The notes beneath the pieces were generated by a model. The model saw only the letters and a list, made by a program, of their open reading frames with translations, did no database searches and was not told where the DNA came from. Shown piece after piece: positions 1-64,000 of a DNA stretch of 64,000 bases. Location of the stretch: NCBI GenBank assembly GCA_037893245.1, contig JBAIAA010000413.1:744001-808000 (forward strand), given 5' to 3'. The DNA comes from Crossaster papposus (taxonomy: Eukaryota; Echinodermata; Asteroidea; Velatida; Solasteridae). The position numbers and the translations under genes are program-made. The first letter of the stretch is position 1, and the number at the start of each line of letters is the position of its first letter.

Positions 1-61
1 GTCTGCCCTCAGATTGAAGCTCAAAAACCAGGGAGTTGATCCTATGCTATATTTACACAAT

Positions 62-111
62 CCCACCATTTCTTTCACCAAACGGCATCCGTTTTCAAAA
101 GAAATTGTGGG
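62..111. repeat. Nested inverted repeat, one per monomer (first copy)
   Basis: Outer arms are CCCACCATTTCTTT (62-75) and AAAGAAATTGTGGG (98-111). They pair over 14 bp with a single mismatch at offset 67/106. The 22-bp spacer contains a second inverted repeat, AAACGG (80-85) and CCGTTT (89-94) around the triplet CAT. In B-type monomers offset 106 is G, so the outer stem is perfect; an example is 2978-3027. The structure recurs in nearly every monomer. It could be a protein-binding dyad or a fold of a satellite transcript, but the sequence alone does not show function. Confidence 0.85.
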
Positions 112-121
112 GGCACTTTTA

Positions 122-129
122 ATGCAAAT
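122..129 (+). other. Octamer ATGCAAAT, one per monomer (first copy)
   Basis: The eight bases match the octamer recognised by animal POU-domain factors. The site lies between the nested inverted repeat and the large dyad and is unchanged in the monomers I checked. The match is exact, but the organism is unknown, and an 8-bp motif in a 486-bp AT-rich unit can arise by chance and then be copied by array expansion. Regulatory meaning is speculative. Confidence 0.35.
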
Positions 130-154
130 GAGCTAGCGTAGAAATGTTCCTTAC

Positions 155-194
155 AATTAGGGTGGTGCACCCTATAGGGTGCACCTGCCTAATT
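155..194. repeat. 40-bp dyad with a perfect 22-bp palindromic core (first copy)
   Basis: The core at 164-185 is two 11-bp halves, GGTGCACCCTA and TAGGGTGCACC, exact reverse complements with no spacer. It is flanked by AATTAGG (155-161) and CCTAATT (188-194), which share the same centre of symmetry. Only the GT and TG dinucleotides between core and flanks fail to pair, so 36 of 40 positions are paired. The core also contains the self-complementary octamer GGTGCACC twice as a direct repeat, which makes it prone to slippage. The dyad is present in almost every monomer. Cruciform extrusion or dimeric-protein binding are possible roles but are not shown. Confidence 0.92.
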
Positions 195-275
195 CAAGTC
201 CCATTGAAAAGAGTGTAAAATCAACAATGTTCACGACCAAGTTTCTTGCACACCGACATCACTGGGGTTTCTCAA

Positions 276-294
276 ACAACAATCAGATTATTGT
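276..294. repeat. Short imperfect inverted repeat (first copy)
   Basis: ACAACAATC and GATTATTGT face each other across a single A. Eight of nine positions pair, the exception being C280 opposite A290. It recurs in each monomer. The symmetry is weak and the region is AT-rich, so it may be coincidental. Confidence 0.5.
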
Positions 295-414
295 CTTGGT
301 CTTTATCTTTCCATTTCTTTTCAATTTTTAGTAGGTTAGCCAATTACATTTTTTAATATTCACACCGAAAGAAACACACCTCCCGAAAAGTGATACTTCC
401 CGAGCCTGCAAGCA

Positions 415-431
415 GCCATTTTACAAATGGC
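415..431. repeat. 7-bp-stem hairpin with 3-base loop (first copy)
   Basis: GCCATTT and AAATGGC pair perfectly around the loop TAC. It recurs in each monomer. In three monomers (27228, 36467 and 59295) the single variant in this motif falls in the loop (TAA, TAA, AAC) and leaves the stem intact. Two of those three are duplicates of one event. The 9-bp deletion in the monomer at 60267 abuts the left arm. Confidence 0.7.
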
Positions 432-2977
432 ATCCCTCCACGTTCTAGGGCAATTAGGACCCATTTTTCAACCGTAATTTTGTCAAGTCTGCCCTCAGAT
501 TGAAGCTCAAAAACCAGGGAGTTGATCCTATGCTATATTTACACAATCCCACCATTTCTTTCACCAAACGGCATCCGTTTTCAAAAGAAATTGTGGGGGC
601 ACTTTTAATGCAAATGAGCTAGCGTAGAAATGTTCCTTACAATTAGGGTGGTGCACCCTATAGGGTGCACCTGCCTAATTCAAGTCCCATTGAAAAGAGT
701 GTAAAATCAACAATGTTCACGACCAAGTTTCTTGCACACCGACATCACTGGGGTTTCTCAAACAACAATCAGATTATTGTCTTGGTCTTTATCTTTCCAT
801 TTCTTTTCAATTTTTAGTAGGTTAGCCAATTACATTTTGTAATATTCACACCGAAAGAAACACACCTCCCGAAAAGTGATACTTCCCGAGCCTGCAAGCA
901 GCCATTTTACAAATGGCATCCCTCCACGTTCTAGGGCAATTAGGACCCATTTTTCAACCGTAATTTTGTCAAGTCTGCCCTCGGATTGAAGCTCAAAAAC
1001 CAGGGAGTTGATCCAATGCTATATTTACACAATCCCACCATTTCTTTCACCAAACGGCATCCGTTTTCAAAAGAAATTGTGGGGGCAATTTTAATGCAAA
1101 TGAGCTAGCGTAGAAATGTTCCTTACAATTAGGGTGGTGCACCCTATAGGGTGCACCTGCCTAATTCAAGTCCCATTGAAAAGAGTGTAAAATCAACAAT
1201 GTTCACGACCAAGTTTCTTGCACACCGACATCACTGGGGTTTCTCAAACAACAATCAGATTATTGTCTTGGTCTTTATCTTTCCATTTCTTTTCAATTTT
1301 TAGTAGGTTAGCCAATTACATTTTTTAATATTCACACCGAAAGAAACACACCTCCCGAAAAGTGATACTTCCCGAGCCTGCAAGCAGCCATTTTACAAAT
1401 GGCATCCCTCCACGTTCTAGGGCAATTAGGACCCATTTTTCAACCGTAATTTTGTCAAGTCTGCCCTCGGATTGAAGCTCAAAAACCAGGGAGTTGATCC
1501 AATGCTATATTTACACAATCCCACCATTTCTTTCACCAAACGGCATCCGTTTTCAAAAGAAATTGTGGGGGCAATTTTAATGCAAATGAGCTAGCGTAGA
1601 AATGTTCCTTACAATTAGGGTGGTGCACCCTATAGGGTGCACCTGCCTAATTCAAGTCCCATTGAAAAGAGTGTAAAATCAACAATGTTCACGACCAAGT
1701 TTCTTGCACACCGACATCACTGGGGTTTCTCAAACAACAATCAGATTATTGTCTTGGTCTTTATCTTTCCATTTCTTTTCAATTTTTAGTAGGTTAGCCA
1801 ATTACATTTTTTAATATTCACACCGAAAGAAACACACCTCCCGAAAAGTGATACTTCCCGAGCCTGCAAGCAGCCATTTTACAAATGGCATCCCTCCACG
1901 TTCTAGGGCAATTAGGACCCATTTTTCAACCGTAATTTTGTCAAGTCTGCCCTCGGATTGAAGCTCAAAAGCCAGGGAGTTGATCCAATGCTATATTTAC
2001 ACAATCCCACCATTTCTTTCACCAAACGGCATCCGTTTTCAAAAGAAATTGTGGGGGCACTTTTAATGCAAATGAGCTAGCGTAGAAATGTTCCTTACAA
2101 TTAGGGTGGTGCACCCTATAGGGTGCACCTGCCTAATTCAAGTCCCATTGAAAACAGTGTAAAATCAACAATGTTCACGACCAAGTTTCTTGCACACCGA
2201 CATCACTGGGGTTTCTCAAACAACAATCAGATTATTGTCTTGATCTTTATCTTTCCATTTCTTTTCAATTGTTAGTAGGTTAGCCAATTACATTTTTTAA
2301 TATTCACACCAAAAGAAACACACCTCCCGAAAAGTGATACTTCCCGAGCCTGCAAGCAGCCATTTTACAAATGGCATCCCTCCACGTTCTACGGCAATTA
2401 GGACCCATTTTTCAACCGTAATTTTGTCAAGTCTGCCCTCGGATTGAAGCTCAAAAACCAGGGAGTTGATCCAATGCTATATTTACACAATCCCACCATT
2501 TCTTTCACCAAACGGCATCCGTTTTCAAAATAAATGGTGGGGGCACTTTTAATGCAAATGAGCTAGCGTAGAAATGTTCCTTACAATTAGGGTGGTGCAC
2601 CCTATAGGGTGCACCTGCCTAATTCAAGTCCCATTGAAAACAGTGTAAAATCAACAATGTTCACGACCAAGTTTCTTGCACACCGACATCACTGGGGTTT
2701 CTCAAACAACAATCAGATTATTGTCTTGATCTTTATCTTTCCATTTCTTTTCAATTTTTAGTAGGTTAGCCAATTACATTTTTTAATATTCACACCAAAA
2801 GAAACACACCTCCCGAAAAGTGATACTTCCTGAGCCTGCAAGCAGCCATTTTACAAATGGCATCCCTCCACGTTCTAGGGCAATTAGGACCCATTTTCCA
2901 ACCGTAATTTTGTCAAGTCTGCCCTCGGATTGAAGCTCAAAAACCAGGGAGTTGATCCAATGCTATATTTACACAAT

Positions 2978-3027
2978 CCCACCATTTCTTTCACCAAACG
3001 GCATCCGTTTTCAAAAGAAATGGTGGG
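2978..3027. repeat. Perfect-stem version of the nested inverted repeat (B haplotype example)
   Basis: In this B-type monomer (2917-3402) the right arm reads AAAGAAATGGTGGG. It is the exact reverse complement of the left arm CCCACCATTTCTTT, giving 14 of 14 pairs around the same inner AAACGG/CCGTTT hairpin. The T-to-G change at offset 106 is one of the linked B-haplotype markers, so the perfect stem is inherited by a whole subfamily of monomers. Confidence 0.85.
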
Positions 3028-6000
3028 GGCACTTTTAATGCAAATGAGCTAGCGTAGAAATGTTCCTTACAATTAGGGTGGTGCACCCTATAGGGTGCAC
3101 CTGCCTAATTCAAGTCCCATTGAAAACAGTGTAAAATCAACAATGTTCACGACCAAGTTTCTTGCACACCGACATCACTGGGGTTTCTCAAACAACAATC
3201 AGATTATTGTCTTGATCTTTATCTTTCCATTTCTTTTCAATTTTTAGTAGGTTAGCCAATTACATTTTTTAATATTCACACCAAAAGAAACACACCTCCC
3301 GAAAAGTGATACTTCCCGAGCCTGCAAGCAGCCATTTTACAAATGGCATCCCTCCACGTTCTAGGGCAATTAGGACCCATTTTTCAACCGTAATTTTGTC
3401 AAGTCTGCCCTCAGATTGAAGCTCAAAAACCAGGGAGTTGATCCTATGCTATATTTACACAATCCCACCATTTCTTTCACCAAACGGCATCCGTTTTCAA
3501 AAGAAATTGTGGGGGCACTTTTAATGCAAATGAGCTAGCGTAGAAATGTTCCTTACAATTAGGGTGGTGCACCCTATAGGGTGCACCTGCCTAATTCAAG
3601 TCCCATTGAAAACAGTGTAAAATCAACAATGTTCACGACCAAGTTTCTTGCACACCGACATCACTGGGGTTTCTCAAACAACAATCAGATTATTGTCTTG
3701 ATCTTTATCTTTCCATTTCTTTTCAATTTTTAGTAGGTTAGCCAATTACATTTTTTTATATTCACACCGAAAGAAACACACTTCCCGAAAAGTGATACTT
3801 CCCGAGCCTGCAAGCAGCCATTTTACAAATGGCATCCCTCCACGTTCTAGGGCAATTAGGACCCATTTTTCAACCGTAATTTTGTCAAGTCTGCCCTCGG
3901 ATTGAAGCTCAAAAACCAGGGAGTTGATCCTATGCTATATTTACACAATCCCACCATTTCTTTCACCAAACGGCATCCGTTTTCAAAAGAAATTGTGGGG
4001 GCACTTTTAATGCAAATGAGCTAGCGTAGAAATGTTCCTTACAATTAGGGTGGTGCACCCTATAGGGTGCACCTGCCTAATTCAAGTCCCATTGAAAACA
4101 GTGTAAAATCAACAATGTTCACGACCAAGTTTCTTGCACACCGACATCACTGGGGTTTCTCAAACAACAATCAGATTATTGTCTTGATCTTTATCTTTCC
4201 ATTTCTTTTCAATTTTTAGTAGGTTAGCCAATTACATTTTTTAATATTCACACCAAAAGAAACACACCTCCCGAAAAGTGATACTTCCCGAGCCTGCAAG
4301 CAGCCATTTTACAAATGGCATCCCTCCACGTTCTAGGGCAATTAGGACCCATTTTTCAACCGTAATTTTGTCAAGTCTGCCCTCAGATTGAAGCTCAAAA
4401 ACCAGGGAGTTGATCCTATGCTATATTTACACAATCCCACCATTTCTTTCACCAAACGGCATCCGTTTTCAAAAGAAATTGTGGGGGCACTTTTAATGCA
4501 AATGAGCTAGCGTAGAAATGTTCCTTACAATTAGGGTGGTGCACCCTATAGGGTGCACCTGCCTAATTCAAGTCCCATTGAAAAGAGTGTAAAATCAACA
4601 ATGTTCACGACCAAGTTTCTTGCACACCGACATCACTGGGGTTTCTCAAACAACAATCAGATTATTGTCTTGGTCTTTATCTTTCCATTTCTTTTCAATT
4701 TTTAGTAGGTTAGCCAATTACATTTTTTTATATTCACACCGAAAGAAACACACCTCCCGAAAAGTGATACTTCCCGAGCCTGCAAGCAGCCATTTTACAA
4801 ATGGCATCCCTCCACGTTCTAGGGCAATTAGGACCCATTTTTCAACCGTAATTTTGTCAAGTCTGCCCTCGGATTGAAGCTCAAAAACCAGGGAGTTGAT
4901 CCTATGCTATATTTACACAATCCCACCATTTCTTTCACCAAACGGCATCCGTTTTCAAAAGAAATTGTGGGGGCACTTTTAATGCAAATGAGCTAGCGTA
5001 GAAATGTTCCTGACAATTAGGGTGGTGCACCCTATAGGGTGCACCTGCCTAATTCAAGTCCCATTGAAAACAGTGTAAAATCAACAATGTTCACGACCAA
5101 GTTTCTTGCACACCGACATCACTGGGGTTTCTCAAACAACAATCAGATTATTGTCTTGATCTTTATCTTTCCATTTCTTTTCAATTTTTAGTAGGTTAGC
5201 CAATTACATTTTTTAATATTCACACCAAAAGAAACACACCTCCCGAAAAGTGATACTTCCCGAGCCTGCAAGCAGCCATTTTACAAATGGCATCCATCCA
5301 CGTTCTAGGGCAATTAGGACCCATTTTTCAACCGTAATTTTGTCAAGTCTGCCCTCAGATTGAAGCTCAAAAACCAGGGAGTTGATCCTATGCTATATTT
5401 ACACAATCCCACCATTTCTTTCACCAAACGGCATCCGTTTTCAAAAGAAATTGTGGGGGCACTTTTAATGCAAATGAGCTAGCGTAGAAATGTTCCTTAC
5501 AATTAGGGTGGTGCACCCTATAGGGTGCACCTGCCTAATTCAAGTCCCATTGAAAACAGTGTAAAATCAACAATGTTCACGACCAAGTTTCTTGCACACC
5601 GACATCACTGGGGTTTCTCAAACAACAATCAGATTATTGTCTTGGTCTTTATCTTTCCATTTCTTTTCAATTTTTAGTAGGTTAGCCAATTACATTTTTT
5701 AATATTCACACCGAAAGAAACACACCTCCCGAAAAGTGATACTTCCCGAGCCTGCAAGCAGCCATTTTACAAATGGCATCCCTCCACGTTCTAGGGCAAT
5801 TAGGACCCATTTTTCAACCGTAATTTTGTCAAGTCTGCCCTCGGATTGAAGCTCAAAAACCAGGGAGTTGATCCTATGCTATATTTACACAATCCCACCA
5901 TTTCTTTCACCAAACGGCATCCGTTTTCAAAAGAAATTGTGGGGGCACTTTTAATGCAAATGAGCTAGCGTAGAAATGTTCCTGACAATTAGGGTGGTGC

Positions 6001-7672
6001 ACCCTATAGGGTGCACCTGCCTAATTCAAGTCCCATTGAAAACAGTGTAAAATCAACAATGTTCACGACCAAGTTTCTTGCACACCGACATCACTGGGGT
6101 TTCTCAAACAACAATCAGATTATTGTCTTGGTCTTTATCTTTCCATTTCTTTTCAATTTTTAGTAGGTTAGCCAATTACATTTTTTAATATTCACACCGA
6201 AAGAAACACACTTCCCGAAAAGTGATACTTCCCGAGCCTGCAAGCAGCCATTTTACAAATGGCATCCCTCCACGTTCTAGGGCAATTAGGACCCATTTTT
6301 CAACCGTAATTTTGTCAAGTCTGCCCTCGGATTAAAGCTCAAAAACCAGGGAGTTGATCCAATGCTATATTTACACAATCCCACCATTTCTTTCACCAAA
6401 CGGCATCCGTTTTCAAAAGAAATGGTGGGGGCACTTTTAATGCAAATGAGCTAGCGTAGAAATGTTCCTTACAATTAGGGTGGTGCACCCTATAGGGTGC
6501 ACCTGCCTAATTCAAGTCCCATTGAAAAGAGTGTAAAATCAACAATGTTCACGACCAAGTTTCTTGCACACCGACATCACTGGGGTTTCTCAAACAACAA
6601 TCAGATTATTGTCTTGGTCTTTATCTTTCCATTTCTTTTCAATTTTTAGTAGGTTAGCCAATTACATTTTTTAATATTCACACCGAAAGAAACACACCTC
6701 CCGAAAAGTGATACTTCCCGAGCCTGCAAGCAGCCATTTTACAAATGGCATCCCTCCACGTTCTAGGGCAATTAGGACCCATTTTTCAACCGTAATTTTG
6801 TCAAGTCTGCCCTCGGATTGAAGCTCAAAAACCAGGGAGTTGATCCTATGCTATATTTACACAATCCCACCATTTCTTTCACCAAACGGCATCCGTTTTC
6901 AAAAGAAATTGTGGGGGCACTTTTAATGCAAATGAGCTAGCGTAGAAATGTTCCTTACAATTAGGGTGGTGCACCCTATAGGGTGCACCTGCCTAATTCA
7001 AGTCCCATTGAAAACAGTGTAAAATCAACAATGTTCACGACCAAGTTTCTTGCACACCGACATCACTGGGGTTTCTCAAACAACAATCAGATTATTGTCT
7101 TGGTCTTTATCTTTCCATTTCTTTTCAATTTTTAGTAGGTTAGCCAATTACATTTTTTAATATTCACACCGAAAGAAACACACCTCCCGAAAAGTGATAC
7201 TTCCCGAGCCTGCAAGCAGCCATTTTACAAATGGCATCCCTCCACGTTCTAGGGCAATTAGGACCCATTTTTCAACCGTAATTTTGTCAAGTCTGCCCTC
7301 GGATTGAAGCTAAAAAACCAGGGAGTTGATCCAATGCTATATTTACACAATCCCACCATTTCTTTCACCAAACGGCATCCGTTTTCAAAAGAAATTGTGG
7401 GGGCAATTTTAATGCAAATGAGCTAGCGTAGAAATGTTCCTTACAATTAGGGTGGTGCACCCTATAGGGTGCACCTGCCTAATTCAAGTCCCATTGAAAA
7501 GAGTGTAAAATCAACAATGTTCACGACCAAGTTTCTTGCACACCGACATCACTGGGGTTTCTCAAACAACAATCAGATTATTGTCTTGGTCTTTATCTTT
7601 CCATTTCTTTTCAATTTTTAGTAGGTTAGCCAATTACATTTTTTAATATTCACACCGAAAGAAACACACCTC

Positions 7673-7684
7673 CCGAAACCGAAA
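7673..7684. repeat. 6-bp tandem duplication (CCGAAA)x2 inside a monomer
   Basis: The sequence CCGAAA occurs twice in a row where other monomers have it once, so the monomer at 7291 is 492 bp. An exact tandem duplication is the usual product of polymerase slippage. It was not found in any other monomer of the window, so it has not spread. Confidence 0.9.
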
Positions 7685-7782
7685 AGTGATACTTCCCGAG
7701 CCTGCAAGCAGCCATTTTACAAATGGCATCCCTCCACGTTCTAGGGCAATTAGGACCCATTTTTCAACCGTAATTTTGTCAA

Positions 7783-10700
7783 GTCTGCCCTCGGATTGAA
7801 GCTCAAAAACCAGGGAGTTGATCCTATGCTATATTTACACAATCCCACCATTTCTTTCACCAAACGGCATCCGTTTTCAAAAGAAATTGTGGGGGCACTT
7901 TTAATGCAAATGAGCTAGCGTAGAAATGTTCCTGACAATTAGGGTGGTGCACCCTATAGGGTGCACCTGCCTAATTCAAGTCCCATTGAAAACAGTGTAA
8001 AATCAACAATGTTCACGACCAAGTTTCTTGCACACCGACATCACTGGGGTTTCTCAAACAACAATCAGATTATTGTCTTGGTCTTTATCTTTCCATTTCT
8101 TTTCAATTTTTAGTAGGTTAGCCTATTACATTTTTTAATATTCACACCGAAAGAAACACACTTCCCGAAAAGTGATACTTCCCGAGCCTGCAAGCAGCCA
8201 TTTTACAAATGGCATCCCTCCACGTTCTAGGGCAATTAGGACCCATTTTTCAACCGTAATTTTGTCAAGTCTGCCCTCAGATTGAAGCTCAAAAACCAGG
8301 GAGTTGATCCTATGCTATATTTACACAATCCCACCATTTCTTTCACCAAACGGCATCCGTTTTCAAAAGAAATTGTGGGGGCACTTTTAATGCAAATGAG
8401 CTAGCGTAGAAATGTTCCTTACAATTAGGGTGGTGCACCCTATAGGTTGCCCCTGCCTAATTCAAGTCCCATTGAAAAGAGTGTAAAATCAACAATGTTC
8501 ACGACCAAGTTTCTTGCACACCGACATCACTGGGGTTTCTCAAACAACAATCAGATTATTGTCTTGGTCTTTATCTTTCCATTTCTTTTCAATTTTTAGT
8601 AGGTTAGCCAATTACATTTTTTAATATTCACACCGAAAGAAACACACCTCCCGAAAAGTGATACTTCCCGAGCCTGCAAGCAGCCATTTTACAAATGGCA
8701 TCCCTCCACGTTCTAGGGCAATTAGGACCCATTTTTCAACCGTAATTTTGTCAAGTCTGCCCTCAGATTGAAGCTCAAAAACCAGGGAGTTGATCCTATG
8801 CTATATTTACACAATCCCACCATTTCTTTCACCAAACGGCATCCGTTTTCAAAAGAAATTGTGGGGGCACTTTTAATGCAAATGAGCTAGCGTAGAAATG
8901 TTCCTGACAATTAGGGTGGTGCACCCTATAGGGTGCACCTGCCTAATTCAAGTCCCATTGAAAAGAGTGTAAAATCAACAATGTTCACGACCAAGTTTCT
9001 TGCACACCGACATCACTGGGGTTTCTCAAACAACAATCAGATTATTGTCTTGGTCTTTATCTGTCCATTTCTTTTCAATTTTTAGTAGGTTAGCCAATTA
9101 CATTTTTTAATATTCACACCGAAAGAAACACACCTCCCGAAAAGTGATACTTCCCGAGCCTGCAAGCAGCCATTTTACAAATGGCATCCCTCCACGTTCT
9201 AGGGCAATTAGGACCCATTTTTCAACCGTAATTTTGTCAAGTCTGCCCTCAGATTGAAGCTCAAAAACCAGGGAGTTGATCCTATGCTATATTTACACAA
9301 TCCCACCATTTCTTTCACCAAACGGCATCCGTTTTCAAAAGAAATTGTGGGGGCACTTTTAATGCAAATGAGCTAGCGTAGAAATGTTCCTTACAATTAG
9401 GGTGGTGCACCCTATAGGTTGCCCCTGCCTAATTCAAGTCCCATTGAAAAGAGTGTAAAATCAACAATGTTCACGACCAAGTTTCTTGCACACCGACATC
9501 ACTGGGGTTTCTCAAACAACAATCAGATTATTGTCTTGGTCTTTATCTTTCCATTTCTTTTCAATTTTTAGTAGGTTAGCCAATTACATTTTTTAATATT
9601 CACACCGAAAGAAACACACCTCCCGAAAAGTGATACTTCCCGAGCCTGCAAGCAGCCATTTTACAAATGGCATCCCTCCACGTTCTAGGGCAATTAGGAC
9701 CCATTTTTCAACCGTAATTTTGTCAAGTCTGCCCTCGGATTGAAGCTCAAAAACCAGGGAGTTGATCCAATGCTATATTTACACAATCCCACCATTTCTT
9801 TCACCAAACGGCATCCGTTTTCAAAAGAAATGGTGGGGGCACTTTTAATGCAAATGAGCTAGCGTAGAAATGTTCCTTACAATTAGGGTGGTGCACCCTA
9901 TAGGGTGCACCTGCCTAATTCAAGTCCCATTGAAAACAGTGTAAAATCAACAATGTTCACGACCAAGTTTCTTGCAAACCGACATCACTGGGGTTTCTCA
10001 AACAACAATCAGATTATTGTCTTGATCTTTATCTTTCCATTTCTTTTCAATTTTTAGTAGGTTAGCCAATTACATTTTTTAATATTCACACCAAAAGAAA
10101 CACACCTCCCGAAAAGTGATACTTCCCGAGCCTGCAAGCAGCCATTTTACAAATGGCATCCCTCCACGTTCTAGGGCAATTAGGACCCATTTTTCAACCG
10201 TAATTTTGTCAAGTCTGCCCTCAGATTGAAGCTCAAAAACCAGGGAGTTGATCCTATGCTATATTTACACAATCCCACCATTTCTTTCACCAAACGGCAT
10301 CCGTTTTCAAAAGAAATTGTGGGGGCACTTTTAATGCAAATGAGCTAGCGTAGAAATGTTCCTTACAATTAGGGTGGTGCACCCTATAGGGTGCACCTGC
10401 CTAATTCAAGTCCCATTGAAAAGAGTGTAAAATCAACAATGTTCACGACCAAGTTTCTTGCACACCGACATCACTGGGGTTTCTCAAACAACAATCAGAT
10501 TATTGTCTTGATCTTTATCTTTCCATTTCTTTTCAATTTTTAGTAGGTTAGCCAATTACATTTTTTAATATTCACACCAAAAGAAACACACCTCCCGAAA
10601 AGTGATACTTCCCGAGCCTGCAAGCAGCCATTTTACAAATGGCATCCCTCCACGTTCTAGGGCAATTAGGACCCATTTTTCAACCGTAATTTTGTCAAGT

Positions 10701-11670
10701 CTGCCCTCAGATTGAAGCTCAAAAACCAGGGAGTTGATCCTATGCTATATTTACACAATCCCACCATTTCTTTCACCAAACGGCATCCGTTTTCAAAAGA
10801 AATTGTGGGGGCACTTTTAATGCAAATGAGCTAGCGTAGAAATGTTCCTTACAATTAGGGTGGTGCACCCTATAGGGTGCACCTGCCTAATTCAAGTCCC
10901 ATTGAAAAGAGTGTAAAATCAACAATGTTCACGACCAAGTTTCTTGCACACCGACATCACTGGGGTTTCTCAAACAACAATCAGATTATTGTCTTGGTCT
11001 TTATCTTTCCATTTCTTTTCAATTTTTAGTAGGTTAGCCAATTACATTTTTTAATATTCACACCGAAAGAAACACACCTCCCGAAAAGTGATACTTCCCG
11101 AGCCTGCAAGCAGCCATTTTACAAATGGCATCCCTCCACGTTCTAGGGCAATTAGGACCCATTTTTCAACCGTAATTTTGTCAAGTCTGCCCTCGGATTG
11201 AAGCTCAAAAACCAGGGAGTTGATCCAATGCTATATTTACACAATCCCACCATTTCTTTCACCAAACGGCCTCCGTTTTCAAAAGAAATTGTGGGGGCAC
11301 TTTTAATGCAAATGAGCTAGCGTAGAAATGTTCCTTACAATTAGGGTGGTGCACCCTATAGGGTGCACCTGCCTAATTCAAGTCCCATTGAAAAGAGTGT
11401 AAAATCAACAATGTTCACGACCAAGTTTCTTGCACACCGACATCACTGGGGTTTCTCAAACAACAATCAGATTATTGTCTTGGTCTTTATCTTTCCATTT
11501 CTTTTCAATTTTTAGTAGGTTAGCCAATTACATTTTTTAATATTCACACCGAAAGAAACACACCTCCCGAAAAGTGATACTTCCCGAGCCTGCAAGCAGC
11601 CATTTTACAAATGGCATCCCTCCACGTTCTAGGGCAATTAGGACCCATTTTTCAACCGTAATTTTGTCAA
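7783..11670. repeat. Mosaic sub-array, 8 monomers
   Basis: The first monomer (7783) matches the one at 5833 at its unusual markers (11G, 43T, CCTGACAATT, 211C, and CACTTCCCG in place of CACCTCCCG), which suggests descent from one copy. Monomers 8269 and 9241 carry the damaged palindrome TAGGTTGCCCC. Monomer 9727 is B. Monomer 10213 is an A-headed, B-tailed recombinant with 211G followed by 299A and 367A, so its switch lies between offsets 211 and 299. Confidence 0.75.
8432..8453. repeat. Palindrome with a decayed right arm (GGTTGCCCC variant)
   Basis: The left half GGTGCACCCTA is intact but the right half reads TAGGTTGCCCC, with two substitutions that break two base pairs. The same double change occurs at 9404-9425, 22531-22552, 24961-24982 and 34200-34221. 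The last three also share AATATTCC for AATGTTCC upstream and belong to duplicated higher-order blocks. Confidence 0.9.
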
Positions 11671-14600
11671 GTCTGCCCTCGGATTGAAGCTCAAAAACCA
11701 GGGAGTTGATCCAATGCTATATTTACACAATCCCACCATTTCTTTCACCAAACGGCATCCGTTTTCAAAAGAAATGGTGGGGGCACTTTTAATGCAAATG
11801 AGCTAGCGTAGAAATGTTCCTTACAATTAGGGTGGTGCACCCTATAGGGTGCACCTGCCTAATTCAAGTCCCATTGAAAACAGTGTAAAATCAACAATGT
11901 TCACGACCAAGTTTCTTGCACACCGACATCACTGGGGTTTCTCAAACAACAATCAGATTATTGTCTTGATCTTTATCTTTCCATTTCTTTTCAATTTTTA
12001 GTAGGTTAGCCAATTACATTTTTTAATATTCACACCAAAAGAAACACACCTCCCGAAAAGTGATACTTCCCGAGCCTGCAAGCAGCCATTTTACAAATGG
12101 CATCCCTCCACGTTCTAGGGCAATTAGGACCCATTTTTCAACCGTAATTTTGTCAAGTCTGCCCTCAGATTGAAGCTCAAAAACCAGGGAGTTGATCCTA
12201 TGCTATATTTACACAATCCCACCATTTCTTTCACCAAACGGCATCCGTTTTCAAAAGAAATTGTGGGGGCACTTTTAATGCAAATGAGCTAGCGTAGAAA
12301 TGTTCCTTACAATTAGGGTGGTGCACCCTATAGGGTGCACCTGCCTAATTCAAGTGCCATTGAAAAGAGTGTAAAATCAACAATGTTCACGACCAAGTTT
12401 CTTGCACACCGACATCACTGGGGTTTCTCAAACAACAATCAGATTATTGTCTTGGTCTTTATCTTTCCATTTCTTTTCAATTTTTAGTAGGTTAGCCAAT
12501 TACATTTTTTAATATTCACACCGAAAGAAACACACCTCCCGAAAAGTGATACTTCCCGAGCCTGCAAGCAGCCATTTTACAAATGGCATCCCTCCACGTT
12601 CTAGGGCAATTAGGACCCATTTTTCAACCGTAATTTTGTCAAGTCTGCCCTCGGATTGAAGCTCAAAAACCAGGGAGTTGATCCAATGCTATATTTACAC
12701 AATCCCACCATTTCTTTCACCAAACGGCATCCGTTTTCAAAAGAAATGGTGGGGGCACTTTTAATGCAAATGAGCTAGCGTAGAAATGTTCCTTACAATT
12801 AGGGTGGTGCACCCTATAGGGTGCACCTGCCTAATTCAAGTCCCATTGAAAACAGTGTAAAATCAACCATTTTCACGACCAAGTTTCTTGCACACCGACA
12901 TCACTGGGGTTTCTCAAACAACAATCAGATTATTGTCTGGATCTTTATCTTTCCATTTCTTTTCAATTTTTAGTAGGTTAGCCAATTACATTTTTTAATA
13001 TTCACACCAAAAGAAACACACCTCCCGAAAAGTGATACTTCCCGAGCCTGCAAGCAGCCATTTTACAAATGGCATCCCTCCACGTTCTAGGGCAATTAGG
13101 ACCCATTTTTCAACCGTAATTTTGTCAAGTCTGCCCTCAGATTGAAGCTCAAAAACCAGGGAGTTGATCCTATGCTATATTTACACAATCCCACCATTTC
13201 TTTCACCAAACGGCATCCGTTTTCAAAAGAAATTGTGGGGGCACTTTTAATGCAAATGAGCTAGCGTAGAAATGTTCCTTACAATTATGGTGGTGCACCC
13301 TATAGGGTGCACCTGCCTAATTCAAGTCCCATTGAAAAGAGTGTAAAATCAACAATGTTTACGACCAAGTTTCTTGCACACCGACATCACTGGGGTTTCT
13401 CAAACAACAATCAGATTATTGTCTTGGTCTTTATCTTTCCATTTCTTTTCAATTTTTAGTAGGTTAGCCAATTACATTTTTTAATATTCACACCGAAAGA
13501 AACACACCTCCCGAAAAGTGATACTTCCCAAGCCTGCAAGCAGCCATTTTACAAATGGCATCCCTCCACGTTCTAGGGCAATTAGGACCCATTTTTCAAC
13601 CGTAATTTTGTCAAGTCTGCCCTCGGATTGAAGCTCAAAAACCAGGGAGTTGATCCAATGCTATATTTACACAATCCCACCATTTCTTTCACCAAACGGC
13701 ATCCGTTTTCAAAAGAAATGGTGGGGGCACTTTTAATGCAAATGAGCTAGCGTAGAAATGTTCCTTACAATTAGGGTGGTGCACCCTATAGGGTGCACCT
13801 GCCTAATTCAAGTCCCATTGAAAACAGTGTAAAATCAACAATGTTCACGACCAAGTTTCTTGCACACCGACATCACTGGGGTTTCTCAAACAACAATCAG
13901 ATTATTGTCTTGATCTTTATCTTTCCATTTCTTTTCAATTTTTAGTAGGTTAGCCAATTACATTTTTTAATATTCACACCAAAAGAAACACACCTCCCGA
14001 AAAGTGATACTTCCCGAGCCTGCAAGCAGCCATTTTACAAATGGCATCCCTCCACGTTCTAGGGCAATTAGGACCCATTTTTCAACCGTAATTTTGTCAA
14101 GTCTGCCCTCAGATTGAAGCTCAAAAACCAGGGAGTTGATCCTATGCTATATTTACACAATCCCACCATTTCTTTCACCAAACGGCATCCGTTTTCAAAA
14201 GAAATTGTGGGGGCACTTTTAATGCAAATGAGCTAGCGTAGAAATGTTCCTTACAATTAGGGTGGTGCACCCTATAGGGTGCACCTGCCTAATTCAAGTG
14301 CCATTGAAAAGAGTGTAAAATCAACAATGTTCACGACCAAGTTTCTTGCACACCGACATCACTGGGGTTTCTCAAACAACAATCAGATTATTGTCTTGGT
14401 CTTTATCTTTCCATTTCTTTTCAATTTTTAGTAGGTTAGCCAATTACATTTTTTAATATTCACACCGAAAGAAACACACCTCCCGAAAAGTGATACTTCC
14501 CGAGCCTGCAAGCAGCCATTTTACAAATGGCATCCCTCCACGTTCTAGGGCAATTAGGACCCATTTTTCAACCGTAATTTTGTCAAGTCTGCCCTCGGAT

Positions 14601-15558
14601 TGAAGCTCAAAAACCAGGGAGTTGATCCAATGCTATATTTACACAATCCCACCATTTCTTTCACCAAACGGCATCCGTTTTCAAAAGAAATGGTGGGGGC
14701 ACTTTTAATGCAAATGAGCTAGCGTAGAAATGTTCCTTACAATTAGGGTGGTGCACCCTATAGGGTGCACCTGCCTAATTCAAGTCCCATTGAAAACAGT
14801 GTAAAATCAACCATTTTCACGACCAAGTTTCTTGCACACCGACATCACTGGGGTTTCTCAAACAACAATCAGATTATTGTCTGGATCTTTATCTTTCCAT
14901 TTCTTTTCAATTTTTAGTAGGTTAGCCAATTACATTTTTTAATATTCACACCAAAAGAAACACACCTCCCGAAAAGTGATACTTCCCGAGCCTGCAAGCA
15001 GCCATTTTACAAATGGCATCCCTCCACGTTCTAGGGCAATTAGGACCCATTTTTCAACCGTAATTTTGTCAAGTCTGCCCTCAGATTGAAGCTCAAAAAC
15101 CAGGGAGTTGATCCTATGCTATATTTACACAATCCCACCATTTCTTTCACCAAACGGCATCCGTTTTCAAAAGAAATTGTGGGGGCACTTTTAATGCAAA
15201 TGAGCTAGCGTAGAAATGTTCCTTACAATTATGGTGGTGCACCCTATAGGGTGCACCTGCCTAATTCAAGTCCCATTGAAAAGAGTGTAAAATCAACAAT
15301 GTTTACGACCAAGTTTCTTGCACACCGACATCACTGGGGTTTCTCAAACAACAATCAGATTATTGTCTTGGTCTTTATCTTTCCATTTCTTTTCAATTTT
15401 TAGTAGGTTAGCCAATTACATTTTTTAATATTCACACCGAAAGAAACACACCTCCCGAAAAGTGATACTTCCCGAGCCTGCAAGCAGCCATTTTACAAAT
15501 GGCATCCCTCCACGTTCTAGGGCAATTAGGACCCATTTTTCAACCGTAATTTTGTCAA
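11671..15558. repeat. Tandem duplication of a four-monomer block (2 x 1944 bp)
   Basis: Monomers 11671, 12157, 12643 and 13129 match 13615, 14101, 14587 and 15073 one for one (offset 1944 = 4 x 486). Private markers prove it: CAAGTGCCATT in the second monomer of each copy, CCATTTTCACG with GTCTGGATC in the third, and ATTATGGTGG with GTTTACGACC in the fourth. The block alternates B-A-B-A. The copies look almost identical; one difference is CCCAAGCC near 13525 against CCCGAGCC in the second copy. The fourth monomer is present once more at 15559. Confidence 0.92.
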
Positions 15559-18474
15559 GTCTGCCCTCAGATTGAAGCTCAAAAACCAGGGAGTTGATCC
15601 TATGCTATATTTACACAATCCCACCATTTCTTTCACCAAACGGCATCCGTTTTCAAAAGAAATTGTGGGGGCACTTTTAATGCAAATGAGCTAGCGTAGA
15701 AATGTTCCTTACAATTATGGTGGTGCACCCTATAGGGTGCACCTGCCTAATTCAAGTCCCATTGAAAAGAGTGTAAAATCAACAATGTTTACGACCAAGT
15801 TTCTTGCACACCGACATCACTGGGGTTTCTCAAACAACAATCAGATTATTGTCTTGGTCTTTATCTTTCCATTTCTTTTCAATTTTTAGTAGGTTAGCCA
15901 ATTACATTTTTTAATATTCACACCGAAAGAAACACACCTCCCGAAAAGTGATACTTCCCGAGCCTGCAAGCAGCCATTTTACAAATGGCATCCCTCCACG
16001 TTCTAGGGCAATTAGGACCCATTTTTCAACCGTAATTTTGTCAAGTCTGCCCTCAGATTGAAGCTCAAAAACCAGGGAGTTGATCCTATGCTATATTTAC
16101 ACAATCCCACCATTTCTTTCACCAAACGGCATCCGTTTTCAAAAGAAATTGTGGGGGCACTTTTAATGCAAATGAGCTAGCGTAGAAATGTTCCTTACAA
16201 TTAGGGTGGTGCACCCTATAGGGTGCACCTGCCTAATTCAAGTCCCATTGAAAAGAGTGTAAAATCAACAATGTTCACGACCAAGTTTCTTGCACACCGA
16301 CATCACTGGGGTTTCTCAAACAACAATCAGATTATTGTCTTGGTCTTTATCTTTCCATTTCTTTTCAATTTTTAGTAGGTTAGCCAATTACATTTTTTAA
16401 TATTCACACCGAAAGAAACACACCTCCCGAAAAGTGATACTTCCCGAGCCTGCAAGCAGCCATTTTACAAATGGCATCCCTCCACGTTCTAGGGCAATTA
16501 GGACCCATTTTTCAACCGTAATTTTGTCAAGTCTGCCCTCGGATTGAAGCTCAAAAACCAGGGAGTTGATCCAATGCTATATTTACACAATCCCACCATT
16601 TCTTTCACCAAACGGCATCCGTTTTCAAAAGAAATGGTGGGGGCACTTTTAATGCAAATGAGCTAGCGTAGAAATGTTCCTTACAATTAGGGTGGTGCAC
16701 CCTATAGGGTGCACCTGCCTAATTCAAGTCCCATTGAAAAGAGTGTAAAATCAACAATGTTCACGACCAAGTTTCTTGCACACCGACATCACTGGGGTTT
16801 CTCAAACAACAATCAGATTATTGTCTTGGTCTTTATCTTTCCATTTCTTTTCAATTTTTAGTAGGTTAGCCAATTACATTTTTTAATATTCACACCGAAA
16901 GAAACACACCTCCCGAAAAGTGATACTTCCCGAGCCTGCAAGCAGCCATTTTACAAATGGCATCCCTCCACGTTCTAGGGCAATTAGGACCCATTTTTCA
17001 ACCGTAATTTTGTCAAGTCTGCCCTCGGATTGAAGCTCAAAAACCAGGGAGTTGATCCAATGCTATATTTACACAATCCCACCATTTCTTTCACCAAACG
17101 GCATCCGTTTTCAAAAGAAATTGTGGGGGCACTTTTAATGCAAATGAGCTAGCGTAGAAATGTTCCTTACAATTAGGGTGGTGCACCCTATAGGGTGCAC
17201 CTGCCTAATTCAAGTCCCATTGAAAACAGTGTAAAATCAACAATGTTCACGACCAAGTTTCTTGCACACCGACATCACTGGGGTTTCTCAAACAACAATC
17301 AGATTATTGTCTTGGTCTTTATCTTTCCATTTCTTTTCAATTTTTAGTAGGTTAGCCAATTACATTTTTTAATATTCACACCGAAAGAAACACACCTCCC
17401 GAAAAGTGATACTTCCCGAGCCTGCAAGCAGCCATTTTACAAATGGCATCCCTCCACGTTCTAGGGCAATTAGGACCCATTTTTCAACCGTAATTTTGTC
17501 AAGTCTGCCCTCGGATTGAAGCTCAAAAACCAGGGAGTTGATCCAATGCTATATTTACACAATCCCACCATTTCTTTCACCAAACGGCATCCGTTTTCAA
17601 AAGAAATGGTGGGGGCACTTTTAATGCAAATGAGCTAGCGTAGAAATGTTCCTTACAATTAGGGTGGTGCACCCTATAGGGTGCACCTGCCTAATTCAAG
17701 TCCCATTGAAAACAGTGTAAAATCAACAATGTTCACGACCAAGTTTCTTGCACACCGACATCACTGGGGTTTCTCAAACAACAATCAGATTATTGTCTTG
17801 ATCTTTATCTTTCCATTTCTTTTCAATTTTTAGTAGGTTAGCCAATTACATTTTTTAATATTCACACCAAAAGAAACACACCTCCCGAAAAGTGATACTT
17901 CCCGAGCCTGCAAGCAGCCATTTTACAAATGGCATCCCTCCACGTTCTAGGGCAATTAGGACCCATTTTTCAACCGTAATTTTGTCAAGTCTGCCCTCAG
18001 ATTGAAGCTCAAAAACCAGGGAGTTGATCCTATGCTATATTTACACAATCCCACCATTTCTTTCACCAAACGGCATCCGTTTTCAAAAGAAATTGTGGGG
18101 GCACTTTTAATGCAAATGAGCTAGCGTAGAAATGTTCCTTACAATTAGGGTGGTGCACCCTATAGGGTGCACCTGCCTAATTCAAGTCCCATTGAAAAGA
18201 GTGTAAAATCAACAATGTTCACGACCAAGTTTCTTGCACACCGACATCACTGGGGTTTCTCAAACAACAATCAGATTATTGTCTTGGTCTTTATCTTTCC
18301 ATTTCTTTTCAATTTTTAGTAGGTTAGCCAATTACATTTTTTAATATTCACACCGAAAGAAACACACCTCCCGAAAAGTGATACTTCCCGAGCCTGCAAG
18401 CAGCCATTTTACAAATGGCATCCCTCCACGTTCTAGGGCAATTAGGACCCATTTTTCAACCGTAATTTTGTCAA
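15559..18474. repeat. Transition sub-array, 6 monomers
   Basis: Monomer 15559 repeats the ATTATGGTGG and GTTTACG markers of 15073 and is a tandem copy of it. Monomer 16045 is A. Monomer 16531 is a recombinant, with 11G, 43A and 106G (B) followed by 211G, 299G and 367G (A). Monomer 17017 has 11G, 43A, 106T and 211C with an A-type tail. Monomers 17503 (B) and 17989 (A) lead into the large higher-order unit. Confidence 0.8.
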
Positions 18475-21092
18475 GTCTGCCCTCGGATTGAAGCTCAAAA
18501 ACCAGGGAGTTGATCCAATGCTATATTTACACAATCCCACCATTTCTTTCACCAAACGGCATCCGTTTTCAAAAGAAATGGTGGGGGCACTTTTAATGCA
18601 AATGAGCTAGCGTAGAAATGTTCCTTACAATTAGGGTGGTGCACCCTATAGGGTGCACCTGCCTAATTCAAGTCCCATTGAAAACAGTGTAAAATCAACA
18701 ATGTTCACGACCAAGTTTCTTGCACACCGACATCACTGGGGTTTCTCAAACAACAATCAGATTATTGTCTTGATCTTTATCTTTCCATTTCTTTTCAATT
18801 TTTAGTAGGTTAGCCAATTACATTTTTTAATATTCACACCAAAAGAAACACACCTCCCGAAAAGTGATACTTCCCGAGCCTGCAAGCAGCCATTTTACAA
18901 ATGGCATCCCTCCACGTTCTAGGGCAATTAGGACCCATTTTTCAACCGTAATTTTGTCAAGTCTGCCCTCAGATTGAAGCTCAAAAACCAGGGAGTTGAT
19001 CCTATGCTATATTTACACAATCCCACCATTTCTTTCACCAAACGGCATCCGTTTTCAAAAGAAATTGTGGGGGCACTTTTAATGCAAATGAGCTAGCGTA
19101 GAAATGTTCCTTACAATTAGGGTGGTGCACCCTATAGGGTGCACCTGCCTAATTCAAGTCCCATTGAAAAGAGTGTAAAATCAACAATGTTCACGACCAA
19201 GTTTCTTGCACACCGACATCACTGGGGTTTCTCAAACAACAATCAGATTATTGTCTTGGTCTTTATCTTTCCATTTCTTTTCAATTTTTAGTAGGTTAGC
19301 CAATTACATTTTTTAATATTCACACCGAAAGAAACACACCTCCCGAAAAGTGATACTTCCCGAGCCTGCAAGCAGCCATTTTACAAATGGCATTCCTCCA
19401 CGTTCTAGGGCAATTAGGACCCATTTTTCAACCGTAATTTTGTCAAGTCTGCCCTCAGATTGAAGCTCAAAAACCAGGGAGTTGATCCTATGCTATATTT
19501 ACACAATCCCACCATTTCTTTCACCAAACGGCATCCGTTTTCAAAAGAAATTGTGGGGGCACTTTTAATGCAAATGAGCTAGCGTAGAAATGTTCCTTAC
19601 AATTAGGGTGGTGCACCCTATAGGGTGCACCTGCCTAATTCAAGTCCCATTGAAAAGAGTGTAAAATCAACAATGTTCACGACCAAGTTTCTTGCACACC
19701 GACATCACTGGGGTTTCTCAAACAACAATCAGATTATTGTCTTGGTCTTTATCTTTCCATTTCTTTTCAATTTTTAGTAGGTTAGCCAATTACATTTTTT
19801 AATATTCACACCGAAAGAAACACACCTCCCGAAAAGTGATACTTCCCGAGCCTGCAAGCAGCCATTTTACAAATGGCATCCCTCCACGTTCTAGGGCAAT
19901 TAGGACCCATTTTTCAACCGTAATTTTGTCAAGTCTGCCCTCGGATTGAAGCTCAAAAACCAGGGAGTTGATCCAATGCTATATTTACACAATCCCACCA
20001 TTTCTTTCACCAAACGGCATCCGTTTTCAAAAGAAATGGTGGGGGCACTTTTAATGCAAATGAGCTAGCGTAGAAATGTTCCTTACAATTAGGGTGGTGC
20101 ACCCTATAGGGTGCACCTGCCTAATTCAAGTCCCATTGAAAACAGTGTAAAATCAACAATGTTCACGACCAAGTTTCTTGCACACCGACATCACTGGGGT
20201 TTCTCAAACAACAATCAGATTATTGTCTTGATCTTTATCTTTCCATTTCTTTTCAATTTTTAGTAGGTTAGCCAATTACATTTTTTAATATTCACACCAA
20301 AAGAAACACACCTCCCGAAAAGTGATACTTCCCGAGCCTGCAAGCAGCCATTTTACAAATGGCATCCCTCCACGTTCTAGGGCAATTAGGACCCATTTTT
20401 CAACCGTAATTTTGTCAAGTCTGCCCTCAGATTGAAGCTCAAAAACCAGGGAGTTGATCCTATGCTATATTTACACAATCCCACCATTTCTTTCACCAAA
20501 CGGCATCCGTTTTCAAAAGAAATTGTGGGGGCACTTTTAATGCAAATGAGCTAGCGTAGAAATGTTCCTTACAATTAGGGTGGTGCACCCTATAGGGTGC
20601 ACCTGCCTAATTCAAGTCCCATTGAAAAGAGTGTAAAATCAACAATGTTCACGACCAAGTTTCTTGCACACCGACATCACTGGGGTTTCTCAAACAACAA
20701 TCAGATTATTGTCTTGGTCTTTATCTTTCCATTTCTTTTCAATTTTTAGTAGGTTAGCCAATTACATTTTTTAATATTCACACCGAAAGAAACACACCTC
20801 CCGAAAAGTGATACTTCCCGAGCCTGCAAGCAGCCATTTTACAAATGGCATCCCTCCACGTTCTAGGGCAATTAGGACCCATTTTTCAACCGTAATTTTG
20901 TCAAGTCTGCCCTCAGATTGAAGCTCAAAAACCAGGGAGTTGATCCTATGCTATATTTACACAATCCCACCATTTCTTTCACCAAACGGCATCCGTTTTC
21001 AAAAGAAATTGTGGGGGCACTTTTAATGCAAATGAGCTAGCGTAGAAATGTTCCTTACAATTAGGGTGGTGCACCCTATAGGGTGCACCTGC

Positions 21093-21102
21093 CTAATCTA
21101 AT
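21093..21102. repeat. 5-bp tandem duplication (CTAAT)x2, copy 1
   Basis: The pentamer CTAAT is doubled in the right flank of the 40-bp dyad, making the monomer at 20905 491 bp long. The identical change at 32762-32771 lies at the matching place in the second higher-order unit, so both come from one event that predates the large duplication. Confidence 0.92.
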
Positions 21103-22367
21103 TCAAGTCCCATTGAAAAGAGTGTAAAATCAACAATGTTCACGACCAAGTTTCTTGAACACCGACATCACTGGGGTTTCTCAAACAACAATCAGATTAT
21201 TGTCTTGGTCTTTATCTTTCCATTTCTTTTCAATTTTTAGTAGGTTAGCCAATTACATTTTTTAATATTCACACCGAAAGAAACACACCTCCCGAAAAGT
21301 GATACTTCCCGAGCCTGCAAGCAGCCATTTTACAAATGGCATCCCTCCACGTTCTAGGGCAATTAGGACCCATTTTTCAACCGTAATTTTGTCAAGTCTG
21401 CCCTCGGATTGAAGCTCAAAAACCAGGGAGTTGATCCAATGCTATATTTACACAATCCCACCATTTCTTTCACCAAACGGCATCCGTTTTCAAAAGAAAT
21501 GGTGGGGGCACTTTTAATGCAAATGAGCTAGCGTAGAAATGTTCCTTACAATTAGGGTGGTGCACCCTATAGGGTGCACCTGCCTAATTCAAGTCCCATT
21601 GAAAACAGTGTAAAATCAACAATGTTCACGACCAAGTTTCTTGCACACCGACATCACTGGGGTTTCTCAAACAACAATCAGATTATTGTCTTGATCTTTA
21701 TCTTTCCATTTCTTTTCAATTTTTAGTAGGTTAGCCAATTACATTTTTTAATATTCACACCAAAAGAAACACACCTCCCGAAAAGTGATACTTCCCGAGC
21801 CTGCAAGCAGCCATTTTACAAATGGCATCCCTCCACGTTCTAGGGCAATTAGGACCCATTTTTCAACCGTAATTTTGTCAAGTCTGCCCTCAGATTGAAG
21901 CTCAAAAACCAGGGAGTTGATCCTATGCTATATTTACACAATCCCACCATTTCTTTCACCAAACGGCATCCGTTTTCAAAAGAAATTGTGGGGGCACTTT
22001 TAATGCAAATGAGCTAGCGTAGAAATGTTCCTTACAATTAGGGTGGTGCACCCTATAGGGTGCACCTGCCTAATTCAAGTCCCATTGAAAAGAGTGTAAA
22101 ATCAACAATGTTCACGACCAAGTTTCTTGCACACCGACATCACTGGGGTTTCTCAAACAACAATCAGATTATTGTCTTGGTCTTTATCTTTCCATTTCTT
22201 TTCAATTTTTAGTAGGTTAGCCAATTACATTTTTTAATATTCACACCGAAAGAAACACACCTCCCGAAAAGTGATACTTCCCGAGCCTGCAAGCAGCCAT
22301 TTTACAAATGGCATCCCTCCACGTTCTAGGGCAATTAGGACCCATTTTTCAACCGTAATTTTGTCAA

Positions 22368-24797
22368 GTCTGCCCTCAGATTGAAGCTCAAAAACCAGGG
22401 AGTTGATCCTATGCTATATTTACACAATCCCACCATTTCTTTCACCAAACGGCATCCGTTTTCAAAAGAAATTGTGGGGGCACTTTTAATGCAAATGAGC
22501 TAGCGTAGAAATATTCCTTACAATTAGGGTGGTGCACCCTATAGGTTGCCCCTGCCTAATTCAAGTCCCATTGAAAAGAGTGTAAAATCAACAATGTTCA
22601 CGACCAAGTTTCTTGCACACCGACATCACTGGGGTTTCTCAAACAACAATCAGATTATTGTCTTGGTCTTTATCTTTCCATTTCTTTTCAATTTTTAGTA
22701 GGTTAGCCAATTACATTTTTTAATATTCACACCGAAAGAAACACACCTCCCGAAAAGTGATACTTCCCGAGCCTGCAAGCAGCCATTTTACAAATGGCAT
22801 CCCTCCACGTTCTAGGGCAATTAGGACCCATTTTTCAACCGTAATTTTGTCAAGTCTGCCCTCAGATTAAAGCTCAAAAACCAGGGAATTGATCCTATGC
22901 TATATTTACACAATCCCACCATTTCTTTCACCAAACGGCATCCGTTTTCAAAAGAAATGGTGGGGGCACTTTTAATGCAAATGAGCTAGCGTAGAAATGT
23001 TCCTTACAATTAGGGTGGTGCACCCTATAGGGTGCACCTGCCTAATTCAAGTCCCATTGAAAACAGTGTAAAATCAACAATGTTCACGACCAAGTTTCTT
23101 GCACACCGACATCACTGGGGTTTCTCAAACAACAATCAGATTATTGTCTTGATCTTTATCTTTCCATTTCTTTTCAATTTTTAGTAGGTTAGCCAATTAC
23201 ATTTTTTAATATTCACACCAAAAGCAACACACCTCCCGAAAAGTGATACTTCCCGAGCCTGCAAGCAGCCATTTTACAAATGGCATCCCTCCACGTTCTA
23301 GGGCAATTAGGATCCATTTTTCAACCGTAATTTTGTCAAGTCTGCCCTCAGATTGAAGCTAAAAAACCAGGGAGTTGATCCTATGCTATATTTACACAAT
23401 CCCACCATTTCTTTCACCAAACGGCATCCGTTTTCAAAAGAAATTGTGGGGGCACTTTTAATGCAAATGAGCTAGCGTAGAAATGTTCCTTACAATTAGG
23501 GTGGTGCACCCTATAGGGTGCACCTGCCTAATTCAAGTCCCATTGAAAAGAGTGTAAAATCAACAATGTTCACGACCAAGTTTCTTGCACACCGACATCA
23601 CTGGGGTTTCTCAAACAACAATCAGATTATTGTCTTGGTCTTTATCTTTCCATTTCTTTTCAATTTTTAGTAGGTTAGCCAATTACATTTTTTAATATTC
23701 ACACCGAAAGAAACACACCTCCCGAAAAGTGATACTTCCCGAGTCTGCAAGCAGCCATTTTACAAATGGCATCCCTCCACGTTCTAGGGCAATTAGGACC
23801 CATTTTTCAACCGTAATTTTGTCAAGTCTGCCCTCAGATTAAAGCTCAAAAACCAGGGAGTTGATCCTATGCTATATTTACACAATCCCACCATTTCTTT
23901 CACCAAACGGCATCCGTTTTCAAAAGAAATTGTGGGGGCACTTTTAATGCAAATGAGCTAGCGTAGAAATGTTCCTGACAATTAGGGTGGTGCACCCTAT
24001 AGGGTGCACCTGCCTAATTCAAGTCCCATTGAAAACAGTGTAAAATCAACAATGTTCACGACCAAGTTTCTTGCACACCAACATCACTGGGGTTTCTCAA
24101 ACAACAATCAGATTATTGTCTTGGTCTTTATCTTTCCATTTCTTTTCAATTTTTAGTAGGTTAGCCAATTACATTTTTTAATATTCACACCGAAAGAAAC
24201 ACACCTCCCGAAAAGTGATACTTCCCGAGCCTGCAAGCAGCCATTTTACAAATGGCATCCCTCCACGTTCTAGGGCAATTAGGACCCATTTTTCAACCGT
24301 AATTTTGTCAAGTCTGCCCTCGGATTGAAGCTCAAAAACCAGGGAGTTGATCCAATGCTATATTTACACAATCCCACCATTTCTTTCACCAAACGGCATC
24401 CGTTTTCAAAAGAAATTGTGGGGGCACTTTTAATGCAAATGAGCTAGCGTAGAAATGTTCCTTACAATTAGGGTGGTGCACCCTATAGGGTGCACCTGCC
24501 TAATTCAAGTCCCATTGAAAAGAGTGTAAAATCAACAATGTTCACGACCAAGTTTCTTGCACACCGACATCACTGGGGTTTCTCAAACAACAATCAGATT
24601 ATTGTCTTGGTCTTTATCTTTCCATTTCTTTTCAATTTTTAGTAGGTTAGCCAATTACATTTTTTAATATTCACACCGAAAGAAACACACCTCCCGAAAA
24701 GTGATACTTCCCGAGCCTGCAAGCAGCCATTTTACAAATGGCATCCCTCCACGTTCTAGGGCAATTAGGACCCATTTTTCAACCGTAATTTTGTCAA
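22368..24797. repeat. Five-monomer block, first tandem copy (2430 bp)
   Basis: Monomers 22368, 22854, 23340 and 23826 match 24798, 25284, 25770 and 26256 at every private marker I checked. The fifth monomer (24312) does not match its counterpart (26742). It has the B head (11G, 43A) and the A tail (106T, 211G, 299G, 367G). That is what unequal crossing-over between a B monomer such as 26742 and the A monomer 21882 would leave at the junction. Confidence 0.9.
24312..24797. repeat. Chimeric junction monomer (B head, A tail)
   Basis: Diagnostic bases: 24322 G and 24354 A (B-like), then 24417 T, followed by 211G, 299G and 367G (A-like). The switch lies between 24355 and 24416. No equivalent chimera exists in the second higher-order unit, where the five-monomer block is single. 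Confidence 0.88.
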
Positions 24798-27227
24798 GTC
24801 TGCCCTCAGATTGAAGCTCAAAAACCAGGGAGTTGATCCTATGCTATATTTACACAATCCCACCATTTCTTTCACCAAACGGCATCCGTTTTCAAAAGAA
24901 ATTGTGGGGGCACTTTTAATGCAAATGAGCTAGCGTAGAAATATTCCTTACAATTAGGGTGGTGCACCCTATAGGTTGCCCCTGCCTAATTCAAGTCCCA
25001 TTGAAAAGAGTGTAAAATCAACAATGTTCACGACCAAGTTTCTTGCACACCGACATCACTGGGGTTTCTCAAACAACAATCAGATTATTGTCTTGGTCTT
25101 TATCTTTCCATTTCTTTTCAATTTTTAGTAGGTTAGCCAATTACATTTTTTAATATTCACACCGAAAGAAACACACCTCCCGAAAAGTGATACTTCCCGA
25201 GCCTGCAAGCAGCCATTTTACAAATGGCATCCCTCCACGTTCTAGGGCAATTAGGACCCATTTTTCAACCGTAATTTTGTCAAGTCTGCCCTCAGATTAA
25301 AGCTCAAAAACCAGGGAATTGATCCTATGCTATATTTACACAATCCCACCATTTCTTTCACCAAACGGCATCCGTTTTCAAAAGAAATGGTGGGGGCACT
25401 TTTAATGCAAATGAGCTAGCGTAGAAATGTTCCTTACAATTAGGGTGGTGCACCCTATAGGGTGCACCTGCCTAATTCAAGTCCCATTGAAAACAGTGTA
25501 AAATCAACAATGTTCACGACCAAGTTTCTTGCACACCGACATCACTGGGGTTTCTCAAACAACAATCAGATTATTGTCTTGATCTTTATCTTTCCATTTC
25601 TTTTCAATTTTTAGTAGGTTAGCCAATTACATTTTTTAATATTCACACCAAAAGCAACACACCTCCCGAAAAGTGATACTTCCCGAGCCTGCAAGCAGCC
25701 ATTTTACAAATGGCATCCCTCCACGTTCTAGGGCAATTAGGATCCATTTTTCAACCGTAATTTTGTCAAGTCTGCCCTCAGATTGAAGCTAAAAAACCAG
25801 GGAGTTGATCCTATGCTATATTTACACAATCCCACCATTTCTTTCACCAAACGGCATCCGTTTTCAAAAGAAATTGTGGGGGCACTTTTAATGCAAATGA
25901 GCTAGCGTAGAAATGTTCCTTACAATTAGGGTGGTGCACCCTATAGGGTGCACCTGCCTAATTCAAGTCCCATTGAAAAGAGTGTAAAATCAACAATGTT
26001 CACGACCAAGTTTCTTGCACACCGACATCACTGGGGTTTCTCAAACAACAATCAGATTATTGTCTTGGTCTTTATCTTTCCATTTCTTTTCAATTTTTAG
26101 TAGGTTAGCCAATTACATTTTTTAATATTCACACCGAAAGAAACACACCTCCCGAAAAGTGATACTTCCCGAGTCTGCAAGCAGCCATTTTACAAATGGC
26201 ATCCCTCCACGTTCTAGGGCAATTAGGACCCATTTTTCAACCGTAATTTTGTCAAGTCTGCCCTCAGATTAAAGCTCAAAAACCAGGGAGTTGATCCTAT
26301 GCTATATTTACACAATCCCACCATTTCTTTCACCAAACGGCATCCGTTTTCAAAAGAAATTGTGGGGGCACTTTTAATGCAAATGAGCTAGCGTAGAAAT
26401 GTTCCTGACAATTAGGGTGGTGCACCCTATAGGGTGCACCTGCCTAATTCAAGTCCCATTGAAAACAGTGTAAAATCAACAATGTTCACGACCAAGTTTC
26501 TTGCACACCAACATCACTGGGGTTTCTCAAACAACAATCAGATTATTGTCTTGGTCTTTATCTTTCCATTTCTTTTCAATTTTTAGTAGGTTAGCCAATT
26601 ACATTTTTTAATATTCACACCGAAAGAAACACACCTCCCGAAAAGTGATACTTCCCGAGCCTGCAAGCAGCCATTTTACAAATGGCATCCCTCCACGTTC
26701 TAGGGCAATTAGGACCCATTTTTCAACCGTAATTTTGTCAAGTCTGCCCTCGGATTGAAGCTCAAAAACCAGGGAGTTGATCCAATGCTATATTTACACA
26801 ATCCCACCATTTCTTTCACCAAACGGCATCCGTTTTCAAAAGAAATGGTGGGGGCACTTTTAATGCAAATGAGCTAGCGTAGAAATGTTCCTTACAATTA
26901 GGGTGGTGCACCCTATAGGGTGCACCTGCCTAATTCAAGTCCCATTGAAAACAGTGTAAAATCAACAATGTTCACGACCAAGTTTCTTGCACACCGACAT
27001 CACTGGGGTTTCTCAAACAACAATCAGATTATTGTCTTGATCTTTATCTTTCCATTTCTTTTCAATTTTTAGTAGGTTAGCCAATTACATTTTTTAATAT
27101 TCACACCAAAAGAAACACACCTCCCGAAAAGTGATACTTCCCGAGCCTGCAAGCAGCCATTTTACAAATGGCATCCCTCCACGTTCTAGGGCAATTAGGA
27201 CCCATTTTTCAACCGTAATTTTGTCAA
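24798..27227. repeat. Five-monomer block, second tandem copy (2430 bp)
   Basis: Monomers 24798, 25284, 25770, 26256 and 26742 carry the private markers of the preceding block, and the last is full B. The set matches 34037-36466 in the second higher-order unit, including the full-B fifth monomer at 35981. This copy therefore keeps the ancestral arrangement better than the first. Confidence 0.9.
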
Positions 27228-30143
27228 GTCTGCCCTCAGATTGAAGCTCAAAAACCAGGGAGTTGATCCTATGCTATATTTACACAATCCCACCATTTCT
27301 TTCACCAAACGGCATCCGTTTTCAAAAGAAATTGTGGGGGCACTTTTAATGCAAATGAGCTAGCGTAGAAATGTTCCTTACAATTAGGGTGGTGCACCCT
27401 ATAGGGTGCACCTGCCTAATTCAAGTCCCATTGAAAAGAGTGTAAAATCAACAATGTTCACGACCAAGTTTCTTGCACACCGACATCACTGGGGTTTCTC
27501 AAACAACAATCAGATTATTGTCTTGGTCTTTATCTTTCCATTTCTTTTCAATTTTTAGTAGGTTAGCCAATTACATTTTTTAATATTCACACCGAAAGAA
27601 ACACACCTCCCGAAAAGTGATACTTCCCGAGCCTGCAAGCAGCCATTTTAAAAATGGCATCCCTCCACGTTCTAGGGCAATTAGGACCCATTTTTCAACC
27701 GTAATTTTGTCAAGTCTGCCCTCGGATTGAAGCTCAAAAACCAGGGAGTTGATCCTATGCTATATTTACACAATCCCACCATTTCTTTCACCAAACGGCA
27801 TCCGTTTTCAAAAGAAATGGTGGGGGCACTTTTAATGCAAATGAGCTAGCGTAGAAATGTTCCTTACAATTAGGGTGGTGCACCCTATAGGGTGCACCTG
27901 CCTAATTCAAGTCCCATTGAAAACAGTGTAAAATCAACAATGTTCACGACCAAGTTTCTTGCACACCGACATCACTGGGGTTTCTCAAACAACAATCAGA
28001 TTATTGTCTTGATCTTTATCTTTCCATTTCTTTTCAATTTTTAGTAGGTTAGCCAATTACATTTTTTAATATTCACACCAAAAGAAACACACCTCCCGAA
28101 AAGTGATACTTCCCGAGCCTGCAAGCAGCCATTTTACAAATGGCATCCCTCCACGTTCTAGGGCAATTAGGACCCATTTTTCAACCGTAATTTTGTCAAG
28201 TCTGCCCTCAGATTGAAGCTCAAAAACCAGGGAGTTGATCCTATGCTATATTTACACAATCCCACCATTTCTTTCACCAAACGGCATCCGTTTTCAAAAG
28301 AAATTGTGGGGGCACTTTTAATGCAAATGAGCTAGCGTAGAAATGTTCCTTACAATTAGGGTGGTGCACCCTATAGGGTGCACCTGCCTAATTCAAGTCC
28401 CATGGAAGACAGTGTAAAATCAACAATGTTCACGACCAAGTTTCTTGCACACCGACATCACTGGGGTTTCTCAAACAACAATCAGATTATTGTCTTGGTC
28501 TTTATCTTTCCATTTCTTTTCAATTTTTAGTAGGTTAGCCAATTACATTTTTTAATATTCACACCGAAAGAAACACACCTCCCGAAAAGTGATACTTCCC
28601 GAGCCTGCAAGCAGCCATTTTACAAATGGCATCCCTCCACGTTCTAGGGCAATTAGGACCCATTTTTCAACCGTAATTTTGTCAAGTCTGCCCTCAGATT
28701 GAAGCTCAAAAACCAGGGAGTTGATCCTGTGCTATATTTACACAATCCCACCATTTCTTTCACCAAACGGCATCCGTTTTCAAAAGAAATTGTGGGGGCA
28801 CTTTTAATGCAAATGAGCTAGCGTAGAAATGTTCCTTACAATTAGGGTGGTGCACCCTATAGGGTGCACCTGCCTAATTCAAGTCCCATTGAAAAGAGTG
28901 TAAAATCAACAATGTTCACGACCAAGTTTCTTGCACACCGACATCACTGGGGTTTCTCAAACAACAATCAGATTATTGTCTTGGTCTTTATCTTTCCATT
29001 TCTTTTCAATTTTTAGTAGGTTAGCTAATTACATTTTTTAATATTCACACCGAAAGAAACACACCTCCCGAAAAGTGATACTTCCCGAGCCTGCAAGCAG
29101 CCATTTTACAAATGGCATCCCTCCACGTTCTAGGGCAATTAGGACCCATTTTTCAACCGTAATTTTGTCAAGTCTGCCCTCAGATTGAAGCTCAAAAACC
29201 AGGGAGTTGATCCTATGCTATATTTACACAATCCCACCATTTCTTTCACCAAACGGCATCCGTTTTCAAAAGAAATTGTGGGGGCACTTTTAATGCAAAT
29301 GAGCTAGCGTAGAAATGTTCCTTACAATTAGGGTGGTGCACCCTATAGGGTGCACCTGCCTAATTCAAGTCCCATGGAAAACAGTGTAAAATCAACAATG
29401 TTCACGACCAAGTTTCTTGCACACCGACATCACTGGGGTTTCTCAAACAACAATCAGATTATTGTCTTGGTCTTTATCTTTCCATTTCTTTTCAATTTTT
29501 AGTAGGTTAGCCAATTACATTTTTTAATATTCACACCGAAAGAAACACACCTCCCGAAAAGTGATACTTCCCGAGCCTGCAAGCAGCCATTTTACAAATG
29601 GCATCCCTCCACGTTCTAGGGCAATTAGGACCCATTTTTCAACCGTAATTTTGTCAAGTCTGCCCTCAGATTGAAGCTCAAAAACCAGGGAGTTGATCCT
29701 ATGCTATATTTACACAATCCCACCATTTCTTTCACCAAACGGCATCCGTTTTCAAAAGAAATTGTGGGGGCACTTTTAATGCAAATGAGCTAGCGTAGAA
29801 ATGTTCCTTACAATTAGGGTGGTGCACCCTATAGGGTGCACCTGCCTAATTCAAGTCCCATGGAAAACAGTGTAAAATCAACAATGTTCACGACCAAGTT
29901 TCTTGCACACCGACATCACTGGGGTTTCTCAAACAACAATCAGATTATTGTCTTGGTCTTTATCTTTCCATTTCTTTTCAATTTTTAGTAGGTTAGCCAA
30001 TTACATTTTTTAATATTCACACCGAAAGAAACACACCTCCCGAAAAGTGATACTTCCCGAGCCTGCAAGCAGCCATTTTACAAATGGCATCCCTCCACGT
30101 TCTAGGGCAATTAGGACCCATTTTTCAACCGTAATTTTGTCAA

Positions 30144-33100
30144 GTCTGCCCTCGGATTGAAGCTCAAAAACCAGGGAGTTGATCCAATGCTATATTTACA
30201 CAATCCCACCATTTCTTTCACCAAACGGCATCCGTTTTCAAAAGAAATGGTGGGGGCACTTTTAATGCAAATGAGCTAGCGTAGAAATGTTCCTTACAAT
30301 TAGGGTGGTGCACCCTATAGGGTGCACCTGCCTAATTCAAGTCCCATTGAAAACAGTGTAAAATCAACAATGTTCACGACCAAGTTTCTTGCACACCGAC
30401 ATCACTGGGGTTTCTCAAACAACAATCAGATTATTGTCTTGATCTTTATCTTTCCATTTCTTTTCAATTTTTAGTAGGTTAGCCAATTACATTTTTTAAT
30501 ATTCACACCAAAAGAAACACACCTCCCGAAAAGTGATACTTCCCGAGCCTGCAAGCAGCCATTTTACAAATGGCATCCCTCCACGTTCTAGGGCAATTAG
30601 GACCCATTTTTCAACCGTAATTTTGTCAAGTCTGCCCTCAGATTGAAGCTCAAAAACCAGGGAGTTGATCCTATGCTATATTTACACAATCCCACCATTT
30701 CTTTCACCAAACGGCATCCGTTTTCAAAAGAAATTGTGGGGGCACTTTTAATGCAAATGAGCTAGCGTAGAAATGTTCCTTACAATTAGGGTGGTGCACC
30801 CTATAGGGTGCACCTGCCTAATTCAAGTCCCATTGAAAAGAGTGTAAAATCAACAATGTTCACGACCAAGTTTCTTGCACACCGACATCACTGGGGTTTC
30901 TCAAACAACAATCAGATTATTGTCTTGGTCTTTATCTTTCCATTTCTTTTCAATTTTTAGTAGGTTAGCCAATTACATTTTTTAATATTCACACCGAAAG
31001 AAACACACCTCCCGAAAAGTGATACTTCCCGAGCCTGCAAGCAGCCATTTTACAAATGGCATCCCTCCACGTTCTAGGGCAATTAGGACCCATTTTTCAA
31101 CCGTAATTTTGTCAAGTCTGCCCTCAGATTGAAGCTCAAAAACCAGGGAGTTGATCCTATGCTATATTTACACAATCCCACCATTTCTTTCACCAAACGG
31201 CATCCGTTTTCAAAAGAAATTGTGGGGGCACTTTTAATGCAAATGAGCTAGCGTAGAAATGTTCCTTACAATTAGGGTGGTGCACCCTATAGGGTGCACC
31301 TGCCTAATTCAAGTCCCATTGAAAAGAGTGTAAAATCAACAATGTTCACGACCAAGTTTCTTGCACACCGACATCACTGGGGTTTCTCAAACAACAATCA
31401 GATTATTGTCTTGGTCTTTATCTTTCCATTTCTTTTCAATTTTTAGTAGGTTAGCCAATTACATTTTTTAATATTCACACCGAAAGAAACACACCTCCCG
31501 AAAAGTGATACTTCCCGAGCCTGCAAGCAGCCATTTTACAAATGGCATCCCTCCACGTTCTAGGGCAATTAGGACCCATTTTTCAACCGTAATTTTGTCA
31601 AGTCTGCCCTCGGATTGAAGCTCAAAAACCAGGGAGTTGATCCAATGCTATATTTACACAATCCCACCATTTCTTTCACCAAACGGCATCCGTTTTCAAA
31701 AGAAATGGTGGGGGCACTTTTAATGCAAATGAGCTAGCGTAGAAATGTTCCTTACAATTAGGGTGGTGCACCCTATAGGGTGCACCTGCCTAATTCAAGT
31801 CCCATTGAAAACAGTGTAAAATCAACAATGTTCACGACCAAGTTTCTTGCACACCGACATCACTGGGGTTTCTCAAACAACAATCAGATTATTGTCTTGA
31901 TCTTTATCTTTCCATTTCTTTTCAATTTTTAGTAGGTTAGCCAATTACATTTTTTAATATTCACACCAAAAGAAACACACCTCCCGAAAAGTGATACTTC
32001 CCGAGCCTGCAAGCAGCCATTTTACAAATGGCATCCCTCCACGTTCTAGGGCAATTAGGACCCATTTTTCAACCGTAATTTTGTCAAGTCTGCCCTCAGA
32101 TTGAAGCTCAAAAACCAGGGAGTTGATCCTATGCTATATTTACACAATCCCACCATTTCTTTCACCAAACGGCATCCGTTTTCAAAAGAAATTGTGGGGG
32201 CACTTTTAATGCAAATGAGCTAGCGTAGAAATGTTCCTTACAATTAGGGTGGTGCACCCTATAGGGTGCACCTGCCTAATTCAAGTCCCATTGAAAAGAG
32301 TGTAAAATCAACAATGTTCACGACCAAGTTTCTTGCACACCGACATCACTGGGGTTTCTCAAACAACAATCAGATTATTGTCTTGGTCTTTATCTTTCCA
32401 TTTCTTTTCAATTTTTAGTAGGTTAGCCAATTACATTTTTTAATATTCACACCGAAAGAAACACACCTCCCGAAAAGTGATACTTCCCGAGCCTGCAAGC
32501 AGCCATTTTACAAATGGCATCCCTCCACGTTCTAGGGCAATTAGGACCCATTTTTCAACCGTAATTTTGTCAAGTCTGCCCTCAGATTGAAGCTCAAAAA
32601 CCAGGGAGTTGATCCTATGCTATATTTACACAATCCCACCATTTCTTTCACCAAACGGCATCCGTTTTCAAAAGAAATTGTGGGGGCACTTTTAATGCAA
32701 ATGAGCTAGCGTAGAAATGTTCCTTACAATTAGGGTGGTGCACCCTATAGGGTGCACCTGCCTAATCTAATTCAAGTCCCATTGAAAAGAGTGTAAAATC
32801 AACAATGTTCACGACCAAGTTTCTTGCACACCGACATCACTGGGGTTTCTCAAACAACAATCAGATTATTGTCTTGGTCTTTATCTTTCCATTTCTTTTC
32901 AATTTTTAGTAGGTTAGCCAATTACATTTTTTAATATTCACACCGAAAGAAACACACCTCCCGAAAAGTGATACTTCCCGAGCCTGCAAGCAGCCATTTT
33001 ACAAATGGCATCCCTCCACGTTCTAGGGCAATTAGGACCCATTTTTCAACCGTAATTTTGTCAAGTCTGCCCTCGGATTGAAGCTCAAAAACCAGGGAGT

Positions 33101-36100
33101 TGATCCAATGCTATATTTACACAATCCCACCATTTCTTTCACCAAACGGCATCCGTTTTCAAAAGAAATGGTGGGGGCACTTTTAATGCAAATGAGCTAG
33201 CGTAGAAATGTTCCTTACAATTAGGGTGGTGCACCCTATAGGGTGCACCTGCCTAATTCAAGTCCCATTGAAAACAGTGTAAAATCAACAATGTTCACGA
33301 CCAAGTTTCTTGCACACCGACATCACTGGGGTTTCTCAAACAACAATCAGATTATTGTCTTGATCTTTATCTTTCCATTTCTTTTCAATTTTTAGTAGGT
33401 TAGCCAATTACATTTTTTAATATTCACACCAAAAGAAACACACCTCCCGAAAAGTGATACTTCCCGAGCCTGCAAGCAGCCATTTTACAAATGGCATCCC
33501 TCCACGTTCTAGGGCAATTAGGACCCATTTTTCAACCGTAATTTTGTCAAGTCTGCCCTCAGATTGAAGCTCAAAAACCAGGGAGTTGATCCTATGCTAT
33601 ATTTACACAATCCCACCATTTCTTTCACCAAACGGCATCCGTTTTCAAAAGAAATTGTGGGGGCACTTTTAATGCAAATGAGCTAGCGTAGAAATGTTCC
33701 TTACAATTAGGGTGGTGCACCCTATAGGGTGCACCTGCCTAATTCAAGTCCCATTGAAAAGAGTGTAAAATCAACAATGTTCACGACCAAGTTTCTTGCA
33801 CACCGACATCACTGGGGTTTCTCAAACAACAATCAGATTATTGTCTTGGTCTTTATCTTTCCATTTCTTTTCAATTTTTAGTAGGTTAGCCAATTACATT
33901 TTTTAATATTCACACCGAAAGAAACACACCTCCCGAAAAGTGATACTTCCCGAGCCTGCAAGCAGCCATTTTACAAATGGCATCCCTCCACGTTCTAGGG
34001 CAATTAGGACCCATTTTTCAACCGTAATTTTGTCAAGTCTGCCCTCAGATTGAAGCTCAAAAACCAGGGAGTTGATCCTATGCTATATTTACACAATCCC
34101 ACCATTTCTTTCACCAAACGGCATCCGTTTTCAAAAGAAATTGTGGGGGCACTTTTAATGCAAATGAGCTAGCGTAGAAATATTCCTTACAATTAGGGTG
34201 GTGCACCCTATAGGTTGCCCCTGCCTAATTCAAGTCCCATTGAAAAGAGTGTAAAATCAACAATGTTCACGACCAAGTTTCTTGCACACCGACATCACTG
34301 GGGTTTCTCAAACAACAATCAGATTATTGTCTTGGTCTTTATCTTTCCATTTCTTTTCAATTTTTAGTAGGTTAGCCAATTACATTTTTTAATATTCACA
34401 CCGAAAGAAACACACCTCCCGAAAAGTGATACTTCCCGAGCCTGCAAGCAGCCATTTTACAAATGGCATCCCTCCACGTTCTAGGGCAATTAGGACCCAT
34501 TTTTCAACCGTAATTTTGTCAAGTCTGCCCTCAGATTAAAGCTCAAAAACCAGGGAATTGATCCTATGCTATATTTACACAATCCCACCATTTCTTTCAC
34601 CAAACGGCATCCGTTTTCAAAAGAAATGGTGGGGGCACTTTTAATGCAAATGAGCTAGCGTAGAAATGTTCCTTACAATTAGGGTGGTGCACCCTATAGG
34701 GTGCACCTGCCTAATTCAAGTCCCATTGAAAACAGTGTAAAATCAACAATGTTCACGACCAAGTTTCTTGCACACCGACATCACTGGGGTTTCTCAAACA
34801 ACAATCAGATTATTGTCTTGATCTTTATCTTTCCATTTCTTTTCAATTTTTAGTAGGTTAGCCAATTACATTTTTTAATATTCACACCAAAAGCAACACA
34901 CCTCCCGAAAAGTGATACTTCCCGAGCCTGCAAGCAGCCATTTTACAAATGGCATCCCTCCACGTTCTAGGGCAATTAGGATCCATTTTTCAACCGTAAT
35001 TTTGTCAAGTCTGCCCTCAGATTGAAGCTAAAAAACCAGGGAGTTGATCCTATGCTATATTTACACAATCCCACCATTTCTTTCACCAAACGGCATCCGT
35101 TTTCAAAAGAAATTGTGGGGGCACTTTTAATGCAAATGAGCTAGCGTAGAAATGTTCCTTACAATTAGGGTGGTGCACCCTATAGGGTGCACCTGCCTAA
35201 TTCAAGTCCCATTGAAAAGAGTGTAAAATCAACAATGTTCACGACCAAGTTTCTTGCACACCGACATCACTGGGGTTTCTCAAACAACAATCAGATTATT
35301 GTCTTGGTCTTTATCTTTCCATTTCTTTTCAATTTTTAGTAGGTTAGCCAATTACATTTTTTAATATTCACACCGAAAGAAACACACCTCCCGAAAAGTG
35401 ATACTTCCCGAGTCTGCAAGCAGCCATTTTACAAATGGCATCCCTCCACGTTCTAGGGCAATTAGGACCCATTTTTCAACCGTAATTTTGTCAAGTCTGC
35501 CCTCAGATTAAAGCTCAAAAACCAGGGAGTTGATCCTATGCTATATTTACACAATCCCACCATTTCTTTCACCAAACGGCATCCGTTTTCAAAAGAAATT
35601 GTGGGGGCACTTTTAATGCAAATGAGCTAGCGTAGAAATGTTCCTGACAATTAGGGTGGTGCACCCTATAGGGTGCACCTGCCTAATTCAAGTCCCATTG
35701 AAAACAGTGTAAAATCAACAATGTTCACGACCAAGTTTCTTGCACACCAACATCACTGGGGTTTCTCAAACAACAATCAGATTATTGTCTTGGTCTTTAT
35801 CTTTCCATTTCTTTTCAATTTTTAGTAGGTTAGCCAATTACATTTTTTAATATTCACACCGAAAGAAACACACCTCCCGAAAAGTGATACTTCCCGAGCC
35901 TGCAAGCAGCCATTTTACAAATGGCATCCCTCCACGTTCTAGGGCAATTAGGACCCATTTTTCAACCGTAATTTTGTCAAGTCTGCCCTCGGATTGAAGC
36001 TCAAAAACCAGGGAGTTGATCCAATGCTATATTTACACAATCCCACCATTTCTTTCACCAAACGGCATCCGTTTTCAAAAGAAATGGTGGGGGCACTTTT

Positions 36101-39100
36101 AATGCAAATGAGCTAGCGTAGAAATGTTCCTTACAATTAGGGTGGTGCACCCTATAGGGTGCACCTGCCTAATTCAAGTCCCATTGAAAACAGTGTAAAA
36201 TCAACAATGTTCACGACCAAGTTTCTTGCACACCGACATCACTGGGGTTTCTCAAACAACAATCAGATTATTGTCTTGATCTTTATCTTTCCATTTCTTT
36301 TCAATTTTTAGTAGGTTAGCCAATTACATTTTTTAATATTCACACCAAAAGAAACACACCTCCCGAAAAGTGATACTTCCCGAGCCTGCAAGCAGCCATT
36401 TTACAAATGGCATCCCTCCACGTTCTAGGGCAATTAGGACCCATTTTTCAACCGTAATTTTGTCAAGTCTGCCCTCAGATTGAAGCTCAAAAACCAGGGA
36501 GTTGATCCTATGCTATATTTACACAATCCCACCATTTCTTTCACCAAACGGCATCCGTTTTCAAAAGAAATTGTGGGGGCACTTTTAATGCAAATGAGCT
36601 AGCGTAGAAATGTTCCTTACAATTAGGGTGGTGCACCCTATAGGGTGCACCTGCCTAATTCAAGTCCCATTGAAAAGAGTGTAAAATCAACAATGTTCAC
36701 GACCAAGTTTCTTGCACACCGACATCACTGGGGTTTCTCAAACAACAATCAGATTATTGTCTTGGTCTTTATCTTTCCATTTCTTTTCAATTTTTAGTAG
36801 GTTAGCCAATTACATTTTTTAATATTCACACCGAAAGAAACACACCTCCCGAAAAGTGATACTTCCCGAGCCTGCAAGCAGCCATTTTAAAAATGGCATC
36901 CCTCCACGTTCTAGGGCAATTAGGACCCATTTTTCAACCGTAATTTTGTCAAGTCTGCCCTCGGATTGAAGCTCAAAAACCAGGGAGTTGATCCTATGCT
37001 ATATTTACACAATCCCACCATTTCTTTCACCAAACGGCATCCGTTTTCAAAAGAAATGGTGGGGGCACTTTTAATGCAAATGAGCTAGCGTAGAAATGTT
37101 CCTTACAATTAGGGTGGTGCACCCTATAGGGTGCACCTGCCTAATTCAAGTCCCATTGAAAACAGTGTAAAATCAACAATGTTCACGACCAAGTTTCTTG
37201 CACACCGACATCACTGGGGTTTCTCAAACAACAATCAGATTATTGTCTTGATCTTTATCTTTCCATTTCTTTTCAATTTTTAGTAGGTTAGCCAATTACA
37301 TTTTTTAATATTCACACCAAAAGAAACACACCTCCCGAAAAGTGATACTTCCCGAGCCTGCAAGCAGCCATTTTACAAATGGCATCCCTCCACGTTCTAG
37401 GGCAATTAGGACCCATTTTTCAACCGTAATTTTGTCAAGTCTGCCCTCAGATTGAAGCTCAAAAACCAGGGAGTTGATCCTATGCTATATTTACACAATC
37501 CCACCATTTCTTTCACCAAACGGCATCCGTTTTCAAAAGAAATTGTGGGGGCACTTTTAATGCAAATGAGCTAGCGTAGAAATGTTCCTTACAATTAGGG
37601 TGGTGCACCCTATAGGGTGCACCTGCCTAATTCAAGTCCCATTGAAAAGAGTGTAAAATCAACAATGTTCACGACCAAGTTTCTTGCACACCGACATCAC
37701 TGGGGTTTCTCAAACAACAATCAGATTATTGTCTTGGTCTTTATCTTTCCATTTCTTTTCAATTTTTAGTAGGTTAGCCAATTACATTTTTTAATATTCA
37801 CACCGAAAGAAACACACCTCCCGAAAAGTGATACTTCCCGAGCCTGCAAGCAGCCATTTTACAAATGGCATCCCTCCACGTTCTAGGGCAATTAGGACCC
37901 ATTTTTCAACCGTAATTTTGTCAAGTCTGCCCTCAGATTGAAGCTCAAAAACCAGGGAGTTGATCCTATGCTATATTTACACAATCCCACCATTTCTTTC
38001 ACCAAACGGCATCCGTTTTCAAAAGAAATTGTGGGGGCACTTTTAATGCAAATGAGCTAGCGTAGAAATGTTCCTTACAATTAGGGTGGTGCACCCTATA
38101 GGGTGCACCTGCCTAATTCAAGTCCCATGGAAGACAGTGTAAAATCAACAATGTTCACGACCAAGTTTCTTGCACACCGACATCACTGGGGTTTCTCAAA
38201 CAACAATCAGATTATTGTCTTGGTCTTTATCTTTCCATTTCTTTTCAATTTTTAGTAGGTTAGCCAATTACATTTTTTAATATTCACACCGAAAGAAACA
38301 CACCTCCCGAAAAGTGATACTTCCCGAGCCTGCAAGCAGCCATTTTACAAATGGCATCCCTCCACGTTCTAGGGCAATTAGGACCCATTTTTCAACCGTA
38401 ATTTTGTCAAGTCTGCCCTCAGATTGAAGCTCAAAAACCAGGGAGTTGATCCTGTGCTATATTTACACAATCCCACCATTTCTTTCACCAAACGGCATCC
38501 GTTTTCAAAAGAAATTGTGGGGGCACTTTTAATGCAAATGAGCTAGCGTAGAAATGTTCCTTACAATTAGGGTGGTGCACCCTATAGGGTGCACCTGCCT
38601 AATTCAAGTCCCATTGAAAAGAGTGTAAAATCAACAATGTTCACGACCAAGTTTCTTGCACACCGACATCACTGGGGTTTCTCAAACAACAATCAGATTA
38701 TTGTCTTGGTCTTTATCTTTCCATTTCTTTTCAATTTTTAGTAGGTTAGCTAATTACATTTTTTAATATTCACACCGAAAGAAACACACCTCCCGAAAAG
38801 TGATACTTCCCGAGCCTGCAAGCAGCCATTTTACAAATGGCATCCCTCCACGTTCTAGGGCAATTAGGACCCATTTTTCAACCGTAATTTTGTCAAGTCT
38901 GCCCTCAGATTGAAGCTCAAAAACCAGGGAGTTGATCCTATGCTATATTTACACAATCCCACCATTTCTTTCACCAAACGGCATCCGTTTTCAAAAGAAA
39001 TTGTGGGGGCACTTTTAATGCAAATGAGCTAGCGTAGAAATGTTCCTTACAATTAGGGTGGTGCACCCTATAGGGTGCACCTGCCTAATTCAAGTCCCAT

Positions 39101-39868
39101 GGAAAACAGTGTAAAATCAACAATGTTCACGACCAAGTTTCTTGCACACCGACATCACTGGGGTTTCTCAAACAACAATCAGATTATTGTCTTGGTCTTT
39201 ATCTTTCCATTTCTTTTCAATTTTTAGTAGGTTAGCCAATTACATTTTTTAATATTCACACCGAAAGAAACACACCTCCCGAAAAGTGATACTTCCCGAG
39301 CCTGCAAGCAGCCATTTTACAAATGGCATCCCTCCACGTTCTAGGGCAATTAGGACCCATTTTTCAACCGTAATTTTGTCAAGTCTGCCCTCAGATTGAA
39401 GCTCAAAAACCAGGGAGTTGATCCTATGCTATATTTACACAATCCCACCATTTCTTTCACCAAACGGCATCCGTTTTCAAAAGAAATTGTGGGGGCACTT
39501 TTAATGCAAATGAGCTAGCGTAGAAATGTTCCTTACAATTAGGGTGGTGCACCCTATAGGGTGCACCTGCCTAATTCAAGTCCCATGGAAAACAGTGTAA
39601 AATCAACAATGTTCACGACCAAGTTTCTTGCACACCGACATCACTGGGATTTCTCAAACAACAATCAGATTATTGTCTTGGTCTTTATCTTTCCATTTCT
39701 TTTCAATTTTTAGTAGGTTAGCCAATTACATTTTTTAATATTCACACCGAAAGAAACACACCTCCCGAAAAGTGATACTTCCCGAGCCTGCAAGCAGCCA
39801 TTTTACAAATGGCATCCCTCCACGTTCTAGGGCAATTAGGACCCATTTTTCAACCGTAATTTTGTCAA
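30144..39868. repeat. Higher-order unit, copy 2 (20 monomers, 9725 bp)
   Basis: Monomers 30144-34036 match 18475-22367 at offset 11,669. Monomers 34037-37438 match 24798-28199 at offset 9239. Monomers 37925-39868 match 28200-30143 at offset 9725. One A-type monomer at 37439 has no partner in copy 1. B monomers, or the B-tailed recombinant 34523, fall at every third position at 30144, 31602, 33065, 34523 and 35981, showing the B-A-A trimer clearly. Differences from copy 1 include GGCATTCC near 19391 and CTTGAACACC near 21158, both only in copy 1, and GGGATTTC near 39648, only in copy 2. Confidence 0.9.
32762..32771. repeat. 5-bp tandem duplication (CTAAT)x2, copy 2
   Basis: This is the same doubled pentamer as at 21093-21102, in the monomer at 32574 (491 bp). 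The two are at corresponding positions of the two higher-order units. Confidence 0.92.
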
Positions 39869-42784
39869 GTCTGCCCTCAGATTGAAGCTCAAAAACCAGG
39901 GAGTTGATCCTATGCTATATTTACACAATCCCACCATTTCTTTCACCAAACGGCATCCGTTTTCAAAAGAAATTGTGGGGGCACTTTTAATGCAAATGAG
40001 CTAGCGTAGAAATGTTCCTTACAATTAGGGTGGTGCACCCTATAGGGTGCACCTGCCTAATTCAAGTCCCATGGAAAAGAGTGTAAAATCAACAATGTTC
40101 ACGACCAAGTTTCTTGCACACCGACATCACTGGGGTTTCTCAAACAACAATCAGATTATTGTCTTGGTCTTTATCTTTCCATTTCTTTTCAATTTTTAGT
40201 AGGTTAGCTAATTACATTTTTTAATATTCACACCGAAAGAAACACACCTCCCGAAAAGTGATACTTCCCGAGCCTGCAAGCAGCCATTTTACAAATGGCA
40301 TCCCTCCACGTTCTAGGGCAATTAGGACCCATTTTTCAACCGTAATTTTGTCAAGTCTGCCCTCAGATTGAAGCTCAAAAACCAGGGAGTTGATCCTATG
40401 CTATATTTACACAATCCCACCATTTCTTTCACCAAACGGCATCCGTTTTCAAAAGAAATTGTGGGGGCACTTTTAATGCAAATGAGCTAGCGTAGCAATG
40501 TTCCTTACAATTAGGGTGGTGCACCCTATAGGGTGCACCTGCCTAATTCAAGTCCCATGGAAAACAGTGTAAAATCAACAATGTTCACGACAAAGTTTCT
40601 TGCACACCGACATCACTGGGGTTTCTCAAACAACAATCAGATTATTGTCTTGGTCTTTATCTTTCCATTTCTTTTCAATTTTTAGTAGGTTAGCCAATTA
40701 CATTTTTTAATATTCACACCGAAAGAAACACACCTCCCGAAAAGTGATACTTCCCGAGCCTGCAAGCAGCCATTTTACAAATGGCATCCCTCCACGTTCT
40801 AGGGCAATTAGGACCCATTTTTCAACCGTAATTTTGTCAAGTCTGCCCTCAGATTGAAGCTCAAAAACCAGGGAGTTGATCCTATGCTATATTTACACAA
40901 TCCCACCATTTCCTTCACCAAACGGCATCCGTTTTCAAAAGAAATTGTGGGGGCACTTTTAATGCAAATGAGCTAGCGTAGAAATGTTCCTTACAATTAG
41001 GGTGGTGCACCCTATAGGGTGCACCTGCCTAATTCAAGTCCCATTGAAAAGAGTGTAAAATCAACAATGTTCACGACCAAGTTTCTTGCACACCGACATC
41101 ACTGGGGTTTCTCAAACAACAATCAGATTATTGTCTTGGTCTTTATCTTTCCATTTCTTTTCAATTTTTAGTAGGTTAGCTAATTACATTTTTTAATATT
41201 CACACCGAAAGAAACACACCTCCCGAAAAGTGATACTTCCCGAGCCTGCAAGCAGCCATTTTACAAATGGCATCCCTCCACGTTCTAGGGCAATTAGGAC
41301 CCATTTTTCAACCGTAATTTTGTCAAGTCTGCCCTCAGATTGAAGCTCAAAAACCAGGGAGTTGATCCTATGCTATATTTACACAATCCCACCATTTCTT
41401 TCACCAAACGGCATCCGTTTTCAAAAGAAATTGTGGGGGCACTTTTAATGCAAATGAGCTAGCGTAGCAATGTTCCTTACAATTAGGGTGGTGCACCCTA
41501 TAGGGTGCACCTGCCTAATTCAAGTCCCATGGAAAACAGTGTAAAATCAACAATGTTCACGACAAAGTTTCTTGCACACCGACATCACTGGGGTTTCTCA
41601 AACAACAATCAGATTATTGTCTTGGTCTTTATCTTTCCATTTCTTTTCAATTTTTAGTAGGTTAGCCAATTACATTTTTTAATATTCACACCGAAAGAAA
41701 CACACCTCCCGAAAAGTGATACTTCCCGAGCCTGCAAGCAGCCATTTTACAAATGGCATCCCTCCACGTTCTAGGGCAATTAGGACCCATTTTTCAACCG
41801 TAATTTTGTCAAGTCTGCCCTCAGATTGAAGCTCAAAAACCAGGGAGTTGATCCTATGCTATATTTACACAATCCCACCATTTCCTTCACCAAACGGCAT
41901 CCGTTTTCAAAAGAAATTGTGGGGGCACTTTTAATGCAAATGAGCTAGCGTAGAAATGTTCCTTACAATTAGGGTGGTGCACCCTATAGGGTGCACCTGC
42001 CTAATTCAAGTCCCATTGAAAAGAGTGTAAAATCAACAATGTTCACGACCAAGTTTCTTGCACACCGACATCACTGGGGTTTCTCAAACAACAATCAGAT
42101 TATTGTCTTGGTCTTTATCTTTCCATTTCTTTTCAATTTTTAGTAGGTTAGCTAATTACATTTTTTAATATTCACACCGAAAGAAACACACCTCCCGAAA
42201 AGTGATACTTCCCGAGCCTGCAAGCAGCCATTTTACAAATGGCATCCCTCCACGTTCTAGGGCAATTAGGACCCATTTTTCAACCGTAATTGTGTCAAGT
42301 CTGCCCTCAGATTGAAGCTCAAAAACCAGGGAGTTGATCCTATGCTATATTTACACAATCCCACCATTTCTTTCACCAAACGGCATCCGTTTTCAAAAGA
42401 AATTGTGGGGGCACTTTTAATGCAAATGAGCTAGCGTAGAAATGTTCCTTACAATTAGGGTGGTGCACCCTATAGGGTGCACCTGCCTAATTCAAGTCCC
42501 ATTGAAAAGAGTGTAAAATCAACAATGTTCACGACCAAGTTTCTTGCACACCGACATCACTGGGGTTTCTCAAACAACAATCAGATTATTGTCTTGGTCT
42601 TTATCTTTCCATTTCTTTTCAATTTTTAGTAGGTTAGCTAATTACATTTTTTAATATTCACACCGAAAGAAACACACCTCCCGAAAAGTGATACTTCCCG
42701 AGCCTGCAAGCAGCCATTTTACAAATGGCATCCCTCCACGTTCTAGGGCAATTAGGACCCTTTTTTCAACCGTAATTTTGTCAA

Positions 42785-44242
42785 GTCTGCCCTCAGATTG
42801 AAGCTCAAAAACCAGGGAGTTGATCCTATGCTATATTTACACAATCCCACCATTTCCTTCACCAAACGGCATCCGTTTTCAAAAGAAATTGTGGGGGCAC
42901 TTTTAATGCAAATGAGCTAGCGTAGAAATGTTCCTTACAATTAGGGTGGTGCACCCTATAGGGTGCACCTGCCTAATTCAAGTCCCATTGAAAAGAGTGT
43001 AAAATCAACAATGTTCACGACCAAGTTTCTTGCACACCGACATCACTGGGGTTTCTCAAACAACAATCAGATTATTGTCTTGGTCTTTATCTTTCCATTT
43101 CTTTTCAATTTTTAGTAGGTTAGCTAATTACATTTTTTAATATTCACACCGAAAGAAACACACCTCCCGAAAAGTGATACTTCCCGAGCCTGCAAGCAGC
43201 CATTTTACAAATGGCATCCCTCCACGTTCTAGGGCAATTAGGACCCATTTTTCAACCGTAATTGTGTCAAGTCTGCCCTCAGATTGAAGCTCAAAAACCA
43301 GGGAGTTGATCCTATGCTATATTTACACAATCCCACCATTTCTTTCACCAAACGGCATCCGTTTTCAAAAGAAATTGTGGGGGCACTTTTAATGCAAATG
43401 AGCTAGCGTAGAAATGTTCCTTACAATTAGGGTGGTGCACCCTATAGGGTGCACCTGCCTAATTCAAGTCCCATTGAAAAGAGTGTAAAATCAACAATGT
43501 TCACGACCAAGTTTCTTGCACACCGACATCACTGGGGTTTCTCAAACAACAATCAGATTATTGTCTTGGTCTTTATCTTTCCATTTCTTTTCAATTTTTA
43601 GTAGGTTAGCTAATTACATTTTTTAATATTCACACCGAAAGAAACACACCTCCCGAAAAGTGATACTTCCCGAGCCTGCAAGCAGCCATTTTACAAATGG
43701 CATCCCTCCACGTTCTAGGGCAATTAGGACCCTTTTTTCAACCGTAATTTTGTCAAGTCTGCCCTCGGATTGAAGCTCAAAAACCAGGGAGTTGATCCAA
43801 TGCTATATTTACACAATCCCACCATTTCTTTCACCAAACGGCATCCGTTTTCAAAAGAAATTGTGGGGGCACTTTTAATGCAAATGAGCTAGCGTAGAAA
43901 TGTTCCTTACAATTAGGGTGGTGCACCCTATAGGGTGCACCTGCCTAATTCAAGTCCCATTGAAAACAGTGTAAAATCAACAATGTTCACGACCAAGTTT
44001 CTTGCACACCGACATCACTGGGGTTTCTCAAACAACAATCAGATTATTGTCTTGGTCTTTATCTTTCCATTTCTTTTCAATTTTTAGTAGGTTAGCCAAT
44101 TACATTTTTTAATATTCACACCGAAAGAAACACACCTCCCGAAAAGTGATACTTCCCGAGCCTGCAAGCAGCCATTTTACAAATGGCATCCCTCTACGTT
44201 CTAGGGCAATTAGGACCCATTTTTCAACCGTAATTTTGTCAA
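42785..44242. repeat. Three-monomer unit, first tandem copy (1458 bp)
   Basis: Monomers 42785 (TTTCCTTCAC, 341T, ATTGTGTCAAG), 43271 (341T, GACCCTTTTTTC) and 43757 (11G, 43A, 211C, CCTCTACG) are followed by the same three in the same order at 44243-45700. I noticed no differences between the copies when reading them, which suggests a very recent duplication. Confidence 0.88.
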
Positions 44243-45700
44243 GTCTGCCCTCAGATTGAAGCTCAAAAACCAGGGAGTTGATCCTATGCTATATTTACAC
44301 AATCCCACCATTTCCTTCACCAAACGGCATCCGTTTTCAAAAGAAATTGTGGGGGCACTTTTAATGCAAATGAGCTAGCGTAGAAATGTTCCTTACAATT
44401 AGGGTGGTGCACCCTATAGGGTGCACCTGCCTAATTCAAGTCCCATTGAAAAGAGTGTAAAATCAACAATGTTCACGACCAAGTTTCTTGCACACCGACA
44501 TCACTGGGGTTTCTCAAACAACAATCAGATTATTGTCTTGGTCTTTATCTTTCCATTTCTTTTCAATTTTTAGTAGGTTAGCTAATTACATTTTTTAATA
44601 TTCACACCGAAAGAAACACACCTCCCGAAAAGTGATACTTCCCGAGCCTGCAAGCAGCCATTTTACAAATGGCATCCCTCCACGTTCTAGGGCAATTAGG
44701 ACCCATTTTTCAACCGTAATTGTGTCAAGTCTGCCCTCAGATTGAAGCTCAAAAACCAGGGAGTTGATCCTATGCTATATTTACACAATCCCACCATTTC
44801 TTTCACCAAACGGCATCCGTTTTCAAAAGAAATTGTGGGGGCACTTTTAATGCAAATGAGCTAGCGTAGAAATGTTCCTTACAATTAGGGTGGTGCACCC
44901 TATAGGGTGCACCTGCCTAATTCAAGTCCCATTGAAAAGAGTGTAAAATCAACAATGTTCACGACCAAGTTTCTTGCACACCGACATCACTGGGGTTTCT
45001 CAAACAACAATCAGATTATTGTCTTGGTCTTTATCTTTCCATTTCTTTTCAATTTTTAGTAGGTTAGCTAATTACATTTTTTAATATTCACACCGAAAGA
45101 AACACACCTCCCGAAAAGTGATACTTCCCGAGCCTGCAAGCAGCCATTTTACAAATGGCATCCCTCCACGTTCTAGGGCAATTAGGACCCTTTTTTCAAC
45201 CGTAATTTTGTCAAGTCTGCCCTCGGATTGAAGCTCAAAAACCAGGGAGTTGATCCAATGCTATATTTACACAATCCCACCATTTCTTTCACCAAACGGC
45301 ATCCGTTTTCAAAAGAAATTGTGGGGGCACTTTTAATGCAAATGAGCTAGCGTAGAAATGTTCCTTACAATTAGGGTGGTGCACCCTATAGGGTGCACCT
45401 GCCTAATTCAAGTCCCATTGAAAACAGTGTAAAATCAACAATGTTCACGACCAAGTTTCTTGCACACCGACATCACTGGGGTTTCTCAAACAACAATCAG
45501 ATTATTGTCTTGGTCTTTATCTTTCCATTTCTTTTCAATTTTTAGTAGGTTAGCCAATTACATTTTTTAATATTCACACCGAAAGAAACACACCTCCCGA
45601 AAAGTGATACTTCCCGAGCCTGCAAGCAGCCATTTTACAAATGGCATCCCTCTACGTTCTAGGGCAATTAGGACCCATTTTTCAACCGTAATTTTGTCAA
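44243..45700. repeat. Three-monomer unit, second tandem copy (1458 bp)
   Basis: Monomers 44243, 44729 and 45215 repeat the private markers of 42785, 43271 and 43757 exactly in order. Confidence 0.88.
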
Positions 45701-48700
45701 GTCTGCCCTCAGATTGAAGCTCAAAAACCAGGGAGTTGATCCTATGCTATATTTACACAATCCCACCATTTCTTTCACCAAACGGCATCCGTTTTCAAAA
45801 GAAATTGTGGGGGCACTTTTAATGCAAATGAGCTAGCGTAGAAATGTTCCTTACAATTAGGGTGGTGCACCCTATAGGGTGCACCTGCCTAATTCAAGTC
45901 CCATTGAAAAGAGTGTAAAATCAACAATGTTCACGACCAAGTTTCTTGCACACCGACATCACTGGGGTTTCTCAAACAACAATCAGATTATTGTCTTGGT
46001 CTTTATCTTTCCATTTCTTTTCAATTTTTAGTAGGTTAGCCAATTACATTTTTTAATATTCACACCGAAAGAAACACACCTCCCGAAAAGTGATACTTCC
46101 CGAGCCTGCAAGCAGCCATTTTACAAATGGCATCCCTCCACGTTCTAGGGCAATTAGGACCCATTTTTCAACCGTAATTTTGTCAAGTCTGCCCTCAGAT
46201 TGAAGCTCAAAAACCAGGGAGTTGATCCTATGCTATATTTACACAATCCCACCATTTCTTTCACCAAACGGCATCCGTTTTCAAAAGAAATTGTGGGGGC
46301 ACTTTTAATGCAAATGAGCTAGCGTAGAAATGTTCCTTACAATTAGGGTGGTGCACCCTATAGGGTGCACCTGCCTAATTCAAGTCCAATTGAAAAGAGT
46401 GTAAAATCAACAATGTTCACGACCAAGTTTCTTGCACACCTACATCACTGGGGTTTCTCAAACAACAATCAGATTATTGTCTTGGTCTTTATCTTTCCAT
46501 TTCTTTTCAATTTTTAGTAGGTTAGCCAATTACATTTTTTAATATTCACACCGAAAGAAACACACCTCCCGAAAAGTGATACTTCCCGAGCCTGCAAGCA
46601 GCCATTTTACAAATGGCATCCCTCCACGTTCTAGGGCAATTAGGACCCATTTTTCAACCGTAATTTTGTCAAGTCTGCCCTCGGATTGAAGCTCAAAAAC
46701 CAGGGAGTTGATCCAATGCTATATTTACACAATCCCACCATTTCTTTCACCAAACGGCATCCGTTTTCAAAAGAAATTGTGGGGGCACTTTTAATGCAAA
46801 TGAGCTAGCGTAGAAATGTTCCTTACAATTAGGGTGGTGCACCCTATAGGGTGCACCTGCCTAATTCAAGTCCCATTGAAAACAGTGTAAAATCAACAAT
46901 GTTCACGACCAAGTTTCTTGCACACCGACATCACTGGGGTTTCTCAAACAACAATCAGATTATTGTCTTGGTCTTTATCTTTCCATTTCTTTTCAATTTT
47001 TAGTAGGTTAGCCAATTACATTTTTTAATATTCACACCGAAAGAAACACACCTCCCGAAAAGTGATACTTCCCGAGCCTGCAAGCAGCCATTTTACAAAT
47101 GGCATCCCTCCACGTTCTAGGGCAATTAGGACCCATTTTTCAACCGTAATTTTGTCAAGTCTGCCCTCGGATTGAAGCTCAAAAACCAGGGAGTTGATCC
47201 AATGCTATATTTACACAATCCCACCATTTCTTTCACCAAACGGCATCCGTTTTCAAAAGAAATTGTGGGGGCACTTTTAATGCAAATGAGCTAGCGTAGA
47301 AATGTTCCTTACAATTAGGGTGGTGCACCCTATAGGGTGCACCTGCCTAATTCAAGTCCCATTGAAAACAGTGTAAAATCAACAATGTTCACGACCAAGT
47401 TTCTTGCACACCGACATCACTGGGGTTTCTCAAACAACAATCAGATTATTGTCTTGGTCTTTATCTTTCCATTTCTTTTCAATTTTTAGTAGGTTAGCCA
47501 ATTACATTTTTTAATATTCACACCGAAAGAAACACACCTCCCGAAAAGTGATACTTCCCGAGCCTGCAAGCAGCCATTTTACAAATGGCATCCCTCCACG
47601 TTCTAGGGCAATTAGGACCCATTTTTCAACCGTAATTTTGTCAAGTCTGCCCTCGGATTGAAGCTCAAAAACCAGGGAGTTGATCCAATGCTATATTTAC
47701 ACAATCCCACCATTTCTTTCACCAAACGGCATCCGTTTTCAAAAGAAATTGTGGGGGCACTTTTAATGCAAATGAGCTAGCGTAGAAATGTTCCTTACAA
47801 TTAGGGTGGTGCACCCTATAGGGTGCACCTGCCTAATTCAAGTCCAATTGAAAAGAGTGTAAAATCAACAATGTTCACGACCAAGTTTCTTGCACACCGA
47901 CATCACTGGGGTTTCTCAAACAACAATCAGATTATTGTCTTGGTCTTTATCTTTCCATTTCTTTTCAATTTTTAGTAGGTTAGCCAATTACATTTTTTAA
48001 TATTCACACCGAAAGAAACACACCTCCCGAAAAGTGATACTTCCCGAGCCTGCAAGCAGCCATTTTACAAATGGCATCCCTCCACGTTCTAGGGCAATTA
48101 GGACCCATTTTTCAACCGTAATTTTGTCAAGTCTGCCCTCAGATTGAAGCTCAAAAACCAGGGAGTTGATCCTATGCTATATTTACACAATCCCACCATT
48201 TCTTTCACCAAACGGCATCCGTTTTCAAAAGAAATTGTGGGGGCACTTTTAATGCAAATGAGCTAGCGTAGAAATGTTCCTTACAATTAGGGTGGTGCAC
48301 CCTATAGGGTGCACCTGCCTAATTCAAGTCCCATTGAAAAGAGTGTAAAATCAACAATGTTCACGACCAAGTTTCTTGCACACCTACATCACTGGGGTTT
48401 CTCAAACAACAATCAGATTATTGTCTTGGTCTTTATCTTTCCATTTCTTTTCAATTTTTAGTAGGTTAGCCAATTACATTTTTTAATATTCACACCGAAA
48501 GAAACACACCTCCCGAAAAGTGATACTTCCCGAGCCTGCAAGCAGCCATTTTACAAATGGCATCCCTCCACGTTCTAGGGCAATTAGGACCCATTTTTCA
48601 ACCGTAATTTTGTCAAGTCTGCCCTCGGATTGAAGCTCAAAAACCAGGGAGTTGATCCAATGCTATATTTACACAATCCCACCATTTCTTTCACCAAACG

Positions 48701-51532
48701 GCATCCGTTTTCAAAAGAAATTGTGGGGGCACTTTTAATGCAAATGAGCTAGCGTAGAAATGTTCCTTACAATTAGGGTGGTGCACCCTATAGGGTGCAC
48801 CTGCCTAATTCAAGTCCCATTGAAAACAGTGTAAAATCAACAATGTTCACGACCAAGTTTCTTGCACACCGACATCACTGGGGTTTCTCAAACAACAATC
48901 AGATTATTGTCTTGGTCTTTATCTTTCCATTTCTTTTCAATTTTTAGTAGGTTAGCCAATTACATTTTTTAATATTCACACCGAAAGAAACACACCTCCC
49001 GAAAAGTGATACTTCCCGAGCCTGCAAGCAGCCATTTTACAAATGGCATCCCTCTACGTTCTAGGGCAATTAGGACCCATTTTTCAACCGTAATTTTGTC
49101 AAGTCTGCCCTCAGATTGAAGCTCAAAAACCAGGGAGTTGATCCTATGCTATATTTACACAATCCCACCATTTCTTTCACCAAACGGCATCCGTTTTCAA
49201 AAGAAATTGTGGGGGCACTTTTAATGCAAATGAGCTAGCGTAGAAATGTTCCTTACAATTAGGGTGGTGCACCCTATAGGGTGCACCTGCCTAATTCAAG
49301 TCCCATTGAAAACAGTGTAAAATCAACAATGTTCACGACCAAGTTTCTTGCACACCGACATCACTGGGGTTTCTCAAACAACAATCAGATTATTGTCTTG
49401 GTCTTTATCTTTCCATTTCTTTTCAATTTTTAGTAGGTTAGCCAATTAAATTTTTTAATATTCACACCGAAAGAAACACACCTCCCGAAAAGTGATACTT
49501 CCCGAGCCTGCAAGCAGCCATTTTACAAATGGCATCCCTCCACGTTCTAGGGCAATTAGGACCCATTTTTCAACCGTAATTTTGTCAAGTCTGCCCTCGG
49601 ATTGAAGCTCAAAAACCAGGGAGTTGATCCAATGCTATATTTACACAATCCCACCATTTCTTTCACCAAACGGCATCCGTTTTCAAAAGAAATTGTGGGG
49701 GCACTTTTAATGCAAATGAGCTAGCGTAGAAATGTTCCTTACAATTAGGGTGGTGCACCCTATAGGGTGCACCTGCCTAATTCAAGTCCCATTGAAAAGA
49801 GTGTAAAATCAACAATATTCACGACCAAGTTTCTTGCACACCGACATCACTGGGGTTTCTCAAACAACAATCAGATTATTGTCTTGGTCTTTATCTTTCC
49901 ATTTCTTTTCAATTTTTAGTAGGTTAGCCAATTACATTTTTTAATATTCACACCGAAAGAAACACACCTCCCGAAAAGTGATACTTCCCGAGCCTGCAAG
50001 CAGCCATTTTACAAATGGCATCCCTCCACGTTCTAGGGCAATTAGGACCCATTTTTCAACCGTAATTTTGTCAAGTCTGCCCTCAGATTGAAGCTCAGAA
50101 ACCAGGGAGTTGATCCTATGCTATATTTACACAATCCCACCATTTCTTTCACCAAACGGCATCCGTTTTCAAAAGAAATTGTGGGGGCACTTTTAATGCA
50201 AATGAGCTAGCGTAGAAATGTTCCTTACAATTAGGGTGGTGCACCCTATAGGGTGCACCTGCCTAATTCAAGTCCCATGGAAAACAGTGTAAAATCAACA
50301 ATGTTCACGACCAAGTTTCTTGCACACCGACATCACTGGGGTTTCTCAAACAACAATCAGATTATTGTCTTGGTCTTTATCTTTCCATTTCTTTTCAATT
50401 TTTAGTAGGTTAGCCAATTACATTTTTTAATATTCACACCGAAAGAAACACACCTCCCGAAAAGTGATACTTCCCGAGCCTGCAAGCAGCCATTTTACAA
50501 ATGGCATCCCTCCACGTTCTAGGGCAATTAGGACCCATTTTTCAACCGTAATTTTGTCAAGTCTGCCCTCAGATTGAAGCTCAAAAACCAGGGAGTTGAT
50601 CCTATGCTATATTTACACAATCCCACCATTTCTTTCACCAAACGGCATCCGTTTTCAAAAGAAATTGTGGGGGCACTTTTAATGCAAATGAGCTAGCGTA
50701 GAAATGTTCCTTACAATTAGGGTGGTGCACCCTATAGGGTGCACCTGCCTAATTCAAGTCCCATTGAAAAGAGTGTAAAATCAACAATGTTCACGACCAA
50801 GTTTCTTGCACACCGACATCACTGGGGTTTCTCAAACAACAATCAGATTATTGTCTTGGTCTTTATCTTTCCATTTCTTTTCAATTTTTAGTAGGTTAGC
50901 TAATTACATTTTTTAATATTCACACCGAAAGAAACACACCTCCCGAAAAGTGATACTTCCCGAGCCTGCAAGCAGCCATTTTACAAATGGCATCCCTCCA
51001 CGTTCTAGGGCAATTAGGACCCTTTTTTCAACCGTAATTTTGTCAAGTCTGCCCTCGGATTGAAGCTCAAAAACCAGGGAGTTGATCCAATGCTATATTT
51101 ACACAATCCCACCATTTCTTTCACCAAACGCCATCCGTTTTCAAAAGAAATTGTGGGGGCACTTTTAATGCAAATGAGCTAGCGTAGAAATGTTCCTTAC
51201 AATTAGGGTGGTGCACCCTATAGGGTGCACCTGCCTAATTCAAGTCCCATGGAAAACAGTGTAAAATCAACAATGTTCACGACCAAGTTTCTTGCACACC
51301 GACATCACTGGGGTTTCTCAAACAACAATCAGATTATTGTCTTGGTCTTTATCTTTCCATTTCTTTTCAATTTTTAGTAGGTTAGCTAATTACATTTTTT
51401 AATATTCACACCGAAAGAAACACACCTCCCGAAAAGTGATACTTCCCGAGCCTGCAAGCAGCCATTTTACAAATGGCATCCCTCTACGTTCTAGGGCAAT
51501 TAGGACCCATTTTTCAACCGTAATTTTGTCAA
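45701..51532. repeat. Mosaic sub-array, 12 monomers
   Basis: This stretch is a mix of A monomers and 11G/43A monomers with A-type tails. Monomers 46673 and 47159 look identical and are probably tandem duplicates. Monomer 46187 has two private changes (46388 A and 46441 T); 47645 has only the first and 48131 only the second. The pair 50561-51532 carries GACCCTTTTTTC then CCTCTACG, the marker order of the trimer at 42785-45700. Markers 205G (CCATGG) and 341T are frequent towards the right end. I see no simple higher-order period. Confidence 0.78.
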
Positions 51533-53476
51533 GTCTGCCCTCAGATTGAAGCTCAAAAACCAGGGAGTTGATCCAATGCTATATTTACACAATCCCACCA
51601 TTTCTTTCACCAAACGGCATCCGTTTTCAAAAGAAATGGTGGGGGCACTTTTAATGCAAATGAGCTAGCGTAGAAATGTTCCTTACAATTAGGGTGGTGC
51701 ACCCTATAGGGTGCACCTGCCTAATTCAAGTCCCATTGAAAACAGTGTAAAATCAACAATGTTCACGACCAAGTTTCTTGCACACCGACATCACTGGGGT
51801 TTCTCAAACAACAATCAGATTATTGTCTTGATCTTTATCTTTCCATTTCTTTTCAATTTTTAGTAGGTTAGCCAATTACATTTTTTAATATTCACACCAA
51901 AAGAAACACACCTCCCGAAAAGTGATACTTCCCGAGCCTGCAAGCAGCCATTTTACAAATGGCATCCCTCCACGTTCTAGGGCAATTAGGACCCATTTTT
52001 CAACCGTAATTTTGTCAAGTCTGCCCTCAGATTGAAGCTCAAAAACCAGGGAGTTGATCCTATGCTATATTTACACAATCCCACCATTTCTTTCACCAAA
52101 CGGCATCCGTTTTCAAAAGAAATTGTGGGGGCACTTTTAATGCAAATGAGCTAGCGTAGAAATGTTCCTTACAATTAGGGTGGTGCACCCTATAGGGTGC
52201 ACCTGCCTAATTCAAGTCCCATTGAAAAGAGTGTAAAATCAACAATGTTCACGACCAAGTTTCTTGCACACCGACATCACTGGGGTTTCTCAAACAACAA
52301 TCAGATTATTGTCTTGGTCTTTATCTTTCCATTTCTTTTCAATTTTTAGTAGGTTAGCCAATTACATTTTTTAATATTCACACCGAAAGAAACACACCTC
52401 CCGAAAAGTGATACTTCCCGAGCCTGCAAGCAGCCATTTTACAAATGGCATCCCTCCACGTTCTAGGGCAATTAGGACCCATTTTTCAACCGTAATTTTG
52501 TCAAGTCTGCCCTCGGATTGAAGCTCAAAAACCAGGGAGTTGATCCAATGCTATATTTACACAATCCCACCATTTCTTTCACCAAACGGCATCCGTTTTC
52601 AAAAGAAATTGTGGGGGCACTTTTAATGCAAATGAGCTAGCGTAGAAATGTTCCTTACAATTAGGGTGGTGCACCCTATAGGGTGCACCTGCCTAATTCA
52701 AGTCCCATTGAAAAGAGTGTAAAATCAACAATATTCACGACCAAGTTTCTTGCACACCGACATCACTGGGGTTTCTCAAACAACAATCAGATTATTGTCT
52801 TGGTCTTTATCTTTCCATTTCTTTTCAATTTTTAGTAGGTTAGCCAATTACATTTTTTAATATTCACACCGAAAGAAACACACCTCCCGAAAAGTGATAC
52901 TTCCCGAGCCTGCAAGCAGCCATTTTACAAATGGCATCCCTCCACGTTCTAGGGCAATTAGGACCCATTTTTCAACCGTAATTTTGTCAAGTCTGCCCTC
53001 AGATTGAAGCTCAAAAACCAGGGAGTTGATCCTATGCTATATTTACACAATCCCACCATTTCTTTCACCAAACGGCATCCGTTTTCAAAAGAAATTGTGG
53101 GGGCACTTTTAATGCAAATGAGCTAGCGTAGAAATGTTCCTTACAATTACGGTGGTGCACCCTATAGGGTGCACCTGCCTAATTCAAGTCCCATGGAAAA
53201 CAGTGTAAAATCAACAATGTTCACGACCAAGTTTCTTGCACACCGACATCACTGGGGTTTCTCAAACAACAATCAGATTATTGTCTTGGTCTTTATCTTT
53301 CCATTTCTTTTCAATTTTTAGTAGGTTAGCCAATTACATTTTTTAATATTCACACCGAAAGAAACACACCTCCCGAAAAGTGATACTTCCCGAGCCTGCA
53401 AGCAGCCATTTTACAAATGGCATCCCTCCACGTTCTAGGGCAATTAGGACCCATTTTTCAACCGTAATTTTGTCAA

Positions 53477-53948
53477 GTCTGCCCTCAGATTGAAGCTCAA
53501 AAACCAGGGAGTTGATCCTATGCTATATTTACACAATCCCACCATTTCTTTCACCAAACGGCATCCGTTTTCAAAAGAAATTGTGGGGGCACTTTTAATG
53601 CAAATGAGCTAGCGTAGAAATGTTCCTTACAATTAGGGTGGTGCACCTGCCTAATTCAAGTCCCATTGAAAACAGTGTAAAATCAACAATGTTCACGACC
53701 AAGTTTCTTGCACACCGACATCACTGGGGTTTCTCAAACAACAATCAGATTATTGTCTTGATCTTTATCTTTCCATTTCTTTTCAATTTTTAGTAGGTTA
53801 GCCAATTACATTTTTTAATATTCACACCAAAAGAAACACACCTCCCGAAAAGTGATACTTCCCGAGCCTGCAAGCAGCCATTTTACAAATGGCATCCCTC
53901 CACGTTCTAGGGCAATTAGGACCCATTTTTCAACCGTAATTTTGTCAA
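53477..53948. repeat. Shortened monomer lacking half of the palindrome (-14 bp)
   Basis: The intact core has GGTGCACC, six bases, then GGTGCACC again. Here only one GGTGCACC (53640-53647) remains, so one copy and the six-base spacer are missing and the monomer is 472 bp. This is the expected product of deletion between 8-bp direct repeats. The head is A-type and the tail B-type (211C, 299A, 367A). Confidence 0.93.
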
Positions 53949-56900
53949 GTCTGCCCTCAGATTGAAGCTCAAAAACCAGGGAGTTGATCCTATGCTATAT
54001 TTACACAATCCCACCATTTCTTTCACCAAACGGCATCCGTTTTCAAAAGAAATTGTGGGGGCACTTTTAATGCAAATGAGCTAGCGTAGAAATGTTCCTT
54101 ACAATTAGGGTGGTGCACCCTATAGGGTGCACCTGCCTAATTCAAGTCCCATTGAAAAGAGTGTAAAATCAACAATGTTCACGACCAAGTTTCTTGCACA
54201 CCGACATCACTGGGGTTTCTCAAACAACAATCAGATTATTGTCTTGGTCTTTATCTTTCCATTTCTTTTCAATTTTTAGTAGGTTAGCCAATTACATTTT
54301 TTAATATTCACACCGAAAGAAACACACCTCCCGAAAAGTGATACTTCCCGAGCCTGCAAGCAGCCATTTTACAAATGGCATCCCTCCACGTTCTAGGGCA
54401 ATTAGGACCCATTTTTCAACCGTAATTTTGTCAAGTCTGCCCTCGGATTGAAGCTCAAAAACCAGGGAGTTGATCCAATGCTATATTTACACAATCCCAC
54501 CATTTATTTCACCAAACGGCATCCGTTTTCAAAAGAAATTGTGGGGGCACTTTTAATGCAAATGAGCTAGCGTAGAAATGTTCCTTACAATTAGGGTGGT
54601 GCACCCTATAGGGTGCACCTGCCTAATTCAAGTCCCATGGAAAACAGTGTAAAATCAACAATGTTCACGACCAAGTTTCTTGCACACCGACATCACTGGG
54701 GTTTCTCAAACAACAATCAGATTATTGTCTTGGTCTTTATCTTTCCATTTCTTTTCAATTTTTAGTAGGTTAGCTAATTACATTTTTTAATATTCACACC
54801 GAAAGAAACACACCTCCCGAAAAGTGATACTTCCCGAGCCTGCAAGCAGCCATTTTACAAATGGCATCCCTCCACGTTCTAGGGCAATTAGGACCCATTT
54901 TTCAACCGTAATTTTGTCAAGTCTGCCCTCGGATTGAAGCTCAAAAACCAGGGAGTTGATCCAATGCTATATTTACACAATCCCACCATTTCTTTCACCA
55001 AACGGCATCCGTTTTCAAAAGAAATTGTGGGGGCACTTTTAATGCAAATGAGCTAGCGTAGAAATGTTCCTTACAATTAGGGTGGTGCACCCTATAGGGT
55101 GCACCTGCCTAATTCAAGTCCCATTGAAAAGAGTGTAAAATCAACAATGTTCACGACCAAGTTTCTTGCACACCGACATCACTGGGGTTTCTCAAACAAC
55201 AATCAGATTATTGTCTTGGTCTTTATCTTTCCATTTCTTTTCAATTTTTAGTAGGTTAGCCAATTACATTTTTTAATATTCACACCGAAAGAAACACACC
55301 TCCCGAAAAGTGATACTTCCCGAGCCTGCAAGCAGCCATTTTACAAATGGCATCCCTCCACGTTCTAGGGCAATTAGGACCCATTTTTCAACCGTAATTT
55401 TGTCAAGTCTGCCCTCAGATTGAAGCTCAAAAACCAGGGAGTTGATCCTATGCTATATTTACACAATCCCACCATTTCTTTCACCAAACGGCATCCGTTT
55501 TCAAAAGAAATTGTGGGGGCACTTTTAATGCAAATGAGCTAGCGTAGAAATGTTCCTGACAATTAGGGTGGTGCACCCTATAGGGTGCACCTGCCTAATT
55601 CAAGTCCCATTGAAAAGAGTGTAAAATCAACAATGTTCACGACCAAGTTTCTTGCACACCGACATCACTGGGGTTTCTCAAACAACAATCAGATTATTGT
55701 CTTGGTCTTTATCTTTCCATTTCTTTTCAATTTTTAGTAGGTTAGCCAATTACATTTTTTTATATTCACACCGAAAGAAACACACCTCCCGAAAAGTGAT
55801 ACTTCCCGAGCCTGCAAGCAGCCATTTTACAAATGGCATCCCTCCACGTTCTAGGGCAATTAGGACCCATTTTTCAACCGTAATTTTGTCAAGTCTGCCC
55901 TCGGATTGAAGCTCAAAAACCAGGGAGTTGATCCAATGCTATATTTACACAATCCCACCATTTCTTTCACCAAACGGCATCCGTTTTCAAAAGAAATTGT
56001 GGGGGCACTTTTAATGCAAATGAGCTAGCGTAGAAATGTTCCTTACAATTAGGGTGGTGCACCCTATAGGGTGCACCTGCCTAATTCAAGTCCCATTGAA
56101 AACAGTGTAAAATCAACAATGTTCACGACCAAGTTTCTTGCACACCGACATCACTGGGGTTTCTCAAACAACAATCAGATTATTGTCTTGATCTTTATCT
56201 TTCCATTTCTTTTCAATTTTTAGTAGGTTAGCCAATTACATTTTTTAATATTCACACCAAAAGAAACACACCTCCCGAAAAGTGATACTTCCCGAGCCTG
56301 CAAGCAGCCATTTTACAAATGGCATCCCTCCACGTTCTAGGGCAATTAGGACCCATTTTTCAACCGTAATTTTGTCAAGTCTGCCCTCAGATTGAAGCTC
56401 AAAAACCAGGGAGTTGATCCTATGCTATATTTACACAATCCCACCATTTCTTTCACCAAACGGCATCCGTTTTCAAAAGAAATTGTGGGGGCACTTTTAA
56501 TGCAAATGAGCTAGCGTAGAAATGTTCCTTACAATTAGGGTGGTGCACCCTATAGGGTGCACCTGCCTAATTCAAGTCCCATTGAAAAGAGTGTAAAATC
56601 GACAATGTTCACGACCAAGTTTCTTGCACACCGACATCACTGGGGTTTCTCAAACAACAATCAGATTATTGTCTTGGTCTTTATCTTTCCATTTCTTTTC
56701 AATTTTTAGTAGGTTAGCCAATTACATTTTTTAATATTCACACCGAAAGAAACACACCTCCCGAAAAGTGATACTTCCCGAGCCTGCAAGCAGCCATTTT
56801 ACAAATGGCATCCCTCCACGTTCTAGGGCAATTAGGACCCATTTTTCAACCGTAATTTTGTCAAGTCTGCCCTCGGATTGAAGCTCAAAAACCAGGGAGT

Positions 56901-59900
56901 TGATCCAATGCTATATTTACACAATCCCACCATTTCTTTCACCAAACGGCATCCGTTTTCAAAAGAAATTGTGGGGGCACTTTTAATGCAAATGAGCTAG
57001 CGTAGAAATGTTCCTTACAATTAGGGTGGTGCACCCTATAGGGTGCACCTGCCTAATTCAAGTCCCATGGAAAACAGTGTAAAATCAACAATGTTCACGA
57101 CCAAGTTTCTTGCACACCGACATCACCGGGGTTTCTCAAACAACAATCAGATTATTGTCTTGGTCTTTATCTTTCCATTTCTTTTCAATTTTTAGTAGGT
57201 TAGCTAATTACATTTTTTAATATTCACACCGAAAGAAACACACCTCCCGAAAAGTGATACTTCCCGAGCCTGCAAGCAGCCATTTTACAAATGGCATCCC
57301 TCCACGTTCTAGGGCAATTAGGACCCATTTTTCAACCGTAATTTTGTCAAGTCTGCCCTCAGATTGAAGCTCAAAAACCAGGGAGTTGATCCTATGCTAT
57401 ATTTACACAATCCCACCATTTCTTTCACCAAACGGCATCCGTTTTCAAAAGAAATTGTGGGGGCACTTTTAATGCAAATGAGCTAGCGTAGAAATGTTCC
57501 TTACAATTAGGGTGGTGCACCCTATAGGGTGCACCTGCCTAATTCAAGTCCCATTGAAAAGAGTGTAAAATCAACAATGTTCACGACCAAGTTTCTTGCA
57601 CACCGACATCACTGGGGTTTCTCAAACAACAATCAGATTATTGTCTTGGTCTTTATCTTTCCATTTCTTTTCAATTTTTAGTAGGTTAGCCAATTACATT
57701 TTTTAATATTCACACCGAAAGAAACACACCTCCCGAAAAGTGATACTTCCCGAGCCTGCAAGCAGCCATTTTACAAATGGCATCCCTCCACGTTCTAGGG
57801 CAATTAGGACCCATTTTTCAACCGTAAATTTGTCAAGTCTGCCCTCAGATTGAAGCTCAAAAACCAGGGAGTTGATCCTATGCTATATTTACACAATCCC
57901 ACCATTTCTTTCACCAAACGGCAACCGTTTTCAAAAGAAATTGTGGGGGCACTTTTAATGCAAATGAGCTAGCGTAGAAATGTTCCTTACAATTAGGGTG
58001 GTGCACCCTATAGGGTGCACCTGCCTAATTCAAGTCCCATGGAAAACAGTGTAAAATCAACAATGTTCACGACCAAGTTTCTTGCACACCGACATCACTG
58101 GGGTTTCTCAAACAACAATCAGATTATTGTCTTGGTCTTTATCTTTCCATTTCTTTTCAATTTTTAGTAGGTTAGCCAATTACATTTTTTAATATTCACA
58201 CCGAAAGAAACACACCTCCCGAAAAGTGATACTTCCCGAGCCTGCAAGCAGCCATTTTACAAATGGCATCCCTCCACGTTCTAGGGCAATTAGGACCCAT
58301 TTTTCAACCGTAATTTTGTCAAGTCTGCCCTCAGATTGAAGCTCAAAAACCAGGGAGTTGATCCTATGCTATATTTACACAATCCCACCATTTCTTTCAC
58401 CAAACGGCATCCGTTTTCAAAAGAAATTGTGGGGGCACTTTTAATGCAAATGAGCTAGCGTAGAAATGTTCCTTACAATTAGGGTGGTGCACCCTATAGG
58501 GTGCACCTGCCTAATTCAAGTCCCATTGAAAACAGTGTAAAATCAACAATGTTCACGACCAAGTTTCTTGCACACCGACATCACTGGGGTTTCTCAAACA
58601 ACAATCAGATTATTGTCTTGATCTTTATCTTTCCATTTCTTTTCAATTTTTAGTAGGTTAGCCAATTACATTTTTTAATATTCACACCAAAAGAAACACA
58701 CCTCCCGAAAAGTGATACTTCCCGAGCCTGCAAGCAGCCATTTTACAAATGGCATCCCTCCACGTTCTAGGGCAATTAGGACCCATTTTTCAACCGTAAT
58801 TTTGTCAAGTCTGCCCTCAGATTGAAGCTCAAAAACCAGGGAGTTGATCCTATGCTATATTTACACAATCCCACCATTTCTTTCACCAAACGGCATCCGT
58901 TTTCAAAAGAAATTGTGGGGGCACTTTTAATGCAAATGAGCTAGCGTAGAAATGTTCCTTACAATTAGGGTGGTGCACCCTATAGGGTGCACCTGCCTAA
59001 TTCAAGTCCCATTGAAAACAGTGTAAAATCAACAATGTTCACGACCAAGTTTCTTGCACACCGACATCACTGGGGTTTCTCAAACAACAATCAGATTATT
59101 GTCTTGGTCTTTATCTTTCCATTTCTTTTCAATTTTTAGTAGGTAAGCCAATTACATTTTTTAATATTCACACCGAAAGAAACACACCTCCCGAAAAGTG
59201 ATACTTCCCGAGCCTGCAAGCAGCCATTTTACAAATGGCATCCCTCCACGTTCTAGGGCAATTAGGACCCATTTTTCAACCGTAATTTTGTCAAGTCTGC
59301 CCTCAGATTGAAGCTGAAAAACCAGGGAGTTGATCCTATGCTATATTTACACAATCCCACCATTTCTTTCACCAAACGGCATCCGTTTTCAAAAGAAATT
59401 GTGGGGGCACTTTTAATGCAAATGAGCTAGCGTAGAAATGTTCCTTACAATTAGGGTGGTGCACCCTATAGGGTGCACCTGCCTAATTCAAGTCCCATTG
59501 AAAAGAGTGTAAAATCAACAATGTTCACGACCAAGTTTCTTGCACACCGACATCACTGGGGTTTCTCAAACAACAATCAGATTATTGTCTTGGTCTTTAT
59601 CTTTCCATTTCTTTTCAATTTTTAGTAGGTTAGCCAATTACATTTTTTAATATTCACACCGAAAGAAACACACCTCCCGAAAAGTGATACTTCCCGAGCC
59701 TGCAAGCAGCCATTTAACAAATGGCATCCCTCCACGTTCTAGGGCAATTAGGACCCATTTTTCAACCGTAATTTTGTCAAGTCTGCCCTCGGATTGAAGC
59801 TCAAAAACCAGGGAGTTGATCCAATGCTATATTTACACAATCCCACCATTTCTTTCACCAAACGGCATCCGTTTTCAAAAGAAATTGTGGGGGCACTTTT

Positions 59901-60266
59901 AATGCAAATGAGCTAGCGTAGAAATGTTCCTTACAATTAGGGTGGTGCACCCTATAGGGTGCACCTGCCTAATTCAAGTCCCATGGAAAACAGTGTAAAA
60001 TCAACAATGTTCACGACCAAGTTTCTTGCACACCGACATCACTGGGGTTTCTCAAACAACAATCAGATTATTGTCTTGGTCTTTATCTTTCCATTTCTTT
60101 TCAATTTTTAGTAGGTTAGCCAATTACATTTTTTAATATTCACACCGAAAGAAACACACCTCCCGAAAAGTGATACTTCCCGAGCCTGCAAGCAGCCATT
60201 TTACAAATGGCATCCCTCCACGTTCTAGGGCAATTAGGACCCATTTTTCAACCGTAATTTTGTCAA

Positions 60267-60743
60267 GTCTGCCCTCAGATTGAAGCTCAAAAACCAGGGA
60301 GTTGATCCTATGCTATATTTACACAATCCCACCATTTCTTTCACCAAACGGCATCCGTTTTCAAAAGAAATTGTGGGGGCACTTTTAATGCAAATGAGCT
60401 AGCGTAGAAATGTTCCTTACAATTAGGGTGGTGCACCCTATAGGGTGCACCTGCCTAATTCAAGTCCCATGGAAAACAGTGTAAAATCAACAATGTTCAC
60501 GACCAAGTTTCTTGCACACCGACATCACTGGGGTTTCTCAAACAACAATCAGATTATTGTCTTGGTCTTTATCTTTCCATTTCTTTTCAATTTTTAGTAG
60601 GTTAGCCAATTACATTTTTTAATATTCACACCGAAAGAAACACACCTCCCGAAAAGTGATACTTCCCGAGCCCCATTTTACAAATGGCATCCCTCCACGT
60701 TCTAGGGCAATTAGGACCCATTTTTCAACCGTAATTTTGTCAA
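60267..60743. repeat. Shortened monomer (-9 bp) next to the 3' hairpin
   Basis: The bases TGCAAGCAG are missing between GAGCC and CCATTTT, with the junction at 60672/60673, giving a 477-bp monomer. The loss removes the outer base pair of the GCCATTT/AAATGGC hairpin. The monomer also carries CCATGG (205G). It is seen only once. Confidence 0.92.
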
Positions 60744-63659
60744 GTCTGCCCTCAGATTGAAGCTCAAAAACCAGGGAGTTGATCCTATGCTATATTTACA
60801 CAATCCCACCATTTCTTTCACCAAACGGCATCCGTTTTCAAAAGAAATGGTGGGGGCACTTTTAATGCAAATGAGCTAGCGTAGAAATGTTCCTTACAAT
60901 TAGGGTGGTGCACCCTATAGGGTGCACCTGCCTAATTCAAGTCCCATTGAAAACAGTGTAAAATCAACAATGTTCACGACCATGTTTCTTGCACACCGAC
61001 ATCACTGGGGTTTCTCAAACAACAATCAGATTATTGTCTTGATCTTTATCTTTCCATTTCTTTTCACTTTTTAGTAGGTTAGCCAATTACATTTTTTAAT
61101 ATTCACACCAAAAGAAACACACCTCCCGAAAAGTGATACTTCCCGAGCCTGCAAGCAGCCATTTTACAAATGGCATCCCTCCACGTTCTAGGGCAATTAG
61201 GACCCATTTTTCAACCGTAATTTTTTCAAGTCTGCCCTCAGATTGAAGCTCAAAAACCAGGGAGTTGATCCTATGCTATATTTACACAATCCCACCATTT
61301 CTTTCACCAAACGGCATCCGTTTTCAAAAGAAATTGTGGGGGCACTTTTAATGCAAATGAGCTAGCGTAGAAATGTTCCTTACAATTAGGGTGGTGCACC
61401 CTATAGGGTGCACCTGCCTAATTCAAGTCCCATTGAAAAGAGTGTAAAATCAACAATGTTCACGACCAAGTTTCTTGCACACCGACATCACTGGGGTTTC
61501 TCAAACAACAATCAGATTATTGTCTTGGTCTTTATCTTTCCATTTCTTTTCAATTTTTAGTAGGTTAGCCAATTACATTTTTTAATATTCACACCGAAAG
61601 AAACACACCTCCCGAAAAGTGATACTTCCCGAGCCTGCAAGCAGCCATTTTACAAATGGCATCCCTCCACGTTCTAGGGCAATTAGGACCCATTTTGCAA
61701 CCGTAATTTTGTCAAGTCTGCCCTCGGATTGAAGCTCAAAAACCAGGGAGTTGATCCAATGCTATATTTACACAATCCCACCATTTCTTTCACCAAACGG
61801 CATCCGTTTTCAAAAGAAATTGTGGGGGCACTTTTAATGCAAATGAGCTAGCGTAGAAATGTTCCTTACAATTAGGGTGGTGCACCCTATAGGGTGCACC
61901 TGCCTAATTCAAGTCCCATGGAAAACAGTGTAAAATCAACAATGTTCACGACCAAGTTTCTTGCACACCGACATCACTGGGGTTTCTCAAACAACAATCA
62001 GATTATTGTCTTGGTCTTTATCTTTCCATTTCTTTTCAATTTTTAGTAGGTTAGCTAATTACATTTTTTAATATTCACACCGAAAGAAACACACCTCCCG
62101 AAAAGTGATACTTCCCGAGCCTGCAAGCAGCCATTTTACAAATGGCATCCCTCCACGTTCTAGGGCAATTAGGACCCATTTTTCAACCGTAATTTTGTCA
62201 AGTCTGCCCTCAGATTGAAGCTCAAAAACCAGGGAGTTGATCCTATGCTATATTTACACAATCCCACCATTTCTTTCACCAAACGGCATCCGTTTTCAAA
62301 AGAAATTGTGGGGGCACTTTTAATGCAAATGAGCTAGCGTAGAAATGTTCCTTACAATTAGGGTGGTGCACCCTATAGGGTGCACCTGCCTAATTCAAGT
62401 CCCATTGAAAACAGTGTAAAATCAACAATGTTCACGACCAAGTTTCTTGCACACCGACATCACTGGGGTTTCTCAAACAACAATCAGATTATTGTCTTGG
62501 TCTTTATCTTTCCATTTCTTTTCAATTTTTAGTAGGTTAGCCAATTACATTTTTTAATATTCACACCGAAAGAAACACACCTCCCGAAAAGTGATACTTC
62601 CCGAGCCTGCAAGCAGCCATTTTACAAATGGCATCCCTCCACGTTCTAGGGCAATTAGGACCCATTTTTCAACCGTAATTTTGTCAAGTCTGCCCTCGGA
62701 TTGAAGCTCAAAAACCAGGGAGTTGATCCAATGCTATATTTACACAATCCCACCATTTCTTTCACCAAACGGCATCCGTTTTCAAAAGAAATTGTGGGGG
62801 CACTTTTAATGCAAATGAGCTAGCGTAGAAATGTTCCTTACAATTAGGGTGGTGCACCCTATAGGGTGCACCTGCCTAATTCAAGTCCCATTGAAAAGAG
62901 TGTAAAATCAACAATGTTCACGACCAAGTTTCTTGCACACCGACATCACTGGGGTTTCTCAAACAACAATCAGATTATTGTCTTGGTCTTTATCTTTCCA
63001 TTTCTTTTCAATTTTTAGTAGGTTAGCCAATTACATTTTTTAATATTCACACCGAAAGAAACACACCTCCCGAAAAGTGATACTTCCCGAGCCTGCAAGC
63101 AGCCATTTTACAAATGGCATCCCTCCACGTTCTAGGGCAATTAGGACCCATTTTTCAACCGTAATTTTGTCAAGTCTGCCCTCAGATTGAAGCTCAAAAA
63201 CCAGGGAGTTGATCCTATGCTATATTTACACAATCCCACCATTTCTTTCACCAAACGGCATCCGTTTTCAAAAGAAATTGTGGGGGCACTTTTAATGCAA
63301 ATGAGCTAGCGTAGAAATGTTCCTTACAATTAGGGTGGTGCACCCTATAGGGTGCACCTGCCTAATTCAAGTCCCATTGAAAAGAGTGTAAAATCAACAA
63401 TGTTCACGACCAAGTTTCTTGCACACCGACATCACTGGGGTTTCTCAAACAACAATCAGATTATTGTCTTGGTCTTTATCTTTCCATTTCTTTTCAATTT
63501 TTAGTAGGTTAGCCAATTACATTTTTTTATATTCACACCGAAAGAAACACACCTCCCGAAAAGTGATACTTCCCGAGCCTGCAAGCAGCCATTTTACAAA
63601 TGGCATCCCTCCACGTTCTAGGGCAATTAGGACCCATTTTTCAACCGTAATTTTGTCAA

Positions 63660-64000
63660 GTCTGCCCTCGGATTGAAGCTCAAAAACCAGGGAGTTGATC
63701 CAATGCTATATTTACACAATCCCACGATTTCTTTCACCAAACGGCATCCGTTTTCAAAAGAAATTGTGGGGGCACTTTTAATGCAAATGAGCTAGCGTAG
63801 AAATGTTCCTTACAATTAGGGTGGTGCACCCTATAGGGTGCACCTGCCTAATTCAAGTCCCATTGAAAACAGTGTAAAATCAACAATGTTCACGACCAAG
63901 TTTCTTGCACACCGACATCACTGGGGTTTCTCAAACAACAATCAGATTATTGTCTTGATCTTTATCTTTCCATTTCTTTTCAATTTTTAGTAGGTTAGCC
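63660..64000. repeat. Partial monomer at the right edge of the window (341 bp)
   Basis: Monomer 132 is cut by the window edge at offset 341. It starts with 11G, 43A, 106T, 211C and 299A, and carries a private CCCACGATTT in place of CCCACCATTT near 63724. The array clearly continues beyond the window. Confidence 0.95.

Follow-up and report, generated by a model that had tools for sequence, protein, structure and literature searches.

The window, which is the whole 64,000-bp stretch of DNA that was analysed, comes from an echinoderm, most likely a sea star, and is occupied from end to end by a 486-bp satellite array. Contig C413 is 1458.6 kb long, and in 10-kb stretches sampled along it the array is seen between about 375.6 kb and 1360 kb. 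The features discussed below are:

1..64000, plus strand: 486-bp satellite array, the whole window (C413:744001-808000; TRF, 131.7 copies, 98%)
18200..29868, plus strand: copy 1 of a large tandem duplication (lags 11669, 9239 and 9725; boundary ambiguous within about 29869-30153)
21882..22367, plus strand: monomer A, consensus haplotype, probable parent of the H tail (six-site comparison, haplotype map)
22368..24311, plus strand: block copy 1a, haplotypes 7-8-9-10, identical to copy 1b and to 34037-35980
24312..24797, plus strand: monomer H, the junction monomer, with a B head and an A tail (six diagnostic sites)
24355..24416, plus strand: exchange interval of 62 bp on H; the partner interval on A is 21925-21986
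24373..24422, plus strand: nested inverted repeat in the consensus monomer, overlapping the exchange interval; a causal role is not supported
24484..24487, no strand: TATA linker between neighbouring elements; dispersed copies have target site duplications of the same 4-bp length
24488..24969, plus strand: complete 482-bp MITE-like unit, GGGTGCACC...GGTGCACCC, spanning H and the next monomer
24798..26741, plus strand: block copy 1b, haplotypes 7-8-9-10 (haplotype identity)
26742..27227, plus strand: monomer B, probable parent of the H head (six-site comparison, haplotype map)
29869..39593, plus strand: copy 2 of the large tandem duplication, with a single block (unit 9725 bp)
33551..36466, plus strand: unduplicated counterpart in copy 2 (A' at 33551, haplotypes 7-8-9-10 at 34037-35980, B' at 35981)
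37439..37924, plus strand: consensus monomer in copy 2, absent from copy 1 (lag and haplotype comparison; best taken as a loss from copy 1)

The repeat unit

Judged by its sequence, the repeat unit resembles a complete small transposon, a MITE-like element of 482 bp, followed by a 4-base linker, TATA. The terminal inverted repeats match at 16 of their first 18 bases, the ends of the element being GGGTGCACCnnCCTAATT, and copies dispersed elsewhere in the genome have the same inverted ends as the monomer. Twenty-six dispersed copies were read, nine of which are truncated or interrupted and were not scored for a target duplication. Among the 17 full-length copies, 11 are flanked by exact 4-bp target duplications (control, 5 of 272 mismatched pairs); the flanks of the other six match over 2, 5 or 7 bases in one copy each and over none in three. 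A target duplication of 4 bp is compatible with several transposon superfamilies. The terminus of the A subtype has 1730 matches, in which dispersed and arrayed copies are mixed, and the first 100 of these are spread over many contigs. Querying the genome with the whole monomer, in a search that passes over very common words, gave no match.

The linker is TATA at all 183 pattern-matched junctions on C413 (104 kb), and it varies between arrays, the forms being TATA, TATATA and TAATATA. C195, which has a TATATA-linked dimer, and C223 carry linkers of 6 and 7 bases, longer than strict target-site length. Linkers of 0-3 bases occur in one place only, on C412. Besides C413, there are arrays on C4, C20, C105 and C223. 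The array was presumably started by one element inserting beside another. One MITE family may even have founded satellite arrays repeatedly in this genome, each insertion fixing its own linker, with unequal exchanges of the kind described below then expanding one or more of the arrays to roughly a megabase. The chances of this are put slightly short of even, since TATA is absent from the 11 exact target duplications, a small sample, and four junctions on C20 read TTATA or TATAA.

The five-monomer duplication and monomer H

Five repeat units have been doubled in the stretch from 22368 to 27227, leaving the clean trace of a single unequal exchange. Four of the five monomers, those with haplotypes 7, 8, 9 and 10, are identical between the tandem copies, as a preliminary description had noted. 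The fifth monomer of the first copy, H, had been described there as a B-head/A-tail hybrid, which base-by-base alignment with A and B bears out. Monomers A and B differ at six sites (monomer positions 11, 43, 106, 211, 299 and 367). H has the B state at positions 11 and 43 and the A state at 106, 211, 299 and 367, and in the same base-by-base comparison it has no position unlike both. It equals B through 24354 and A from 24417 on, so that there is a single switch, within 24355-24416.

The joint is located in two ways. The self-match at a lag of 2430 is exact over 21925-24416, a length of 2492 bp, which is one unit plus 62 bp. Since this lag equals 5 × 486, monomer phase is preserved and there is homology at the joint. 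When copy 1 is compared with copy 2 of the large duplication, the lag is 11669 up to 24416 and 9239 from 24355, and this change of lag places the same 62-bp joint by a second comparison. The preliminary description had called H the exact product predicted of a recombination between B and A. Removing 2430 bp and then applying one five-monomer in-register exchange does regenerate the window, at 63 adjacent points, but 9 of the 443 other monomers sampled have the same sequence as H (10 of 444 counting H). Because H occurs elsewhere in the array, a hybrid of this kind is not diagnostic alone. Strict exact B-head/A-tail forms make up 30 of the 444 sampled monomers, H among them. No monomer matches the H tail better than A, which matches it exactly, yet the tail (positions 44-486) is also exact in others, 53 of the 443 in all with A included; the head (positions 1-105) is matched exactly by 136 of the 443. 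With so many exact matches to both parts, the parents of H are identified by their position and not by their sequence.

The dispersed copies, used as an outgroup, mostly carry A11, T43, T106, C211, G299 and A367. H unites the derived G11 and A43 of B with the derived G211 and G367 of A. Since derived alleles of both parents are joined in it, the sequence of H is recombinant and not an ancestral form. In the 1.02-Gb assembly, the haplotype-7 and haplotype-8 markers each have three matches, all at this locus, and neither was found on a second contig. The haplotype-9 marker has six matches: three in the blocks and a single further one on each of C413, C181 and C456.

The proposed exchange and its alternatives

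The block and H were very probably made by a single unequal homologous exchange, five monomers out of step and in phase, and one in-register exchange of B with A is supported as a joint explanation of block, junction and length. In such an event the array would pair five monomers out of step yet in monomer phase, the pairing unit being the whole MITE-like element with its 4-bp TATA linker. A single unequal exchange between homologous sequences, sister chromatids being the likeliest partners, would then connect B of one chromatid (now at 26742) with A of its partner (now at 21882) somewhere in a run of 62 identical bases. With the exchange point inside a monomer, a B-head/A-tail monomer would be left at the joint, and the product would be 2430 bp longer with monomer phase retained. 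The partners were presumably sisters and the event presumably a reciprocal crossover. Gain by one-sided copying, through break-induced replication, synthesis-dependent annealing or a replication fork switching template back by five monomers, is a variant of the same explanation and a serious one, if somewhat short of an even chance. It predicts identical sequence, namely an exact second copy, retained phase and one homologous joint; the sequence separates neither form from the other, and the joint has no extra switch or non-homologous patch.

It is possible that the monomer at the joint was there before the duplication, as an ordinary monomer with the BBAAAA pattern, or was later gene-converted, its hybrid look being unconnected with the duplication. 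H-like monomers are found elsewhere (of the 444 monomers sampled, 49 show the BBAAAA pattern and 10, counting H, have its exact sequence), yet this account is improbable: it requires an additional event, the block in copy 2 is flanked by A-type and B-type neighbours, and the joint given by the lags of the large duplication coincides with the switch in H. Even though a highly identical tandem array invites misjoined or mis-phased reads, an assembly artefact is extremely improbable, as the haplotype-7 and haplotype-8 markers are absent from all other contigs and long reads are generally expected to exceed the 2.5 kb of the repeated stretch.

Order of the two duplications

The two copies of the large duplication differ by 3 substitutions in 9523 bp compared. 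Copy 2 has only one block, at 34037-35980 between A' and B', as had been claimed, and copy 1 has gained five monomers and probably lost one. The consensus monomer at 37439..37924 is best read as the counterpart of that one-monomer loss, with an exchange in 28081-28403. The single block in copy 2 is also what the preliminary description relied on in placing the five-monomer event after the large duplication. That order may be correct, parsimony leaning towards it, but the clock is indecisive: for a duplication as old as the large one, zero differences in 2492 bp would have a probability of 0.46, and dating the order of the two by divergence is uninformative. The same value is compatible with an older five-monomer duplication, after which copy 2 lost one block, and a loss between identical blocks would by its nature leave no scar. 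Such a history needs three events against two and appears unlikely.

Other duplications and candidate exchange sites

Similar in-phase scars are found elsewhere in the array. Every lag from 400 to 29,999 was scanned, and 8 perfect duplications of 2-5 monomers were found in 104 kb; because only matches covering one unit or more were accepted, some of the homology at the joints follows from how this catalogue was made. All 8 are in monomer phase, one 17-bp deletion allowed for. Twelve sampled 10-kb stretches contain 5 further perfect duplications, which brings the multi-monomer total to 13 over about 224 kb. In 500 shuffles of monomer order (200 monomers of 486 bp, out of 214), perfect tandem duplications of 4-11 monomers never arise and those of 3 monomers arise 0.002 times per shuffle. 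Besides the five-monomer duplication, the scan of 104 kb gave these in the window:

17228..19393, plus strand: perfect tandem duplication of 2 monomers, exchange interval 18200-18421
40074..42291, plus strand: perfect tandem duplication of 2 monomers, exchange interval 41046-41319
41790..43766, plus strand: perfect tandem duplication of 2 monomers, exchange interval 42762-42794
42762..45772, plus strand: perfect tandem duplication of 3 monomers, exchange interval 44220-44314

The switch interval in H had been said to fall mostly in the nested inverted repeat, and 44 of its 62 bases do. As a single strand, this repeat has a strong predicted fold (-12.9 kcal/mol, z -5.35). Both facts would suit an exchange caused by a hairpin-triggered break. 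Among the 13 junctions, 11 are informative (L017 and L021 were left out because their ambiguity exceeds one monomer), and just 3 of these 11 touch the inverted repeat (positions 62-111), against 4.24 expected at random. The proposed link between repeat and exchange therefore does not hold up as a hotspot at these 11 junctions, and a hairpin-triggered break is very improbable. The terminal palindrome (positions 164-185) was rejected as a hotspot on the same 11 junctions, since contact, at 1 of 11 against 3.59, is below random expectation.

Relation to known satellites

In the textbook view, satellite evolution is driven by unequal exchange, and Smith is said to have treated unequal crossover in satellite arrays in 1976. 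It is an ordinary mechanism of array growth, of which the present case is unusually clear: parents and joint can seldom all be read, and here they are found together with the product, with the block in its unduplicated state, and with dispersed transposon copies that serve as an outgroup and polarise the alleles. The sizes and positions of exchanges are thereby open to cataloguing. In the open literature, a joint query for unequal crossing over with a hybrid monomer in a satellite gave no match. For a tandem satellite of 486 bp the match is a paper on wheat, and for tandem satellites of sea stars it is one on bindin. Echinoderm satellites and terminal inverted repeats led to a paper on Merlin.

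In alpha satellite higher-order repeats, unequal crossover and hybrid monomers in structural variants are described in a review (PMC9549924). According to the same review, the visibility of a hybrid depends on where the monomer is cut (PMC9549924), which applies to H as well. Alpha satellite, as described there, resembles the present array in gaining and losing whole monomers, in keeping its monomer length and in having hybrid monomers. It differs in sequence and host; in the present array, one contig shows the two parents, the 62-bp joint and the block in its unduplicated form.

The transposon origin of the monomer and its linkers make a test case for the founding of tandem arrays. The double-insertion account presumably goes back to work on hobo by McGurk and Barbash (2018). 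Satellites can form when a whole transposable element becomes tandemly arrayed, among other routes when two copies insert into the same target site (PMC12628747). The satellite described there shares with the present array head-to-tail elements and a linker of target-duplication length; here, in contrast, the element is a non-autonomous one of 482 bp, the array is about 1 Mb, arrays with other linkers occur in the same genome, and the founding step is deduced. Other MITE-related satellites are Xstir and miDNA4 in Xenopus and HindIII in bivalves (PMC9659126, PMC12628747). All three, like the present array, tie a MITE family to tandem arrays. Xstir and miDNA4 are described there as involving internal or captured segments, whereas the present monomer is a whole element with both inverted ends.

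The satellite array and the duplication joint

The entire window (C413:744001-808000) is a satellite array with a period of 486 (131.7 copies), in an assembly of 1.02 Gb and 1841 contigs. Walking the array with 10-kb flanks gave 172 monomers of 90 haplotypes, two further flanks gave 104 contiguous kb with 214 monomers, and twelve 10-kb samples of the same array brought the total to 444. Monomer-to-monomer identity averages 99.0% (5000 random pairs). The features concerned (forward-strand positions) are:

18200-29868, large tandem duplication, copy 1
29869-39593, large tandem duplication, copy 2 (counterparts A' and B')
21882-22367, monomer A
22368-24311 and 24798-26741, four-monomer block 7-8-9-10 (haplotype numbers), with a third at 34037-35980 in copy 2
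24312-24797, hybrid junction monomer H
24355-24416, switch interval (62 bp)
24373-24422, nested inverted repeat (monomer positions 62-111)
26742-27227, monomer B

Monomers A and B differ at six sites. H has the B state at 24322 and 24354 and the A state at 24417, 24522, 24610 and 24678, with zero other differences. The monomer order around H is A, 7, 8, 9, 10, H, 7, 8, 9, 10, B, 22, 23, while in copy 2 it is A', 7, 8, 9, 10, B', 22, 23. The preliminary description, in which four of five monomers match and the fifth has a B head and an A tail, is exact. Its single switch within 24355-24416 also stands, since base comparison gives one change from B to A and nothing unlike both. A test independent of monomer cut points, the self-match at lag 2430, is exact from 21925 to 24416; these 2492 bp exceed one unit by 62 bp. 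Likewise, the lag at which copy 1 agrees with copy 2 is 11669 as far as 24416 and 9239 from 24355 onward, which places the joint where H switches. After removal of 2430 bp, the window can be restored by a single in-phase exchange at any of 63 adjoining points, as expected if H is the product of an exchange between B and A. The exchange mechanism, which is well supported, is an already known one.

Descent of the hybrid monomer

The sequence of H is not unique, which weakens the strong form of the hybrid claim. Of the 443 other sampled monomers, 9 are exact copies of H, 53 have exactly its tail and 136 exactly its head. Strict exact hybrids among all 444 comprise 30 with a B head and an A tail (one of them H) and 6 with an A head and a B tail, and 199 of the 444 switch more than once across the six sites. 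Because H has copies elsewhere, its parents are named by position: A lies before the block and B after it, and both are present in copy 2. A related point in a published review is that hybrid status depends on where the monomer is taken to start (PMC9549924).

The polarity of the six sites was taken from 26 fetched dispersed copies of the repeat, used as outgroup.

Outgroup states at the six sites (26 copies)
Site 11: A 22, C 1, missing 3
Site 43: T 20, C 1, A 1, missing 4
Site 106: T 20, G 1, missing 5
Site 211: C 23, missing 3
Site 299: G 23, A 1, missing 2
Site 367: A 26

Nine monomers of an array on contig C223 agree with these states. The derived alleles are G211 and G367 in A, and G11, A43, G106 and A299 in B. 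H has G11, A43, G211 and G367; as it joins derived alleles of both, it is a recombinant by descent wherever it first formed, barring recurrent mutation.

Chance, order of events and hotspots

In 500 reorderings of the 200 monomers of 486 bp (14 of 214 left out), perfect tandem duplications arose 0.27 times per shuffle for two monomers, 0.002 times for three and never for four to 11. The true order of these monomers has 5, 2, 1 and 1 perfect duplications of 2, 3, 4 and 5 monomers, counts that differ from the eight of the 104-kb scan because 14 monomers are dropped. Assembly-wide, the markers used for haplotype 7 (54 bases) and haplotype 8 (20 bases) each have three matches, all in the three blocks; the haplotype-9 marker has six, in the three blocks, at one other site on C413 (the contig of the window) and on C181 and C456.

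Over 9523 bp the two large copies have 3 substitutions between them; they also differ by one monomer, probably lost from copy 1, since the consensus monomer is not an exchange product of its neighbours (haplotypes 23 and 24). The five-monomer copies have no differences in 2492 bp, an outcome with a probability of 0.46 if both duplications were equally old. The proposal that the five-monomer event came after the large duplication therefore keeps its parsimony argument (two events versus three), but divergence does not discriminate.

Most of the switch interval does lie inside the inverted repeat (44 of 62 bases), which has a good predicted fold. A link between this repeat and exchange is not supported, and neither is any exchange hotspot. 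Perfect duplications of more than one monomer number 13 in the catalogue, 8 from the 104 kb and 5 from the twelve 10-kb stretches; the 11 whose joint is narrower than one monomer were used. Positions 62-111 are touched by 3 of the 11 joints (4.24 expected at random), and the palindrome at 164-185 by 1 (3.59 expected). The 104-kb scan, which covered all lags of 400 to 29,999, found in-phase units only, among matches of at least one unit with joints unscarred by later mutation. One of these units is 1441 bp, three monomers minus a 17-bp deletion.

Such a deletion (158-174) occurs in five monomers (67547, 69960, 71401, 72356 and 73311, flank L002), and a 14-bp deletion (164-177) in one (53477). 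Both are within or beside the terminal palindrome. By eye, a TAGGGTG direct repeat stands on either side of the former, which resembles the outcome of replication slippage. Single monomers are also labelled by short tandem insertions, 5 bp at 20905 and 32574 (CTAAT) and 6 bp at 7291 (CCGAAA), which are useful for aligning the large duplication.

A MITE-like element as satellite unit

The transposon origin of the unit, for which other organisms offer described counterparts, is the more interesting fact. At positions 164-185 (e.g. 24475-24496) the monomer reads GGTGCACCCTATAGGGTGCACC, and full-length single copies outside arrays (453 to 487 bp) start with GGGTGCACC and end with GGTGCACCC, or nearly so. 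The unit ends are inverted repeats that agree at 16 of their first 18 bases. Dispersed single copies are present on many contigs (L023-L028, L032-L051). The 26 examined comprise 6 from the first matches of a 31-base search and 20 hand-picked from early terminus matches, avoiding clusters; 17 are full-length, and 9 are truncated or interrupted and were left unscored. An exact 4-bp target duplication flanks 11 of the 17, one each matches over 2, 5 and 7 bases, and 3 have none; the frequency of a 4-bp match in mismatched pairs is 5 of 272. Given these ends and duplications, the monomer consists of an entire MITE-like element of 482 bp and a linker of 4 bp. The linker is TATA in all 183 junctions matched in 104 kb by a pattern that skips junctions substituted beside it. 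TATA is absent among the 11 exact duplications, which makes a strong preference of the element for TATA less likely. One dispersed copy (L026) is enclosed, by eye, within an inverted repeat of greater length (tttaaaggctagag ... ctctagcctttaaa), possibly as a nested insertion in another element.

Other tandem forms of the element have other linkers: TAATATA in an array on C223 (L052), TATATA in a dimer on C195 (L055), TAATATA or TAATGTA in minus-strand junctions of C105 among the matches listed, and TTATA (TATAA on the other strand) at four places on C20. On C79 (L053), a tandem of about 1138 bp has roughly 650 bp of additional DNA. Genome-wide, linkers of 5-14 bases give 1621 matches; C78, with an unrelated 21-bp repeat, and a place on C48 account for some of them. 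Linkers of 0-3 bases occur at a single place, on C412. A published model in which double insertion takes place at a shared target site predicts linkers of this kind (PMC12628747). Arrays with different linkers may have been founded separately.

Genomic setting and other contigs

The genome contains 16,084 matches to the 31-base piece of the repeat (7821 + 8263), long runs on C4 included. On C413, 199-bp and 64/75-bp satellites precede the 486-bp array (L003-L008, C413:1-375600), the latter adjoining it at about 375.6 kb. The array does not extend to the right end of the contig; the non-satellite DNA there (L022) appears, by eye, to encode cysteine-rich EGF-like repeats. C8 looks like a bacterial contig inside the animal assembly. 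It has COX1-family matches without stops at C8:5208663 (L029) and C8:2872001-2873343, one of them with a CyoA-like protein, by eye, upstream. Translated with the echinoderm code, the mitochondrial contig (C1841) makes sense, and open reading frames that look by eye like ND1 and ND2 are oriented against COX1, the arrangement of sea stars.
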